DNA from: Marinomonas sp. THO17
GTDB lineage: Bacteria > Pseudomonadota > Gammaproteobacteria > Pseudomonadales > Marinomonadaceae
NCBI RefSeq assembly: GCF_040436405.1
Contig: NZ_AP031575.1
Coordinates: forward strand, 2,779,501-2,843,500
Direction of reading: 5' to 3'
Length of the DNA: 64,000 nucleotides
This document shows positions 1-64,000 of the stretch, piece by piece (the first letter of the stretch is position 1; each line of letters starts with the position of its first letter). Position numbers and translations under genes: made by a program. The notes under the pieces were generated by a model. That model was not told where the DNA came from, did not search any database, and saw only the letters and a program-made list of their open reading frames with translations.

Positions 1-114
1 TGTATTTTTATCATAAAGCAAGTTTGTTGAAAGCGTTACTAATGGCATTGCAAGAAATGACTTAATTGCTTAGTGTTGGCCGCGAAATAAAATCAAGTAT
101 CGATAAGGACGCTT

Positions 115-1353
115 ATGTCGAGTGATGGTTCTGCTAACAAGCAACCAATAATTAAACGCCTTCCAGAACGAGAATTCATTATCTTGTTTGCCCTCATGAT
201 GTCGTTAACGGCACTGACGACAGATGCGATGTTGCCCGCGTTTGCTTTCATTGCAAAAGATTTAGCCATTGAAAATTACCAACATACCCAGTGGATTATC
301 TCGGCCATGATTTTGGGCATGGTGTTCGGTGAAATTACCTTTGGGCCATTGTCAGATGCAATTGGCCGGAAAAAGAGTATCGGCATAGGGATTGGCATTT
401 ATCTTATTGGTACCTTGGTGGCGTTGCTTTCATCTTCGTTGGAAGTTTTGTTGGTGGGGCGTTTAATACAAGGCTTTGGTGTATCGGCTCCGAAAATCGC
501 CTCTCGAGCCATGATACGTGACCTGTATAAGGGGGCGGCCATGGCGCGCATCATGTCTTTTATTATGATGATTTTTTTATTGGTGCCATTGCTGGCTCCC
601 GCAATTGGTCAGTTGGTCATGCAGTTGGGTAATTGGCGTTGGATTTTTGCCATGTTGTTGGTGCAATCTTTAATTGCGCTGACTTGGTTGTATTGGCGGC
701 AACCAGAAACCTTATCGATAGAGGCCCGTATCCCTCTACATTGGCGTAATTTACTTAGAGATGCAGGTAACATAATGAGCCATACGGATGTCATGGCTTT
801 TACCTTAATGCTAGGCTGTATCTTTGCGAGCTTGATGCTTTATATCAGTACGGCGCAGTCTATTTTTCAAGACATTTATGAAGTAGGAGCAGATTTCCCT
901 TTGTACTTTGCCATGATGGCAATTGGCTCCAGTGTGATGAATTTCTTTAACGCCAAAATCGTGTTGCGTGTTGGCATGAAAGCCTGTGTATTTTTTGCCT
1001 TAACCTTAATGGTTTGTCTGTCTTTTGTGTTGACTCTGTTGGTTTTATCCTATGATGGCGTGCCACCTTTTGTGTATTTCATGGGCATTTGTATGGCAAT
1101 GTTTTCTTGTTTTGGCATGGTGTTTGGTAATGTGAATGCCATGGCGATGGAACCCCTAGGACGAACAGCGGGTTTAGGAGCATCGATGATCTCGTCTATA
1201 TCGAGCTTGGTCGCCATTTTGTTGTCTGTATCGATTGGACAGTTTTATCATAATACTCTCACGCCCTTTGCGACGGGCTTCTTTCTCTTATCGATGGCAA
1301 GTGCTGGCTTAATGTTTTTGGCGATACGTTTTTCAGCTTCGCAAAAACCATGA
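115..1353 (+). CDS. MFS multidrug exporter, Bcr/CflA-like
   Basis: Predicted inner-membrane proton-coupled drug exporter of the DHA1 (Bcr/CflA) branch of the major facilitator superfamily. The 412-residue product has about 12 hydrophobic segments. A Bcr-like TDAMLPAF stretch sits in the first helix (about 36-43), the MFS motif A GPLSDAIGRKK follows helix 2 (about 77-87), and a family-typical GRLIQGFG segment starts helix 4. Length is normal for the family. It stands alone: the upstream bases hold no gene and the next gene starts almost 300 bp later. The substrate cannot be read from sequence; sulfonamide, bicyclomycin or chloramphenicol-type export is family knowledge only. Confidence 0.88.
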   Translation: MSSDGSANKQPIIKRLPEREFIILFALMMSLTALTTDAMLPAFAFIAKDLAIENYQHTQWIISAMILGMVFGEITFGPLSDAIGRKKSIGIGIGIYLIGTLVALLSSSLEVLLVGRLIQGFGVSAPKIASRAMIRDLYKGAAMARIMSFIMMIFLLVPLLAPAIGQLVMQLGNWRWIFAMLLVQSLIALTWLYWRQPETLSIEARIPLHWRNLLRDAGNIMSHTDVMAFTLMLGCIFASLMLYISTAQSIFQDIYEVGADFPLYFAMMAIGSSVMNFFNAKIVLRVGMKACVFFALTLMVCLSFVLTLLVLSYDGVPPFVYFMGICMAMFSCFGMVFGNVNAMAMEPLGRTAGLGASMISSISSLVAILLSVSIGQFYHNTLTPFATGFFLLSMASAGLMFLAIRFSASQKP

Positions 1354-1463
1354 CTTGTATCAGGGCTGGCTACAGAGGCGTGTACTGACCCTTGCTTAGC
1401 CCTAGATCTTAATGCGTGACGTTATGTTGTTTTAGCTTGATAGTAATACGTCCAAATGATGTC

Positions 1464-1492
1464 TTGGCACCTAAATGTTTTGGCACCTAAAT
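1464..1492. repeat. Short direct repeat (2 x 13 bp)
   Basis: TTGGCACCTAAAT occurs at 1464-1476 and again at 1480-1492, a 16-bp period, in the gap before the amidohydrolase gene. It could be a regulator site or slippage product; no function is assigned. Confidence 0.5.
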
Positions 1493-1648
1493 AGTGCGAT
1501 GAAAGAGCGACGAATTAGCTTTTGATTTGTTAGGAAAAAGAGTGATTATTCTTTTATTTTCAATGGATTAGAAACATGGTAAGCAAAAGAACAGAAGCGA
1601 CTCATGCTTCATGGCCCAGACATTGCTCTTTCCCTTATGGAGGGATTT

Positions 1649-3007
1649 ATGACGCAGTATTTTATTCACCAAGCAGAAGCCGTATTCGGTTTTGAGCGGC
1701 CGGTGTCCATTCGTCTTAGGGACGGCATCATTGCCGACCTTGGCGAAGACTTAGCAGCAACTGACCAAGACATGGTCATCGATGCCAGTCAATGTGTTGT
1801 CTACCCGGGCTTTGTAAACACTCATCATCATTTAGCGCAAGCCATTTTAAAAGGGATTCCTGCTGGACTCAATCAGGGTTTAGGAGAATGGCTGGTGAGT
1901 GTGCCTTATCAATTTTGGCCACATATTACCCCTGATCTTATGTATATTGCCGCGAAATTAGGCTTGTATGAGCAACTTCGGTCCGGTGTGACTAGCTGCG
2001 CCGACCATCATTATTTATATCATGCGGCGACCACCCCTGAGTTAGAAGAGGCGGTATGGCAGGCAGCACAAGATCTTGGTGTACGCTTTGTACTTTGTCG
2101 TGGTGGAGCAACGGCACAGGGCAGTCATAAAGGCATGAAAGGCAGCACCATTCAACCTGAGTCGTTATCACTGGCTTTGACCCGCATGGAAAAGTCCTAT
2201 CAGCAACATCACGATGATAGTGCGTTGAGTATGAAGCGTTTGGTGGTGGCACCTACTAGCTTAGTACACACCTCGCCCGCGGAGGATTTGAAAGCCTTTG
2301 CGCAGTGGGCCAAAGTGCGTGGCTTAAAACGTCATTCGCATTTATTGGAAGTAGGCTTTGATGAGCAAATAGCCCAGCAAAAATTTGCCATGCGGGCGAT
2401 TGATTACGCAGCACATTGTGATTGGTTAGGCGATGATGTGTGGTTTGCGCATCTGGTCAAAGCGGATGAATATGCCATTCAACGTTTGGCACAAACCGGC
2501 ACTGGCATTGCACATTGTCCAACGTCAAATTGTCGGCTTGGCAGTGGCATTGCGCCAGCCATTGCCATGGAGCAAGCGGGGATGAAGATTACATTGGGAG
2601 TAGATGGTTCAGCATCCAGTGAAAATGCATCCATGTTGCAAGAACTGAACTTGGCTTGGTTGTTACATCGTTCTCAAGCTGGGCCTGAGGCCACTAAAAT
2701 AGAGCAGGTGATTCGCTGGGGAAGTGAAAATGGTGCCGACTTACTTGGTTTAAAAACAGGTCAATTAGCGCAAGGATACGCTGCGGATCTGGTTATTTAC
2801 TCATTAGATTCTTTGCGCTATGCCGGTGTTCATAGTCGATTACAAGGGCCAGTTTTGTGCGCAGAGCCTGCTAAGATTGCCTACAGTTTTATCAATGGCA
2901 AGCTGGTGGTTGAGCAGGGTAAGGTGCTTGGCGTTGATGAAGCCAAATTGCAGCAAGAAGTGAATGAGGCTTGTGATGACTTGATTAGCAGAGCCATGAC
3001 TCACTAA
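1649..3007 (+). CDS. Amidohydrolase, 8-oxoguanine deaminase/TrzA-AtzB-like
   Basis: Cytosolic metal-dependent hydrolase of the amidohydrolase superfamily, probably deaminating a purine or other N-heterocycle. The start ATG at 1649 is preceded by a strong GGAGGG site; an in-frame ATG at 1604 has none. The product has 452 residues. The first metal-ligand motif NTHHHLAQ lies near residue 57-64, with later HSHLLEV, HCPTSNCRLGSG and GVDGSASSEN motifs supplying the remaining His and Asp ligands. The order and the SGVTSCADHHY segment match 8-oxoguanine deaminase and related triazine hydrolases. It lies between two exporter genes but spacing does not prove an operon. Exact substrate is uncertain: 8-oxoguanine is my first choice, guanine or a triazine-like compound second. 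Confidence 0.82.
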   Translation: MTQYFIHQAEAVFGFERPVSIRLRDGIIADLGEDLAATDQDMVIDASQCVVYPGFVNTHHHLAQAILKGIPAGLNQGLGEWLVSVPYQFWPHITPDLMYIAAKLGLYEQLRSGVTSCADHHYLYHAATTPELEEAVWQAAQDLGVRFVLCRGGATAQGSHKGMKGSTIQPESLSLALTRMEKSYQQHHDDSALSMKRLVVAPTSLVHTSPAEDLKAFAQWAKVRGLKRHSHLLEVGFDEQIAQQKFAMRAIDYAAHCDWLGDDVWFAHLVKADEYAIQRLAQTGTGIAHCPTSNCRLGSGIAPAIAMEQAGMKITLGVDGSASSENASMLQELNLAWLLHRSQAGPEATKIEQVIRWGSENGADLLGLKTGQLAQGYAADLVIYSLDSLRYAGVHSRLQGPVLCAEPAKIAYSFINGKLVVEQGKVLGVDEAKLQQEVNEACDDLISRAMTH

Positions 3008-3144
3008 GTGTATTGGCATAGGGTGGTGCTTGTGCAGCGGAATGATTCCTTGATTGGACAAAATAGCGGCGACAGTTCTGCCAAATTGTCACAGAAAAAG
3101 CGTTATAATATGGCGTTCATTATTGTTTGAGTGCCGTTTCTCTT

Positions 3145-4473
3145 ATGTCTGTCTCTTCCACTTCTTCTCTTGGTCGTGAACTTTTTAAAATGACTTGGCC
3201 AATGCTGTTTGGTGTTTTGTCTTTGATGAGCTTTCAGTTGGTCGACAGTGCCTTTATTGGTCAATTGGGGGTCTTACCTTTGGCGGTACAGGGTTTTACC
3301 TTGCCGATTCAAATGTTGGTTATTGGTTTGCAAGTGGGGCTTGGTATTGCCACCACAGCGATTATTTCACGAGCTTTAGGGGCGCAAAAAACACAATACG
3401 CCAAGCAATTAGGTGGCTTGGTATTGATGATTGGCAGCTTAGGGATAGCTGTATTTGGTGTGCTGATTTGGTTGGTACGTGATGCTATTTTATTGCTGTT
3501 AAGTGCGCCTGATTCGGTTTATGCCATGATAGATGACTATTGGCCGCATTGGTTATTAAGTGCTTGGATTGGCGCCTTACTGTATTTCTTCTACAGCATT
3601 TGTCGAGCCAATGGCAATACTATTTTGCCGGGCATCATGATGATAGTGACCAGTGTGTTAAATGCCTTATTGGATCCGCTGTTTATTTTCACTTTAGACA
3701 TGGGATTGAACGGGGCAGCCATTGCTACCAGTGTGTCTTTTGGTTTGGGAGTGCTAGTGGTTGCTCCTAACGTGGCCAGTAAAAGATGGTTTTCATTTGA
3801 TTGGCAAAGCTTACAACTAAGCAAAAGTATGGCGGATATCGCTCATATCATGGGGCCTGCTATGGTAAGTCAACTGCTTCCGCCGGTCTCTTCCATGTTG
3901 GCGACTAAATTAATTGCCAGTTTTGGGACGGCTGCGGTGGCTTCTTGGGCATTGGGTTCACGCTTTGAGTTTTTTGCCATTGTCTCGGTATTGGCCTTGA
4001 CCATGTCCATGCCACCTATGGTTGGACGTTTGCTTGGCGCATATCGGATAGAGGATATTCGCACTGTGGTATCGATTGCTTGTCGTTATATTCTACTGTT
4101 CCAGTTGTGTGTGGCAGGGGTGACTTTTTTACTGGCTAAGCCCCTAGCGGGTCTTATGACCAGTGAACAAGAAGTGACCAGTATTTTGACTTGGCATTTA
4201 TTGATCGTGCCCGTCAGCTTGGGGGCTTTAGGTATCTGTATGCTGATGGTGTCTGTGTGTAATGCGCTCGGTAAATCCTATACGGCTCTGACTATTTCGG
4301 CCTTACGCTTGTTTGCTTTCTTCTTGCCTTGTTTGTGGATCGGCTCAGAGCTGGCTGGCATCAAGGGAATTTTTATCGGTGTCTTGGTTGGTAACCTTTT
4401 AGCTGGGTTGTGTGCGTGGCGCATGTATCAGAAAGCCTTGCGAGAAGTGGCTGCGGCACAGGCCGAAGCTTAA
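3145..4473 (+). CDS. MATE family exporter, DinF-like
   Basis: Predicted cation-coupled multidrug and toxin extrusion protein in the inner membrane. It has about 442 residues and 12 hydrophobic helices in two homologous halves, with MATE-typical segments such as TWPMLFGVLS at the N terminus, QVGLGIATTAIISRALGA in helix 2, and a Pro- and Gly-rich second half. I start at ATG 3145; a TTG six codons upstream (3127) is also in frame and neither has a clear ribosome binding site. The gene ends in a region with two small hairpins, so it is probably its own transcription unit. Substrate unknown. Confidence 0.85.
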   Translation: MSVSSTSSLGRELFKMTWPMLFGVLSLMSFQLVDSAFIGQLGVLPLAVQGFTLPIQMLVIGLQVGLGIATTAIISRALGAQKTQYAKQLGGLVLMIGSLGIAVFGVLIWLVRDAILLLLSAPDSVYAMIDDYWPHWLLSAWIGALLYFFYSICRANGNTILPGIMMIVTSVLNALLDPLFIFTLDMGLNGAAIATSVSFGLGVLVVAPNVASKRWFSFDWQSLQLSKSMADIAHIMGPAMVSQLLPPVSSMLATKLIASFGTAAVASWALGSRFEFFAIVSVLALTMSMPPMVGRLLGAYRIEDIRTVVSIACRYILLFQLCVAGVTFLLAKPLAGLMTSEQEVTSILTWHLLIVPVSLGALGICMLMVSVCNALGKSYTALTISALRLFAFFLPCLWIGSELAGIKGIFIGVLVGNLLAGLCAWRMYQKALREVAAAQAEA

Positions 4474-4485
4474 GCTTATGTGGCA

Positions 4486-4532
4486 AGAGAGTGTCACACT
4501 CTCTCCATACTTGTTTTAGAGAGTTCACTCTC
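4486..4532 (+). terminator. Tandem small hairpins after the MATE gene
   Basis: AGAGAGTG-TCA-CACTCTCT forms an 8-bp stem at 4486-4504, followed by GAGAG-TTCA-CTCTC at 4519-4532, with a short T-rich stretch between. This is plausible as a transcription end, but neither hairpin has a long U tract. Confidence 0.5.
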
Positions 4533-4549
4533 ATCATCTCAATCTTCCC

Positions 4550-4586
4550 TCTCTTTTATTTTCATATCTCTCTTTTATTTTCATAT
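4550..4586. repeat. Tandem 18-bp direct repeat in CT-rich gap
   Basis: TCTCTTTTATTTTCATAT occurs at 4550-4567 and 4569-4586 (period 19). It sits in the 360-bp gene-free stretch between the MATE gene and the first reb gene. The rest of that stretch is AT-rich and presumably holds the reb promoter, which I cannot pinpoint. Confidence 0.75.
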
Positions 4587-4833
4587 TTATTCCCACACTG
4601 GGTTTTTCAATGCTGCTGATTGATCGAAAACACCGCATGAAAAATGTCTTTTACGGGGAATAAAAGTGTTCCTCTTTTTAGTATCAAGCCTTCTCTAGTT
4701 AGCTTTTTTTAGCATTGAAAATTCCGGGAAATTACATGAGAAACAACGCATTGTCGGTGTATTCGCCCCAGTTTTTGAAAAATAGGCTAGCTAGACTGAA
4801 TGAGTATTAGGTTTTGAAAAAGAGGACATCTCG

Positions 4834-5040
4834 ATGCCAGTTGATATCGAAAAACTGTTAACCCAATGGTCACCTATTAGTTCACGTGACATGTATTTGA
4901 ATATGGTGGCGGATTCATTAGCAAAAGCGTCACAAAATGCTGCCCATACCCAGCAACAAATACAAACCATAACAGTGACCAATACCGCATTGGGTTCTGG
5001 GTTGATTTATGCGATTGCAGCTCAAGGCTCGAAGTCATAA
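4834..5040 (+). CDS. Divergent small Reb-like protein
   Basis: A 68-residue protein opening the R-body gene run. It shares the small, Ala/Gln/Thr-rich, helical character of RebB proteins, including an NAAHTQQQIQ segment (about 35-44) that corresponds to the AHNATAAQQQAQ core of its neighbours, but lacks their VNEQ.TDSVTQ.N start. An AAGAGG site precedes the ATG at suitable distance. A 237-bp gap separates it from the next reb gene, so it may have its own transcript. Assignment as a divergent R-body subunit or assembly factor rests on that short core and on location. Confidence 0.6.
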   Translation: MPVDIEKLLTQWSPISSRDMYLNMVADSLAKASQNAAHTQQQIQTITVTNTALGSGLIYAIAAQGSKS

Positions 5041-5277
5041 TAGCCGAAAAGATGAGCGTCACTTTATGAAGGAGTCTTCTACCCAATAATGTGGCCCAAG
5101 GTGTCTATGCTGCTAGCGAACCGCTTTGATTATTGAGCGATTAATAAAGGTATGAGACATCAACTGACTCATGATGAGGGGTGCTGTGATTTAGGTATCA
5201 ATCATCATATTGAGGAGAGCTAATCGCTAATTAGCTTGTAGTAATACTATTTAAACTAACGGAAAAGGAGTAATACC

Positions 5278-5538
5278 ATGCCAGTAAATGAACAAGTCAC
5301 AGATTCAGTCACTCAGGTCAACACCAAAGTGGTCGGTGAAACACCGGCTATGGCGATGGGTAACCTACTGATGTCTACCAGCCAAGCCTTGAGTAATGCG
5401 GCACATAATGCCACAGCGGCTCAACAACAAGCACAAATCACTATGCAAGCGGCCACAGTTCAAGGTGTGAATTCACTGATGGCGATCGGTTCTGCAGTGA
5501 TTGGTCGTGGTGCTGAGGGCATTATCGAGAAAGGCTAA
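5278..5538 (+). CDS. rebB: RebB-family R-body protein, paralogue 1
   Basis: An 86-residue member of the RebB family (Pfam 'killing trait; RebB'). R-bodies are insoluble protein ribbons rolled in the cytoplasm that unroll on a trigger such as acid; Reb proteins are their subunits and assembly factors, known from Caedibacter and since found in many proteobacteria. Family marks: VNEQVTDSVTQVNTKV at the start, the GETPAMAMGNL motif near 22-32, an AHNATAAQQQAQ core near 44-55 and QAATVQGVNSL after it. It begins four near-identical tandem paralogues with a good GGAG site (AAAAGGAG before ATG). The product is fully hydrophilic to amphipathic, without a signal peptide. Confidence 0.88.
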   Translation: MPVNEQVTDSVTQVNTKVVGETPAMAMGNLLMSTSQALSNAAHNATAAQQQAQITMQAATVQGVNSLMAIGSAVIGRGAEGIIEKG

Positions 5539-5585
5539 ATCTCGCTAAGACTATAGAAGATTAGAAAGAAGAAAGGAGTGAAACC

Positions 5586-5846
5586 ATGCCAGTAAATGAG
5601 CAAATAACCGACTCGGTCACTCAGGTGAATACCAAAGTAGTGGGTGAAACGCCAGCTATGGCAATGGGAAATTTATTGTTGTCTACCAGCCAAGCCTTAG
5701 GGACAGCAGCTCACAATGCAACAGCGGCTCAGCAACAAGCTCAGATCACTATGCAAGCGGCCACCGTCCAAGGAGTCAATTCGCTTACGGCCATTGGCTC
5801 AGCGGTATTGGGACGAGGTGCAGAAGGCATTATTGAAAAAGGCTAG
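5586..5846 (+). CDS. rebB: RebB-family R-body protein, paralogue 2
   Basis: An 86-residue RebB paralogue, 47 bp downstream of paralogue 1 and preceded by AAAGGAG. The protein differs from paralogue 1 at only a handful of positions (I for V at residue 7, LLLS for LLMS, GTAAHN for SNAAHN, L for I near the C terminus). The DNA has many silent third-position changes, so this is an old duplication held under protein-level selection. It probably co-polymerises with or substitutes for its neighbours in the ribbon. Confidence 0.87.
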   Translation: MPVNEQITDSVTQVNTKVVGETPAMAMGNLLLSTSQALGTAAHNATAAQQQAQITMQAATVQGVNSLTAIGSAVLGRGAEGIIEKG

Positions 5847-5883
5847 TACTGAGATAACGTAATTCAATATAAGGAACAAAATC

Positions 5884-6144
5884 ATGCCAGTAAATGAACA
5901 AGTCACGGACTCAGTTACACAGGTCAATACCAAAGTGGTCGGTGAAACACCGGCCATGGCGATGGGCAATATGTTGATGTCAACCAGTCAAGCGTTAGGG
6001 ACATCGGCGCACAATAGTACGGGAGCACAACAACAGGCGCAAATTACTATGCAAGCGGCAACGGTGCAAGGCGTCAATTCTCTCATGTCGATAGGTTCAT
6101 CGGTGATTGGCCGAAGTGCGGAAGGCATTATTGAACCCGGTTAA
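5884..6144 (+). CDS. rebB: RebB-family R-body protein, paralogue 3
   Basis: An 86-residue RebB paralogue, 37 bp after paralogue 2, preceded by a weaker AAGGAA site. It keeps the invariant N-terminal 30 residues, then has Ser substitutions in the core (GTSAHNSTGAQQQ) and a modified tail (SSVIGRSAEGIIEPG) shared with paralogue 4. Paralogues 3 and 4 therefore form one sub-pair and 1 and 2 another. Confidence 0.87.
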   Translation: MPVNEQVTDSVTQVNTKVVGETPAMAMGNMLMSTSQALGTSAHNSTGAQQQAQITMQAATVQGVNSLMSIGSSVIGRSAEGIIEPG

Positions 6145-6226
6145 CGGGTAAATCTGAAAGAGGATGTGACAGCGCATTTTCTTTCACCATTTGTAAGCAA
6201 GTAAACCTAAAAGAAGGAATAAAATT

Positions 6227-6511
6227 ATGCCAGTAAATGAACAAATTACCGATTCAGTGACACAAGTAAATACCAAGGTAGTGGGTGAAACGCCGGCCAT
6301 GGCGATGGGCAATATGTTGATGTCCACCAGTCAGGCATTAGGCACGGCAGCTCATAACGGCACCAGTGCACAACAACAGGCGCAAATCACCATGCAAGCG
6401 GCAACGGTACAAGGTGTGAACTCCTTGATGTCGATTGGTAGTTCCGTTATCGGCCGCAGTGCCGAAAGCATTATCGAGCCAGATGCTGCACCTGAAGCAG
6501 AAGCCTCCTAA
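6227..6511 (+). CDS. rebB: RebB-family R-body protein, paralogue 4, acidic tail
   Basis: A 94-residue RebB paralogue ending the near-identical tandem set. The ribosome binding site is AAGAAGGAA. It matches paralogue 3 up to the SSVIGRSAE segment, then extends by an acidic Ala-rich tail (IIEPDAAPEAEAS) absent from the other copies. The tail could cap or modulate polymerisation; that is inference. Confidence 0.86.
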   Translation: MPVNEQITDSVTQVNTKVVGETPAMAMGNMLMSTSQALGTAAHNGTSAQQQAQITMQAATVQGVNSLMSIGSSVIGRSAESIIEPDAAPEAEAS

Positions 6512-6592
6512 GGTTTGTCTATATAACGCAACAAGACAACACCCTGGTCAGTGATTTACTGGACAGGGCGTTCTTTAATTAAGGAGAAGACG

Positions 6593-6886
6593 ATGAAAAG
6601 TGTGAGTACCCCTCCAGATCCGGATACCTCCGCATTTCATGCGGCGACCCAATCGGTGGCTCAATCTACTGCCATGGCGTTGGCGGATGCGACGGATAAC
6701 TTAAGGAACTTAAATACCTTGAGCACCACAGCCATTGGTACAGCATTAAGTCAGTTATTGGAAACCGGCGACAGCAAATACCTTGAGGTGATTGAACAGG
6801 CACAAAAGATCGTTGTGAATGGCACAGAAAACTTTGGCGCTGTGGGTGAAAAAATAGCGACGGTACTTTATGAAAGTTCGCCATAA
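6593..6886 (+). CDS. Reb-locus protein, second family, copy 1
   Basis: A 97-residue helical protein, starting at ATG 6593 after TAAGGAGA; an upstream in-frame ATG at 6551 lacks a site. It contains QSVAQSTAMALADATDNLRN followed by LNTLSTTAIGTALSQLL and a tail with a KYLEVIEQAQK segment. The gene at 8208-8477 is a clear paralogue. Neither has the RebB signature. The general look (amphipathic helices, no signal, phasin-like AQ-rich tail) fits a cytoplasmic structural or assembly protein of R-bodies. I do not recognise a named family. Confidence 0.7.
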   Translation: MKSVSTPPDPDTSAFHAATQSVAQSTAMALADATDNLRNLNTLSTTAIGTALSQLLETGDSKYLEVIEQAQKIVVNGTENFGAVGEKIATVLYESSP

Positions 6887-6973
6887 GAGACCCTTTATCC
6901 CCAAGTAACAATAACAGCAAGATTAACCTTTTATCCATAAATACATAGTGGCTTAAATGGCTAAGGAGTGAAG

Positions 6974-7411
6974 ATGGAACCTCAGGATATACGCTATGAA
7001 AATGAGTTTGAGCAAGAAGTTCCCGCAAAAGCGGTTCAGGAGTTCAACACATTACAGACTTTTTCCGTTCAGCCTACCAGTTTGTTGGAAACCACGCTAA
7101 CAGATACATTGGGATTATCAATGCACAATGCGGTGACCAACCAGCAACAATCACAAATGACCACAGCGGCATCCATTACCAATGCGTGTGCACGCTTATT
7201 AAAGACGCATTCAGTGGTTGCTAAGCCAAAGCCAAAAGCAGAAGAGAAAGCATCAGCCAATGAAGATCATACTAAAGAGGCAAGTGCAGCAGCCCAGGAT
7301 ACTTCTCCCCCTGAGGATCCGCCAGCAAAGAAAAAAGCCTTGAATGTAAAAGGTTTTTTAAAGGCTAAGAAAGGAGCAGAAGATGAACAAACTCAGCCAA
7401 ATGAACTTTGA
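6974..7411 (+). CDS. Reb-like protein with Lys/Ala/Pro-rich C-terminal tail
   Basis: A 145-residue protein starting at ATG 6974, seven bases after AAGGAG (a GTG at 6968 overlaps the site). Residues about 30-68 hold a RebB-like core, TLTDTLGLSMHNAV then QQQSQMTTAAS, closely matching the small protein at 8006-8194. The rest is a low-complexity tail rich in Lys, Glu, Pro and Ala that ends with a basic LNVKGFLKAKK patch. The tail may serve as a linker or anchor for the polymer. The 3' end overlaps the next gene by 29 bp, implying translational coupling. Confidence 0.72.
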   Translation: MEPQDIRYENEFEQEVPAKAVQEFNTLQTFSVQPTSLLETTLTDTLGLSMHNAVTNQQQSQMTTAASITNACARLLKTHSVVAKPKPKAEEKASANEDHTKEASAAAQDTSPPEDPPAKKKALNVKGFLKAKKGAEDEQTQPNEL

Positions 7412-7646
7412 TTTGGATGCCCAGCTTAAACAAATTGATACCTTTACTAAGCAACAACATCTCGAAGTGGAGAATCTGATCTCCAGCACACAGGAAAAAC
7501 TGTCTAAAGCCGAGTCAGAGAGCGCGGTAAACAAGGTGGAAAAAGAAGTCAGTCAAATACTCAGCACCATTGAGTCCAAACTGGATGAAGAAATGACTAA
7601 TATCAATCAGCAGCTACAAACCTTGCTGCCAGCAGAGAAAAAATAG
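7383..7646 (+). CDS. Coiled-coil protein of the Reb locus
   Basis: An 87-residue highly charged protein predicted to be almost entirely a coiled coil, with heptad-like hydrophobics through residues 10-80 (FDLDAQLKQIDTF, KVEKEVSQILSTIESKL). It starts inside the 3' end of the preceding gene, with AAGGAG six bases upstream, and is followed eight bases later by a RebB gene. No signal peptide. A scaffold or nucleator role for R-body assembly is inferred from position; no family recognised. Confidence 0.7.
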   Translation: MNKLSQMNFDLDAQLKQIDTFTKQQHLEVENLISSTQEKLSKAESESAVNKVEKEVSQILSTIESKLDEEMTNINQQLQTLLPAEKK

Positions 7647-7654
7647 AGGTTATT

Positions 7655-7924
7655 ATGGCCAAGAAAGTGAATGAACAAATTACCGATTCGTTGACGCAAA
7701 CCAACACTCAAGTGTTAGCGTCGACTCCAGCAAGCGCCATGGGTAACCTATACACGGCAATGGGACTGGCTATGTCGAATCTGAGTAACAATGCTTCCAG
7801 TGCTCAGCAACAGGCGTCGATCGGCATGCAAGCGGCTACCGTACAAGGGGTGAACGCCATGACCGGCATTGGTGCTGCCGTACTGAGTCGTGCATCCGAA
7901 GGCGTTGTCGAAAAAGACAGTTGA
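7655..7924 (+). CDS. rebB: RebB-family R-body protein, divergent paralogue 5
   Basis: An 89-residue RebB-family protein. It retains VNEQITDSLTQTNTQVL, the PASAMGNLY motif (compare PAMAMGN in the tandem copies), SSAQQQASIGMQAATVQGVN and a SRASEGVVEKD tail. It starts MAKK instead of MP and is more divergent than paralogues 1-4, closer to RebB proteins of other bacteria that carry MGNLYT/MGSLYQ. It lies eight bases after the coiled-coil gene, so the two are very likely co-translated. Confidence 0.86.
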   Translation: MAKKVNEQITDSLTQTNTQVLASTPASAMGNLYTAMGLAMSNLSNNASSAQQQASIGMQAATVQGVNAMTGIGAAVLSRASEGVVEKDS

Positions 7925-8005
7925 GCTGTCTACATACAAAAAGTCCTTTAGAAACAAAGTAGGCTTTTTATGGATGCATAGCAGCCATCTAACAGGGGAA
8001 GAAGC

Positions 8006-8194
8006 ATGAGTGACGCGAACTCACAAGATTTGCAGCAAGTGAATCAGGTCATTGGTCAACTTACTGAATCCGCCATGTCGGACACCATGGGATTGCAGAT
8101 GCAAAATGCCGTGACCATTCAGCAAGGTATGCAAACCATTAGTAATGCAGCGACCTCTACCGCTTGTGCTCTTATTCTTAAAAAAGGCGGCTAA
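8006..8194 (+). CDS. Short Reb-like protein
   Basis: A 62-residue protein, preceded by AGGGGAAGAAG. Its core, LTESAMSDTMGLQMQNAVTI then QQGMQTISNAATSTACALIL, is homologous to residues 30-70 of the 6974-7411 product, so the two are a paralogous pair: one minimal, one with a long tail. It ends in a KKGG basic tip. Probably a minor R-body subunit. Confidence 0.7.
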   Translation: MSDANSQDLQQVNQVIGQLTESAMSDTMGLQMQNAVTIQQGMQTISNAATSTACALILKKGG

Positions 8195-8207
8195 TAAGTG
8201 ACATATC

Positions 8208-8477
8208 ATGGCCAACGACAGTGCAACGGACAAGGCCAAACAATCGGTGGCGCAATCTACGGCCATCGCAGTACAGGATGCTGCGGATAATCTGCGTAAT
8301 TTAAATACCATCAGTACAACGGCCATTGGTGTGGCGTTATCTGAATTATTGGCCACGGGTGATCCGAAATACATTGATGTGATAGAGCAAGCGCAAAAAG
8401 TCATGTCCAAAGGGACAGAGAATTTTGCCGAGCTTGGGGCCAAAGCAGCGGAAGTGGCAAAGAAATTTAGTGAATGA
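8208..8477 (+). CDS. Reb-locus protein, second family, copy 2
   Basis: An 89-residue paralogue of the 6593-6886 product. Shared segments include KQSVAQSTAIAVQDAADNLR, LNTISTTAIGVALSELL, a GDPKYIDVIEQAQK stretch and a GTENFAELG tail. It starts 13 bp after the preceding stop with only a weak ribosome binding site, so coupling is likely. It is the last gene of the Reb run and converges on the isochorismatase-like gene 77 bp away. Confidence 0.7.
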   Translation: MANDSATDKAKQSVAQSTAIAVQDAADNLRNLNTISTTAIGVALSELLATGDPKYIDVIEQAQKVMSKGTENFAELGAKAAEVAKKFSE

Positions 8478-8554
8478 TTTTTACTATTCAGTAGCGCTTA
8501 ACGCTTTAGGTTTGATTCTGTGCAATAAAGCCGATTGCTGATCGCATCTTTCTT

Positions 8555-9094
8555 TTACTTAGTTAATTTGAGAATGTCTTTAAATTCAGGTGCTGTACTG
8601 TCAGCGACTAATTCATACAAACACATCTCCAAACTGCTGGTGGACGCGCCGTTGGCGAGTAGCTTGGTAATGGCCAGTTCTTTATTAAATAAAGATCGAG
8701 AAGAAACACAGTCAACCACCACTTCCACCTTGTAACCTAATTCAAGTAGTTGCATGGCGGTTTGGTACACGCAAATGTGAGTCTCAATACCACATATTAG
8801 CCAATTTTCGACCCCTGTTTGTTCGAGAGCGGCCACAAATTCTGCCGCACCGACCGCACTAAAGGTGTGTTTTTTAATGGGGATTTGAGATGCCATTAAA
8901 TTGGCAATTTGGGCTTGGGTAGAGCCGATTTTATCGGGAGTTTGTTCTAACCACAGAATGGGTAAATTCAACAGCTGAGCACCTTGAATTAACTTGGCAG
9001 TTTGATCCATGAGAGCATCACTGTCATAGACAATGTCTGCCAGCTTGCCTTGGATATCAACAAGGATTAACCCTGTGTTTTTTCTGCAGAGCAT
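8555..9094 (-). CDS. Isochorismatase-family cysteine hydrolase
   Basis: A 179-residue cytosolic alpha/beta hydrolase of the isochorismatase/nicotinamidase-like superfamily (YcaC-like branch). The catalytic pattern is visible: Asp in LILVDIQGKL (about residue 13), Lys in the IKKHTFSA segment and the nucleophilic Cys in GIETHICVYQTA (about 108). Members hydrolyse amides or vinyl ethers; the substrate here cannot be called. It is convergent with the Reb genes and co-directional with the next block, but a 265-bp gap separates it from 9360-9953, so membership of the Reb locus is uncertain. Confidence 0.86.
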   Translation of the reverse strand: MLCRKNTGLILVDIQGKLADIVYDSDALMDQTAKLIQGAQLLNLPILWLEQTPDKIGSTQAQIANLMASQIPIKKHTFSAVGAAEFVAALEQTGVENWLICGIETHICVYQTAMQLLELGYKVEVVVDCVSSRSLFNKELAITKLLANGASTSSLEMCLYELVADSTAPEFKDILKLTK

Positions 9095-9359
9095 CTTCTT
9101 TCCTACTTATTATTCTGATGATGATTTATCAAGTATGCGATCATAAGTGCTTAGGTCAATCATTATCTTTTGAGGGGCGGAGATTAAGGTTTTACAACTT
9201 ATGTTGTATTTATTGGCTGAAAGCCAAGCTTTTGCAAAAGAAAATTCAGTCTTATCTCTTTGCTTTTAGGTTAGTGCCCCACCATTCATGTAGGGCATAA
9301 AACCGTTTTGCTGATATTTTTACAGGGTCTGTTTTTGATTGATACATATGGCATGGGTA

Positions 9360-9953
9360 TTAAAAAGCGGCCAATAAAAACCTTTCAGTTCCACCTTTTT
9401 TCATCTGACACAGACGTGATATTTGACCGCTACCAGTTAGGCCGCTGTCCAGTACGTAAGCGCATTGGTGATGGTTGTCCAAGGGTTGGAAATGTTGCAT
9501 GTCTTCGCCACTAAAGCGTCCCCATAAACCAATGAAAAGCAAGATGTTGTCGTTAGGTAAAACGGAACGTAATGCCTTGATGCGCTTAACGTCTTCATAG
9601 AGTTTATTGCGTTCTTTCGTGCTCTCTAACTCCTCTTGGTGGAGGGTATGAAATTCAAACCAAGATGTTGTGTCAGAAGTGACGAGTTTTAAGTCGGCTT
9701 TCGATGCGGCTCTTTTTTCACAAGGAGCCACTTGTTGGCTCTTTAGGTTGTATTTGTAATACTCTTCTGCCTGCTGATAGGAGCAGGCGTATTGGCATTC
9801 CTGGCCGTTAAAAATGCGACTGAGTGGCAAACTCAGTTCGAGAGTCATCCAGTAACGGCTCAATGCTTTGCTTTGTGGTAAAGCCATGATTTGGTTAGCC
9901 TGATCAAAATTATACTGCGCCGCGATTTGGGCAAGTAAGCTGTGTTGTATCAT
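9360..9953 (-). CDS. Hypothetical protein, Reb-neighbour block
   Basis: A 197-residue soluble protein not recognised as a known family. A GGAG site lies seven to eight bases upstream of the ATG. The middle shows a beta-strand/helix pattern with DLKLVTSDTTSWFEFHTLH followed by a charged helix (KLYEDVKRIKALR) and a hydrophobic strand ILLFIGLWG. This loosely recalls the layout of PD-(D/E)XK-type folds, but the catalytic signature is not convincing. It lies in a minus-strand run with a similar gene order to a small operon (9360-12318), just behind the Reb genes. Confidence 0.6.
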   Translation of the reverse strand: MIQHSLLAQIAAQYNFDQANQIMALPQSKALSRYWMTLELSLPLSRIFNGQECQYACSYQQAEEYYKYNLKSQQVAPCEKRAASKADLKLVTSDTTSWFEFHTLHQEELESTKERNKLYEDVKRIKALRSVLPNDNILLFIGLWGRFSGEDMQHFQPLDNHHQCAYVLDSGLTGSGQISRLCQMKKGGTERFLLAAF

Positions 9954-10043
9954 TGCGTGTCTCCAGACTCATTACATTAGGCTAACAAACTAAGCTTTGA
10001 CACGGCCGTGAGACCGCATCATTTTGTTGTGTCCTTGTTTTCA

Positions 10044-10763
10044 TCATGATGGATCTGGCCCGGTCAACGCCAAGGTGTTGCTTGCAGTAGCGCTGCTTTG
10101 TTGAATGGTTTTGACAAACTGGTTAATGGCATTTTCAGCATGACTTTTGTCGACATTCTCTTGATTGATGTAGGGGTCGAGTTCGGTGCGAATGTGGCCA
10201 CCGGTTAGGGCATCTTTTTCTCTTTGTACCACGATGGCATGGACCGCCTGACAAAAGGCGAAGGCATCGGTTTTACTGTAAATTCGATGTTGTTTTCCTG
10301 TATTGCCAGTATCTGGATAACGTGGCGCGGCATAAGATACTAGATAAGGCTGAGTTCTTGGGTCATTACCGACCATCTCTTCACATGAAAAAAGGACAAA
10401 ATCGGTGGATTTGCATTTGTCCATGATGTTATTGCAGATGGGAGAGTTCGCTTCTATGCCCAGATTATAATCACAGAAGAACACATCAACACCCTTAATG
10501 AGAGAGGACATCATGGTATCGAAGGAAGATTGTACTTCAGCGGGCAAGTCATGGCTCTCGGCCAGTTTGTTAAACTCTGAAGATTTCACGATAAAAGAGT
10601 TACGCCAGCTTGCCAGTAATTCAGTGCCATTAGAATTATCACGGTTTTTGTAGGCAACTTTATAGCCACTGTCGAATACATCTTCGACATTTGGTTGATC
10701 TGAAAGGCAGGCAAAAATCCGCCCGTCGGACGCTTCGCATAATCGAAAAATGAGTTGACTCAT
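10044..10763 (-). CDS. Hypothetical protein, possibly receiver-like
   Basis: A 239-residue soluble protein with a good CAGGAGA site before ATG 10763. The central part reads VDVFFCDYNLGIEAN (about 92-106), then a TDFVLFSCEE strand. The D in a hydrophobic strand followed by NLG, and a later strand ending in SC, resemble the phospho-acceptor and switch strands of a response-regulator receiver domain, with non-standard spacing. No DNA-binding domain is visible. It could be a degenerate regulator of the locus or unrelated. Expressed with neighbours at about 100-bp spacing. Confidence 0.6.
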   Translation of the reverse strand: MSQLIFRLCEASDGRIFACLSDQPNVEDVFDSGYKVAYKNRDNSNGTELLASWRNSFIVKSSEFNKLAESHDLPAEVQSSFDTMMSSLIKGVDVFFCDYNLGIEANSPICNNIMDKCKSTDFVLFSCEEMVGNDPRTQPYLVSYAAPRYPDTGNTGKQHRIYSKTDAFAFCQAVHAIVVQREKDALTGGHIRTELDPYINQENVDKSHAENAINQFVKTIQQSSATASNTLALTGPDPS

Positions 10764-10861
10764 GGTGATCTCCTGTTGAGTGGTGATATTTCATTGAGAG
10801 TTGAAGAATAAGTGGTTTTGTATTGATAGACTCGGTGGAACCTTTTAATCTCGCGGTGAGA

Positions 10862-11506
10862 TTAATGCTTTGATGCCAGCATACATGAGGGAATATTGGA
10901 TAAGTTTTGTAGGCTAGGACTCATGACCTGAGAAGATTCAGAAATGAGGGGAGAGGGGATTGTGCTAGGATCTTTTGGTAACCATTCCTCGTCGCTTAGC
11001 GAGTGTATTTCTTCTGAAATGGATTGCGTGGCGCTTTCGTCGTCATTATCATCATCTTCCGCATTATTGCCATCTTCTGCCTTGTCTTGCTCTTGCTGAT
11101 CATCAGTTTGTTCATCTGCATCAGAAGATGGGCAATCTGCCGACGGTTGTTTTAGGGAGCTGCTTGCCGAGTCGATATGGCTCTGTACTCTCGTGTCGAT
11201 AGGACTCCTAGTAAAAGCATCCTGTGGTAAGTCTGGGAGTTGCATGCATAAGTTATTGATAAATTGTTGATAAGGATTGCAGCTAAGATCGAAATGCGCC
11301 AAAGGTGTCGTGGTATTTGCTGTTTCCTTGTTTGTAGTGGGTTCTGGTGTTTCAATGTTTTGAGAAGGCGATGTGTTTGGCTGTAAACACGTCTGAGTCG
11401 ACTTGGTTGGTTGGGCTTTTTTTACTCGCTTTTTGAGGGTATTTGGACGCCGAATGAATCGAAAACCATAGCGAATTCGGACCAGACGACGTTTTGCTTG
11501 TTTCAT
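10862..11506 (-). CDS. Hypothetical protein, basic N terminus and acidic low-complexity region
   Basis: A 214-residue protein starting at ATG 11506, which follows GAAGGAA; an upstream in-frame ATG at 11551 is less well placed. The first 35 residues are strongly basic (MKQAKRRLVRIRYGFRFIRR), the next section is Thr/Pro/Gln-rich, and about 125-165 is a long acidic Asp/Glu/Gln run. No membrane segment or known domain. It is predicted to be largely disordered. Such charge-segregated proteins can act as scaffolds or condensate formers; that is speculation. Confidence 0.6.
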   Translation of the reverse strand: MKQAKRRLVRIRYGFRFIRRPNTLKKRVKKAQPTKSTQTCLQPNTSPSQNIETPEPTTNKETANTTTPLAHFDLSCNPYQQFINNLCMQLPDLPQDAFTRSPIDTRVQSHIDSASSSLKQPSADCPSSDADEQTDDQQEQDKAEDGNNAEDDDNDDESATQSISEEIHSLSDEEWLPKDPSTIPSPLISESSQVMSPSLQNLSNIPSCMLASKH

Positions 11507-11571
11507 GTGAGTTTCCTTCGTAGAGGGAGACAAGTTGAGCACTTGTCTCATTGGCTTATTCGTACCTTCCT

Positions 11572-11871
11572 TTAAAGCAGACCTTTACTTAGAGATTGAA
11601 TGGCATCGTTTACCAGCTTTTGAACTTCCGCTTTGGCGGTAATTTGTTTGGTCAGCATCTCAGCTTCCAATATGTCTTTCTCTCTTTCTAGCTCCATGTC
11701 CAGTTCTTGTTGGGAAATAATGCCTTCTTGTTTGGCTTGTAATAAGGCGCTTAGCGTGTCCTGTTGTTTTGTTAAACTACTGGCCAACGCTTCACAGAGC
11801 GTGTTTTTTAATGGCGAGTCTTCTACTTGATCCAGGGTTTGTTTAACAATTTGGTTAAAAATTTGATTCAT
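11572..11871 (-). CDS. Hypothetical helical protein
   Basis: A 99-residue, probably all-helical protein, with an ATAGGAGA site before ATG 11871. Charged heptad-like stretches run from QVEDSPLK to the C terminus (ELDMELEREKDILEAEML), consistent with a coiled coil. No signal peptide. It sits 22 bp downstream of the lipoprotein gene, so they are likely co-transcribed. Family not recognised. Confidence 0.6.
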   Translation of the reverse strand: MNQIFNQIVKQTLDQVEDSPLKNTLCEALASSLTKQQDTLSALLQAKQEGIISQQELDMELEREKDILEAEMLTKQITAKAEVQKLVNDAIQSLSKGLL

Positions 11872-11892
11872 GTTCAGGTCTCCTATTGGCGG

Positions 11893-12318
11893 TTATTGTT
11901 TGGCCATTTCCCCTTCAATCAGGGTACTCATTAGTCGTCGGTATTGATCCATTCTGCGTTGAATAATGAAGTCTGAGATGGCGTTGTTTTTCTTATGTGC
12001 GGCAATGTCCTGTTGCCAGAGGGAGGTGAGTGTTTTGCTTTGGGTTAAGGTTTCGTCATTTTTTTCACGGAGTGCCTGACGTCTTTCTAGGCTACGAATT
12101 TGTACTTCAATGTCGATATATCGAGCTGAGACGTTGGCGTAAGTTCGTTCCGACTCTGGTAGGGACTGTAAAATCAAATAAAAACGATCAATGTCTTTAT
12201 CAATATTTTCCATTTGTTCTAGGCTTCTTGAGTCAAAGGGGGAGACGAGTTGGATAGAACAACTGATTAATAATATGGTGCTGAGTAGTAAGCAGGAGAG
12301 AGTGAGTCGCTTTTTCAT
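11893..12318 (-). CDS. Small lipoprotein
   Basis: A 141-residue predicted lipoprotein: charged MKKR start, hydrophobic stretch, and lipobox LLISC with the acylated Cys at about residue 20. The residue after Cys is Ser, not Asp, which suggests sorting to the outer membrane. The mature part is helical and charged with an ERRQALREKNDETLTQ stretch, like a periplasmic coiled coil. This topology is that of outer-membrane spanin subunits, but no direct homology can be claimed. First gene of the 9360-12318 run. Confidence 0.7.
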   Translation of the reverse strand: MKKRLTLSCLLLSTILLISCSIQLVSPFDSRSLEQMENIDKDIDRFYLILQSLPESERTYANVSARYIDIEVQIRSLERRQALREKNDETLTQSKTLTSLWQQDIAAHKKNNAISDFIIQRRMDQYRRLMSTLIEGEMAKQ

Positions 12319-12452
12319 GAGAGTCCCTTATGTTGATCAATAATGCTGATATTGTGATCTCATTGAGCGGGAAATACTCAGGCGTTTAGATGCATTTGTT
12401 TGCCCAAGATATCCTCTTTCTAAATGACATAGTGGAGGTTTTGGGAGGCCCT

Positions 12453-12704
12453 ATGAGTGACTTGATAAAAGGGTTAAAAGCGGTGGAAAGCGCGTTAAAA
12501 GCAAAACCAAAAGGTCAAGCTCCCAAGTTAACACCAGAACAATTTCAACAGCTAAGTAAAGTGAAAATAACCTTGCAGTTGGTGTTGCTAGGGGTTAAGA
12601 CGCCGATGGATTTACAACAAGAGACGGCTAAGATGCTAGCAAAACTGGCCAAGACCTTTATTGAAGAAGCCAGTCAAAAAGCTAACGTGAAGCCGGAGGA
12701 GTAA
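12453..12704 (+). CDS. Hypothetical small protein
   Basis: An 83-residue protein starting at ATG 12453 after a GGGAGG site; an in-frame ATG at 12390 lacks one. It is the only plus-strand gene in this block. Sequence is amphipathic-helical with a basic KAKPKGQAPKLTPEQFQQL linker near residues 16-34 and an acidic end. Its last 23 bp overlap, in antisense, the 3' end of the membrane-protein gene (12682-13629). Family unknown. Confidence 0.58.
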   Translation: MSDLIKGLKAVESALKAKPKGQAPKLTPEQFQQLSKVKITLQLVLLGVKTPMDLQQETAKMLAKLAKTFIEEASQKANVKPEE

Positions 12705-13629
12705 CCGATGGAGCGCCAGGAGTTGGAATATTGGTCTGCTTACGCAGATTATCGATGAGCTTATCCAGCAGCGAAAATAATACTTCGATACTGTATCCGG
12801 ATAGAAAGGCCAAAGCCATGGGTGAGAGCGCCATCTCGCCCACTTCGGGTTTAAGGAACCAGCCAGTAATCATGCCGGCAAGACAACCCAAAGTTAAACG
12901 TAAGCGATAGCCGATTTCCCGACTGGCCGTGTAAGTCAGGCTTCTTACTTGTTGTAACAGAGTACGTAAGACAAAAATCAAAGCGCCTAACAGTCCATAG
13001 ATTAAAGGCAGTAAGTAGCTTTGTAGCATTTGAATAAAAGACTGGGCGGCAATCATATTGGCGGAAAACTTGATGCCTAAATGTTGCTTTTCTAATGGCA
13101 CATCCAGATGGATTTCCTGACCGAACATCCATAAAAGATTCCACTTTTTCAGCAATTGGTAGTTGGCTTCAATATCGTCAGGTAGCGGGTTGGTGATAGG
13201 TTGCGGAAAGGTTTTTAAATCTTCAAGCAGGGTATAACCAAACAGATAAAACATTTGTGCCATGAGTAAGAAGAGCAAGGTAAAAACCGTGTAATAGCGA
13301 TATAAGGTGATGGTTTTTGATGCGGTTGGTTTGGATGGTTTGCCATTTCTAATGATGGGCACTACCGCTTTGATACTTTCAATAGTAACAGGGTAGATCT
13401 GACGCGCGAGGCGGTCATAACATTGGATTAAGTAGATTTCATCGCCTACCGACCAATTATTGTTTTCTATTTTGGTACTGACGGCGGTGATGCCCTTGGC
13501 AATTTCTGGGCTGATAGTGAGATTGCCGTGACGGGCGACGTAATGCAAAAGACAACGACCATCTTCAGCGAGTCTAATCAGTTCTTTTTGCGAACTGGAA
13601 GAGGCTTTTATTGTCTCGTCGTTCGTCAC
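12682..13629 (-). CDS. Integral membrane protein of the muramidase block
   Basis: A 315-residue protein that I start at GTG 13629, because AAAGGAG lies about eight bases upstream and the longer in-frame ATG (13716) would overlap the preceding gene by 73 bp. The N-terminal 110 residues are soluble; then come a hydrophobic segment (LFLLMAQMFYLFGY), a roughly 70-residue loop, and a C-terminal cluster of three helices (YLLPLIYGLLGALIFVL and onward) ending in a Pro/Thr-rich tail. No family recognised. Being just downstream of a lamin-tail protein and a muramidase it could be the membrane partner of the cell-wall enzyme; unproven. Confidence 0.68.
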   Translation of the reverse strand: MTNDETIKASSSSQKELIRLAEDGRCLLHYVARHGNLTISPEIAKGITAVSTKIENNNWSVGDEIYLIQCYDRLARQIYPVTIESIKAVVPIIRNGKPSKPTASKTITLYRYYTVFTLLFLLMAQMFYLFGYTLLEDLKTFPQPITNPLPDDIEANYQLLKKWNLLWMFGQEIHLDVPLEKQHLGIKFSANMIAAQSFIQMLQSYLLPLIYGLLGALIFVLRTLLQQVRSLTYTASREIGYRLRLTLGCLAGMITGWFLKPEVGEMALSPMALAFLSGYSIEVLFSLLDKLIDNLRKQTNIPTPGAPSVTPPASR

Positions 13630-13643
13630 AGGCCATGGCTCCT

Positions 13644-14420
13644 TTAGTAAAGATACTCTGAAACAATTTCGCGCTGATAATCCAGCAACTTGCAGCCACC
13701 GCCAGAATTGTTCCAAATAGCTTGAGGGCTATCAAAACTGAATTCGTTGGCTTTTAAGTCGATTTTATTGGTATAGACTTTAAGCGAAGTGAAAGCATCA
13801 AGCTTGGTGTGTTTGGGAAACTGGAATACATGGTTGTTGGTGATGGCTTCTAATCGCCAATCATCCAGCATGACATCACTGTCTGATAGATTGCTGATTT
13901 CAACAAATTCGTCACCTTCACTGCGGTGTTCTTGGCCATCATAATGCATATGACTAATGACGATTTTATCATGGGCACTTTTGCCATAAGCCAGACTACA
14001 CAGGGCATTGTTTTGATCATCGTATAGGGTGCCTAAATCGCCCTGATTGTTCCATATTGGGCGTTTATATCGAAAACTGTAATTGTGGTCACCCGATGTC
14101 ATGAGTCTGAGTTCATCATAGGGAAATAACAGGCTATTTTCAGGGAAGGTGAACACTTGTTTAGGTGAACCCGCTTGCAAGCGCCAGCCTGACAAGTTGA
14201 TCTGAAGCCCTCCGCGGTTGCGAATGGTGACATACTCGTCTAACGGATCGGATGGGTTGTCGTATTCTATCTTGTCGATCACCACCTGACTAAAGGCTTG
14301 AAGCTTGTTTAACTTGTCCCAAAGCGCATCCGCTTCCAGACGACTTATTGGTGGACAATCAGCAATGTTTTTCAGCATCTCGGTGATGGCATTTTGCAAG
14401 CGGTTATTAAAATAGGACAT
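13644..14420 (-). CDS. Lamin-tail-domain (LTD) protein with two repeats
   Basis: A 258-residue protein, starting at ATG 14420 with AAGGAA upstream. After a helical N-terminal 55 residues it contains two tandem lamin-tail-like beta domains: VVIDKIEYDNPSDPLDEYVTI with INLSGWRLQAG, then ISHMHYDGQEHRSEGDEFVEI with VMLDDWRLEA. The repeated D(E/F)(Y/F)V-I-N...L-W-L pattern and following F.FP are typical of LTD folds. These are adhesion or recognition modules often attached to secreted nucleases; no signal peptide or enzyme domain is present here. It lies 61 bp downstream of the muramidase gene. Confidence 0.75.
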   Translation of the reverse strand: MSYFNNRLQNAITEMLKNIADCPPISRLEADALWDKLNKLQAFSQVVIDKIEYDNPSDPLDEYVTIRNRGGLQINLSGWRLQAGSPKQVFTFPENSLLFPYDELRLMTSGDHNYSFRYKRPIWNNQGDLGTLYDDQNNALCSLAYGKSAHDKIVISHMHYDGQEHRSEGDEFVEISNLSDSDVMLDDWRLEAITNNHVFQFPKHTKLDAFTSLKVYTNKIDLKANEFSFDSPQAIWNNSGGGCKLLDYQREIVSEYLY

Positions 14421-14481
14421 ATTGGGTTCCTTTTTGAGAAAGCGTCGTAAGGCGAGGGCAAGAAGTCGCCCTCGGTGGTTG

Positions 14482-15372
14482 TTAATCTGTATTGTGTTTG
14501 TCGTAAGCGGCTTGCAGCTTTTCGTCGTAACGGTTTTCAGCGTAGCCTGGACCGTTGTAATAACGAGCAAAGGTAGGCCAATCAAGGCTTTGAATGGCTT
14601 CAAGTAAGCGACTGTTAGATTTAATGAAGTGTACGAACGCAATAAGGTGATAACTTTCGGCAAAAAACATATCGCGTACAAAGCTCTCCACGTCATCATA
14701 GCCAGCGGCTTCATGGTTAAAGCCCATAATCTGATAGCGTCCATATGAAGCCGACTTAAGGGCGGCAATACGATCCAATTGCATGGCTTTGTATAAGCGT
14801 TGGTATTCTTTTTCTCCGCCGACATAAAGGGATCTGTCCCATTTGGGTGAAGAAATATCAGGGTCGGATTCATCGAAGCGATGATCACTGTATTTGGAAA
14901 ATTGATGGGCTTCGAACAGAATGCAGGGGGCATCGTTTTCGAAATAACCACTGCCTGACGATTCCACTTCAGACACGGCTTTGATGGCAGCAACATCACA
15001 GCTTAATAATTGTGAGGCTTGTTCAAAATCTTCTTCTTTCAAACCCTTTTCAGGAGTGATCTTTGGTAAAAAGAAACTGAGTGTGGGAGCGGATTCAACT
15101 AAAGCTTTTTTTAACGCTTTATGTGTCATCCCATTGCAACTGATTAAGCCGTCTGGGTTTTTAAAGCCAGCAATTTTTCGTTGCATTAAAATGATGGCGA
15201 GACAGGTGCTGGACTCACTTTCGTCTGAGTCAATGTGACCGTCTTCTGCTAACGGTGCATCCAGCCCAATTTTATTTTGCAGGGTGTTTAAGGCTTTTTG
15301 TACCGCCAGCACATCATCCGTTTGGTTTTCCCCACCAATACCAACAGAGGATGCTAAATTCAGTTCAGACAT
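14482..15372 (-). CDS. N-acetylmuramidase (DUF3380/PF11860) with peptidoglycan-binding-like N terminus
   Basis: A 296-residue protein with an N-acetylmuramidase domain from about 110 to 290, the type found in phage endolysins. Visible marks are AVSEVESSGSGYF (about 132-144; Glu137 the likely catalytic acid), ILFEAHQFSKY and the substrate-cleft motif SYGRYQIMGFNHEAAGY. Residues about 15-90 resemble a peptidoglycan-binding helical domain (VLAVQKALNTLQNKIG). There is no signal peptide, so it needs a holin-like route, lysis or another secretion route to reach the wall. It leads the three-gene run with the LTD and membrane proteins. No other phage genes surround it. Confidence 0.85.
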   Translation of the reverse strand: MSELNLASSVGIGGENQTDDVLAVQKALNTLQNKIGLDAPLAEDGHIDSDESESSTCLAIILMQRKIAGFKNPDGLISCNGMTHKALKKALVESAPTLSFFLPKITPEKGLKEEDFEQASQLLSCDVAAIKAVSEVESSGSGYFENDAPCILFEAHQFSKYSDHRFDESDPDISSPKWDRSLYVGGEKEYQRLYKAMQLDRIAALKSASYGRYQIMGFNHEAAGYDDVESFVRDMFFAESYHLIAFVHFIKSNSRLLEAIQSLDWPTFARYYNGPGYAENRYDEKLQAAYDKHNTD

Positions 15373-15686
15373 GATTTTTCTCCCTATATGAGATGCTTAT
15401 CGAGGCTAAAATGGTAAGCAAGCTGATGGTGATTTTATTGGTGTGAGTGATTTATTCTTCGGGCAAATGGATGACATTGCTTCTTGAGGCAACACATTTC
15501 GCGGAGCTTGGGTGAATTCAATGTGCGCAAAGCTATTCAAGGCTTGTTGACCATACAGATGGCTAAATAATCATCTTACAGATGTCTGTATTCGTGTCTG
15601 TATGATGAATTTTCTGTTTGTCTGTCACTTTTTCGATGCCAAGGTTGCTCTTATTATTTAAGTATTAGATTTGTCGGGGGGTTGAT
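15373..15686. other. Intergenic region between muramidase and DUF1127 genes
   Basis: A 314-bp stretch between divergent genes with no coding potential seen. It holds a cluster of TCTGT-type words, including ACAGATGTCTGT (imperfect palindrome, 15579-15590) and nearby GTGTCTGTATG, that could be a regulator site. Nothing else is recognised. Confidence 0.45.
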
Positions 15687-15908
15687 ATGATTATTATTGC
15701 GATACTTCAGCATGTATCTGTTTGTTTTCAGCGTTATTATTCTCGTAAAAAATTAGCTTCTTTACCTCAAGAGTTACGAAAAGACATGGGAATTATGCAA
15801 GATAGTTTTGATGTGGAAGTAGGTAAAGGAAGGATTGGTTACCTGCTTAAAGAGCTAGTGCACCCTCTTTGGCTTCAAGTGACAAAAAAGCCACCTAATA
15901 GTCGTTAA
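15687..15908 (+). CDS. DUF1127 (YjiS-like) small protein
   Basis: A 73-residue basic protein with a GGGGGG-rich site before the ATG. The segment RKKLASLPQELRKDMGIMQDSFDVEVGK (in two halves around residues 20-48) carries the DUF1127 pattern of an Arg-rich helix, LxxLP..L..D.GI, and an acidic end. Related proteins act in phosphate, stress or RNA regulation in alphaproteobacteria; role here is unknown. Separated by 97 bp from exbB, with a candidate Fur box between. Confidence 0.68.
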   Translation: MIIIAILQHVSVCFQRYYSRKKLASLPQELRKDMGIMQDSFDVEVGKGRIGYLLKELVHPLWLQVTKKPPNSR

Positions 15909-15956
15909 ATGTAGAGAATCTCTGACTTCCACAATTTTGCTATTGAAAATATGGGT

Positions 15957-15975
15957 GAGAATGAATACCATTTAG
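15957..15975 (+). promoter_or_regulatory. Candidate Fur box upstream of exbB
   Basis: GAGAATGAATACCATTTAG matches the 19-bp Fur consensus at 12 positions and lies 30 bp before exbB. TonB-ExbBD operons are commonly iron-regulated. The match is only moderate. Confidence 0.4.
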
Positions 15976-16005
15976 TCTCATGTTTTTACTCACCTGGAGA
16001 GTATT

Positions 16006-16683
16006 GTGGAAGATTCAATTCAGCAAAAGATCATTGATTTCTTATTGGTCGGTGGACCGGTAGTATGGATTTTGATGGGCTTTTCTGTAGTGGCCTTGAC
16101 GATTGTCTTGTTGAAATTGTGGCAATTTTCATCTTTGCGTGCTGAAAGTTTGAAAACGACGAATCTAGCGTTAGCACAATGGCGTCAAAATAATCTGGAT
16201 GCGGCATTTGAAGTGCTTCAGCCAAAACGTCCGATCGATGCCTTAGTGGCTTACACAATGCATTCCTTGGTGGCTGGGAAAGTGACGGCTGAACTGATTC
16301 GTGAAGAAGTTGAGCGTCGTGCCATGAGCCAACTTAATCAATTACGCTCCTTCCTAAGACCCCTAGAAATCATTGCTACCTTGAGCCCATTGCTGGGTTT
16401 GTTAGGAACCGTATTAGGCATGATCACGGCTTTCCAACAAATGGAAGGCGCGGGCAATCAGGTGGATCCTTCCGTATTGTCTGGCGGGATTTGGCAAGCT
16501 TTATTGACCACTGCGGTGGGCTTGGCGGTGGCCATTCCTGTAGTGACATTACAAAGTTGGTTAGAGCGTAAGGTCGAGCGTATTGCTCACAATATGAATG
16601 ATGCAGTGACGCAAATTTTTACCAGTGATAAAGCCAAAGAGCTTGTAGAAGAGGCTGAGAAAGAGATTTTACATGCCGCTTAA
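16006..16683 (+). CDS. exbB: ExbB/TolQ/MotA-type proton channel protein
   Basis: A 225-residue inner-membrane protein, the ExbB component that with ExbD converts proton motive force into TonB movement. The start is GTG 16006 after a GGAGAG site. Three hydrophobic segments are visible: about 15-38, 115-140 (LSPLLGLLGTVLGMITAF) and 158-182 (ALLTTAVGLAVAIPVVTL), the usual ExbB topology; the conserved PLLGLLGT and Gly-rich helices are present. First gene of exbB-exbD-exbD-tonB; its end overlaps the next gene by 11 bp. Confidence 0.92.
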   Translation: MEDSIQQKIIDFLLVGGPVVWILMGFSVVALTIVLLKLWQFSSLRAESLKTTNLALAQWRQNNLDAAFEVLQPKRPIDALVAYTMHSLVAGKVTAELIREEVERRAMSQLNQLRSFLRPLEIIATLSPLLGLLGTVLGMITAFQQMEGAGNQVDPSVLSGGIWQALLTTAVGLAVAIPVVTLQSWLERKVERIAHNMNDAVTQIFTSDKAKELVEEAEKEILHAA

Positions 16684-17104
16684 GCTGACCCAGCCGCGAC
16701 GAAAAAATGCCATCAGTTTAACACCTCTCATCGACGTGGTATTTATTCTTTTATTGTTCTTCATGCTGACGTCCAGTTTTGTCCCTTGGCGTACAGTGGA
16801 TACACCTTTGTCCGTTGCATCCGACTCGCCTAAGCCTGAGGGCGAAGTAGATAACCTGATTCTAACCTTGAAGCTCAATGACAATCAGGTGTGGATTGGT
16901 GATCAAGCAATCAGTTTGACTGACAGTTTTGCTTTCCAGAATTTGGTCACCGAACACAACCAAGGAATGTTTATTATCAAAGCCGATCAAGGGGTTAGAC
17001 TGCAGACCTTGATGCGACTTGCTGACCAGCTGAAAGCCAATGGTGCTGATAAGGTCTCCATCGCGAATGCATTTGCTATGCCTGATGAGTCGAAAGCGCC
17101 ATGA
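16673..17104 (+). CDS. exbD: ExbD biopolymer transport protein, copy 1
   Basis: A 143-residue single-pass protein with the ExbD signature: basic RRKNAISLTPLIDVVFILLLFF (split around the membrane segment, about 9-30), with the proton-carrying Asp in PLIDVVF. A periplasmic domain of about 100 residues follows. It overlaps exbB upstream and the second exbD downstream (ATGA-type overlap), so the four genes are translationally coupled. Confidence 0.92.
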   Translation: MPLKLTQPRRKNAISLTPLIDVVFILLLFFMLTSSFVPWRTVDTPLSVASDSPKPEGEVDNLILTLKLNDNQVWIGDQAISLTDSFAFQNLVTEHNQGMFIIKADQGVRLQTLMRLADQLKANGADKVSIANAFAMPDESKAP

Positions 17105-17532
17105 AAATAGGTCAAAAGTATGCAGCACGTAAAGCGGCCAACGAAGACAATATGGTGCCGCTGATCAACGTGGTATTCCTCATGTTGGTGTTTTTTATGG
17201 TGGCAGGCCAAATTCAAAAAGCCGATCCTATTGCTGTTATGCCTCCCGAGTCCATCAATGATCATAGGGCTGAGACAGACCCAAGTGTTGCGATTTTTGT
17301 CGGTATGAATGGCGAGCTGTATGTGGAAGATCAGCCATATCAAGTTAACGATGTGAAAGCCTATTTAGAAAAGCAGTTTGCTGCTGCAGCAGACAAACAG
17401 GCTTTTTGGGTGCAAATCAAAGCCGACGGTGCCATTCCTCTAGAAGAACTTCGGCCTATTTTTGAGCAAATACGACAAGCAGGTCTTACCAAAGTGAGTT
17501 TAGCGACCCAGCTTGAGCGAGGACAGCCATGA
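17101..17532 (+). CDS. exbD: ExbD biopolymer transport protein, copy 2
   Basis: A second, divergent 143-residue Exb[17 protein letters not shown] membrane helix after a basic start. The usual Asp of the PL(I/L)D motif is replaced by Asn (PLINVVF). In E. coli ExbD the corresponding Asp is essential for proton coupling, so this copy is likely a structural or modulatory subunit partnering the Asp-bearing copy 1. Two exbD genes with one exbB and tonB are seen in several marine gammaproteobacteria. Overlaps tonB by four bases. Confidence 0.9.
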
Positions 17533-18461
17533 TAAGCACTCGCCATTGGATTATCGCAGGTGGTTTGGCGGTTTCCTTTCACGCTGGGGCTTTCTATTTG
17601 GCTTTTTCTGGTGATCAGTCTGAAGGCAGCCAAATGGAGGGCCTTAATGGCATTGAGTTTGACCTTGGTATGATGGGGGATTTGGGTGTTGCGACGCAAA
17701 CAACTCTGGCTCAGGAAGAAGTCCAAGAGGTAGAGGAAGAGATTGAAGAACCTGTTGAAGAGGTGATTAAAGAAACACCACCCGAACCTGTCGTTGAACC
17801 AGAGCCTGTCGTCGAACCAGAGCCTGTTGTTGAGCCAGAGCCAGTCGTCGAACCAGAGCCTGTCGTCGAACCAGAACCCATTGTCGAGCCTGAGCCAGTC
17901 GTCGAACCAGAGCCGGTTGAAGTGAAGCAAGAATCGCCTATTGAAGTTGAAAAAGTGGCGCCTAAACCAGAGCCTAAGCCAGAGCCTAAGCCAGAACCTA
18001 AACCAGAACCTAAACCAGAGCCTAAGCCTGAGCCCAAACCAGAACCTAAGCCAGAAGCTGTGGTAAAAAAAGCCGCTCCGCAAAAAGTGGCGCCACCTTC
18101 CATGGCAAACATGAAAGCGACCACGGGTACTGGCAATGCTGCTACTACGGGTGGAAATACCGGGGCAAAAGCAACTTATTTTACTAAGCTTAAGGCGGTA
18201 TTGGCGAAGCACAAACGTTACCCTCGTCAATCTCGACGTCGCAACGAAGAAGGTGTGGTGTCCTTGTCTTTTATTGCTTATGCCGACGGCTCGGTATCAG
18301 ACATAAAAATTACCAAAAGCTCGGGCTACAAACGCTTAGATAAGGCGGTATTAAAAATGATTAAGACAGCAACGCCTTTGCCCAAATTTGGTGATGATAT
18401 GGCAGAAACTCAGCTCAAAATTAACATTCCTGTTTCTTTTAAGCTAAGTGACTATCGCTAA
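17529..18461 (+). CDS. tonB: TonB energy transducer with EPEPVV and PKPE repeats
   Basis: A 310-residue TonB-family protein: short cytoplasmic start, one membrane helix (about 9-28), a long periplasmic spacer, then the C-terminal TonB domain (about 215-310) with [18 protein letters not shown] and the [20 protein letters not shown] motif that contacts TonB boxes of outer-membrane receptors. The spacer is rigid: about seven EPEPVV-type repeats (negative) followed by about eight PKPE repeats (positive). It ends the operon before a Rho-independent terminator. Confidence 0.92.
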
Positions 18462-18501
18462 CCAAGTCTGAGATCATAAACGGCATAATAATGAGCAAAC
18501 G

Positions 18502-18534
18502 CCGCAATTCAGTTGCATTGTATTGCGGTTTTTT
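18502..18534 (+). terminator. Rho-independent terminator after tonB
   Basis: CCGCAAT and ATTGCGG pair around a 13-base loop and are followed by TTTTTT. It sits between convergent tonB and mltA. Confidence 0.8.
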
Positions 18535-18548
18535 CGTTGTCAGTCAGA

Positions 18549-19700
18549 CTAGTGTTTGGCTGGCAGTAAAAGCCAGACTTTACCAAAGTGTTTGAGTTGC
18601 CCTGCATGAAAGTGTGCTTCTTCCCCAATGCCCTGATACCAGTCAATATGACCCGGACCCTTAATAGCCCCACCTTTGTCTTGCGCCAATAATAAGCGAA
18701 ATTCGTGTCCAATCAACTCACCTGCTTGATCCAACTTAGGCACTTGGGCCAATAAAATGGAACCCAAGGGAATGACGCTAGGATCCACTGCTGCTGAGTA
18801 TAATGGCGTAAGGGGGACGTTAGCTGCCCCGACGGGTTTTTCTAACCCTTCACTAAAAAACAAATAGCTAGGATTAGTGGAAAGAATCTCACGCATTCTT
18901 TGAGGGTGTTCATCTAACCATTCACGAATGCTCTGCGCAGAGATGTCGGCTTTGTCGATTTCTCCGCGCTCGATCAATTCTTTGCCAATACTGCGATAAG
19001 GATGACCATTCACGCCGCCCCAAGATAACAGCTTCTGCTCGCCATCTTCATATTCGATCACACCCGAGCCTTGCACATGCAAAAAGAAATTGTCGACTAG
19101 GTCAGCGGTATAAGCAATCTCTAAACCTTGGCCAGCGAGAGCGCTTTCAAAGTCGATTTCTTCGCGGGAAGGATAACGACCTTCGGCATTGGTTTGTGTT
19201 GGTTTGCGGTACAAGGGGTAGCGAAACTCTTCGTCTGGCAAATGTCGAACGGGCATCACAGGCACGTAATAGCCCGTGATCTGCACATTGCCACGCTTAT
19301 CCTGCCCAGCCAGTTGATGAGCCACAAGATGAGGCGTGTATTTAGGATTGTCCAACCATAACGAAATTTCGTAGGCCACATGCTTGAGATCAGCCAAATC
19401 CACTTGTGTGTCTTCTAGTTGGAATTGTCGCTCGGATAAGCGGTTTAAATAAGCTTGTTGTTGTGTCAATCCATCACGGAAGCTGTCGTCAGGATAGGGT
19501 AAACCGGGTGGTAAACTCTCCTTTAAATATAACTGATCTCGTTTGAGTGCAGTGGTATCTCGACCATTGTTTTCAAAGTCATTAGAGCGATCGATTTCGT
19601 TAAAGCTACAGGCGGCGATAAGGGTGATACTGGCAAGACAAAAAGGACGTATTACTAGACGAGAGCCCTGTAAAAAATGCGATATAGGCATAAAATTCAA
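18549..19700 (-). CDS. mltA: Membrane-bound lytic murein transglycosylase A
   Basis: A 383-residue outer-membrane lipoprotein that cleaves peptidoglycan glycan strands, forming 1,6-anhydro ends. The signal peptide ends at lipobox LIAAC (about residue 31). The MltA domain carries QITGYYVPV, the HVQGSGVIEYEDG segment, and the C-terminal 3D domain with AAVDPSVIPLGSI, DKGGAIKGPGHIDWYQGIG and the catalytic Asp region. It is monocistronic. Length and motif order are normal for MltA. Confidence 0.92.
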   Translation of the reverse strand: MNFMPISHFLQGSRLVIRPFCLASITLIAACSFNEIDRSNDFENNGRDTTALKRDQLYLKESLPPGLPYPDDSFRDGLTQQQAYLNRLSERQFQLEDTQVDLADLKHVAYEISLWLDNPKYTPHLVAHQLAGQDKRGNVQITGYYVPVMPVRHLPDEEFRYPLYRKPTQTNAEGRYPSREEIDFESALAGQGLEIAYTADLVDNFFLHVQGSGVIEYEDGEQKLLSWGGVNGHPYRSIGKELIERGEIDKADISAQSIREWLDEHPQRMREILSTNPSYLFFSEGLEKPVGAANVPLTPLYSAAVDPSVIPLGSILLAQVPKLDQAGELIGHEFRLLLAQDKGGAIKGPGHIDWYQGIGEEAHFHAGQLKHFGKVWLLLPAKH

Positions 19701-19813
19701 CTTATTGTTCTATGTTAGATGTAGGTCATTCAAAACATGGCGCGAATGACAGCGTTGCTTCATCTTGAATTTTTATGCCTACAAAAGCAATGTTTTAGGC
19801 TGCTTTTTACATT

Positions 19814-20404
19814 TTATGACTGTGCTTGTAGCATCAATTGTTCATAGGCTTCTCGAAGACTAATGAAGGTTTCTTGATCACCTCCTCGGTCTGGATGGTA
19901 TTGTTGAGCCAGTTTACGGTATTGTTGCTTAATGCTGTTCTTACTGGGATTGTCTTCTGCTAGCTTCAGGGTTTTAAGTGCCGTGCGACGATCGCCGGGG
20001 TGACAAATGCCCTTATAAAAGCTTTTGAGCAAACGTGCGACATCTGTTTCGTCGGTTTTTTCGTATTCATTCCAGTCTAGGTAATAAGCGGCAAGTTTGG
20101 CCTCGGCGCTATTGTTGAGATTGGTATTATCAGAAGTAGTTGTATGTTGGGTAGTGAGAAGACGAATGTGTGTTGCTTCTATACTGAGCATCAGGTTGTC
20201 TTCTTGCCATAGTCGGCTTTGTAACTGATACAAAGCATTCATGATTAAGAAATGCTGACGAAACAATTGTAGATTTGTATCATCGGCTAATTGGCTGAAT
20301 TCAGGGAATTGAGCCTGCAAAGATTTGAGAATATCAAACTCTTTTAGGCCATGAGGTCGCGCCTTCAGCATGCTAAGAATGGGGGCAATTAGCGGGTTTT
20401 TCAT
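19814..20404 (-). CDS. DnaJ-related protein with C-terminal J domain
   Basis: A 196-residue cytosolic protein. The N-terminal 110 residues match the DNAJ-related N-terminal domain pattern (LIAPILSMLKARPHGLKEF, then a helical segment). The last 60 residues form a J domain with the diagnostic HPD motif in LAQQYHPDRGGD and a final helix. J domains stimulate DnaK ATPase; the client is unknown. The gene is divergent from the zinc-peptidase gene with a 105-bp gap. Confidence 0.88.
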   Translation of the reverse strand: MKNPLIAPILSMLKARPHGLKEFDILKSLQAQFPEFSQLADDTNLQLFRQHFLIMNALYQLQSRLWQEDNLMLSIEATHIRLLTTQHTTTSDNTNLNNSAEAKLAAYYLDWNEYEKTDETDVARLLKSFYKGICHPGDRRTALKTLKLAEDNPSKNSIKQQYRKLAQQYHPDRGGDQETFISLREAYEQLMLQAQS

Positions 20405-20509
20405 AATGGTCTCGCGTGTTGCTCATTATTGGAAGTGTATGCTACGTGAGACAAAAGCGCCAAACCATTTGTGACAAGGTGACAATTTGCAGAGCAAAAA
20501 GGCATAAGT

Positions 20510-21187
20510 ATGTTGTGGGTTTTATTGGTTATATTCGCATTAATCTTGATCTTTGGCCCTAACCTTTGGGTCAAGTATACCTTGAAGCGTTACGCACAAG
20601 AGCGCAGTGACATTCCTGGCACGGGCGGGCAGCTTGCTGAGCATCTTGTAAAGCGTTTTGAGTTGGATCAGGTTGCTGTTGAAACCACCCAAGAAGGCAG
20701 TGACCATTTTGACTTTAAGCAACATGCGGTTCGTCTAAGCCCTAGTGTGCACAATGGCCGTTCATTAACCGCGGTAGCGGTGGCGGCTCATGAAGTGGGT
20801 CACGCCATTGCCCATGAAAAGAAACAGCCTATTTCCCATTTGAGCTCCCGTTACCTGCCGTTGGCGCACGGTCTAAATCGTATTGCCGGTGCTTTGTTAT
20901 TGGGTTGGCCGGTGATTTCCGTTTTGTTGCATTTACCTTATGCCGTGCCTTTGCATGCCGCTGTGGTTGGCTTTTCTGGTTTATTAGCCGTGTTTGTGCA
21001 TTTGGCCATCTTACCAGAAGAGTGGGATGCCAGTTTCAAAAAAGCCTTACCCATCTTGGCGGAAGGGGGTTATGTGCATACTGAAGACTTACCCAAAATC
21101 AAACGTATTCTCACCGCTTGTGCCATGACGTATGTTGCGGCTGCTTTAATGCGCATACTTTTTATATGGCGTTGGTTTAGACGTTAA
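20510..21187 (+). CDS. Neutral zinc metallopeptidase, YugP-like (PF04298)
   Basis: A 225-residue membrane metalloprotease: N-terminal membrane helix (about 2-20), a catalytic HEVGH motif in VAAHEVGHAIAHEKKQ (about 90-105), then two to three further hydrophobic segments (GALLLGWPVISVLLHL, VVGFSGLLAVFVHL). The downstream Glu in LPEEWDAS is the usual third metal ligand. Members are widespread and largely uncharacterised, probably acting in membrane protein quality control. Starts ATG 20510. Confidence 0.88.
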   Translation: MLWVLLVIFALILIFGPNLWVKYTLKRYAQERSDIPGTGGQLAEHLVKRFELDQVAVETTQEGSDHFDFKQHAVRLSPSVHNGRSLTAVAVAAHEVGHAIAHEKKQPISHLSSRYLPLAHGLNRIAGALLLGWPVISVLLHLPYAVPLHAAVVGFSGLLAVFVHLAILPEEWDASFKKALPILAEGGYVHTEDLPKIKRILTACAMTYVAAALMRILFIWRWFRR

Positions 21188-21384
21188 TCTTAAGTGGTTA
21201 CTGCTTGTAATACTATTTGATATGGAGATCACCCTTGCTGCTAAGGACAACTAGGAGCACCACTAATTTGATGTATTTTTCTCTTGTCATAAAAAACTCA
21301 TGAATTCATTATCTTTTCGTTTTATGATCAAAAAACTGACTATTTGGTAAGTATTGATTCTTTAAAATCTTAATGGAGATTAAC

Positions 21385-23319
21385 ATGGCGCTTGACCTAT
21401 CTAAGAAGGCGGCTTTTCTGGCTTCTTCCCTAGCCTTTGCTTCCTTAGCACAGGCTTCTACGATTGATTTACGAGTAATGGAAACCACTGATATTCACAT
21501 GAACTTGGTGGATTACGATTACTATAGCGACAAGCAAAGTGATGCGGTTGGTTTATCCCGTGTGGCTACTCTAATCAAAGCGGCCCGTGCTGAAGTGACG
21601 AATTCGGTTTTGGTGGACAATGGTGATTTGCTTCAGGGCACGCCATTGGGGGATTACGTTGCTAAAGGTCGTGTGCTGCGTTTTGGTGAAACACACCCAG
21701 CTTTTAAAGCCATGAACCTGATGGATTACGATGTGGGTAACATAGGTAACCATGAGTTCAATTACGGTTTGGATTTTTTAATGAAGAGCTTGAGTGGCGC
21801 TAACTTTCCATACATTAGTGCCAACGTATACGCAGATGATGGTGATGATGACGCGAGCAATGATCAGCCTTATTTTCAGCCTTATGTGATCAAGCAAAAA
21901 ACCTTCATTGATTCGGATGGTAAATCGCAAACAGTGAACATGGGTTACATAGGATTTGTGCCGCCACAGATCATGACGTGGGACAAAGACAATCTTACCA
22001 ACAAGGTCATTGCCAAAGACATAGTTGAGACAGCGAAAAAGTACGTACCAGAAATGAAAGCGCAAGGTGCGGATGTCATTATTGCCATTCCGCACAGTGG
22101 CATGATGAATTCACCTTATATGAAAGGGGAAGAACATGCGTCTTATCATTTAGCGAAAGTGGATGGCATTGATGCCATCTTGTTTGGTCATTCCCATCGG
22201 GTGTTCCCAGGAGATAAAACCATTGCTCAATTTGAGGGAGTGGACAATGAAAAAGGCACAGTTTATGGCAAGCCTGCGACCATGCCGGGCTTCTGGGGAT
22301 CGCACTTAGGTGTGGTGGATTTAGTCTTAGAACCCGCTGGTGACGGTTGGAAAGTGGCCGATGGTAAAGCCGAAGTGCGCGCTATTTCTCGTCGTGAAGG
22401 TCGTAAGACCATTCCATTGGTGGAAGCCGATGTGACCATTAATGATGCAGTAGAAACGGAACATGAAGGAACCTTGGCTTACATGCGCCGTAAAGTGGGA
22501 GAGTCCACCTCAGACATCAACAGCTTCTTTGCCTTAGTACAAGACGATCCCTCTATTCAAATCGTGAATAACGCACAGCTTTGGTACGTAGAAAATATCG
22601 TTCGCGGTACCTCTTATGAAGGCTTGCCTATCTTATCAGCAGCGGCACCATTTAAAGCAGGTGGCCGTGGCGGTCCAGAATATTACACAGACGTTCCAAA
22701 AGGCGACATTGCGTTGAAAAACGTCAGCGACTTGTACATCTATCCAAACGATTTGAAAGTGGTCAAATTAACCGGAGCACAGGTAGTGGAATGGCTTGAG
22801 CGTGCGGCTGGTCAGTTCAATCAAATTGATCCGCAATCTAATAAGGCGCAAGACTTAGTAAACCAGTCTTTCCCGACCTATAACTTCGACGTTATTGACG
22901 GCATTTCTTATCGAATTGATGTTACCCAACCGACACGTTATGACTCGGAAGGTAAGCTTGCCAATCAAAATGCACGCCGTATCGTGGAAGTGATGTTCCA
23001 AGGTAAACCCATGGACATGACGGCCAACTTCCTTGTGGCAACCAATAACTATCGAGCCGGTGGCGGCGGCAGTTTCCCTAACTTGTCCGGAGACACTATC
23101 GTGATTGATGCACCCGATAAAAATCGTGATGTGGTAGCGAACTATTTGTTAAGTCAGAAAACCATTAACCCAGCAGCGGATCAGAATTGGTCATTTTCGG
23201 ATTTCGGTCAGGCAAAAGTCTTGTTCACTACCGCATCTAAAGCCAAAGAGGCGGCAGGCAAGAATATGATTTATCAATCTACGAACCAGGATGGTTTTGC
23301 AGTATTTGAATTGAAGTAA
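21385..23319 (+). CDS. cpdB: 2',3'-cyclic-nucleotide 2'-phosphodiesterase/3'-nucleotidase
   Basis: A 644-residue periplasmic enzyme that opens 2',3'-cyclic nucleotides and removes 3'-phosphate, feeding nucleoside salvage. I start at ATG 21385 because GGAG lies just upstream, inside the alternative start at 21373. The signal peptide ends after SLAQA. The metallophosphoesterase domain shows METTDIHMNL, DNGDLLQGTPLGD, GNHEFNYGLDF, IPHSGM and LFGHSHRVFPG; the C-terminal 5'-nucleotidase domain follows. Monocistronic, ending at a strong terminator. Confidence 0.93.
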   Translation: MALDLSKKAAFLASSLAFASLAQASTIDLRVMETTDIHMNLVDYDYYSDKQSDAVGLSRVATLIKAARAEVTNSVLVDNGDLLQGTPLGDYVAKGRVLRFGETHPAFKAMNLMDYDVGNIGNHEFNYGLDFLMKSLSGANFPYISANVYADDGDDDASNDQPYFQPYVIKQKTFIDSDGKSQTVNMGYIGFVPPQIMTWDKDNLTNKVIAKDIVETAKKYVPEMKAQGADVIIAIPHSGMMNSPYMKGEEHASYHLAKVDGIDAILFGHSHRVFPGDKTIAQFEGVDNEKGTVYGKPATMPGFWGSHLGVVDLVLEPAGDGWKVADGKAEVRAISRREGRKTIPLVEADVTINDAVETEHEGTLAYMRRKVGESTSDINSFFALVQDDPSIQIVNNAQLWYVENIVRGTSYEGLPILSAAAPFKAGGRGGPEYYTDVPKGDIALKNVSDLYIYPNDLKVVKLTGAQVVEWLERAAGQFNQIDPQSNKAQDLVNQSFPTYNFDVIDGISYRIDVTQPTRYDSEGKLANQNARRIVEVMFQGKPMDMTANFLVATNNYRAGGGGSFPNLSGDTIVIDAPDKNRDVVANYLLSQKTINPAADQNWSFSDFGQAKVLFTTASKAKEAAGKNMIYQSTNQDGFAVFELK

Positions 23320-23360
23320 GTTATTTCTTGCAGTGTAAAAGACATATCCATCGAACCAAA

Positions 23361-23396
23361 AAAAAGCTTGCTAATTGATTTAGCAGGCTTTTTTTA
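23361..23396 (+). terminator. Rho-independent terminator after cpdB
   Basis: AAAAAGCTTGCTAA pairs with TTAGCAGGCTTTTTTT around a short TTGA loop, followed by a T run. From here to 23654 I see no gene. Confidence 0.85.
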
Positions 23397-23654
23397 TGCA
23401 GTCATACTAGGAAGTCGTCACTAATATAAATCATGTATTAATTTACCCGTTCTAATCAGAAAATTACAAATTCAACACAGAGTTTCGTCGGCTTTCAGCA
23501 TTTAATGAGAGTGTGTTTAATCACTGACTATGGCATAAGCAGGTTAAATAAGGTGTGGATACCTTGAAAGCCAGTTGTCGTAGTCCGCGAATGAATGGTT
23601 TATTTATCGACAAGCTGGCCATTCGCAACTCGTGTAGATGTAGAGGGCTAAAAA

Positions 23655-25901
23655 ATGACGTTCAAACGGAAAATAATAATTATATTGATTTTAGTTGGGG
23701 TAATACCTGCTTTGCTTATGTCGGCGGTATCTTTATACATTTCGTCTGGCGCTTTGAAGGAGGCAGCTTATAACAAGCTATCCTCTTTGCGTGAAGTAAA
23801 GAAAGATGCGGTAGAATCTTATTTAACGAAATTAGAAGATGAAGTCTATTTGCTGTCCATCAGCCCTTTTATTAAAAGGGAAATGCCCTTTATCACAGCA
23901 GCCTATCAACAAGCTTTAGATTCCGCGCCAGAAACCATTCCTAGTGTTGATGTGATGCGAAATGAGCTCATCAGTTACTATCAAAAGAATTTTGAGCCTG
24001 CCTTGGTGGAAGGAAGTAAAAACAGGTCTTTACCGACAATGGCCTCTTTGATCGGTGACATGTCTGATACTGCGGTGTTTTTGCAATACATTTATATCTT
24101 AAAAAATCCTCATCCTGTAGGGGAAAAAGATGTTTTGATCAATTCCCAGAATGGATTGAAGTACGACAAAGAACACCAAGTGGTGCATGAGTATTTGGCG
24201 GAGATCCAGAAAACATCCGGTTATTACGATTTGTTTTTGATCGATACTAAAGGTGACATTGTTTACAGTGTATTCAAAGAAGTGGATTTCGGTACCTCCC
24301 TTGAAAATGGCCCCTACAAAGATTCCGGTATTGCCAGGGCTTATCGAGAAGCCATGCAAGCAAAGGAAGGCGCTTATATTTTTAGTGATTTTTCTTTGTA
24401 TACCCCATCTTTTAATGCGCCAGCGGCTTTCATTGCTTCCCCTGTTTTTGGCGACAATGGGAAGCATTTGGGGGTGGTTGTCGCGCAATTTCCAATTGAT
24501 AAGCTCAATGCCATCATGGGCCAGAGAGTTGGCTTAGGAGAAACCGGTGAAACCTATTTGGTAGGTGATGATTTATTGATGCGTTCTGATTCCTACTTAA
24601 GTCCGGTCGATTTCTCTGTTCTTGGCTCCTTTCAAGCGTTAGGTGATGAAGGTAAAGTAGATACAGATGCGGTACGACGAGCTTTTAATGGCGAAACGGC
24701 GACAGACATCATTATAGATTACAATGGCAATCCTGTTCTCTCGGCCTTTACAAAATTAACGGTAAAGGGGTTGAATTGGGTCTTACTGGCTGAAGTAGAT
24801 GAAGCAGAAGCCTTAGCCAGTTATAAGATGCTCATTAATGTAAGTGGTATTTTAATTGCGTCTGTTTTCATCATTGTTTTGTTTATTGCATTGTTTGTTG
24901 CTCGCTTGGTGTTGAAACCATTGGGTGCCGAGCCTGAGCTAATGCAAGACATTGCTCGACGTATCGCAAAAGGAGATTTGAGCCTATTTACTGAGTCAGT
25001 AGCAGATAAGAAGAGTGTGTATGGTGCAATGGCAACCATGTCACAGAATTTACGTCAATTGATTCATCAGATTCACGCTATAGTGTCTTCCCAGGTAACC
25101 ACTTCAGAAGAACTGGCCGAAGTGTCTCGAGCCACCAATGGTAACATTCAAACTCAGCACCAGAATACCGCTCAGGTTGCAACCGCAATGCAAGAAATGT
25201 CGGTTTCTATTACTCAAGTAGTAGGCAATACTCAATCTGTGTCTCAGCTAACGTCAGAGGCCAAAGAGCTTGTGGATTCCAGTGTTACCTCGGTGTCAAT
25301 GGCGGCTCAAGATATTAATACTGTGGCGCAGCAACTAAAAGAGTCTCAGAAAACAATGGATGTGTTAAATCAACGTACCGCAGAGATATCAGCTGTGGTG
25401 GAAACTATTCAAGGGATTTCGGATCAAACCAATTTGTTGGCTTTGAATGCAGCGATCGAAGCGGCGCGAGCTGGTGAGTCGGGCAGAGGCTTTGCGGTGG
25501 TTGCCGATGAAGTACGAACCTTGGCACAAAATACTCAGAATGAAACACAGCAAATAGCATCTATTGTTGAGGGACTGCAACAGGGAGCAAAAGATGCGCA
25601 AAATACCTTGGAAAATAACGTTCATGAAGCAGAACGAGTATCGGATCAAGCGCAAAATACGGTGCAAAAACTACAAGAGGCCGTTGATTATGTCGATCGT
25701 TTGGATCAAATGACCGTTCAAATTGCCAGTGGCGCGGAACAACAAGGTCAAGTGGTGAATGAGATCAGTCAGAGTATTGATGAGGTTAGCGATCTGTCTC
25801 AAGAAAATGAGAAGGCGATGAAAAATGTGTCTGGCTCAAGTGACTTGATTGCCGATCAGTCGGTCAAGTTAAATGGCTTGATAGAGAATTTCAAGTTATA
25901 G
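23655..25901 (+). CDS. Methyl-accepting chemotaxis protein, dCache-type
   Basis: A 748-residue transmembrane chemoreceptor. First membrane helix about 8-30, large periplasmic double-Cache sensor (about 35-390, with the [18 protein letters not shown] and [12 protein letters not shown] strands typical of dCache), second membrane helix about 397-418, HAMP, then the cytoplasmic signalling hairpin with [19 protein letters not shown] and [15 protein letters not shown] (about 590-630). The ligand is unknown; dCache domains often bind amino acids or amines. Monocistronic, with a terminator immediately after. Confidence 0.93.
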
Positions 25902-25920
25902 GTTTGATATTACATCCTAT

Positions 25921-25957
25921 AAAAAGCCTAAGACAATCAGTGTCTTAGGCTTTTTTA
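25921..25957. terminator. Bidirectional terminator between MCP and betA
   Basis: AAAAAGCCTAAGACA pairs with TGTCTTAGGCTTTTTT around ATCAG. T and A runs on both sides let it serve both convergent genes. Confidence 0.85.
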
Positions 25958-25960
25958 TGA

Positions 25961-27628
25961 CTAACGCTGTTTGGTCTCGTATTCAGGGTGTATCCAAACA
26001 GGTGCGTCCAAGCTTGGTAATGGTGTTTTGCCGAGAATGATGTCCGCTGCTTTTTCCGCCACCATAATGGTGGGTGCGTTTAAATTACCATTGGTGATGG
26101 TTGGGAAAATGGACGAATCCACCACGCGCAAACTCTTCACACCACGTACTCGACAAGCTTCATCCAGTACCGCCATAGGGTCATTATCTGCCCCCATTTT
26201 ACAAGTACAGGAAGGATGATAAGCACTTTCGACGTTTTCCTTGACCCATTTATCAATGTCTTCGTCACTTTGCACATCAAGTCCCGGCTGAATTTCTTCG
26301 CCACGGAATTCGTCCAAAGCCGACTGTTGCAGAATTTCACGGCTTAGGCGAATAGTGTCGCGCCAATCTTGTTTATCCTGTTCTGTGGAAAGGTAATTGA
26401 ACAAAATACGTGGCTTAGCCGCTGGGTCAGCCGACTCTATCCATAACTTACCACGACTTTCTGGCTTATTCGGGCCAACGTGAACCTGATAGCCATGACC
26501 ATCAAAAGCAGAGCGACCATCGTAGCGCATCGCTGCTGGCAAGAAGTGATATTGGATATTCGGCCATTTCAAACCTGCGCGAGAGCGGATGAAACCACAA
26601 GATTCAAAATGGTTGGTCGCCCCCAAACCATCTTTAAATAAAATCCAGCGAGTACCGATTAAACCTTTACTGATTAAGTCCAATTTACCATTCAGAGTAA
26701 CTGGCTTATTGCAACGGTATTGGAAGTAGACTTCCAAGTGATCTTGCAAGTTTTCCCCAACCCCCGGTAGTTCCTGTACTACTGGCACACCTGCTTTTTC
26801 AAGCACGTCTTTTGGACCCACGCCAGACAATTGCAATAATTGCGGAGAACCAACAGAGCCTGCTGACAGAATGACTTCGTTATTGGCGTTTACTTGATAT
26901 ACCGTCCCTTTTTTACTGAACTCAATACCCACAGCGCGTTTGCCGTCAAACAGGACTTTGTGGCTCAATACACCGGTTTTCAAGGTTAAGTTAGAGCGTT
27001 TCATTGCGCGACGCAGATACACATTAGAGGTAGAAGCGCGTACGCCATTTTTTACCGTCATGTGCATTGGCCCAAAGCCTTCCTGTCGGAAGCCATTGTA
27101 ATCGTCAGTTTTGCCGTATCCCGCTTGGTCACCTGCTTCAATAAAAGCTTGGTACAAGGGGTTATAGCTCATGTCGTTACCATTGTTGGTGGCTAAGGGA
27201 CCTTCACCACCACGGTATAAATCCGCTCCGCCTTTCCAAGACTCGGCCTTTTTAAAGTAAGGTAGACAAGACTGATAATTCCAGCCTTTTGCGCCATGTT
27301 CTTCCCACTCATCAAAATCACATGCGTGGCCACGTACGTACACCATACCATTGATGGAAGAGGAACCTCCTAATACTTTTCCGCGAGGGCAGTGCATTTC
27401 ACGACCGTCTAAACCGGGCTCTTTGTCAGTGTGAAATTGCCAAGCGTATTTTTCTGTGTTCATCGGGTAGGACAAAGCCGTTGGCATTTGGATAAAGATG
27501 CTTTTATCTGTGCCGCCCATTTCCAATAGCAAGACCTTATGTTCACCGCTCTGCGTCAAACGGTCTGCCAGTACGCAGCCTGCAGAGCCAGCACCGACAA
27601 TAACGTAATCGTAAGTTTCGTTTGCCAT
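25961..27628 (-). CDS. betA: Choline dehydrogenase
   Basis: A 555-residue FAD-dependent GMC oxidoreductase that oxidises choline to betaine aldehyde (and on to betaine) in osmoprotectant synthesis. FAD-binding [13 protein letters not shown] lies at about 12-24, GMC signature [14 protein letters not shown] at about 88-101, and the family's catalytic C-terminal part shows HPSCTCKMG and [21 protein letters not shown]. Length is normal for BetA. It lies 26 bp downstream of betB, so both are in one operon transcribed leftward. Confidence 0.93.
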
Positions 27629-27654
27629 ACTTTTTCTCTCTTACTCAGTCTTGC

Positions 27655-29112
27655 TTAATAAGGATTCTGAATGTCATTCAAATCGACAAAAATGCTCTTG
27701 TTTTGCGTGTAGTGGTATAAAGTATCTATACCATTTTCACGACCAATGCCTGATTCTTTGTAGCCGCCAACTGGCATTTCCGCAGGGGATGCGCCCCAAG
27801 CGTTAATCCAACAAATACCCGCTTGCAATTGGTTGATCACACGATGAGCGCGGGCGAAGTCTTTGGTGAAGACGCCTGCTGCTAAGCCCAACTTGGTATC
27901 GTTAGCACGAGCAATAGCATCGTCTTCGTCTTTAAAACTCAATACCGACATTACTGGGCCAAAGATCTCATCTTTTACCTGCGGCATATCATCGGTACAG
28001 TTGGTGAAGACAGTAGGCGCTACAAACGCACCCTTGTCTAAACCGTTTTCTGTCACTTGGTAGCCACCACATAGCAAAGTCGCCCCTGCGTCTTTTGCCG
28101 CTTGAATATAGCCTAAGACTTTTTGCATGTGGTTTTTCGAAATCAAAGCGCCCACTTGTGTCGCCATGTCCATTGGGTCACCGACAATCATGGCTTCGGT
28201 GCGTTGTTTCAGTTCTTTGGTAAAGGCTTCTAACATGTCTTCATGGACAAATACGCGTGTGCCATTGGTGCAAACTTCACCTTGTGTATAGAAGTTGGCC
28301 AACATGGCGGCAGAAACCGCTTGATCGATTGGCATGTCAGGGAAGATGATCATAGGAGACTTACCGCCCAATTCCATGGTCACTTCTTTGAGAGACTGAG
28401 CTGACGCCGCCATGACTTTTTTACCTGTGCCCACTTCCCCCGTGAAGGATACTTTATCGATATCAGGGTGATTGGTGATCATTTGACCGGTACGACCATC
28501 ACCTTGTACCACATTGAACACACCGTCTGGTAAACCCGCTTCGGTAAAAATTTCCGCCAGTTTGAGGGCGGTTAATGGGGTTTCTTCTGATGGCTTGAAA
28601 ATCATCGCATTGCCAGCCGCCAGTGCTGGGCCTGATTTCCACATGGCGATTTGAATAGGGTAGTTCCATGCGCCAATGCCAGCGCAAATGCCTAACGGTT
28701 CACGGCGAGTATAGAAAAAGTTTCCGTTTCCTAAGTCTTGGTATTCGCCTTGGATTTTGTCGGTCAGTCCTGCGTAATATTCGATCACATCGGCACCGGT
28801 TTCAATGTCAACGCAAATGGCTTCTTGTAAGGGTTTACCTGTGTCTAACACTTCCAGTTTGGCCAACTCTTCATTACGTTCACGCAGCATGTCTGCGGCT
28901 TTTTTAAGAATGCGACCACGCTCTACTGGGCTCATTGCCGCCCAGACTTTTTGACCTTGTTTGGCAGATTCAACTGCAGCATCAAGCTCCGCTTGTCCAG
29001 CATGTTCAACCGTTGCGATGACTTCCCCTGTGGCTGGGTTGATGGTTTCAAAATGTTCTCCGCTGGTGGATGCATGGTAGCGGCCGTGAATGTATTGCTG
29101 CTTGTGTGCCAT
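27655..29112 (-). CDS. betB: Betaine aldehyde dehydrogenase
   Basis: A 485-residue NAD(P)-dependent aldehyde dehydrogenase converting betaine aldehyde to glycine betaine. Visible motifs are the Glu-containing [11 protein letters not shown] (about 247-257), catalytic Cys in [13 protein letters not shown] (about 283-290), and the C-terminal [19 protein letters not shown]. First gene of betBA. The usual partner regulator betI is not next to it; a perfect inverted repeat lies just upstream instead. Confidence 0.94.
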
Positions 29113-29172
29113 CTTGTTTGCCTCTCTTCATTGGGTTCAATACCCTGTTTTTAGTAGCATCAAGGTATGAAT

Positions 29173-29200
29173 TTTTTATTAAACGCGCATTTAATAAAAA
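29173..29200. promoter_or_regulatory. Perfect 11-bp inverted repeat upstream of betB, likely operator
   Basis: TTTTTATTAAA (29173-29183) and TTTAATAAAAA (29190-29200) are exact reverse complements separated by CGCGCA, 60 to 88 bp upstream of the betB start. A symmetric site of this size fits a TetR-type regulator such as BetI. No T tract or gene end is nearby, which argues against a terminator. Confidence 0.6.
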
Positions 29201-29332
29201 CATTGTAACATTTTTACTCATGAATATCAGCCTGCCGACTAAGGGCGACGCAAAGAGTTCGATGGGCGTCGTTTCAAATGAGTTTAGCGACCTTTTATGA
29301 CAAGATGGGTAGAAAAAGGTGTATGTATGGCT

Positions 29333-29373
29333 AAGAAAAAACGGCACCTCAATTCAGTGATGATGAGGTGCCG
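29333..29373 (-). terminator. Rho-independent terminator after the CBM48 gene
   Basis: CGGCACCTCA pairs with TGAGGTGCCG (29342-29373, 12-base loop); on the minus strand a run of T follows it. Confidence 0.8.
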
Positions 29374-29399
29374 TACAATAGACAAGGTGGTAGGCAGCA

Positions 29400-29705
29400 T
29401 CAGAGATTTAATACACCATTGCTGTCATGGCTAACTGGGCTTGGCACATAGGCATCGGCCATATCGTCATTCAGCCAATAAACATTGTCTGCGACATAAC
29501 GAAATTGATAAGTGTTATCCACTTCCAAGTTTAACGTTGATGCGTACAAGCCAGTTTTTTGTTTCCTGAGCGGATTGGCTTCCGCATCCCAGTTATTAAA
29601 ATCCCCCACGACAGACACTTTACTGGCATCACCAATGGCTTCTGCAGGTAAGGAAAACTTTACTTTGCATTCTGGCTTAGTCTTTAGGTAGGTTTTCTCA
29701 ATCAT
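29400..29705 (-). CDS. Glycogen-recognition (CBM48/isoamylase N-terminal) domain protein
   Basis: A 101-residue cytosolic protein consisting of one CBM48-type beta-sandwich. I start at ATG 29705, since GGAG lies seven bases upstream; ATG 29717 is the alternative. The family pattern is KVKFSLPAEA, VSVVGDFNNWD, NPLRKQKTGLYASTL and the strand YQFRYVADNVYWLNDD. Similar stand-alone proteins occur in many marine bacteria and bind alpha-glucans or act in regulation of AMPK-like type; the role here is unproven. It has its own terminator. Confidence 0.82.
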   Translation of the reverse strand: MIEKTYLKTKPECKVKFSLPAEAIGDASKVSVVGDFNNWDAEANPLRKQKTGLYASTLNLEVDNTYQFRYVADNVYWLNDDMADAYVPSPVSHDSNGVLNL

Positions 29706-30104
29706 TTCCAGCTCCATATGATCTAACAAAGAAACATCATTAAAAAGGCTACTGCAAAAGCCTGAGGACAAACGAGATACAAGATTAATCCAAGCTGAAG
29801 CAAGGCTTGAGCCAGATTTGGTAACTCATTAACATCAAAAGAAAAGCCTGTTTAACGTTTGATAAACAAAGGATTTTCTAATTGCTTAAGACCGATTTTT
29901 GCCCCAAATTGGCGCTTAAGGAAAGTACAGATAAGTTTTCCTTTAGTCTTAGTTGGAAGGTCAAGCGAGCGCTCTGTGTTAACCGTGATCACACAATTCG
30001 CCGTTTTTCTGTTCCTTTTTTATTATAGGATGTAAATTCACATTCTACTTGACTGAATTAAGCTAGACTGAAAAGACACTAATAAAAAGTATAAGAGGTG
30101 TGTA
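29706..30104. other. Intergenic region, 399 bp
   Basis: No protein gene seen. An inverted repeat AAGGAAA (29918-29924) and TTTCCTT (29937-29943) is present and could be an operator or weak hairpin. The divergent promoters for the CBM48 gene and the small membrane protein must lie here. Confidence 0.4.
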
Positions 30105-30236
30105 ATGGATATTGAATTGATAGTCCTTATGATTTTGAGTCTTCTGTTGGTGGTAAAGATCGTCTACTTAGTGATGATGAAAAAAACACTAGAAGAGCAC
30201 AACGACTCTTCTCATCATGACCATCATGGATCTTGA
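30105..30236 (+). CDS. Small membrane protein with His-rich tail (43 residues)
   Basis: ATG 30105 is preceded by AAGAGG. The product begins MDIELIVLMILSLLLVVKIV, one clear membrane helix (about 4-25), then a basic-acidic linker (KKTLEEHND) and a tail rich in His (SSHHDHHGS) that could bind a metal ion. The stop lies two bases before the convergent OlsF-like gene's stop. No family recognised. The good ribosome binding site and coherent topology support a real gene. Confidence 0.6.
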   Translation: MDIELIVLMILSLLLVVKIVYLVMMKKTLEEHNDSSHHDHHGS

Positions 30237-30237
30237 A

Positions 30238-31950
30238 TTATTGACCTCGGTAGCGCTTGTTTTTCGCTTCTTTGACTGTGTTGAGATCGACCAAAACCAA
30301 TCCGTCTACACAGTAGCCAAAGTCAGCATCTACGCCAAAGTCTAAGAAGCGAACGCCGCCAGGTTCACACAATTCACTGTATTGTTTGAATAAGGTAGGA
30401 ACGCTGGCACCGAAATGCCCTAGTTGTTCTTTTAGTACTTTAAAGTCTTCTTCGTAATTGTCACCCGCAAACATATTCTGGATGATGTCCTTGTGCTCAG
30501 GGTTCACCTGATAAGGTGTAAAAGAGCGAGCCAGATGTTCTTTGTCCGCAAAATACAGCTGATAAAAAGAGACAATAAAATCTTTTGCCACTTGCGGATA
30601 ACTGTTGCTGAGGCTGACAGGACCAAACATATAGCGAATCTCAGGGTGGCGATTTAAATAAGCGCCAATGCCATACCATAAATAATCCAAGCTGCGTTTG
30701 CCCCAGTATTTGGGTTGTACAAAACTGCGCCCCAGTTCGATACCTTGCTCAAAATAAGGCTCCATATCGCAGGAATAGCGGAACAGTTCGGCACTGTAGA
30801 TGCGATTTGGGGATTCTTCCTTCATATAGCGAGCGACTTCGCCAATGCGATAAGCGCCGACGATTTCCAGTTCTTCTTCGTCCCAAAGAATTAGGTGACG
30901 ATAATATTGGTCGAATTTATCCAAGTCTGAACGCTCACCTGTGCCTTCGCCCACTTTGCGAAACGCCACTTCTCGCAAGCGACCGATTTCTTTCATGGTG
31001 ACAGAAGTCGCATCATAGTCGAACAAATAAATTTGTTTGTTGTCTTTGGTGCTGCCCAAATGTTGTGATTGCTTTAGCTCGTGCTTGATGAGCTGACGAT
31101 TCTGTGGGTGATCTATCGTTTTTTCCGTTTTCAACAAGGGCTTCTTGCCTTTGGCGATGCGGTACAAATGACGTTTCACCAGTTTGTTTTTTTCTTTGTC
31201 GCTTAATGGCAATTGCGCCACTTCCTGAATCGGAATAGCTTGACCCACTTGCATAGGAATCTTGCGATTGCGCTGACGAAACATTTCGTTAGCCAACTGA
31301 AGGGTGGACAAGGGGCGATACACCAAAGAGCTGGTGTAAAAGAGCATGGAATTACGGCCACCAATGTGTACCGGCAATAAGGGGCTGTTGGTTTTTTGCG
31401 CTAACTTAAGATAGTTTTGATTCCATTTTTGATCTTTTACGCCACTGGGTGACATGCGTGATACTTCACCAGCGGGGAAAATAATGATGGCTTCTTCATT
31501 GTGCAGACAGTTCATGATGGCCTTGAGCTGCATTCTGCCCGTTTTGCCGGCCAGATTATCCACTGGCAATACTAGGTTTTTGAGACCATCAAAGCCCATT
31601 AACATATCGTTAGCTATGATTTTGACATCGGGACGAATCTCGCCAACTAAACGTAACAATGCGAGTCCGTCTAATGCGCCTAATGGATGGTTGGCGATGA
31701 TCATAACGCGACCCACCGCAGGAATATTACGCCTATCCATTTGGCTGACTTGGTAACCAAAATTGAAATGATCTAAAACACGATCAATGAATTCAAACCC
31801 AGCGCAACCATCGTTCTTTTCAAGGAACTCGTTCACTTCATTTTCATGAAACAAGCGCTTTAAAAGACTTAAGGTAGGACGAGTAATTAAAGGGCTTTTG
31901 TCGAAAAACTGAGGTGATTTACTGGCAATCATTTGCTCGACTTGTATCAC
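30238..31950 (-). CDS. olsF: Bifunctional acyltransferase, OlsF-like ornithine lipid synthase
   Basis: A 570-residue fusion. I start at GTG 31950 because GGAG precedes it; an ATG at 32016 is in frame but has no site. The N-terminal half holds a PlsC-type O-acyltransferase with the NHPLGALDG (HX4D-like) motif and IFPAGEVSR; the C-terminal half is a GNAT-type N-acyltransferase like OlsB (ELFRYSCDMEPYFEQGIELG, SFVQPKYWGKRSLDYLW). The same order and size are known in OlsF, which makes ornithine lipid by N- then O-acylation. A less specific call is 'hemolysin-like acyltransferase'. Confidence 0.75.
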   Translation of the reverse strand: MIQVEQMIASKSPQFFDKSPLITRPTLSLLKRLFHENEVNEFLEKNDGCAGFEFIDRVLDHFNFGYQVSQMDRRNIPAVGRVMIIANHPLGALDGLALLRLVGEIRPDVKIIANDMLMGFDGLKNLVLPVDNLAGKTGRMQLKAIMNCLHNEEAIIIFPAGEVSRMSPSGVKDQKWNQNYLKLAQKTNSPLLPVHIGGRNSMLFYTSSLVYRPLSTLQLANEMFRQRNRKIPMQVGQAIPIQEVAQLPLSDKEKNKLVKRHLYRIAKGKKPLLKTEKTIDHPQNRQLIKHELKQSQHLGSTKDNKQIYLFDYDATSVTMKEIGRLREVAFRKVGEGTGERSDLDKFDQYYRHLILWDEEELEIVGAYRIGEVARYMKEESPNRIYSAELFRYSCDMEPYFEQGIELGRSFVQPKYWGKRSLDYLWYGIGAYLNRHPEIRYMFGPVSLSNSYPQVAKDFIVSFYQLYFADKEHLARSFTPYQVNPEHKDIIQNMFAGDNYEEDFKVLKEQLGHFGASVPTLFKQYSELCEPGGVRFLDFGVDADFGYCVDGLVLVDLNTVKEAKNKRYRGQ

Positions 31951-32123
31951 GATGGTGCTCCGCTCTGAATAAACTCTTGATGATTTATTACTCAGATTAG
32001 AGAGGCATTGTGACAAGCGGGTGACGCTAAGGTGTCGAATCGATGACCGATTTTTAACAGAAATAAGTCAATCTGTTTTACTTTTTATTTCATCGATTCT
32101 TTTTTCATCACTTCTATTAGGAC

Positions 32124-32151
32124 AATATGATGAGAAAAATATGATGAGAAA
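32124..32151. repeat. Perfect tandem 14-bp repeat
   Basis: AATATGATGAGAAA occurs twice in immediate succession. Flanking CATCACTT (32106-32113) and AAGTGATG (32150-32157) are reverse complements, so a hairpin with a large loop is possible. Confidence 0.65.
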
Positions 32152-32169
32152 GTGATGTGATAAAATTCG

Positions 32170-32370
32170 TCATGACTCTTCATCAGTAGGTTCTTCTTCA
32201 AAGCGATAAAAGAAGTTCCATACACAATAAATGGTCAGTAAAATGGCGAGACCAGCCCATAGAGGTTCATCGTAAAGCCATTCGATGGCGGCCCAAACAC
32301 CACAGATTAAGGTTGCGACCACACGGCGCCAGAAAGGTTGAAAAAATTGGCGATCGGTTTCATTCAGCAT
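32170..32370 (-). CDS. Small two-helix membrane protein, DUF3329-like
   Basis: A 66-residue protein with two hydrophobic segments (about 16-32 and 36-54) and an acidic tail (FEEEPTDEES). The N terminus, FFQPFWRRVVATLICGVWAA, resembles small DUF3329-type proteins of related marine gammaproteobacteria, which I recall only loosely. Function unknown. Single gene. Confidence 0.6.
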   Translation of the reverse strand: MLNETDRQFFQPFWRRVVATLICGVWAAIEWLYDEPLWAGLAILLTIYCVWNFFYRFEEEPTDEES

Positions 32371-32528
32371 GCTGTACCTACGGAAATTAAATTTATTATT
32401 ATGCGAATAATGAAAGCACTATTGCGTTGATGCAATATGTTTCTTGTCTTATTGATGCTTACCGTTAAAAGGGTAGGAAGGTGAAAACGGGGCAGGCCCA
32501 CGTGAAAAAACACATGAGCCTGTAGACT

Positions 32529-32711
32529 TTATTGCGCTTTCGTTTTGCTGTTGCCCAACGAAATATGACGTGATCCTGTCATTTGAGATTGGCCACTGAC
32601 ACCTGAGTCTATTTTATTAATTTGTCCACCGCGAGCGAAGAATTCTTGCATTTGTTTTTCAATGGATTCCGAGGTTTCCGTTGCCGCCGGCTGTTTCTTT
32701 TTTGTGGCCAT
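32529..32711 (-). CDS. Hypothetical small basic protein
   Basis: A 60-residue protein starting at ATG 32711 after AAGGAC; a longer in-frame start at 32741 lacks support. It has a basic MATKKKQ start, a helix (IEKQMQEFFARGGQ), and a KIDSGVSGQSQ linker with a polar end. Similar proteins are common in gammaproteobacteria, but I do not recognise a named function. Possibly RNA- or ribosome-associated, given charge and size. Confidence 0.55.
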   Translation of the reverse strand: MATKKKQPAATETSESIEKQMQEFFARGGQINKIDSGVSGQSQMTGSRHISLGNSKTKAQ

Positions 32712-32895
32712 GAGAAGAGTCCTTGTTGTGAATTTGAACAAGGACTATACCAGACTTTCACATTTTTTTCTTGTTTAGGTTAAAAAACATTCACTTAGCG
32801 AGTTACAGCCTGCTAGAAAGTCACGGCTGGATAGAAGCGAGGCTATCAAGACGAGAAAGTGATAAGAGACCTTAAGAGCCTCTTATCATTTAATT

Positions 32896-33588
32896 CTAAA
32901 GACTGGTGTGCGGGTGGTAACGACGCAATATAGGGTTAAGTAAGCGTGTGAACCAACCAGTGAATTCGATCGGAGCATCCAGTACGGTCAAACAAATGCA
33001 TTCAGCATCTTTGGTGACAATTGGCTTGTGTTTATGGCGCGCATCACGACAAATAAAATCACCTTTACGGTATATTCCGGTTTCATCAGAAAATGCTCCT
33101 TCCAACACTAGGGTAATTTCATCACCTGTGTGCGTGTGTGTCGGCATGTGCGCTCCCGGTTTGACCCGTGTTAAGGCAACTTGCGCACCACCTTCTTCAT
33201 TGAGCAAAGTGGCAATCTTAAAAGAAGGGGACAAATGCATCCAAGGTAGCTCGTCATAGTCATGATGAATGAACTGTCGCAAACTCTTTGGAATCAGGTA
33301 ACCCTTGCTGTCTCTTTGTGGCAAAGCTGTATTGATAGCAGTGTCGCTGGGAACCGCTTCTTGTTGTGACAGTTTTGCAAAGAACTGGTCTTTCAAATAT
33401 CTAACTGATTGAGTCGGCATAGTATTTTGCTCAAACAGTTCAGCCCCCAGTGCTTCGAGCTTCATTAGTTGCTTTTGGCACTCAGGACATTGTTCTAAAT
33501 GGGTCGACACACACAGAGAATGTGCAAGGGGTAAGGCACCTGCCGCATAGTCGGTTAATGTTTCGATTGATGGATGGTAGTGAGTCAT
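32896..33588 (-). CDS. chrR: ChrR-type anti-sigma factor (zinc, cupin)
   Basis: A 230-residue anti-sigma factor that sequesters its partner ECF sigma factor in the cytosol and releases it on singlet oxygen or similar stress. I start at ATG 33588, eight bases after GAGG (TTG 33591 is also open). The N-terminal zinc anti-sigma site has H5, H30, C34 and C37 (HLEQCPEC), matching ChrR spacing. The C-terminal half is a cupin with HTHTGDE and GDFICRDARHKH. It is four bases after the sigma gene. Confidence 0.9.
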   Translation of the reverse strand: MTHYHPSIETLTDYAAGALPLAHSLCVSTHLEQCPECQKQLMKLEALGAELFEQNTMPTQSVRYLKDQFFAKLSQQEAVPSDTAINTALPQRDSKGYLIPKSLRQFIHHDYDELPWMHLSPSFKIATLLNEEGGAQVALTRVKPGAHMPTHTHTGDEITLVLEGAFSDETGIYRKGDFICRDARHKHKPIVTKDAECICLTVLDAPIEFTGWFTRLLNPILRRYHPHTSL

Positions 33589-33594
33589 CAAATA

Positions 33595-34170
33595 CTACCT
33601 CTTAACGTATATAGTCAATTTCTGGAGCGCCAAACGCACTCGAGATTTAATGGTTCCAAGGGGCAGAGATAATTCTTCTGCGGCTTCTTTGTGGGTTTTA
33701 CCTTCTAGATAGACTTTAGAAAGTACCTGCTTCTGATCAATTGGCAGTTTATCAAGGCTTTGTTGAATCCTTTGCTGATCACGCTTTAGTTGAGCATCTT
33801 TAAAAGGATCGGCGCTTTCATCAACAATATTTTGCCAAAGATATTCAGGATCAATATCGGACTGATAGCGACTATTTTTACGTAAATAGTCTATCCGAGC
33901 GTTCCTTGCCAAGGTAAAAACCCATGTATTGAGTGACGCAGCTTCAGGTTTGTAAGTGTGCGCTTTGTTCCATATACGAATCATCACTTCTTGAGCAATG
34001 TCGTCTGCCATTAGGTTCGCACCTGGCTGAGCGGCAAGGCAAAAGCTGCGAATTTTAGGCACATAATGGTCAAACAAGCGAGACAATGCGGCCTGATCGC
34101 GTTGCTCAGCAACTGCAATCATGTCTTGCACTCTTTTTTTGTCTGGTTCTATTTTGTTTGCGCTTTCCAT
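33595..34170 (-). CDS. ECF sigma factor, RpoE/ChrR-partner type (ECF11-like)
   Basis: A 191-residue sigma-70 family factor with regions 2 (DDIAQEVMIRIWNKA, RNARIDYLRKNSR) and 4 (LPIDQKQVLSKVYLEGKTHKEAAEELSLPLGTIKSRVR, helix-turn-helix, in part). Partner ChrR is encoded immediately downstream. A TGATCC-N16-CGTATC element upstream of this gene matches the one driving the divergent operon, so it likely activates itself and that operon. In Rhodobacter the equivalent system answers singlet oxygen. Confidence 0.92.
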   Translation of the reverse strand: MESANKIEPDKKRVQDMIAVAEQRDQAALSRLFDHYVPKIRSFCLAAQPGANLMADDIAQEVMIRIWNKAHTYKPEAASLNTWVFTLARNARIDYLRKNSRYQSDIDPEYLWQNIVDESADPFKDAQLKRDQQRIQQSLDKLPIDQKQVLSKVYLEGKTHKEAAEELSLPLGTIKSRVRLALQKLTIYVKR

Positions 34171-34231
34171 TTAGAGCTCCGAGTGATGGAGTATCGTCAA
34201 ACTTTCTGACAGCGTTTTGTTCAATATAGGG

Positions 34232-34259
34232 GATACGCGGTTACTCAAATTTTGGATCA
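34232..34259 (-). promoter_or_regulatory. ECF-type promoter for the sigma/chrR operon
   Basis: On the minus strand TGATCC (34259-34254), a 16-base spacer, then CGTATC (34237-34232), about 60 bp before the sigma start. It pairs in sequence and spacing with the plus-strand element at 34295-34322 and resembles the TGATC-type -35 of RpoE/ChrR systems. Confidence 0.72.
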
Positions 34260-34294
34260 CAGTGTGCTGCTTTACAAATAGAAAAATAATAAAT

Positions 34295-34322
34295 TGATCC
34301 ATTTTGCACCATCATGCGTTTA
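34295..34322 (+). promoter_or_regulatory. ECF-type promoter for the lipid operon
   Basis: TGATCC (34295-34300), a 16-base spacer, then CGTTTA (34317-34322), about 60 bp before the NTF2-like gene. The same design is found on the other strand before the sigma gene. Confidence 0.72.
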
Positions 34323-34380
34323 ATAAAACGTTGATTTTTTCAATTCAAATGCAACTACCGAACCAGAAGTGATGTGTATT

Positions 34381-34821
34381 ATGGATTCTAAACTCGCTCC
34401 CAATTTGCAACTGATAGAAAACTTTAAAGACTTCTATCGCGATGTTAAACATCCCAAGCTTGGTAAAATTGATCAAGTTTATGCGGACAACATCATTTTC
34501 AAAGATCCTATCCATGAGTTGCGAGGGGCGGAAGCTTTACACGCCTATTTGTCCGAGATGAGCGTTAATGTACAAAGTGGTCATTTCGAATATCTTGATC
34601 AGATTGTGTCTGACAACATGGCATACATTAAATGGAACATGCATTTCAAACACCCAAAACTGGGTAAGGACACCATTACGGTACGTGGTATGAGTCAAGT
34701 CCAGTTCCATGATTGCATCTATTTTCATGAAGACGTATACGATTTGGGTCAGCTTCTCTACGAAAATGTGCCCTTGTTAGGAAGTGTGGTCAAAGGCCTA
34801 AAAAGGCGTTTAGCCGTATAG
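34381..34821 (+). CDS. NTF2-like/SnoaL-type small protein
   Basis: A 146-residue cytosolic protein of the NTF2-like fold: an N-terminal helix pair (NLQLIENFKDFYRDV), PIHELRGAEALHAYLSEM and the curved-sheet strands around YLDQIVSDNMAYIKW. I start at MDSKLAP (ATG 34381); ATG 34372 is an alternative. First gene of the sigma-driven operon. Members in such operons are of unknown role; they may bind a lipid intermediate. Gene order with SDR, FAD oxidase, DUF1365 and Cfa recurs in gammaproteobacteria with ECF11/ChrR. Confidence 0.8.
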   Translation: MDSKLAPNLQLIENFKDFYRDVKHPKLGKIDQVYADNIIFKDPIHELRGAEALHAYLSEMSVNVQSGHFEYLDQIVSDNMAYIKWNMHFKHPKLGKDTITVRGMSQVQFHDCIYFHEDVYDLGQLLYENVPLLGSVVKGLKRRLAV

Positions 34822-34840
34822 CTTGAGGGAGCCTGCTATC

Positions 34841-35599
34841 ATGAGTCAACAAAACAAGGTATGGATTACCGGTGCCAGTTCAGGTATCGGGTTAGCTTTG
34901 GTTAAGCACTATTTACAAGCAGATTGGCGAGTCATTGCCAGTGCAAGGTCTGAAGGTGATTTAAGCGAATTAATGGCAACAGACAGCCGTCTCACTTTTG
35001 TGCCATTCGACATAGTGGATAAAACAAAAATAGTGAGTGTGCGTGACGAGATTGCCAAGCAAGTGGATTGTCTTGATTGTGCTATTCTTAACGCTGGCAC
35101 CTGTGAATACTTAGACATAGAAGGTGAACAAACGGATTGGTCTATGATGGAACGAATTATGTCCGTAAATTTCTTTGGCATGGTAAACAGTGTAGAAATG
35201 TGTTTGCCCTTGCTACAAAAATCTTCTCAACCGCATCTGGTGGGTATCAGTTCTCAGGCAGTTCAAGCTGCCTTTCCAAGAGCCGAGGCCTATGGTGCCA
35301 GCAAAGCAGCAATTCGTTATTTTTTATCTTCACTGCGCATGGACTTAAACCCCTTAGGTATCGATGTGACCTGTATTTTACCTGGTTTTGTGGATACTCC
35401 ACTAACCCGAAAAAATACTTTTGATATGCCTTTTTTGATGTCCGCTGACGACGCGGCGCAAGGCATGTATCGAGCCATACAAAAACGTCCTTACGAGTAT
35501 GCTTTCCCTAGACCTTTATCTGCAATGCTTTGGTTGGGACGCCATTTTCCGAAATGGTGGTTAAAAAAGTTAGCACCGAATAAAACAGACAATTCATAA
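34841..35599 (+). CDS. Short-chain dehydrogenase/reductase
   Basis: A 252-residue Rossmann-fold oxidoreductase with WITGASSGIGLALVKHY at the N terminus and catalytic YGASKAAIRYF near 150, including the Tyr-x3-Lys pair. ATG 34841 has a GAGGGAG site. The product is part of the envelope-lipid operon; the reaction may be reduction of a lipid-derived aldehyde or ketone. Substrate not readable from sequence. Confidence 0.88.
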   Translation: MSQQNKVWITGASSGIGLALVKHYLQADWRVIASARSEGDLSELMATDSRLTFVPFDIVDKTKIVSVRDEIAKQVDCLDCAILNAGTCEYLDIEGEQTDWSMMERIMSVNFFGMVNSVEMCLPLLQKSSQPHLVGISSQAVQAAFPRAEAYGASKAAIRYFLSSLRMDLNPLGIDVTCILPGFVDTPLTRKNTFDMPFLMSADDAAQGMYRAIQKRPYEYAFPRPLSAMLWLGRHFPKWWLKKLAPNKTDNS

Positions 35600-35662
35600 C
35601 GAAAATAATAACGACAGGAAGATGTGTTAAAAAAAGATCATCCTGTTACGAGGAGAAAGTGA

Positions 35663-36913
35663 GTGAAAATCGCCATTATTGGTTCAGGGATTTCCGGATT
35701 AACCAGTGCTTATTTATTGCAGAAAAAACATGATGTAACCCTATATGAATCAGCGGAACGCATTGGTGGTCATACGGCGACAGTTGAAGTTCAAGAAGCG
35801 GGGCGAATTCTTGCTATTGATACAGGCTTTATTGTTTTCAATGATTGGACTTACCCAAATTTCATTCGTTTGATGGATGAAATAGGTGTGCCATCTCGTC
35901 CAACTGAGATGAGTTTCAGTGTGAGTTGTCAGCGTACTGGCCTAGAGTACGGTGGTAACAATCTCAACACCCTATTTGCACAACGTCGTAACCTGCTTAA
36001 TTTGCCCTATCTTGGTATGTTGAAAGACATTTTACGTTTTAACAAAGAAGCCATTCGGGATTTAGCTGCGGGTCAGCTAAAAGAAGATATCAAACTCGGC
36101 GAATATTTGGCGGAACGAGGCTATGGTAAGCGTTTTGCTGAACATTATTTGATTCCTATGGGCAGTGCCATTTGGTCGTCTACTTTGGAAGAAATGATGG
36201 ACTTTCCACTCATCTTTTTTGTGCGCTTTTTCAAAAATCACGGTTTGCTCAGTGTCAATGATCGCCCTCAATGGCGTGTCATTGAGGGCGGTTCTTCTGC
36301 GTATTTACAGCCCTTGGTGGCAAGCTTCAAAGATAAGATTGTGCTGGGTGCTGACATCAAACAAGTGCAACGTTTAGACAATGGAGTGATGTTGGAATTT
36401 GCTGACGGTAACACAGAGATGTTTGATGAGGTGGTGTTTGCTTGCCATAGCGACCAAGCTTTGGCTTTGTTAGCGGATCCTAGTCGGCAAGAACGGGATA
36501 TCTTATCAGCCATTCCGTATCGTAATAATGAAGTGGTGTTGCATACGGATACGCGCTTATTACCAAAAGCCAAACTGGCCTGGTCCAGTTGGAATTATCA
36601 TTTGGGGGAAGAGCAAAATAAGCCTGCCACCTTAAGCTATAACATGAACATACTTCAGCATTTGGACAGCGATACCACTTATGTGGTGACCTTGAACCAA
36701 ACGCAAATGATTGATCAAAATAAGATTTTAGGCCGTTTTAATTACGCTCATCCAACCTTCACCATTGAAGGTATTGATGCTCAGGGGCGCTGGTCAGAAA
36801 TCAATGGTGTCAATCATACTTGGTTCTGTGGGGCCTATTGGCGCAATGGTTTTCATGAAGACGGATGTTGGAGCGGGGTGCGTGTCGCAGAGGGCTTGGG
36901 AGTAAATTGGTAA
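35663..36913 (+). CDS. FAD-dependent amine-oxidase-like protein
   Basis: A 416-residue flavoprotein (GTG start, GAGGAG site) with [18 protein letters not shown] and [10 protein letters not shown] at the N terminus for FAD binding. It belongs to the amine oxidase/phytoene-desaturase-like group usually annotated as NAD/FAD-binding protein and consistently found next to DUF1365 and Cfa. In Rhodobacter, homologous gene neighbourhoods take part in unsaturated and furan fatty-acid formation under RpoE/ChrR; the same role here is inference. Stop overlaps the next start (TAATG). Confidence 0.87.
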
Positions 36914-37692
36914 TGTCGGCTTATCCTTCACAGTCTGCACAGACACAAAGTGCCATCTATTATGGCACGGTGCGTCATCGTCGTTTTGAGCCCCGTCATC
37001 ATGCCTTTCAATATAAGGTCTTTATGATGTATTTCGATTTGGATGAATTGGATCATGTTTTGGCGATGAGCCCTTGGTGGTCAACTCAGTTTTGGTCATT
37101 GGCGCGCTTTGTTCGTAAAGACTATTTTGGTGATAACTGTCTTCCCATTAAGCAAGCTGTGCAGGGAGAAGTGTTTCGTCAACTTGGTATCAGTTTGAAT
37201 GGGCCTGTGTGTATGCTCACTAACTGTCGCTACTTCGGCTTTATTATTAACCCTATCACCATTTATTACTGTTTTGACCACGAAAAGCAACTACAAGCTA
37301 TGTTGCTGGAGGTAACGAATACCCCGTGGGGCGAAAAGGTGGCTTACGTACTGAGATGTGATCCACAACAAGATCGTCAGCGTATCCAGTTTGGTAAAGA
37401 AATGCACGTGTCTCCATTCCATCCGATGAATCATTACTATGATTGGCGGAGTAATCTGCCAGAAGACAAATTGACCGTGCATATGCAAAACAAAGTCTTA
37501 GAGTCCAACGAATGTGTTTTTGATGCCACTTTGGCTTTGTCTAAGTTGCCGATGAACAGTAAGAACCTGCGTAATGTCTTGCTTTTTTATCCTTTTATGA
37601 CAGCAAAAGTTGCATTCGGAATTTATTGGCAAGCAATGAAACTGTGGCTGAAAAGAGTGCCTTTTTATAGCCATCCAAAAACATTAACTTAA
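36913..37692 (+). CDS. DUF1365 protein
   Basis: A 259-residue protein. ATG 36913 overlaps the upstream stop, proving coupling. The DUF1365 pattern is clear: [37 protein letters not shown], and [17 protein letters not shown]. Members sit between the FAD protein and a cyclopropane synthase and are thought to help modify membrane fatty acids; the biochemical activity is not established to my knowledge. Ends 31 bp before cfa. Confidence 0.9.
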
Positions 37693-37723
37693 GTAGATTA
37701 GTAAGATAAGAGGTTCCACTAGT

Positions 37724-38995
37724 ATGAGTTTGGCCAGTGTAGAAAATCATAAGCAAGCTAAGAAATCCTCTTCCTCCCGAATTGATAGCATGGCACGTAA
37801 AATGGTGTTCGCCATGTTAAACCGTCTTTCCATAGGTCACCTTACTCTTGAGGAAGAGGGTATGGTGTATTCCTTTGGAGAACCTCTTACCAAGGCTAAA
37901 TACGTAGCGCACATTCGTGTTGAAGACAAAACGGCTTATCGGGATGTTTTTTTCAACAGCAGCATAGGCTCTGGCGAAGCTTTTATGAAAGGTTATTGGT
38001 CGTCGCCTGACTTAGTCGGTGTGATTCGTCTGATGGTGGCCAACTTAAATTTGATTAATAAAATGGACCAGAAACGGCCGATTTGGTCACGTATTGGCAG
38101 CAAAATTCTGCATAAAATGAATGCCAATACCAAAAAAGGTTCACGGGAAAATATTTCTGCTCACTATGATTTGAGTAACGATTTTTTCTCGCTTTTTTTG
38201 GATCCTACCATGATGTATTCGGCGGCCTTTTATGCAGAAGAAGAAGCCACGTTGGAAGAAGCCGCTGTGTATAAACTGGATCGTATCTGTCAGAAATTGC
38301 AGTTGAAAGAAAGCGATCATTTATTGGAAATTGGTAGCGGATGGGGAGGCATGGCGATTTATGCCGCTAAACATTATGGCTGTCATGTTACTACTACCAC
38401 CATTTCGCAACAACAATATGACTTTGCTAAAGAGCGGATACAGGCTGAAGGCTTACAAGACCAAATCACGCTTCTGCTCGACGATTATCGCGACCTACAA
38501 GGTCAATACGATAAGTTGGTGTCCATTGAAATGATCGAAGCTGTCGGTCATGAATATTACGATAGCTACTTCAGTAAATGCAGTGAGTTGTTGAAGCCAG
38601 AAGGTTTGATGGTGATTCAAGCCATTACCATTGCAGATCAGCGTTATGATTATGCCCGTCGTTCAGTCGACTTTATACAGCGTTATATATTTCCGGGTGG
38701 TTGCCTCCCTTCCAATCAGGTGATTGCAGACAAAATTGCTAAGAAAACTGATATGCAAATCATTGGTCTAGAAGACATCACAGAACACTATGCGAAAACC
38801 TTAGCAGACTGGCGAGCACGTTTTCATGGGGCTCGTCAGGAAATTTCAGCCATGGGCTTTGACGATGTGTTTTGTCGTATGTGGGATTTTTATTTGGCGT
38901 ACTGTGAAGGGGGCTTTAAAGAGCGTGCCATCAGCACGGGTCAATTCATTTTTGCCAAACCTGAGTATCGTTTAACGCTTCCAACAGGACAATAA
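37724..38995 (+). CDS. cfa: Cyclopropane-fatty-acyl-phospholipid synthase family methyltransferase
   Basis: A 423-residue SAM-dependent enzyme that transfers a methylene or methyl group to unsaturated acyl chains in phospholipids. Motif I is HLLEIGSGWGGMAIYAA near 203-219; NISAHYDLSNDFFSLFLD and the QRYIFPGGCLPS segment are typical of Cfa. In ECF11/ChrR operons the homologue can act as a methyltransferase in furan or branched fatty-acid formation instead of making cyclopropanes. Five bases before the next gene. Confidence 0.92.
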   Translation: MSLASVENHKQAKKSSSSRIDSMARKMVFAMLNRLSIGHLTLEEEGMVYSFGEPLTKAKYVAHIRVEDKTAYRDVFFNSSIGSGEAFMKGYWSSPDLVGVIRLMVANLNLINKMDQKRPIWSRIGSKILHKMNANTKKGSRENISAHYDLSNDFFSLFLDPTMMYSAAFYAEEEATLEEAAVYKLDRICQKLQLKESDHLLEIGSGWGGMAIYAAKHYGCHVTTTTISQQQYDFAKERIQAEGLQDQITLLLDDYRDLQGQYDKLVSIEMIEAVGHEYYDSYFSKCSELLKPEGLMVIQAITIADQRYDYARRSVDFIQRYIFPGGCLPSNQVIADKIAKKTDMQIIGLEDITEHYAKTLADWRARFHGARQEISAMGFDDVFCRMWDFYLAYCEGGFKERAISTGQFIFAKPEYRLTLPTGQ

Positions 38996-38999
38996 AGCC

Positions 39000-39521
39000 A
39001 TGGCAAAGAAGGCCATTTTAAATGGAATATTATTTCAAACAGTATGGTTTATTTGTCTTTTAAGTGGCTCTCTTTGGGCGGTGCTTGCCACCGCCGTTTA
39101 CCTTGTTTTGCACCAGCGGTTTTTCATTAAAAACACCAAAGAATGGCGCCTCATCTTGTTGTTTCTAGCACTTGGCTTATTGGTGGATGGTAGTTTGTTT
39201 CGTTGGTCTGTTTTTACCTCTGAGACGGACGTTTGGACAGTACAAGGTATTCCTCCATTATGGCTCTTATGTTTGTGGATAAGTGTGGCCACCTTATTTG
39301 CTCACAGTTTGGTTTTTCTCCAACAAAGGTATTGGTTGGCGGCGGTATTTGGTTTGGTTGGCCCAACCATGAGTTATTTTGCTGGTGCCAATATGGCTGG
39401 AGTGTCTTTAGCACAACCTGTTTGGCAAAGCTTGCTGCTGGTGGCATTTATATGGGCCATGATTTTGCCTCTTGGCGTTTGGTTAACGCATAAGTGGCAA
39501 CTTACTGAAAAGCGGGAATAA
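39000..39521 (+). CDS. DUF2878 membrane protein
   Basis: A 173-residue protein with five to six hydrophobic segments and few charged residues. The sequence (NGILFQTVWFICLLSGS, YLVLHQRFF, LGLLVDGSLFRWSVF) matches the DUF2878 family, regularly in this operon type. It ends one base before the next start, so the two are coupled. Function unknown. Confidence 0.83.
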   Translation: MAKKAILNGILFQTVWFICLLSGSLWAVLATAVYLVLHQRFFIKNTKEWRLILLFLALGLLVDGSLFRWSVFTSETDVWTVQGIPPLWLLCLWISVATLFAHSLVFLQQRYWLAAVFGLVGPTMSYFAGANMAGVSLAQPVWQSLLLVAFIWAMILPLGVWLTHKWQLTEKRE

Positions 39522-39522
39522 T

Positions 39523-40242
39523 ATGTTTTATTCACTATCGAATGCTGTGTGTTTAGTCTTTATGAGTATGCTACTAAGCGGTGTGGTTGTGGCTGCCCAA
39601 GGGTCAACGCCGAGCTCGGCTTTTGGTCAGGCTTACAGTTTAGAAAGTGGGGAACTGCTTTACACAGAACGACATCAAGCCTTGCCTAATCGTCAGCACA
39701 GTGTGGTATACGCTGAGCCAGACGGTCAAGTCTTTGCGCGTAAACAAATCGATTTCTCTCAATCTTTGATACGTCCCAGTTTTCAACAGTTGAATCAGCG
39801 CAATGGTGAATACATTAAGGTGGCGCAACAAGGTGACAGTTTTTTAGTAAGTTACCGAGAAAGCACGGACACTGAAGAAGAAACTGAGAGGATCAGCGAC
39901 CAAACCAATATGGTTATAGACGCAGGTTTTGATGCTTTTGTGCGCCAATATTGGCAAGCCTTGATGACAGGTAAAGCCATGGACATTGACTATTTGGTGC
40001 CTAGCAAACAGACCACTTTTTCATTTCGTTTTCAGCAGGCGTCCTGTTTAGCCGGCACGCCAGCGAATGCGGTTTGTTTTACTTTGTCACCCGTTTCTTG
40101 GCTGGTTAAATTGGCGGTTGATCCAATCGTTGTTGCTTATGACAAAGGGCAACAGCAGCTCTTACGCTTCACTGGTCGCGCCAACATTAGTAACGCTGAA
40201 GGCAAATATCAAAGTGTTGATATTCGCTACCAATATGATTAG
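39523..40242 (+). CDS. Secreted protein of the ECF lipid operon
   Basis: A 239-residue exported protein with a signal peptide (hydrophobic 5-24, probable cleavage after VVAA). The mature part is beta-rich, with HSVVYAEPDGQVFARKQIDFS and a later LVPSKQTTFSFRF strand. I do not recognise a named domain with certainty; homologues follow DUF2878 in similar operons. It probably works in the periplasm, perhaps binding lipid. Confidence 0.72.
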   Translation: MFYSLSNAVCLVFMSMLLSGVVVAAQGSTPSSAFGQAYSLESGELLYTERHQALPNRQHSVVYAEPDGQVFARKQIDFSQSLIRPSFQQLNQRNGEYIKVAQQGDSFLVSYRESTDTEEETERISDQTNMVIDAGFDAFVRQYWQALMTGKAMDIDYLVPSKQTTFSFRFQQASCLAGTPANAVCFTLSPVSWLVKLAVDPIVVAYDKGQQQLLRFTGRANISNAEGKYQSVDIRYQYD

Positions 40243-40260
40243 TAACATTAGGGGATCACT

Positions 40261-40800
40261 ATGAAACGCATATCATTGAAACACGGACTGATTATCCTAT
40301 TTGCCAGCTTCTTCTTATCTGCTTGCTCCACTACAGAGGTCTCCATTTACGCCAACAACACGCCGAAATTTGATCTACAATCCTTTTTCTCTGGTGAGTT
40401 ACGTGCGCATGGCATACTGAAAAATCGCAGCGGTAAGGTCATTCGTTATTTTAATGCTACATTGGATGGCCGTTGGGAAAAGGGTGTGGGTACCTTAGTA
40501 GAAGTCTTTGTGTTTGATGACGGTGAAATACAAAATCGTACTTGGACCATGACCCCCAATGCCTCAGGTCAATACATAGCGACAGCCAATGATGTGGTTG
40601 GCTCAGGTGAAATCAAAATGGCGGGAAATGCCTTATTTATGAAATACGTGCTGCAAGTGCCTTACGATGGTGACATTATTGAAGTCACGGTGGATGACCG
40701 CATGTACATGGTGAAAGAGGGTGTGGTAATCAATGAGTCTGTGATGACTAAATTTGGTTTTGAAGTAGGCTATTTGTCCATTGTGATCGAAAAGGTTTAA
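40261..40800 (+). CDS. DUF3833 lipoprotein
   Basis: A 179-residue lipoprotein with lipobox LSAC (about residue 21). The DUF3833 pattern is visible: FFSGELRAHGILKNRSG, RYFNATLDGRW, a DDGEIQNRTW segment and the MYMVKEGVVINES strand. Ser/Thr after the lipid-bearing Cys suggests the outer membrane. Last gene of the sigma-driven operon, 18 bp after the secreted-protein gene. Function unknown. Confidence 0.87.
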   Translation: MKRISLKHGLIILFASFFLSACSTTEVSIYANNTPKFDLQSFFSGELRAHGILKNRSGKVIRYFNATLDGRWEKGVGTLVEVFVFDDGEIQNRTWTMTPNASGQYIATANDVVGSGEIKMAGNALFMKYVLQVPYDGDIIEVTVDDRMYMVKEGVVINESVMTKFGFEVGYLSIVIEKV

Positions 40801-40935
40801 AAGTGTCTTTTGGTTACTCAAGCAGTCTCCTTCTATAACTCCTTTGATCTGATTCACAATTCATTACATTGATAACTTGCTGATAGCCGCAATGCCAACT
40901 AGGTTTTTAGTTGGTATCAGTAACAATCTTTATGG

Positions 40936-42969
40936 ATGAGTTTCTCAATGCGGCCCATATCTTTACTGTCAAATAGGTTCAACCAATTAAGCTTGAAAAT
41001 GAAGTTATTGTGCCTGGTTATTATTTTTATTGGCACATTGACCACTCTTATTCTGTATACCGTCATTTCATTAAATCAACAGTCCAATGATACCTTGGTG
41101 GTCAACATTGCTGGCCGTCAACGTATGCTGACGCAAAAAATTACCAAAGAATTCTTACTGGCATTAGAAGTCGCTAAGTTAACTCAGACCAAGCCAAATC
41201 TTGAAGCGGTACATAAATCGGAAAGATTGTTTGATCAATCTCTTGAGGCCTTAACCTATGGAGGGGAGACTTTTACGGATTTGGGCATGACACAAGCTGT
41301 TGAACTTCCGCCCCCACCTAATGAAGACATTAAAGCTCAATTGGAAAGGGTTGCTGTGTTGTGGAAGGCGCATGAGGAAAATATTGAACGCATTGCCGCA
41401 GAAGATTACGAAGTTGATGTGTTGCAAATGATCAGTGAAAACAGTGTCAATGTATTGGCCAATATGAACAAGGCTGTGGTGATGTTTAGTCAGGCATCGC
41501 AAGCCAAAATCAAGCAAATGGTGAGGAATCAAATTATCGCCGCTGGCCTGGTGTTTGTTTTAATGGCTATTTTTTATGGTTTGATTTTGCGCAGCATCAT
41601 GCGTTCTATTAACTTTGCCATCGACACCACACGTCAAATTGCTGATGGTAATTTGCAAAATCAACATAAGGAGATTGCCAGCTATCCCAATAATGAGATG
41701 GGTGATTTGATGCGAAATGTCGAGCAGATGCGGGTTTCCTTACATGAAGTCATCGCTCTGGTTCAGAAACACGGTCGACAAATGTCTCATTCAGCGCATC
41801 AGGTGTCGGATATTTCTCATGAAATTTCGGCAACGGGGAAAACACAACAGAAAAGCTCGAATGAGCTACATTCAGCCATTTCATCTTTATTAGAGGCGTC
41901 TAATGAAGTCAGTGGTAATATTACCTTGGCCGCCAACAGCTCCAAAGATACCTTATCTATCTCGGCTGATGGTATTGAGTTGGTAAATAATAATATCCAA
42001 CAATTTGATAGCGCTGTCGGGACGGTAAACCAAGCGGCAGAACAAATGGGAGCACTCAAAGACTTCTCGGTGCAAATCAATGACATTATCGATTCCATAC
42101 ATGATATTGCCGACCAAACCAATTTGCTGGCTTTGAATGCCGCCATAGAAGCCGCCAGAGCAGGTGAGCAGGGGCGCGGTTTTGCGGTTGTGGCCGATGA
42201 GGTTCGAAGCTTGGCAGCTCGTACTTCAAGCTCCAGTAAGGATATTTCCGAGTTGCTTGCTCAATTGATGGGGAAAGTCGACATCTCTGTGACCTCGATG
42301 AATCAAGTGGTTGAAATGGTGGATCAAGCGCAGGAAACGTCGAAGCAAACCATGACCTCCTTTACTGCTATGTCGGAAGGCATTGGTACTACCTCGGCGA
42401 ATATGGAAACGATCGCGCAATTGAACCAAAAACAAATGGATCATTTCGAAGTGTTGAACAGAAAGCTAGAACACTTAGCGGATGCCTTAGATGAAAGTAA
42501 CAGTAAAGCCAATACCACCTCTATGGTGGCGGACGATCTTTATCATATCTCTGAGAAGCTGGAAACGCATCTAGAAGGCTTTATTACCGAAACCCATGAG
42601 TTTGTGGCGAAAGCTGATCATGAAAAACGTAATGCTCCTCGATCGGAAAACAAAATGCGGTTGTATGTAGAGCAAGGTGATATGTCTGGAGAAGGCATGA
42701 CCAATGATATCAGTAAGCAAGGCATTAAATTCCGCTCAAAACTGCAATTGGACCCACAATTGCTTGTTACGTTACAAATTGTGTTACCAGAAGAAATTAA
42801 AAGGCAAGGAAGCCAAGCTCTCTTGTCTTTAAAAGCGAATATTATTCGAGTGGAGCAGCATAGTGCATACTTTATTTATTCTCTCAAGTTTGATGACGTG
42901 TCGGCGCAACAAGAGCAAGTATTAAAAGCGTTATTTACCTTCTTCAAGGGCCCTCATTCGTTTAAGTAA
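40936..42969 (+). CDS. Chemoreceptor with PilJ-type sensor and C-terminal PilZ
   Basis: A 677-residue transmembrane MCP. The N-terminal periplasmic domain is of the type IV pili/NarX-like kind ([19 protein letters not shown], about 54-73), followed by the second membrane helix (about 200-220), HAMP, and a signalling hairpin with [19 protein letters not shown] (about 391-410). The last 100 residues form a PilZ-like domain ([13 protein letters not shown]), so c-di-GMP may tune it, although the RxxxR motif is not clear. ATG 40948 is an alternative start. Confidence 0.88.
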
Positions 42970-43018
42970 TGCACTGAATTAATGCTGGTAATCTGTACTA
43001 ATCCAAACTCAACCCCTT

Positions 43019-43058
43019 GCCCTATCATCAAGGTTTTTCCTCTCCTTGATGATAGGGC
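43019..43058. terminator. 15-bp perfect hairpin between convergent MCP genes
   Basis: GCCCTATCATCAAGG (43019-43033) and CCTTGATGATAGGGC (43044-43058) are exact reverse complements around TTTTTCCTCT. Placed between two gene ends, so it probably acts as a bidirectional terminator despite lacking a U tract. Confidence 0.68.
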
Positions 43059-43067
43059 ATGGGTAAA

Positions 43068-44804
43068 TTAATCGTCGCTGTTCATATAGGCAGACAATTG
43101 ATCCACATGGCTTTTCGTTTCATCGATAAGAGAAGAAATCTCATGGGCCGATTCTGTCGTACTCTTGGCAAGGTTACGTACTTCGTCTGCTACCACTGCA
43201 AAACCTCGTCCCGCTTCCCCAGCGCGAGCGGATTCAATGGCAGCGTTGAGGGCCAGTAAATTCGTTTGATCAGAAATGCCGTTAATGGTTTGAATGATAC
43301 TACCAATACGCTCTAAAACTTGAGACATAGCGCCGTGTGTTTTCTTGATCACGGCATTTCGTTCTGTGACGTCAGAACCATAAATCAATATTTTACTGAG
43401 ATTACCTTCCGCATCGAATACCGGTGTTATGGCAACGGCCAGAATGAGTTCATTCATGGTCAATTCGGCATTGATGAATTCGCCATTTTGTACCTTACTC
43501 CACTGTTCGGAAGTGATGTAGGTGTTGAGGTTTTTGATATTGCTTTGCAAGGTAGCGAACTCGGAGATAGCAAAACTTTCCATTGCTTTAGGGTTGGCTA
43601 ATTCCAGCTCTCCGTTAGGACTAAATTCCATTACGATATTACTTAAATTAATGGCCTCTAAACGAACATCATTTTCTAAGGCTCTTCGTTTGGTTTCGTC
43701 AATATTAGCTTGGATGGAGATGAACTTAATTAACTCACCATTTTCATCGAACACGGGATTAATTGCCAAACTGATCCAATAAGCATCACCATGTTTATCG
43801 TAATTGAGGATTTCATCGTAGAAGGCAACACGATTACGAAGGTTTTCAGATATCCTTTCCACTGTGGCTTTGGACGTGTGTTCTCCTTGAAGCATCGAAC
43901 CGGGTTTTTTGCCTATCACCTCTTCTAAGGTGTAATGCGTCAGTTTGGTGAAGCCAGGATTGACGTATTCGATTAAGCCCTTCTCATCTGTAATAACAAC
44001 GGAATTGGCTGTTTCGTTGGCCACCAATGAGAGTGTGGCGAATTGTTCTTGTTGTAATTTTTGTTCAGTAATGTCTTTTACAAAGGCGGTGTAAAGAATT
44101 TTGCCATTTGATTCAATTTTAGACAGTGACAAGTTTGCCCAAATCTTTCGGTCGTCAAGTGTTTCGATTTGAATGTCTCGAGAGGTGCCAACAATTTTAT
44201 CGACGCCAGTGGTTCTGTTGGCATTGACCAGATTATCATGATTACCCTGAATGGCTCTGGGCACTAACATCTTAACGTTGTTACCTAATACTTGGTCTCT
44301 TGTGGTTCCCCAGAGCTTTTCTGCGGCCTTATTAAAAAAGATAACATTATTGTTTTCATCTATGGTGACCACCCCATCAATACACTGTTCTAAGGTTTGG
44401 TCAATTCTATCAATGGCTTCTTTTTGTGAGGAAATGTCTTTGATAAAAGCGGTATAGGTGATTTTTCCATTCATTTTAATCCGAGAAAGTGCGAGATTAC
44501 ACCATATATTGGTGCCGTCTTTTCGTGGCACCAATATATCTCTGGATTGGCCGACAATTTTATCAATTCCCGTTGTGCGGTTGGCGTTGACATAGTCATC
44601 GTGATTGGCTTGTATTGCTTTAGGCACCAACATTTTAACGTTATTACCTATCACTTCTGATCGCGTATAGCCCCACAAATTTTCAGCCGCTTTATTAAAA
44701 AATGTGACCTTATTGTTTTCATCAATACTAACGACCGCATCGATCGCTTGTTCTAACACTTGTAAGGTACTGTCGGAAGATCCTGGAAACAATCCGCTTA
44801 ACAT
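43068..44804 (-). CDS. Cytoplasmic multi-PAS chemoreceptor
   Basis: A 578-residue soluble MCP without membrane helices. PAS domains 1 and 2 (about 10-125 and 130-245) are tandem near-copies ([19 protein letters not shown] against [19 protein letters not shown]). A third PAS (about 258-375) is standard, and a fourth (about 385-485) is degenerate. The signalling part at the end is short but has the tip [20 protein letters not shown] and [15 protein letters not shown]. This fits BdlA-like soluble receptors for redox or aerotaxis. Convergent with the PilZ receptor. Confidence 0.88.
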
Positions 44805-45248
44805 AATTTTTCCTCAAATGAGATAGGTCCGTTAGGAAAGAAAGCAATGGTTGTTTTCTTACTATTGAGATTAGAAGACCCCCGTTTTTTTTCAAGTTAG
44901 ATAGTTGAGGGCTTTTGTTAAGGTTTGTATGAATGAAGGTGATTTAGGTGAGCGATGGAATATTGCTGGTCGGATAAGCGTATAGGAGGGCTAACGATAA
45001 AGAAAAGCCAACAGAGGTTTCGAAGGCATGCAAATTTTTTGTGTCATATTATGCTCATTGCGGAACCTTGTCTTTCTATCTTACTAGTATAGAAGTTGCG
45101 TTCATATTATCTGTTGATGGGATAATCAGTCTATTTAAAACATGGATTGAGTATTAGGAAAGACCTATTCGTATCTTTCTTAATTCACGGTCACCTAAGA
45201 TTGGCGCAAATTGAAATCATGTCTGTCTCAGTTTAGGGGAAGTGGATA
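44805..45248. other. Gene-free region between MCP and glycosyltransferase genes
   Basis: This 444-bp stretch has no plausible gene on either strand. It is AT-rich. The promoter of the multi-PAS receptor must lie at its left end; nothing else is recognised before the hairpin at 45249. Confidence 0.5.
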
Positions 45249-45284
45249 CGCCCATGATCCACTTGGACGTCTGGATCATGGGCG
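45249..45284. repeat. 13-bp perfect inverted repeat
   Basis: CGCCCATGATCCA (45249-45261) and TGGATCATGGGCG (45272-45284) pair exactly around CTTGGACGTC, downstream of the glycosyltransferase gene. No T tract on either side, so it may be a terminator or a structured site. Confidence 0.7.
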
Positions 45285-45320
45285 CATGAGAGAACCGTTA
45301 TTTTAGAAGAGGGGAGTTTG

Positions 45321-46592
45321 TTAATGAAGGTAGCCAAACTCTTTTAAAGCGAGTATCGCATTTTCTACGCCATTTTCAGCGCGAATCTTCTGACCTAATT
45401 GGGAAGCATTTTGTTGAATCGCTGCTGAATTGGCATCTTCAATGTAACGCACCAATTGTGTCACCGAAAAGTTTTTTTGGTCCAGAGAACCAGGAGACAC
45501 TCCAAGTCGTTTTAGGCACCAGGCCCAAAAGGGTTGGTCTGCTAAAAAAGGCACGATAATAGAGGGAATACCAGCTCTTGCTGCCGCGGCTGTGGTACCT
45601 GCTCCGCCATGATGTATCGCCATGCTGACACGAGGAAAGAGCCAATCATGCGGGGCGTTGTCAATGAGACAGATTTGCTTCTCTAAGCCAGATATTTGTT
45701 CTGTCGATAAGCCACCCCATCCAGAAGCCAGTATGGCCCGCTGGCCACTTAAGCGAATGGCGGTAATGATTTTTTCTGTTAACTCAGCAGCATTTCCATT
45801 AAGCATACTACCAAATCCTACATAGATGGGTTTAGAACCGTTATTGAGGAAGTCTTCTAGGTATTTTGGAGGCTGCCAACTAGCAGCTTGGTCATAAAAC
45901 CAGAATCCAGATACGGCAATATTGGCTTGCCAATCTTTTGGGCTTGGTAACAGATGTTGGCTGTATCCATAAAGGATTGGTTTGTGCTTTATTGCGGGTA
46001 AATAATAAGGGCTATGCAAAGGATAGGGCTTTAACCCTAATTGTTTACGTAGTTTGGTGTTAATCGCTGGACGTAAAATGTGCCAGCCGATAAAGCGAAA
46101 GACATGGTGACTGGCAAGGTTATACCATTCGCTTCCCTTGTCTTTTGGTAACGGTAATCCCATGGCCGGAATTTTTCGGGTCGGTGTCATGGGTTGCAGA
46201 TGTGATATGGCAAAGGGGATGTCGAGTAATTCTGACAAAGAGGATACTATGGGGACAGACATGCCACTACCTATCAGTAAATCTGCTCCCTTAGCTGCAT
46301 GGATACCTTGAGTTGCCCATTGATCAGCCATATTGAGTATGCCTCGGCGAGCAACCTTAAATATTGTTAAGATGCTTTTGCCCTTCTTAAGCTGCTCCGG
46401 GTTAGTTGCCATCAGCTCAAGAAAATCGGCATCAATAAGAGAGAAGTCTAATCCGGCGGATTCAACCAAAGGTTGAAATTTGATATTACAAACAAGGCAG
46501 ACCTGATGACCTAATTTTTTAAGTCCAATGCCTAATGCAACTAAAGGTCTTACGTCCCCTTGAGTACCAATAGAAATAATGACTATTTTCAT
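45321..46592 (-). CDS. UDP-glycosyltransferase family protein (GT1/GT28-like)
   Basis: A 423-residue two-domain GT-B glycosyltransferase. The N-terminal domain starts IVIISIGTQGDVRPLVALG, typical of sterol/macrolide and rhamnosyl GT1 enzymes; the C-terminal nucleotide-sugar site has HHGGAGTTAAAARAGIPSI and PFLADQPFWA. AGGAGG lies before the ATG. Such enzymes glycosylate small lipophilic acceptors such as antibiotics or lipids. The acceptor is unknown, and no biosynthetic neighbours define it. Confidence 0.88.
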   Translation of the reverse strand: MKIVIISIGTQGDVRPLVALGIGLKKLGHQVCLVCNIKFQPLVESAGLDFSLIDADFLELMATNPEQLKKGKSILTIFKVARRGILNMADQWATQGIHAAKGADLLIGSGMSVPIVSSLSELLDIPFAISHLQPMTPTRKIPAMGLPLPKDKGSEWYNLASHHVFRFIGWHILRPAINTKLRKQLGLKPYPLHSPYYLPAIKHKPILYGYSQHLLPSPKDWQANIAVSGFWFYDQAASWQPPKYLEDFLNNGSKPIYVGFGSMLNGNAAELTEKIITAIRLSGQRAILASGWGGLSTEQISGLEKQICLIDNAPHDWLFPRVSMAIHHGGAGTTAAAARAGIPSIIVPFLADQPFWAWCLKRLGVSPGSLDQKNFSVTQLVRYIEDANSAAIQQNASQLGQKIRAENGVENAILALKEFGYLH

Positions 46593-46721
46593 ACTAACCT
46601 CCTGTATCGATGTAATAGAAACTGCGCTATCGTCTAATAGCCAAAGCTATTGTTAATTCCTGATCCTGGAATATTCCGATTAGGGCGGACTATAAATAGT
46701 GGAACTTAGAAAGGCAAGCTT

Positions 46722-47258
46722 TTAAAAGCTAGAATTGGGTTCCTGAAGAAATGTTTTTTCGGCCTCAGTAGACGGACGGCCCAAAATGGCATTGCGGTGG
46801 GGGTAACGACCAAATCTATCGATAATGGCTTTATGCTGAATCTCGAAGGCTAAATTGTTTTCATTACCCAGTGATGTAAAAAGGGATAAAGCTTCGACAT
46901 GAATGAGTTTAGACTCACTGTGCATAAAGGGCATATAGAGGAAAGCACGTTGTTTTTCGGGTAACTCTGAATCAAAGCCTTGTGTTATTGCGAATTGAGC
47001 CAAAGCTAACGCCAATAGGTCTGAGGCAAAGGCAGCGGGTTTATCTCGATAAATATTGCGAGAGAACTGATCGAGAATGATGATTTCTGCCAAACTTCCG
47101 ACGGCAGTATGACGCCATGAAAAGAGCTCTCCAGCGCTTGCTTGGTCGTGTAGTTTTCCAAAACGCTGCTGAATCATAAGATCAAAAGCATGGTCTTTTT
47201 GAAACCATTGCTTTGGATCCACTTCTGAAAACCAAAAGTCGATCACCTCTTGATACAT
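46722..47258 (-). CDS. DUF924 family protein
   Basis: A 178-residue cytosolic helical protein starting VIDFWFSEVDPKQWF, with ILDQFSRNIYRDKPAAFASD and the FLYMPFMHSE motif of the DUF924 family (TPR-like fold). Function of the family is not established. It lies just downstream of the aminotransferase gene in the same direction, so it may share its transcript. Confidence 0.87.
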   Translation of the reverse strand: MYQEVIDFWFSEVDPKQWFQKDHAFDLMIQQRFGKLHDQASAGELFSWRHTAVGSLAEIIILDQFSRNIYRDKPAAFASDLLALALAQFAITQGFDSELPEKQRAFLYMPFMHSESKLIHVEALSLFTSLGNENNLAFEIQHKAIIDRFGRYPHRNAILGRPSTEAEKTFLQEPNSSF

Positions 47259-47283
47259 GTGCCTGCTCCCTTGTTGTCTTGTT

Positions 47284-48609
47284 TCAGTCTAGGACAACTT
47301 GTCGAAAACCGTCGAGGAAGAATTCGGCTTCCGCTTGTGTTAAGCAAAGGGGGGGTCTTAATTTCAAGGTTGCGCCCTGTTTGCCTGCGGCACCTGCCAA
47401 TATTTTTTGCTCTCGTAAGCGATCAATCACCTGAATAGTGCGTTCAGCATCAGGTACGCCCTGTGCTTGGATATCTATGCCGAAAAATAATCCTGAGCCA
47501 CGTATTTCCCCTATCATGGAAGAGTGTTCAGCAATATCGAGAAGATGAGCTTTAATCTGATTCCCCAAAACGCGGGCATTTTCTTGTAGGCCTTCACTTG
47601 CTAAGGTGTTTAATACCGCGAGGCCCGCCGCTGCAGCCACAGGGTTGCCACCAAAGGTATTGAAATACCCCACATCCTCACAAAAGGCTTCTAATAAATA
47701 AGGTTTGGTGATCACCCCGGCCATGGGAAAACCGTTACCCATGGGTTTGCCCATAGTGACCATATCAGGTACCACTGCGTGGGCGGAAAAACCCCAGAAA
47801 TGGGTGCCAGTACGTGCAAACCCCGGCTGTACTTCATCAGCAATATACACACCACCGGCACGACGAATGACTTCAACAGCAGAATGCAAAAAGCCGTTTG
47901 GGTGTGTGAATACACCATCGGAAGAAAAAATAGAATCTAATAATAGCCCTGCCACCTTGATACCGCGTTGGGAAAGTTCATCGATGGCAGCTTGTACCCG
48001 ATTGGCAAAGCCCTGCTCTATATCCGCGCCATAGTTTTGTGTTGAAGGCGCTGGAATCGCTACCACATGGTTAGGTAAGGTGTCGTTTTTTAAGCTGGAA
48101 GGAGACACTTGTGTCACATAGGCGGTATTGCCGTGGTAGGCGCATTCTGTGACAATAAAGCCGCTTCCTCGAGTCGATTTACAAGCCAAGCGCATGGCCA
48201 GATCATTGGCTTCGCTGCCAGAGCAAGTCAGCACGACATTGGACAATGGCGCTGGGAAGGTGGCTTTGAGCTTTTCAATGTACTCATCCACTATGTTTAC
48301 CAAATATCGTGTATTGGTGTTAAGTTTGGCCATTTGTTGAGCCACAGCTTCAATCACCGCAGGGTGACAGTGACCAATACAAGGCACATTGTTATAAAAG
48401 TCTAAATATTCACTCCCATCAGCCGCTGTCATCCAAGCGCCTTTTGCAAAGACCATTTCGATTGGCTGGCGATAAAACAGCACAGATGAGGCGCCGACAT
48501 TATTTAATCTACGTTGTACTGCATGACTAACCTTGGACCTGGCTTGATCAAAGGCATTCATATCCAGGATTTGGGCAGGCTTGTCTGGCTTTGGATAAAG
48601 CTCCGTCAT
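47284..48609 (-). CDS. Class III aminotransferase-fold PLP enzyme, AGXT2L-like
   Basis: A 441-residue PLP enzyme with [23 protein letters not shown] and the Schiff-base Lys in [11 protein letters not shown] (about 270-280). It overlaps by four bases with the APH-type kinase gene upstream. In animals the AGXT2L proteins of this fold are phospho-lyases on phosphoethanolamine or 5-phosphohydroxylysine, and bacterial homologues can be fused to an APH-type kinase. The pairing here suggests such a kinase/phospho-lyase route for an amino alcohol. A plain aminotransferase activity remains possible. Confidence 0.82.
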
Positions 48610-49628
48610 GCTTCTTGTCTCCGGTTATTTTCCTCAACTTTTGCCAGATTATCCAAATAGGCTTGCGCCAATTTGACGGTGCCTTGAGTGAATTTGCCCA
48701 GACCAACGTCTTGCGCGGTTTGCGTCTCTGAATGACTGGCAACCCAAGCGGTTAACAGCAAACGACGAAACAGAATAAAGGTGGGAATCATGGCCTCGTG
48801 CTGTGCGGATAATTCACGTATCGAACGATAGCCTTTTAACCAAGCTGCTTGCAAATCGGCAATATAGGCTTCCTCTTCATAGAAGGAGATGGCGGCAGCA
48901 AAGTCATACATAAACCAGCTAAAACCACAGTCATCAAAGTCAATCACAGATAAATTACCGTCATCGACCAACAGATTTGCCAGGCGTAAATCCGCATGAA
49001 TCAAACCAAAACGATCCGCTTCTTGACCATAGTCTGCCAGCTTTTGCTTTAATACAGCACACAACTGATCCAGTAGGTTTTCTTGTTCTGGAGCTAAATC
49101 AATGGCCTGACGCCAGCTTCCCCATAATGGCGTGTCGCCCAAAGCGGTATCATAGGTCCAGCTTTTGCGCACAAAGTGTGCTGGTAAAGTCCAATGTAGC
49201 GCATGATTATGCAGTCTTGCTGATATGGCACCCAGGGTTTCGAAACCTGTGACCAGATCCTCATCTGCCTTAGGTTCATCTCCCGCTAAAAATTCAAAGG
49301 CCACCACATACCTTTGTTGGTCACCGTCCATAAAAGCGCTTATTAGTGAGCCATCGATGCGTTTTATTGGTGCTGGTGCTTTTACTGTGTCACTTTGCGT
49401 TAAGGCCTGTAGCCAGTCGAGTTCGGAGCGAATTTCCTCAAACCTGTGGTAATCGGGTCTGTGTACGCGAAGAATGATAGGAGCAGATTGCTGAGGATCC
49501 TGTACCAGAAAGGTGGCGTTTTCCGATAAAGTCAGTAGTTTAACCTCAGCCATGTCGCTGATCCCCCAAGAAGGAAGTAAAACTTGTAGACCTAGTTTAA
49601 TGCGTTCAATGAAGCCTTCGTTATACAC
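48606..49628 (-). CDS. APH-family kinase, hydroxylysine/ethanolamine kinase-like
   Basis: A 340-residue phosphotransferase of the aminoglycoside/choline kinase fold. The start is GTG 49628. Catalytic loop LIHADLRLANLL (about 198-209) and metal-binding VIDFDDCGFSW (about 217-228) are visible, as is an N-terminal ATP-binding lobe (APIILRVHRPDYHR). It precedes the AGXT2L-like gene with a four-base overlap, so the two work together: probably phosphorylating an amino alcohol that the PLP enzyme then splits. The exact substrate is unknown. Confidence 0.82.
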   Translation of the reverse strand: MYNEGFIERIKLGLQVLLPSWGISDMAEVKLLTLSENATFLVQDPQQSAPIILRVHRPDYHRFEEIRSELDWLQALTQSDTVKAPAPIKRIDGSLISAFMDGDQQRYVVAFEFLAGDEPKADEDLVTGFETLGAISARLHNHALHWTLPAHFVRKSWTYDTALGDTPLWGSWRQAIDLAPEQENLLDQLCAVLKQKLADYGQEADRFGLIHADLRLANLLVDDGNLSVIDFDDCGFSWFMYDFAAAISFYEEEAYIADLQAAWLKGYRSIRELSAQHEAMIPTFILFRRLLLTAWVASHSETQTAQDVGLGKFTQGTVKLAQAYLDNLAKVEENNRRQEA

Positions 49629-49782
49629 TCTCAGTTCCCCGTTTCAGCAGATTCATTTATCAAGCAAAGCGCATTTGCTGATGAATGTTATGAAATAACT
49701 CGCTTGGATCGTTTCTTGCAAAGTTAATTCCAAAATAGGAATCCAAGACAAATATTCATCAGATAAGCGAGGTTGTTTCACC

Positions 49783-50565
49783 ATGTTTGCATCTCTTTCG
49801 GGAAAAGTGGCTATAGTGACGGGCGGATCAAAAGGCATAGGTAAGGGCATTGCCAAGGTGTTTGCGAGACAAGGTGTGAAAATCATGATTGCGGCACGTG
49901 GTGAGCAAGATGCAAAGGAAGCAGTGGACGACATCATCGCCGCAGGTGGGCAAGCGGATTATTGTTTATGTGATGTGTCGAATTGGCAAGATGTGCAAGC
50001 TTTATTATCAAAAACCCTTGAAACGTATGGAAAAATTGACATTCTGTGTGCCAACGCAGGGATTTTTCCACAACAAAAAATGATCGATATGTCTGCTGAT
50101 GATTGGGACAAGGTTATGTCGACAAATTTGAAAAGTACGTTTTTGACGGTAAAAGCCTGCTTACCTCATTTTGCCAAAGCCGGGCAGGGCCGTGTCATCG
50201 TTACTTCCTCCATTACAGGCCCTGTAACTGGTTATCCGGGTTGGTCTCACTATGGTGCATCCAAATCCGGTCAGTTGGGCTTTATTAAAACCGCTGCAAT
50301 GGAATTAGCGCCTTATAATACTACGATTAATGCGGTGATGCCGGGTAACATAATGACGGAAGGTTTGGCGGATCTGGGGGAAGAGTATTTGACGTCTATG
50401 GCGGCTTCTATTCCATTGAAACGACTTGGTTCGGTAGAGGACATTGGTAACGCGGCATTGTTTTTTGCGACCGATGAAGCCAGCTATATTACCGGTCAGC
50501 AAATGGTTGTGGATGGTGGTCAAATACTGCCAGAAAGCTTAGATGCCATAAATGAAATGACGTAA
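49783..50565 (+). CDS. Short-chain dehydrogenase (FabG-like)
   Basis: A 260-residue SDR oxidoreductase: VAIVTGGSKGIGKGIAKVF at the N terminus (NAD(P) binding), NAG motif in LCANAGIFP, catalytic Ser in SSITGP and YGASKSG (Tyr-x3-Lys). C-terminal YITGQQMVVDGG is typical of FabG-like enzymes. It is divergent from the kinase/PLP pair and may share control; the substrate is unknown. Fatty-acid FabG is less likely given that location. Confidence 0.88.
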   Translation: MFASLSGKVAIVTGGSKGIGKGIAKVFARQGVKIMIAARGEQDAKEAVDDIIAAGGQADYCLCDVSNWQDVQALLSKTLETYGKIDILCANAGIFPQQKMIDMSADDWDKVMSTNLKSTFLTVKACLPHFAKAGQGRVIVTSSITGPVTGYPGWSHYGASKSGQLGFIKTAAMELAPYNTTINAVMPGNIMTEGLADLGEEYLTSMAASIPLKRLGSVEDIGNAALFFATDEASYITGQQMVVDGGQILPESLDAINEMT

Positions 50566-50601
50566 GCAAGAGTGAATCTGTTCGCGGTATCAGGAGAGGA
50601 T

Positions 50602-50973
50602 TCAGTTTGCCAAGGGGGAGCTAATATCGATTAAACAACCACTTGGGTCTTTAACAAGGAATCTTCTTTGGCCATAGAATTCGTTACGTGGCGTTTGGAG
50701 GATGGGAACTTTCATGGTTAGCGCTTTGTTATAAATCCCTTCTATGTCTTCCACCACAAAAGTGACATACATGCCCGTGGGTATGGCTTGGTACTCTTTG
50801 GGAACCAATGCATGATTCCGTTGAATAATACCGTATTCCAAGTCGGAGTTCGTTGGTGAACACAGTTGGATATACCAATTGCTTTCGTAGTTCACCTTAA
50901 GACCAAGTAGTGATACGTAAAAGTCTCTGCTTTTAGGAAGATCATCAGAACAGATATTCGTCAGTATTCTCAT
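50602..50973 (-). CDS. Glyoxalase-fold (VOC) protein
   Basis: A 123-residue single VOC domain: ILTNICSDDLPKSRDFYVSLLG at the N terminus, YVTFVVEDIEGIY, and the C-terminal RRFLVKDPSGCLIDI. Members are metal-dependent isomerases, dioxygenases or resistance proteins. Too small and general to assign a substrate. Single gene, convergent with the SDR. Confidence 0.82.
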   Translation of the reverse strand: MRILTNICSDDLPKSRDFYVSLLGLKVNYESNWYIQLCSPTNSDLEYGIIQRNHALVPKEYQAIPTGMYVTFVVEDIEGIYNKALTMKVPILQTPRNEFYGQRRFLVKDPSGCLIDISSPLAN

Positions 50974-51273
50974 TGTCTTTTCCTTTGGTTGGCAAGCTTG
51001 GTGTTAACATCATTCGATTTTGTTATTTTTCCAATTTTCCATTGTTATTCTGCTTAAATAATGTCGTTTTAACCGCCATTTTTATCATGAGTTTCTTAAA
51101 TGGAACTTTAATAAAATGGGTATTTAGATCTTATACAGAAGATCATTACTAGTTAGTTACTTTTAACCTATTTTTCCCTGCATTTTGCCGATTATGTTCT
51201 ATCCTCACTGTATAAAATACTTCGTTTCATACGCTGTTAATAGTGCCAATCAAAGGACTAAAGGAGGGATAGG
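50974..51273. other. Gene-free region
   Basis: A 300-bp AT-rich gap between divergent genes. It must hold both promoters, but no clear boxes, repeats or RNA were recognised. Confidence 0.4.
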
Positions 51274-51858
51274 GTGGCAAAAAAAGATGAAGTTATAGTG
51301 AAGGACAGATTTCGTAACTATGGCGAGTACTCAAATAGTCTGAGCTATTGCGTTAACTTAAAGCCCAGAATACGAAATTCGGCGGCCATTTTTCATGATG
51401 CTTGTGTCTCCCATGACGTTGGCATTGATGGTGAAACCGATTTTTTCACTATCTTAACAAAAGTGCATAAATGCATAGGTAAATGTTGTAAAAGGAAGTG
51501 GGTGGTGTATGGGAGTAGTCCGAATATTCCCAGCAAGTATACCTTAGAAGTGTCTAAAAAAGTGCTGATTGGTGTTGGTCGAGTTCCTCACCCTGAAAAC
51601 AAAGGTGACCTGCATTTCTACGTAGTCACCCAGATCAATGGTGATGGACAAAGTATCGATGCCATGAGTAATAGCATTCAAGCTTGTCAGTTGCACTTCA
51701 ATAAGGACAAGCACCATTACGAACTTATTCAATATGTTGGCCGTCATTCTGATCACCCGGTCCATTATGAATTTCTTGGTTTCTTCACTACCGGACTTCT
51801 TCCGAGTGAAACTAGTATCGAAAAAGCGCAATATTACCCTGCTTATCAAATGTCCTAA
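51274..51858 (+). CDS. Hypothetical protein
   Basis: A 194-residue soluble protein, GTG start, with a very strong AAGGAGGG site. It has a Cys-rich middle (KCIGKCCKRKW) and then a beta-rich part with GDLHFYVVTQINGDGQ and LIQYVGRHSDHPVHYEFLG. No signal peptide or membrane helix, and no family recognised. It stands alone upstream of the convergent EamA gene, with locally lower GC than core genes, so it may be an accessory acquisition. Confidence 0.65.
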   Translation: MAKKDEVIVKDRFRNYGEYSNSLSYCVNLKPRIRNSAAIFHDACVSHDVGIDGETDFFTILTKVHKCIGKCCKRKWVVYGSSPNIPSKYTLEVSKKVLIGVGRVPHPENKGDLHFYVVTQINGDGQSIDAMSNSIQACQLHFNKDKHHYELIQYVGRHSDHPVHYEFLGFFTTGLLPSETSIEKAQYYPAYQMS

Positions 51859-51973
51859 TCATATCAATTACAGCAAAAACACATGGTGATTGTGAGCTTG
51901 AATGTACAAACATAATCTAAAGCCACAATGAAAAGCGTGCAGGCGAAACAGTTGGCACGCTGCTTCGCCAACC

Positions 51974-52882
51974 CTAAGTACGCTGCAAAGATGTAACAAT
52001 CACACTGAGTAAAATAAAGCCTGCCCCTATGATCTGAGTTAGGGAGAGAGATTCATTCAGCCAAACTAGGGCAAAGATAGCACCGAATAGTGGTTCGCTT
52101 CCCATCAATAGAGCAACCCGAGTTGGTGAGGTTCTTCTGACGGCATAATTCTGCACATAAAAAGCGAATAAGGTACAAAATAACACTAGGTAGATAAGGG
52201 TCAGCCAAAAGGCCAGTTCATCAGGAAGAGTCATCTTACTGTCCGGTAAGATGATGAGTAGTAGGATGGCCACGCTGGCAACAACGAATGATTGAATGGC
52301 CGTCAGTGTTGTGGTCGATATGGATTTATTCTCGGTAAAACGTTTTGTGAATGTAACCATGCCAGCACGCAGTAAAGCTGCCCCTAAAATAAAGTAATCT
52401 CCTTTATTGAGCGAAAAAATGTCGCTTTGCTTTCCTGTCAACAGGAAGACACCGAATACACTGATACTGCAAAGCAGCATTAACCACAGCCACTGCTTGA
52501 GTTTCTGTGGTGTCATTAAGGCTTCCAAAATCGCTGTGAAGAGTAACGACAAACTGATTAAAAATGCGGCGTTTGAAGCCGTTGTGTTGGCCACACCAAA
52601 TACTTCACAAAAAAAGATGGCGGAAAGAATCAACCCTGTTGGCAGAGCAACTTGCCAATCCTTGTTTCGACCTAAACGAAAATCTCTTAGTACCATTGGC
52701 AGCAAGCACAAAAAGGTCATGGAAAAGCGAATGGAAATAAACACCAACACACTAGTGTAAAGCAAAGCGCTTTTGGTGAGCCCATAGCTGGTTCCCCAGA
52801 AAATGGCGACTAATAATAGCAAGCATTCTGTGATGGGGAAGGAGTGCTTGTGTTTATTGAATAGTTTGGCTGTCATTTCCAT
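51974..52882 (-). CDS. EamA/DMT family exporter
   Basis: A 302-residue inner-membrane transporter with ten hydrophobic helices in two EamA repeats (about 18-140 and 160-300), the second ending GSEPLFGAIFALVWLNE and GAGFILLSVIV. I start at ATG 52882, after GGAGG; a longer ATG at 52912 would overlap the dioxygenase gene further. It overlaps the 3' end of the dioxygenase gene by 29 bp, so it is the last gene of the ArgG-like/dioxygenase operon and the likely exporter of its product. Confidence 0.88.
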   Translation of the reverse strand: MEMTAKLFNKHKHSFPITECLLLLVAIFWGTSYGLTKSALLYTSVLVFISIRFSMTFLCLLPMVLRDFRLGRNKDWQVALPTGLILSAIFFCEVFGVANTTASNAAFLISLSLLFTAILEALMTPQKLKQWLWLMLLCSISVFGVFLLTGKQSDIFSLNKGDYFILGAALLRAGMVTFTKRFTENKSISTTTLTAIQSFVVASVAILLLIILPDSKMTLPDELAFWLTLIYLVLFCTLFAFYVQNYAVRRTSPTRVALLMGSEPLFGAIFALVWLNESLSLTQIIGAGFILLSVIVTSLQRT

Positions 52883-53618
52883 GTTGCGCTGCCTCCAGTT
52901 TTGTAAATGCAATGACTAACACATCCCGATAGGCTTTTGTGGCAGTGTCTTTGATGATGATAGGGGTTACCTTATGTAGGGTTTTTTCATCATCGGCAAG
53001 CAATAAATCGAACTTCTGTTCTAGGGTAGTTTGGATTAAATGGTGGCCATCGTTATTCACTAGAATGCTCTTGCCACCGACAATATTGACTCGATTAATT
53101 AACAAAGTGGCGATATAAGTAACACCATCACGATGCAGGCCTTCAGGGGTGGGTTTGCCCAATTCTTGACGATTGGCGAGGATGCGATAAGGGTGTAAAC
53201 GAATGTTCCAGTCTGTGGCTTGCCCTTCCACTTCATCATAGATGTCACACATATATGTCAATAGCTTGGTCGTAATTGAGGATTCAATAAAGTCTTTGGT
53301 AAGAGGATCAAAATGACGCTCGATATCGCCATTAAGATAATTGATATGGGCCGGTTGAACGTAGGCCTCATGTGGTAATTGCGTTAACCTTTCATTCCCT
53401 TTGGATTTTAAAAACTGACCATAGCGACGATAGCGGTAAGTGCCGCCATCGCCCATATACTTATCAAGTGTTAGTAGATCCCAACAGGCGCAAAAATCCT
53501 CGATGACGTGACCATCCACCTGTAGGTCGTTGAGGACTTGCTCACCACTAATAAGCGCATAATGTTGCTTTTTTAAGGCTTCTGAAACAGACGGGTTAAG
53601 ATTTTGCTTACGATGCAT
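52854..53618 (-). CDS. 2-oxoglutarate/Fe(II) dioxygenase (PF10014, IDO-like)
   Basis: A 254-residue enzyme of the 2OG-Fe dioxygenase family that includes L-isoleucine 4-hydroxylase and related free-amino-acid hydroxylases. The iron triad is visible: His162 and Asp164 in LHRDGVTY, His215 in LHKVTPI, with Arg231 (RDVLVIAF) placed for 2OG. The HINYLNGDIERHFDPL segment is family-typical. It lies 17 bp after the ArgG-like gene and overlaps the exporter gene; probably hydroxylates an amino acid that the ligase joins. Confidence 0.86.
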   Translation of the reverse strand: MHRKQNLNPSVSEALKKQHYALISGEQVLNDLQVDGHVIEDFCACWDLLTLDKYMGDGGTYRYRRYGQFLKSKGNERLTQLPHEAYVQPAHINYLNGDIERHFDPLTKDFIESSITTKLLTYMCDIYDEVEGQATDWNIRLHPYRILANRQELGKPTPEGLHRDGVTYIATLLINRVNIVGGKSILVNNDGHHLIQTTLEQKFDLLLADDEKTLHKVTPIIIKDTATKAYRDVLVIAFTKLEAAQHGNDSQTIQ

Positions 53619-53635
53619 AAGGTGATTCCATGTCC

Positions 53636-54844
53636 CTAAATGGTTTCTATTATTTTGTTTTCATTACGAGGCAGGCTTCTCAAACTGCGTTGCTGAGCAA
53701 TTTGAACTTCCCAATCATCACGATTGCAAAGGTATTTGGCATGACGCCCTACAATACGTTTTGCTATGGCATTTCCTCTGGAAAGCTGAAAGGTCACATG
53801 GCCGGTAATTTGGGTTGACGTGTGCTGAATAAAGGCATAGCTTGCCTCTTTTAAGACACTTTCCCATCTCCCTTCCACGGCTTCTTGAGTCCAAATGTCA
53901 TTGTGTAGAGATTTTGTTCTTAGTACGTCGGTCGGCAAGATGGCGGTTTCGAGTAGTTTATAAGCTCGCATTAATAGGGTGGCAGCAGGCGCTTCCCTGA
54001 TTTCCAGCACTTTTTCATCGTTATCAAGGTGGTCAAAACCCACATAACGTCCCATTTCATAAGCACCAGCTCGACTGTTAAGGGTAGATATGATTTGGAT
54101 CAGATCCATAGGGTGGTTGTTGATGGTGACGGGGTAGCCTTTAAAAAAGCCAATATTGACCTGATGGTGATCGAAATGCTGTAGGGGATCCCATTTTGAC
54201 CAAGTAAATAATGATTCAGGCAAATTAAAATTCTCTGGATCATCAAGAATGCCGGATTCAAATTCACGGCACCAAAGATTCTCATCACCACTAACATTAC
54301 GTGATTTAAAAGACACTAATCCAGATGCCACTACGGCATTGCTTTTCTCTTCTCTGGTGAGGGCGGAGTATTCATAAGGCGAGCCATAAAAACCGTCAAA
54401 AGTACTGGATTCAATCGCGCCATTTAGACGTCGTAAGCTGTTTTGAGATTGATTGGCAGAATGAATAATGGCATCGCAGTTGAGTTCTTGCGCCACCTCT
54501 ACGGCTTTTTTCACTATGCAGGGACGTGATAGGGAGGAGCTGACAGGATAGTCACCTAAATACAGTGCTTGTGACCGTATTGCTGCCACAATAGCGCCTT
54601 CTACCAAATCGTTTTTTGCATCCACTATGCGCAGGTCAATATCATAATGTTTGCTAATAAGCCCAAGGGAAGAAACATCGATTTCAGCACCAAGATCGAC
54701 CACTAAGGCTGTGACTTTTACGTCTTTCTTGCTTAGAAGTTCCAGTATATAGGTGCTGTCTAAGCCACCACTGAATAAGGTGAGGACATGCTGTGCTGAG
54801 TCACAAACGGTATCCAGATCCTCAATACTTCTTAACTTCTTCAT
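53636..54844 (-). CDS. Argininosuccinate synthase-like ligase (ArgG family, divergent)
   Basis: A 402-residue adenylating enzyme with PP-loop SGGLDST (25-31), ALVVDLGAE (46-54), the ArgG-like SSSLSRPCIVKKAVEVA (102-118) and CDAIIHSANQSQNSLRR (123-139). The order and spacing match argininosuccinate synthase, but the GxxGKGND citrulline/Asp-binding signature is replaced (HSANQSQNS), so a different acceptor is expected. ArgG activates a ureido carbonyl for attack by an amino acid; here an analogous condensation is inferred. Divergent from a LysR gene. Confidence 0.72.
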   Translation of the reverse strand: MKKLRSIEDLDTVCDSAQHVLTLFSGGLDSTYILELLSKKDVKVTALVVDLGAEIDVSSLGLISKHYDIDLRIVDAKNDLVEGAIVAAIRSQALYLGDYPVSSSLSRPCIVKKAVEVAQELNCDAIIHSANQSQNSLRRLNGAIESSTFDGFYGSPYEYSALTREEKSNAVVASGLVSFKSRNVSGDENLWCREFESGILDDPENFNLPESLFTWSKWDPLQHFDHHQVNIGFFKGYPVTINNHPMDLIQIISTLNSRAGAYEMGRYVGFDHLDNDEKVLEIREAPAATLLMRAYKLLETAILPTDVLRTKSLHNDIWTQEAVEGRWESVLKEASYAFIQHTSTQITGHVTFQLSRGNAIAKRIVGRHAKYLCNRDDWEVQIAQQRSLRSLPRNENKIIETI

Positions 54845-54942
54845 TATATTTCGTTTTTCCCTTTTAGAGAGGTTGACTCAAAGAGTATCTATAATTAGTT
54901 TCAGGTAAACAATATGGCTAATTCGCAAAGGATTTTTGCATT

Positions 54943-55857
54943 ATGGATATGAATAGATTGATCCCTTTGTTATCGGAATTGGCGATTTTTGTCAGTGTGG
55001 TGGAGGCAGGTAGTTTTTCAAAAGCATCAATCAAATTGGGCATGGCGACGTCTTCTGTGAGTCGCTCTATGACGCGTTTGGAAAATACGTTAGAAGAGAA
55101 GTTACTGAAAAGAACCACCCGCAAGATGACGTTAACCGACACAGGTCAAGAGGTGTATTATCTGTGTCGAGATATGCTGCAATCTGCTCAGTTGGCTGTG
55201 TCAGCAGCACAGGTGGATAAAAGCCAAGTATCCGGGGTGTTGCGAGTGGCGGCTCCTAAAGCTTTGTCTAGGCAAATACTCATGCCTATGGTGCTGGAGT
55301 TTATGCAGACTTTCCCACAAGTGATGTTGCAGCTTAAAGTGGTTGATCATTATATTGATCCTATCAGTGATCAAGTGGATGTGATTATTCGTATTACAGA
55401 TAACCCAGAGCAAGGTTTAATTGGTCAGGTGCTCGGACAATGCCGATTAATGGTTTGCGCTACACCAGACTATCTTGAAAAACATGGTGTACCAGCTCAT
55501 CCTGATGAGCTGATTGGGCACAATTGCCTATGTCTTGGTGAAAGCCCACTCGATCAGGTGTGGCAATTTACCAAAGGGACGGTTAAGAAGTCAGTTCAAG
55601 TACAAGGCTCAATGAGTGTGAATCACTCTGAAATACGTCGTGAAGCGGTACTGCAAAACATGGGTATTTCGGTGTTTCCTGAATTTTCCATTCAACCGTA
55701 TCTTGAGACAAACCAAGTTGTCGAACTCTTCAAAGACTGGCACATGAAGGGTAATTATCAAGGTGACATTATCGCTCAATATGTTCAGTCTAAATACATA
55801 CCCATGCAGATTAAAACCTTCGTCGATTTTCTTAAACAGAGGTTCTATTCAGTTTGA
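54943..55857 (+). CDS. LysR-family transcriptional regulator
   Basis: A 304-residue regulator with an N-terminal winged helix-turn-helix (LAIFVSVVEAGSFSKASIKL, then VSRSMTRLENTLEEKLLKR, about 12-60) and a C-terminal substrate-binding domain of CrgA-like type. It is divergent from the ArgG-like gene with a 98-bp gap, the usual arrangement in which the LysR protein controls the neighbouring operon. Ligand unknown. Confidence 0.9.
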   Translation: MDMNRLIPLLSELAIFVSVVEAGSFSKASIKLGMATSSVSRSMTRLENTLEEKLLKRTTRKMTLTDTGQEVYYLCRDMLQSAQLAVSAAQVDKSQVSGVLRVAAPKALSRQILMPMVLEFMQTFPQVMLQLKVVDHYIDPISDQVDVIIRITDNPEQGLIGQVLGQCRLMVCATPDYLEKHGVPAHPDELIGHNCLCLGESPLDQVWQFTKGTVKKSVQVQGSMSVNHSEIRREAVLQNMGISVFPEFSIQPYLETNQVVELFKDWHMKGNYQGDIIAQYVQSKYIPMQIKTFVDFLKQRFYSV

Positions 55858-55953
55858 TGTTGTAAGTATTGATTCACTTGGTAAACAAACTGTTAATTCA
55901 GTTTTATACATAACGTTTCTTACTAAGGTTAGGCTGCTCGCTTCTGTCATATT

Positions 55954-57639
55954 TCATTTTAGTGGAGGTTTAGAGAAGAGTTCGCTAGTCACAGAGTTCA
56001 ACTCAAGAAATGGGGTTTTAAAATGTCTAGCTGAGATGAAGGAATTTTCTCCATCAATGATAAATTCTTCCTCATCTTGCTCAACGGTTCTGCCTTGAAG
56101 AGCCATCCCAATAACCTCGCAATATGCATTTAACAATGGAGCTCCACTGGCTCCACCCTCTATATCTTTATCTACTCCCATATATTCTGCATGGTGACGT
56201 TTATAACTTGATTTAATAACTTTCATTTCTATGAGGCTTAGCTGCGCGTGGTAATCGGCGTATTTGGGAAAGCCTGCTAGCAGTAGTTCATAACCTGAGT
56301 TAATTGTCTTGAGTTTTTGGGAGATCGAAAGTGGTACAATCGTTTCTGTAGCGGGGGTGTTTGTTTCAAGGCGAAGAAAAGCGATATCGAATCGATCAAT
56401 CCTACTAATTATCTTAGCATGAAATTTGTCGTGACCACTTGCAAACTTTAAGAAACATCCTTTCGTTGCACCAGATTTTTTGAATGTATGTGCTGCCGTG
56501 ACGAAGATATTTTTTGCTATACAGAATGCGCTCCCTTGGACAAATTCGTCTATTTCATTGTTTTCTTGATAGCCTTCGAAACTTACTACTAAAATTGCTT
56601 TTTGTAGCAAGTTTATTTTCGATTTGTAAACTGTATTAAAGTTGATTTTTTGATCATTCTCTGTCGATAGTTTTATGCGTATATTTAGTCCAATAGTATT
56701 GAAGTTAGAGGCTAGGGTTCTGTATACACTGGAGTGTTTGCCTTTTACCATACCTATATACGTGATTCTGCCATGTACAACATTATCTAGGCTGGCTTTA
56801 TGCTCTGGATATTTGGATCGAAATTTTTCCCTAGCATTGTCTAAATCTAGAGTCATTGAATGAACCATTGCTCTTGTGGTACGTATATATCGACGGTCAA
56901 TATTGATCTTACGGTTAACTTTCAAGCCTGTTACAACTTGTCTTTCGTTTTTGTATTGCACGCGAGTCTTTTGCTGATTGATTTTAAAACCGTGTTGAGT
57001 AATCAAAGCTGTTAAATCTGAACTCGGATCTCTGTTTTCAGTAAAAATATTTTGCGACGATAAATGAGAGAATGAGAATGTTATATCATCGGCATATCTA
57101 GAATAGTAAGCGCTATTTTGCTTCGCTAAATGGCTCATATCTCGATCAAATGAACGACAAATTAAGTTTGATACTAATGGGGATGTAGGTGCACCTTGTG
57201 GGAGCTTTCGGTCATAGCAACATAGATTTGCTATGAGTCTAGCAGTTTCAGATTGAAGTGAATAAGGCGGAGCTATAAACATTCCGTATATTCGTCCAAA
57301 GTGAATTGAACCAAAAAAATCTTCTAAGTCGATATTAAATACGGCTGTTTTTTTTAAATGTTTTTTTGCGTTGAAAACTATACCTTTTTCTTTAATAAAT
57401 GCTGTTGCCGCAGAATGGGGAGAGCTACTCTGCTCTAGTAGATCCACTAATTTGCGTTGAACTGCTTTTAGAGGTCTGTTAGGGGCAAGAATAGTTCTCG
57501 TTTCACCATTCTTTTTCTCGATTTCAAATGACTCGTAAGAATCTAATAATTGTTTTTTATAAACTATGAAATTTAGCCATTGAAGCTTTACATTAAGCAG
57601 GTTTGCTAATTCTTGGGGGGATGTCGAAGGTGTAATCAA
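55954..57639 (-). CDS. Retron reverse transcriptase fused to trypsin-like protease
   Basis: A 561-residue fusion. Residues 1 to about 320 form a retron-type RT: NAKKH (90-94, the NAXXH motif), IDLEDFFGSI, QGAPTSPLVSNL (148-159), YADD (182-185) and VTG (236-238). Residues about 350-561 form a trypsin-like serine protease with His384 (VTAAHTF), Asp418 (RFDIAFLRL) and Ser498 (GGASGAPLL), a full triad. Start codon is TTG 57639; its ribosome site overlaps the a2 repeat. RT-protease retrons have been described as a retron type, and the protease is the likely toxic effector in anti-phage defence. AT-rich relative to neighbours, so probably acquired. Confidence 0.9.
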   Translation of the reverse strand: MITPSTSPQELANLLNVKLQWLNFIVYKKQLLDSYESFEIEKKNGETRTILAPNRPLKAVQRKLVDLLEQSSSPHSAATAFIKEKGIVFNAKKHLKKTAVFNIDLEDFFGSIHFGRIYGMFIAPPYSLQSETARLIANLCCYDRKLPQGAPTSPLVSNLICRSFDRDMSHLAKQNSAYYSRYADDITFSFSHLSSQNIFTENRDPSSDLTALITQHGFKINQQKTRVQYKNERQVVTGLKVNRKINIDRRYIRTTRAMVHSMTLDLDNAREKFRSKYPEHKASLDNVVHGRITYIGMVKGKHSSVYRTLASNFNTIGLNIRIKLSTENDQKINFNTVYKSKINLLQKAILVVSFEGYQENNEIDEFVQGSAFCIAKNIFVTAAHTFKKSGATKGCFLKFASGHDKFHAKIISRIDRFDIAFLRLETNTPATETIVPLSISQKLKTINSGYELLLAGFPKYADYHAQLSLIEMKVIKSSYKRHHAEYMGVDKDIEGGASGAPLLNAYCEVIGMALQGRTVEQDEEEFIIDGENSFISARHFKTPFLELNSVTSELFSKPPLK

Positions 57640-57643
57640 AAGT

Positions 57644-57775
57644 GCTCGTCCCTAATTTCACATTGCGCCGTGTCACTATCGTCAACATTAAACAACTACC
57701 ATATTGGCGATAAAGTCTAACCATATTGTCTTTTGGTAGCATTTTAAACCACCGAGATTAATTCCAAGGACGAGC
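57644..57775 (-). ncRNA. Putative retron msr-msd RNA with a1/a2 repeats
   Basis: On the minus strand GCTCGTCC (a1, 57775-57768) opens a 132-nt region that closes with its exact complement GGACGAGC (a2, 57651-57644), four bases before the RT start. Between them are candidate hairpins CTACCA...TGGTTAG (msr) and ACTTTATCG...CGATAGTG (msd). Position, size and repeats match retron ncRNAs. The branching G cannot be placed with certainty. Confidence 0.75.
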
Positions 57776-57802
57776 CTAATCAAGATTAAACTCAGAATGA
57801 TC

Positions 57803-57819
57803 TTAAGTAAAGTACTTAA
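57803..57819. promoter_or_regulatory. Palindrome between retron and urtA
   Basis: TTAAGTA-AAG-TACTTAA, a perfect 7-bp inverted repeat with a 3-base spacer. It could be an operator for urtA (161 bp downstream) or lie in the retron promoter. Confidence 0.4.
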
Positions 57820-57979
57820 CTACGTCATTTAACCTAGGTCCATAGGGTAATTAGCGCATACCCTGTGAGGTGTTTTTTTTGAATACTGAATGGACTGCTC
57901 ACTAGGTCATAACCATATGATAAAGCGCCTAAGTGATCAGTTTGTACGCATCAAAAAATCACAATAGGACGACTCAATC

Positions 57980-59263
57980 ATGAAAATTAAGACGCTTGCT
58001 TCTGCGATTGCGCTGACCAGTGCGACGCTTATTGCTTTCCCTTCTCTGGCTGCTGACACCATTAAAGTCGGTGTTTTGCACTCTCTTTCAGGCACCATGG
58101 CTATTTCAGAAACGACTTTGAAAGACACAGTTCTGATGATGGTCGAAGAACAGAATAAAAAGGGCGGTTTGCTAGGTAAAAAACTTGAAGCAGTGGTGGT
58201 TGACCCTGCATCGAACTGGCCTTTGTTTGCGGAAAAAGCCCGTGAGTTATTAACGGAAGATGAAGTGGATGTCATTTTTGGTTGCTGGACGTCCGTATCG
58301 CGTAAGTCTGTCTTGCCAGTTATCGAAGAGCTCAACGGTTTAATGTTCTACCCAGTGCAATATGAAGGTGAAGAATCTTCTAAAAATGTATTCTACACAG
58401 GCGCTGCGCCAAACCAACAAGCCATTCCTGCGGTTAACTACTTAAAAGACGAGTTGGGTGTAGAGCGTTGGGTATTGGCAGGTACGGACTATGTTTATCC
58501 GCGTACCACTAACAAGATTCTAGAAGCCTACCTGAAAGACATGGGTGTCGCAGAAGAAGACATCATGATTAATTACACGCCATTTGGTCACTCTGATTGG
58601 CAGTCTATTGTTTCCGATATCAAAAAATTCGGTAGTGCAGGCAAGAAAACCGCTGTGGTATCGACCATCAATGGTGATGCAAACGTGCCTTTCTACAAAG
58701 AATTGGGCAACCAAGGTATTTCTTCAGAAGACATTCCAGTGGTGGCCTTCTCTGTGGGTGAAGAAGAGCTATCTGGTTTAGACACTGCGCCTCTAGTAGG
58801 GCACTTGGCCGCTTGGAACTACTTCCAAAGTGTAGAGAGTGATGAGAATGAAGAATTCATTACTCAGTGGCGCGCTTTCACTAAGAATCCTAAGCGCGTA
58901 ACCAACGACCCAATGGAAGCGACTTACATTGGTTTCAACATGTGGGCCAATGCTGTGACTGAAGCCGGTACAACTGACGTAGACGCGGTTGAACAAGCCA
59001 TGATAGGTCAGGAAACCCCTAACTTGACGGGCGGAACTGCAGTGATGAACAAAAACCACCACTTGAGTAAGCCAGTGTTAATCGGTGAAATCCAAGACGA
59101 TGGTCAATTTGAAGTGGTCTGGGAAACTGACGGTGTGGTGCCAGGTGATGCTTGGTCTGACTTCTTGCCAGGTTCGAAAGACCTGATTGCTGATTGGACC
59201 GACCCAATTAACTGTGGCAACTACAACACTAAGACCAAAATGTGTTCTGGGCAAAATTACTAA
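57980..59263 (+). CDS. urtA: Urea ABC transporter substrate-binding protein
   Basis: A 427-residue periplasmic binding protein of the type-1 (Leu/Ile/Val-binding-like) fold with a signal peptide ending at SLAADTI. Marks of UrtA are KVGVLHSLSGTMAISE, FGCWTSVSRKSVLPVIEEL, NGLMFYPVQYEGEESSKN and GAAPNQQ. First gene of urtABCDE; a strong hairpin follows, so it should be made in excess over the membrane parts. Urea import serves nitrogen supply; the next operon gene after urtE is ureD. Confidence 0.95.
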   Translation: MKIKTLASAIALTSATLIAFPSLAADTIKVGVLHSLSGTMAISETTLKDTVLMMVEEQNKKGGLLGKKLEAVVVDPASNWPLFAEKARELLTEDEVDVIFGCWTSVSRKSVLPVIEELNGLMFYPVQYEGEESSKNVFYTGAAPNQQAIPAVNYLKDELGVERWVLAGTDYVYPRTTNKILEAYLKDMGVAEEDIMINYTPFGHSDWQSIVSDIKKFGSAGKKTAVVSTINGDANVPFYKELGNQGISSEDIPVVAFSVGEEELSGLDTAPLVGHLAAWNYFQSVESDENEEFITQWRAFTKNPKRVTNDPMEATYIGFNMWANAVTEAGTTDVDAVEQAMIGQETPNLTGGTAVMNKNHHLSKPVLIGEIQDDGQFEVVWETDGVVPGDAWSDFLPGSKDLIADWTDPINCGNYNTKTKMCSGQNY

Positions 59264-59289
59264 TTTGACCACCCCCAGGGTTGAAACTT

Positions 59290-59319
59290 GGCTTCCAGCA
59301 AGTGCTGGAAGCCTTTTTT
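59290..59319 (+). terminator. Hairpin between urtA and urtB, terminator/attenuator
   Basis: GGCTTCCAGCA pairs with TGCTGGAAGCC around AGTG-type loop, followed by TTTTTT. Partial termination would explain more UrtA than UrtBC, as in other binding-protein operons. Confidence 0.8.
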
Positions 59320-59353
59320 GTCACTTATGTTCGACTGCTTCTGGAGATATTTC

Positions 59354-60949
59354 GTGAAACGTATTTTGCGTCTCTGCCTGATAGGGATTTTTATGGTTTC
59401 ACCCACTTGGCTGATGGCGGTGGAAACCAAAGACTTGCTGTCTGAGCTTACCCAAACCAAGTTATCCAAAATGCCGGCTATGTTGGCGCAACTGGAAGCG
59501 CAGGGCGATGAGTCATTGCTGCCTGTGTTTAAAGCTTGGTTGGATGGCGATTTATATTACACCCGAGAAGGGCGTCAGCTAGTGGTGAAAACCAAGCTGG
59601 ATGGTAAAACAGCCTATGTGGATGTGTTCAGTCTTGCGCCTCAGCTGGAACTTACCAGTAAAAAAGTGCGCAAAATAAAGGTCAATAATAAGTTACGTGG
59701 CATGTTAAGAGGCACCATTGCGGGTTTGCAATTAACCTCAAAAGACCCTGAATTACGAGAAAATGCGGTGCGTGAATTGTTAGCAGATCTGGATAGTGAC
59801 ACCTTTGCTACCCTAGAAGCACTGTATCCACAAGAAACCCATTCGAGGGTACAAGAGATGATGCAAACTGCCTTGTCTTTGTACACAGCAAAAGATGTTG
59901 AACAGAGTCAAAGTGCTCGTTTAGCGGCCATTGAGTTTTTGTCCAGTAGCTTGGAAAACGATGTGCGCAATGGTTTGGTAACCTTAAGCCAAGATGCGAA
60001 TAATGTGATTGCGTCGGCAGCGACTCAGGCACTTGAGAAGATCAATCAAAGTATACAGAGATATGCGTTTGTTGATCAGTTGTTTTTTGGCTTGAGTTTA
60101 GGTTCCGTGTTGTTATTGGCGTCAATTGGTTTGGCCATCACCTTTGGGGTGATGGGGGTTATCAATATGGCGCACGGTGAAATGATAATGTTGGGTGCCT
60201 ATACCACTTATGTAGTGCAATTGATCATGCCTAATTACATAGATTATTCCATCTGGGTGGCCATTCCAGCGGCCTTCTTAGTATCGGGTTTAATGGGTGT
60301 CTTGATTGAACGCTTGGTGATTTGTCGTTTGCACGGTCGACCATTGGAAACCCTGTTGGCCACCTTTGGTATCAGTCTGATTTTACAGCAGCTGGTACGT
60401 ACTATTTTCTCTCCTTTGAATCGTCAAGTGTCCACCCCAAGTTGGATGAGTGGTTCATGGGAAATCAACCCCGTCTTGTCTTTGACGTTAAATCGTCTGT
60501 ATATTTTAGCTTTTGCCTTATTGGTATTCATCGCCTTGGTGCTGATTTTAAAGAAAAGTTCACTGGGCTTGAACGTGCGTGCAGTATCGCAAAATCGCAA
60601 CATGGCCAAAGCCATGGGGGTGAAAACCGAGTGGGTGGATGCCATGACCTTTGGGTTAGGGTCAGGCATTGCCGGCATTGCGGGCGTGGCGCTATCTCAG
60701 CTCACCAACGTAGGGCCAAACTTGGGTCAAGCTTACATTATTGATTCCTTTATGGTGGTGGTGTTTGGCGGTGTGGGCAATCTGTTGGGCACTTTAGTTG
60801 CCGCGTTCACCTTGGGTATTGCTAATAAGTTCTTAGAGCCGACCACGGGTGCTGTGTTAGCGGCGATTCTGGTGCTGGTGTTTATCATTCTCTTTATTCA
60901 GAAACGTCCTAAAGGACTCTTTCCACAAAAAGGTAGGGCTGCAGAATGA
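59354..60949 (+). CDS. urtB: Urea ABC transporter permease UrtB
   Basis: A 531-residue protein, starting at GTG 59354 after CTGGAG (an in-frame ATG at 59288 has no site). A signal-like helix is followed by about 220 periplasmic residues of HEAT-like helical repeats, then a LivH-type permease with eight to nine helices (LFFGLSLGSVLLLASIG, GVMGVINMAHGEMIMLGAY, VVVFGGVGNLLGTLVAAF). The periplasmic extension is usual for UrtB and may help dock UrtA. Overlaps urtC by four bases. Confidence 0.93.
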   Translation: MKRILRLCLIGIFMVSPTWLMAVETKDLLSELTQTKLSKMPAMLAQLEAQGDESLLPVFKAWLDGDLYYTREGRQLVVKTKLDGKTAYVDVFSLAPQLELTSKKVRKIKVNNKLRGMLRGTIAGLQLTSKDPELRENAVRELLADLDSDTFATLEALYPQETHSRVQEMMQTALSLYTAKDVEQSQSARLAAIEFLSSSLENDVRNGLVTLSQDANNVIASAATQALEKINQSIQRYAFVDQLFFGLSLGSVLLLASIGLAITFGVMGVINMAHGEMIMLGAYTTYVVQLIMPNYIDYSIWVAIPAAFLVSGLMGVLIERLVICRLHGRPLETLLATFGISLILQQLVRTIFSPLNRQVSTPSWMSGSWEINPVLSLTLNRLYILAFALLVFIALVLILKKSSLGLNVRAVSQNRNMAKAMGVKTEWVDAMTFGLGSGIAGIAGVALSQLTNVGPNLGQAYIIDSFMVVVFGGVGNLLGTLVAAFTLGIANKFLEPTTGAVLAAILVLVFIILFIQKRPKGLFPQKGRAAE

Positions 60950-62079
60950 GTAAGTTATTGCATTGGTTTAGCGCAGGGCGCACGTCTGGCAAATACACCT
61001 TGCCCTTTGTGATTTTGTTATTGGGGATCACCTTATTGGCATCGGCCGCCAATTTACTCTTACCAGAAAGCTCGGCCCTGTATGTGAGTACTTACAGTAT
61101 TACCTTATTGGGTAAGTATCTCTGCTATGCCATGTTGGCTTTGGCAGTGGATATCATTTGGGGTTACTGCGGTATTTTAAGCCTAGGGCATGGGGCATTT
61201 TTTGCCCTAGGTGGTTATGCCATGGGTATGTATTTGATGCGCCAAATAGGTGACCGTGGTGTCTATGGTCATCCCATTTTACCGGACTTTATGGTGTTCC
61301 TTGATTGGCAAGAGCTGCCTTGGTTCTGGTTGGGTATGGATCAATTTTGGTTCGCTATGATAATGGCCGTATTGGTGCCGGGCTTATTGGCTTTCGTGTT
61401 TGGTTGGCTGGCTTTTCGTTCCCGTGTTACCGGGGTGTATTTGTCAATCATGACACAAGCCTTAACCTATGCTTTGTTGTTGGCTTTCTTCCGCAATGAA
61501 ATGGGTTTTGGTGGCAATAACGGACTAACCGATTTTAAGGAAATTTTAGGCTTTGATTTGCAGTCTGATGCCACAAGAGTGTCGCTGTTTATCATAACGG
61601 CCTTGTTGTTGGCTTTGGTCTTGTTGCTCAGTCAGCGCATTCTGTCTTCTCGCTTGGGTAAGGTGACTTTAGCAATACGAGATGCGGAGGCCCGTACCCG
61701 TTTTATTGGCTATCGCACGGAACGTTATAAGGTGTGGTTGTTTGTCTACTCGGCGGTGATCGCTGGGGTGGCAGGCGCCTTATATGTACCACAAGTGGGC
61801 ATCATTAACCCAGGAGAGTTTTCTCCCATCAATTCTATTGAGATTGTTATTTGGGTCGCCGTTGGAGGCCGAGGTACTTTGATTGGTGCCATCATAGGCG
61901 CTTTATTGGTGAACTACGCTAAAACCCGTTTTACCGCCATTATGCCAGATGGTTGGTTATTTGCCTTAGGCGCGTTATTTGTCTTGGTGACCCTGTTCTT
62001 ACCCAAAGGCTTGATTGGTCTATACGGACAGCTTAAATCGAAACGCCAAACCCTACCGACACAGGAGGCGTCATCATGA
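60946..62079 (+). CDS. urtC: Urea ABC transporter permease UrtC
   Basis: A 377-residue LivM-type permease with eight to ten membrane helices. Typical segments are WGYCGILSLGHGAFFALGGYAMGMY and AIRDAEARTRFIGYRTERYKVWLFV with the cytosolic EAA-like loop. Four-base overlaps join it to urtB and urtD. Confidence 0.93.
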   Translation: MSKLLHWFSAGRTSGKYTLPFVILLLGITLLASAANLLLPESSALYVSTYSITLLGKYLCYAMLALAVDIIWGYCGILSLGHGAFFALGGYAMGMYLMRQIGDRGVYGHPILPDFMVFLDWQELPWFWLGMDQFWFAMIMAVLVPGLLAFVFGWLAFRSRVTGVYLSIMTQALTYALLLAFFRNEMGFGGNNGLTDFKEILGFDLQSDATRVSLFIITALLLALVLLLSQRILSSRLGKVTLAIRDAEARTRFIGYRTERYKVWLFVYSAVIAGVAGALYVPQVGIINPGEFSPINSIEIVIWVAVGGRGTLIGAIIGALLVNYAKTRFTAIMPDGWLFALGALFVLVTLFLPKGLIGLYGQLKSKRQTLPTQEASS

Positions 62080-62933
62080 ATGCCATAGATCAATCACTAC
62101 AAAGTCTAAGGGACACCTTCCGTCGTGATCAGGTATGGCCATTTTTAGCGCCAGAACAAGGGACTAAAGTGGATGTTTCAAATCAGATGATTCTTTATGT
62201 AGAAGGCTTGAATTTAAGCTTTGATGGCTTCAAGGCGTTGAACGACTTAAATTTGTATGTGAAAGACGGAGAGCTGCGTTGCCTGATTGGTGCCAATGGC
62301 GCGGGCAAAACCACTTTGATGGATGTGATTACCGGCAAATCTCAGCCCGATTCTGGTTCGGTGTTTTTTGGTCAAACCCATAACTTGCTGAGCAAAGACG
62401 AAGCGGACATAGCCCAGTTGGGGATTGGACGTAAGTTCCAGAAACCTACGGTATTTGAAGAGCAAAGTGTGTTTGACAACTTAGAGTTGTCTTTGAAAAC
62501 GGATAAGCGAGTACTACAGACTCTATTTTCTCGATTGTCACCCAGTGAAATTGATCGTATCGATGAGGTGCTGAAAATCATAGGTTTGAGTGAGCAGCGT
62601 TTTATGCAAGCTGGCGCTTTGTCTCATGGGCAGAAGCAATGGTTGGAAATAGGCATGCTTCTTGTATCCGATCCTAGACTTTTACTGATTGATGAACCCG
62701 TAGCTGGCATGACGGCTCAGGAAACGGAACGCACCGCGGAGTTGCTGACGTCCTTAGCCGGAGAACGTACCGTTATTGTGGTGGAGCATGATATGGAGTT
62801 TGTGCGCAGTATTGCTCGCACTGTGACTGTGCTGCATCAAGGCTCTGTGTTAGCAGAAGGCACCATGGATCAGATTCAGAACAATAAAGACGTCATTGAA
62901 GTCTATTTAGGCGAAGAAGCGGTGGAGGCCTAA
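62076..62933 (+). CDS. urtD: Urea ABC transporter ATPase UrtD
   Basis: A 285-residue ABC ATPase of the LivG type. Walker A GANGAGKTTLMD (about 72-83), signature LSHGQKQWLEIG, Walker B LLLIDEPVAGM and the switch His in VEHDMEF. The N-terminal 45 residues precede the core, as in UrtD. Works with urtE on the inner face of the membrane. Confidence 0.94.
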   Translation: MNAIDQSLQSLRDTFRRDQVWPFLAPEQGTKVDVSNQMILYVEGLNLSFDGFKALNDLNLYVKDGELRCLIGANGAGKTTLMDVITGKSQPDSGSVFFGQTHNLLSKDEADIAQLGIGRKFQKPTVFEEQSVFDNLELSLKTDKRVLQTLFSRLSPSEIDRIDEVLKIIGLSEQRFMQAGALSHGQKQWLEIGMLLVSDPRLLLIDEPVAGMTAQETERTAELLTSLAGERTVIVVEHDMEFVRSIARTVTVLHQGSVLAEGTMDQIQNNKDVIEVYLGEEAVEA

Positions 62934-62937
62934 CCCT

Positions 62938-63627
62938 ATGATCAGCATGAAAAAAGTCAGCCAATTGTATGGTGGAACACAAATTTTATGGGATCTGGAT
63001 TTAGACATAGTACCAGGCTCCATTACATGCATTATGGGCCGCAACGGTGTGGGCAAGACCACCTTGATGAAAGCCATTATGGGTTTGTTGCCCATTAAAA
63101 GCGGTGAAATTTTACTGAACCAGCAAGCCTTGCATAAACAAAGTGCAGAACGACGTGCTTACGCAGGCATTGGCTATGTACCTCAAGGCCGTGATATTTT
63201 TCCCATGTTAACGGTGGAGGAAAATTTGCGTATTGGCCTGCCAGTACAAAAGAAAAAAGCCATACCGGAAAAAGTCTTTGAACTCTTTCCGGTATTGAAA
63301 GAAATGTTGCATCGTCGTGGTGGCGATTTGTCGGGTGGTCAGCAGCAGCAATTGGCCATTGGGCGGGCTTTGGTATTGGAGCCAAAAGTTTTAATCTTGG
63401 ACGAACCAAATGAGGGGATCCAACCTAATATTGTTAAACAAATAGGCGATGTGATTCTTAAACTGAATGAGGAAGAAGGTTTAACCGTGATCCTAATCGA
63501 ACAAAAATTGGGCTTTGCCCGTCGCGTGGGCAAGGAGTTTCGTCTCATGGAAAAAGGTCGAATTGTCGCCGCAGATAAGATGGAAAACTTGAACGATGAT
63601 CTCATTAAACAGTATTTAGCCGTATGA
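62938..63627 (+). CDS. urtE: Urea ABC transporter ATPase UrtE
   Basis: A 229-residue LivF-type ATPase: Walker A GRNGVGKTTLMK, signature LSGGQQQQLAIGRAL, Walker B VLILDEPNEGIQ. Start is four bases after urtD. Its stop overlaps the ureD start (ATGA), so transporter and urease genes are one operon. Confidence 0.94.
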   Translation: MISMKKVSQLYGGTQILWDLDLDIVPGSITCIMGRNGVGKTTLMKAIMGLLPIKSGEILLNQQALHKQSAERRAYAGIGYVPQGRDIFPMLTVEENLRIGLPVQKKKAIPEKVFELFPVLKEMLHRRGGDLSGGQQQQLAIGRALVLEPKVLILDEPNEGIQPNIVKQIGDVILKLNEEEGLTVILIEQKLGFARRVGKEFRLMEKGRIVAADKMENLNDDLIKQYLAV

Positions 63628-64000
63628 CCCTCGCTCTGAGTCGTCCCAGTAATGAGCAAACAGCCAGTCAATGGCAAGCCTATTTGCGCTTGGGGTTTGC
63701 ATATGGCGCTCGTGGAACTGTACTGAAAACCTGTGATCATAAAGGGCCTTTGTATGTGCAAAAGCCTTTCTATCCTGAAGGCCAAGACACGGCACATGTG
63801 TATTTGCTGCACCCACCAGGCGGCTTGGTGTCGGGGGATGAATTGGTCATTGAATCACGTCAACAGCCGCATACTCATGTATTGATCACCACACCCGGAG
63901 CGGGTCGGGTTTACCGTGCTCGGCCAGACAAATTATTACAGCGTCAAACAACCCATTTGCACGTACCAAACCACGCCATCATGGAGTGGTTGCCACAAGA
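63624..64000 (+). CDS. ureD: Urease accessory protein UreD (partial)
   Basis: The first 125 codons of ureD run off the window end. Translation from ATG 63624 reads MTLALSRPSNEQ, then LGFAYGARGTVLKTCDHKGPL, YPEGQDTAHVYLLHPPGGL and VSGDELVIES, followed by VLITTPGAGRVYRAR, the standard UreD/UreH pattern. UreD helps load nickel into urease with UreF and UreG. The rest of the ure operon should follow to the right. Confidence 0.93.
   Translation, partial: MTLALSRPSNEQTASQWQAYLRLGFAYGARGTVLKTCDHKGPLYVQKPFYPEGQDTAHVYLLHPPGGLVSGDELVIESRQQPHTHVLITTPGAGRVYRARPDKLLQRQTTHLHVPNHAIMEWLPQ

Follow-up and report, generated by a model that had tools for sequence, protein, structure and literature searches.

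A single-gene type XI retron with a fused trypsin-like protease and a covarying upstream RNA in Marinomonas sp. THO17

An RT-Protease Fusion Gene with Intact Catalytic Residues

The minus strand of the window, that is, the whole 64-kb stretch of Marinomonas sp. THO17 DNA analyzed here, carries a gene for a 561-aa protein in which a reverse transcriptase (RT) is fused to a protease (55954–57639, stop included), preceded on the same strand by a predicted retron non-coding RNA (57644–57775). All features of the gene and its RNA given below lie on this strand. The RT domain occupies residues 40–239 (56923–57522; Pfam RVT_1, 2.3e-20, above cut-off), and a trypsin-like domain of the HtrA/Deg fold occupies residues 369–512 (56104–56535; Pfam Trypsin_2, 1.5e-11, above cut-off), which a structure model extends to residues about 331–551.

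The homologues found at E 1e-3 number 4341, and many of these may be RTs that lack a protease; residue conservation was followed in the best 120, among which is the window's own protein (P0001). The first-pass annotation had named three retron hallmarks in the RT, and all are in place: NAKKH at residues 90–94 (57358–57372), with N90 and H94 kept in 119/120 listed homologues and one gap; the catalytic motif YADD at residues 182–185 (57085–57096), with Y182 and D185 in 120/120 and A183 and D184 in 119/120; and VTG at residues 236–238 (56926–56934), present in all 120. NAXXH and VTG are retron motifs. The same annotation's reading of a C-terminal serine protease with an intact triad is likewise borne out by His384 (56488–56490; 120/120 listed homologues), Asp418 (56386–56388; 118/120, two gaps) and the nucleophile Ser498 within G-A-S-G (56146–56148; 118/120, two gaps). 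Both domains are present in 118 of the best 120 homologues according to precomputed Pfam matches, the window's own protein counted, and the closest among those listed shares 59% identity over 91%.

The gene begins with TTG (57639–57637). This start is supported because residue 1 aligns under the initial Met of close relatives and because the frame is closed upstream by an in-frame TAG (57652–57654). The structure model of the fusion reaches a pTM of 0.62 and therefore does not fix how the two domains are placed, nor any inhibition of one by the other.

Fold and triad are common to the protease and to HtrA/Deg proteases such as DegP, DegQ and Deg2. These typically carry one or more PDZ domains, whereas no PDZ domain appears among the Pfam matches of the RT-protease listed up to E 10, and here the protease follows an RT. 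Because it is fused to an RT and is without a PDZ match, the protease would be expected to act in the cytoplasm. Two further trypsin-like proteases of the same genome (open frames of 357 and 473 aa; L015, L016) match the protease half; a homology search of that genome returned no second RT-protease.

Assignment to Retron Type XI

The protein matches the PADLOC models RT-Protease_XI (PDLC02959/PDLC02960) over residues 5–527, and thus over both domains, at E 4.8e-152 and 505.4 bits. Other PADLOC types score lower and do so through the RT half: type XII, an RT-TIR fusion, reaches 393.2 bits (4.4e-118), and type I-C, an RT-Toprim fusion, 1.1e-102. The RT halves are alike in these types, and the effector is TIR or Toprim there and a protease here. 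The solved structures nearest to the protein are retrons, the closest relative among them being retron Eco2 (Ec67; PDB 9lm3, 9i2f, 9s1f), whose RT is fused to a Toprim nuclease rather than to a serine protease.

Retron types take their names from their effectors, and Mestre et al. in 2020 reportedly defined 13 of them. PADLOC lists RT-Protease_XI as "single gene," and the locus has the same domain order and the same single-gene form, with no structural difference seen. The locus is a new member of an already catalogued kind, retron type XI, in agreement with the first-pass view of a retron whose effector is built in as a protease. What is newly noted is that the start codon lies inside the RNA arm a2, or at most 5 nt from it, in the close clade, and that a weak similarity links the protease to that of Hachiman HamA; both points are taken up below. 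A search by title and abstract opening, in a literature that leaves out most subscription papers, returned no paper on the workings of a protease-type retron. The PADLOC server searches for retron RNAs as well (PMC9252829).

A Bounded Upstream RNA with Two Conserved Stems

Upstream of the gene, a perfect 8-bp inverted repeat, with arm a1 (GCTCGTCC, 57768–57775) complementary to arm a2 (GGACGAGC, 57644–57651), encloses 116 nt and gives an RNA of 132 nt. Arm a2 ends 4 nt from the TTG start, and the closing TAG noted above stands immediately 5' of the a2 8-mer. The repeat had been proposed in the first-pass annotation with every coordinate right. Counting wobbles, the a1/a2 stem has 11–12 pairs, and the fold of the whole 132 nt has an energy of -36.2 kcal/mol (z -2.62), with 1/200 shuffles folding equally well.

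Within the RNA, a first hairpin (GGTGGT...GCTACC, 57735–57753), the predicted msr, is seen in both the fold and the alignment of relatives. A longer hairpin at 57676–57713 is the predicted msd, the template of the predicted msDNA; it rests on the fold of the window sequence, since the close-clade RNAs align poorly over the stretch from the first hairpin to a2. The motif GTGAAAT (57655–57661) lies directly 5' of a2. No Rfam family is matched at gathering threshold across the whole 64-kb window, and none even at E 1 in 57500–57900. A scan of 55700–58100 for sigma-70-like promoters and terminators gave no site on the gene's strand upstream of a1; promoter-like sites in this region are fewer than in shuffles (4 vs 7.6).

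Taken alone, the window's repeat is modestly beyond chance, with 3/60 dinucleotide shuffles reaching its score, and its reality was therefore decided by relatives. RT-proteases were collected at 32 loci from viral contigs, plasmids and genome contigs, second copies of the same contigs being left out. Repeat scoring took 31 of these, leaving out L299, whose gene has an interruption not far from its start, and 29 are distinct (L192 equals L288, and L131 equals L240). Inverted repeats were sought upstream of the RT with arms 75–200 nt apart and 60 shuffles per locus. Across the 29 distinct loci the best repeat spans 118–159 nt (outer), and in 25 of them at most 3/60 shuffles match its score; the four exceptions are L297 (33/60), L240 (12/60), L294 (7/60) and L134 (4/60). 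The arm sequences vary among loci and their complementarity is maintained.

Covariation was assessed for the a1/a2 stem and the first hairpin in a close clade of eight RNAs (the window, L017, L288–L292 and L300). The seven relatives without the window show 99.1% paired cells, with slid controls at 38–49%, and 12/17 pairs changed on both sides, a count reached by 0/500 shuffles; the shuffles ignore relatedness and the slid controls preserve it. With the window included, the values are 94.0% paired cells and again 12/17 pairs vs 0/500 shuffles, the first of which understates the window's pairing, as MAFFT set its row one column out in a1/a2. Because of this misplacement, the window-free alignment and a search with the window held out were relied on. 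A weaker measure, the count of further pair types, was matched by 33/500 shuffles in the seven relatives. Sequence elements are shared as well: GTGAAA is invariant in 8/8 RNAs of the close clade, and TTAA precedes the first hairpin in 7/8, the exception being L017.

A covariance model (R2) was built from the seven relatives only. Over the 64-kb window it gives one significant match, at 57640–57779 on the minus strand (47.2 bits, E 1.7e-10), the next lying at E 1.1. The RNA bounded by a1 and a2 is thus real. It had been put forward earlier on the strength of the repeat, together with the view that the arms should be conserved in related loci and that a covariance search should recover the RNA; the conservation is there, and the held-out model finds it. 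In another scoring of the eight RNAs of the clade, that of the window is the lowest (91.3 bits vs 104–139).

Over 57 other sources (22 RT-protease and 35 other retron loci), R2 has one convincing match, at 413–551 of L299 (27.5 bits, E 2.1e-4), just before an RT-protease gene that begins at about 568; the remaining four matches have E 1.3 or more. The idea of one RNA family for all RT-proteases is not supported, since R2, trained on the close clade, reaches neither the distant RT-protease groups nor the non-protease retrons tried. A second RNA group (A5, n = 9) has its own conserved hairpin and a AAGAGAAA motif near the 3' end, in the place that GTGAAA occupies in the close clade. One RT-protease copy (L266/L299) contains an in-frame TAA, and its upstream RNA is still recognized by R2.

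Proximity of the Start Codon to Arm a2

Each of the eight loci of the close clade has an in-frame start codon between -12 and +5 nt from the 3' end of a2. In five of them (L288, L289, L291, L292 and L300) the first residues are encoded by a2 itself, at whose 5' edge an ATG stands, and GGTGA, a possible ribosome-binding site, precedes this ATG. In the predicted transcript of the window, a2 is fully paired with a1 and becomes partly free once a1 is omitted.

Across the distinct RT-protease loci, the nearest in-frame start falls within -12 to +14 nt of the a2 end in 23/29, where the nearest start may differ from the true one, as at L193, which was counted through a GTG and has an ATG with a better ribosome site at +26. 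As controls served 93 scored retron loci that are untyped and lack the protease, 61 of them above the repeat threshold. Under this threshold, the start lies within the range in 19/23 protease loci vs 18/61 other retron loci (Fisher p 1.6e-5), a value to be read in light of a range that was picked after the protease loci had been seen, of loci that are related, and of a window that is itself under the threshold. A start codon situated further beyond a2 is more frequent among the controls than among the protease loci.

The proximity suggests that the toxin-bearing enzyme is translated less readily once the RNA is closed, and it is offered here as a lead.

Genomic Surroundings and Distribution

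On its left the gene adjoins a LysR-type regulator (54943–55857), and on its right lie the urea transporter genes urtA-E. A genome of the same genus (G009; L333 4215–6718) has the same LysR gene and, 2.5 kb later, the same urtA, with other genes between them; by our reading, made without a domain search, these encode an AraC-like regulator, a LysE-like exporter and a MOSC-like protein. Homology to this genome and to a second one (G032) picks up again at 57819 and 57820, respectively. Given this and the other genes that G009 carries there, the retron sits in a replaceable stretch of ~2 kb (55836–57820). The GC content is 0.36–0.38 in the retron stretch, 0.42–0.44 at 52–56 kb and 0.46–0.47 beyond 58 kb. 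In G032 (L332 11221–13506) the whole of the window's 40.8–57.8 kb is absent at the same place and two other ORFs are found instead; this absence of 40800–57820 means that members of the genus differ in this part of the chromosome. Further to the left in the window, an ORF of 194 aa (51274–51858, plus strand) has no Pfam match at 1e-3 and no NCBIfam match at 1e-5.

The occurrence of RT-proteases across the genomes compared is sporadic. Requiring both domains, with each search at its own E threshold and with RTs without a protease thereby removed from the raw tallies, they were found in 1/35 genomes of the genus, in 1/390 of the order (the window's own), in 3/369 of the class (one with an internal TAA) and in 3/398 of the phylum. 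In one other genus, probably Pseudomonas, 13/398 genomes matched at 1e-90 and nine of these have both domains (one split over two contigs); another genus gave 0/25 genomes at 1e-90, and in one family 3/181 genomes matched, none with both domains.

The possibility of a conserved partner gene was addressed in 31 loci (29 distinct), whose ORFs of 70 aa or more, over flanks of 1–8 kb, were grouped into families by BLAST at 1e-6, a procedure by which divergent families could be missed. No neighbor family occurs in more than 6/31 loci, and a conserved partner was rejected: what recurs is a serine recombinase (six loci) and, by our reading, a Dam-like methylase (four loci). Some RT-protease relatives sit in viral contigs or adjoin phage genes. 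The locus looks like a mobile, self-sufficient defense gene.

Two plasmid loci have surroundings of their own. On a Phaeobacter inhibens plasmid (L135 4273–8571), two IS3-family copies, identical in protein accession, flank the RT-protease, whose 3' end as annotated runs into one of them and whose match to the family profile ends at position 479/550. On a Haematobacter massiliensis plasmid (L133 5863–11767), the RT-protease is directly followed by a gene pair for an ATP-dependent endonuclease and a UvrD-like helicase, which we take to be Gabija-like, and then by ArdA.

Predicted Mechanism and Alternatives

The locus is probably an abortive-infection device against phages, in which msDNA would restrain the protease until a phage disturbs it. 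Both the role in phage defense and the control by an RT-msDNA complex are carried over from other retrons. The RNA, closed by a1 and a2, would be bound by the RT, which, with priming from the msr, would reverse-transcribe the msd part into msDNA, and the resulting RT-msDNA complex would keep the fused protease inactive, comparable to what has been proposed for the Toprim domain of retron Eco2. Self-inhibition is described for the fused effector of Eco2, the escapers among its phages map to DenB, a nuclease, and degradation of msDNA is proposed as the trigger (PMC12405507). For other retrons, methylation of the reverse-transcribed DNA has been suggested as a trigger (PMC12548924). By analogy with both, a phage nuclease or a DNA-modifying enzyme may be expected to release the protease: it would be freed once a phage activity cuts, modifies or strips the msDNA and, in the cytoplasm, would then cleave at least one host or phage protein, halting growth or phage production.

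An alternative that we regard as unlikely, and that nevertheless fares best among those considered, is that the protease does no harm by direct attack on proteins and instead switches on a single pro-enzyme whose gene lies at another place in the genome, in the way that HamM, a pro-nuclease, is activated by the trypsin domain of HamA. Searched by itself, the protease domain matches PADLOC HamA1/HamA at 8.9e-6 (profile 26–171), the sole family listed besides the two RT-Protease_XI models, and in Hachiman and AVAST a fused trypsin is described as cleaving and thereby activating a partner nuclease (PMC12799240). In Hachiman (HamMAB) as at our locus, a trypsin-like domain is fused to a defense protein; the match is weak, however, and the fold is common. 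Moreover, the trypsin domain of HamA is N-terminal and a pro-nuclease gene lies beside it (PMC12799240), whereas here the protease stands at residues 369–512 of 561 and no such neighbor exists. The nuclease gene adjoins the protease gene in both Hachiman and AVAST; the neighbors here are the LysR regulator and urtA, a search of 13 nearby proteins, of which the 194-aa product of 51274–51858 matched nothing, gave no match to an MBL-fold pro-nuclease, and the comparison of RT-protease loci yielded no recurrent family above the count given above. The source, as far as excerpted, names the trypsin-nuclease pair for Hachiman, AVAST, Lamassu and DRT and not for retrons (PMC12799240). As no pro-nuclease gene adjoins the RT-protease, direct proteolysis by the freed protease is ranked above activation of a pro-enzyme.

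It is less probable still that the locus has decayed or fallen silent and is carried as a passenger, its protein intact and its RNA, or the expression of that RNA, no longer working. The TTG start, the lack of a recognizable promoter upstream of a1, the lowest RNA score in the clade and the presence in a single genome of the genus would all fit such a history, but the catalytic residues are all intact over 561 codons, the window RNA is still found by the model of its relatives at a highly significant score, and a complete a1/a2 stem is formed by sequences of the locus's own. That the RT is instead a non-retron defense RT of the DRT/UG type, fused to a protease and preceded by a fortuitous repeat, is hardly credible: the trypsin-nuclease pair is present in some DRT systems (PMC12799240), but retron models score far above others (505 bits for type XI vs 46 bits for Drt2), the nearest solved structures are retrons and the upstream RNA covaries.

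Under the preferred reading, in which msDNA would hold the fused protease in check, the RNA may have a further role. With 4 nt separating a2 from the start codon in the window, closure of the RNA would also impede the gene's translation, and the enzyme would be made mainly while the RNA is open. More tentatively, and on balance with some doubt on our part, the msr-msd RNA of the close clade may be a translational gate besides being the msDNA precursor: closing of a1/a2, and still more the RT-protease's binding to the RNA so closed, would halt further synthesis, and each protease would be born tied to its own inhibitor. If true, the logic would be that of a toxin-antitoxin system, with a single RNA holding back the protease at the levels of both RNA and msDNA. 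The overlap of a2 with the start codon offers a directly testable idea of how a toxic enzyme is not made without its restraint. The locus provides a compact, one-gene test object for such questions, with a defined RNA and with point mutations that separate the RT from the protease. If the predicted mechanism is confirmed, it would represent a bacterial immune complex that controls proteolysis through reverse-transcribed DNA.
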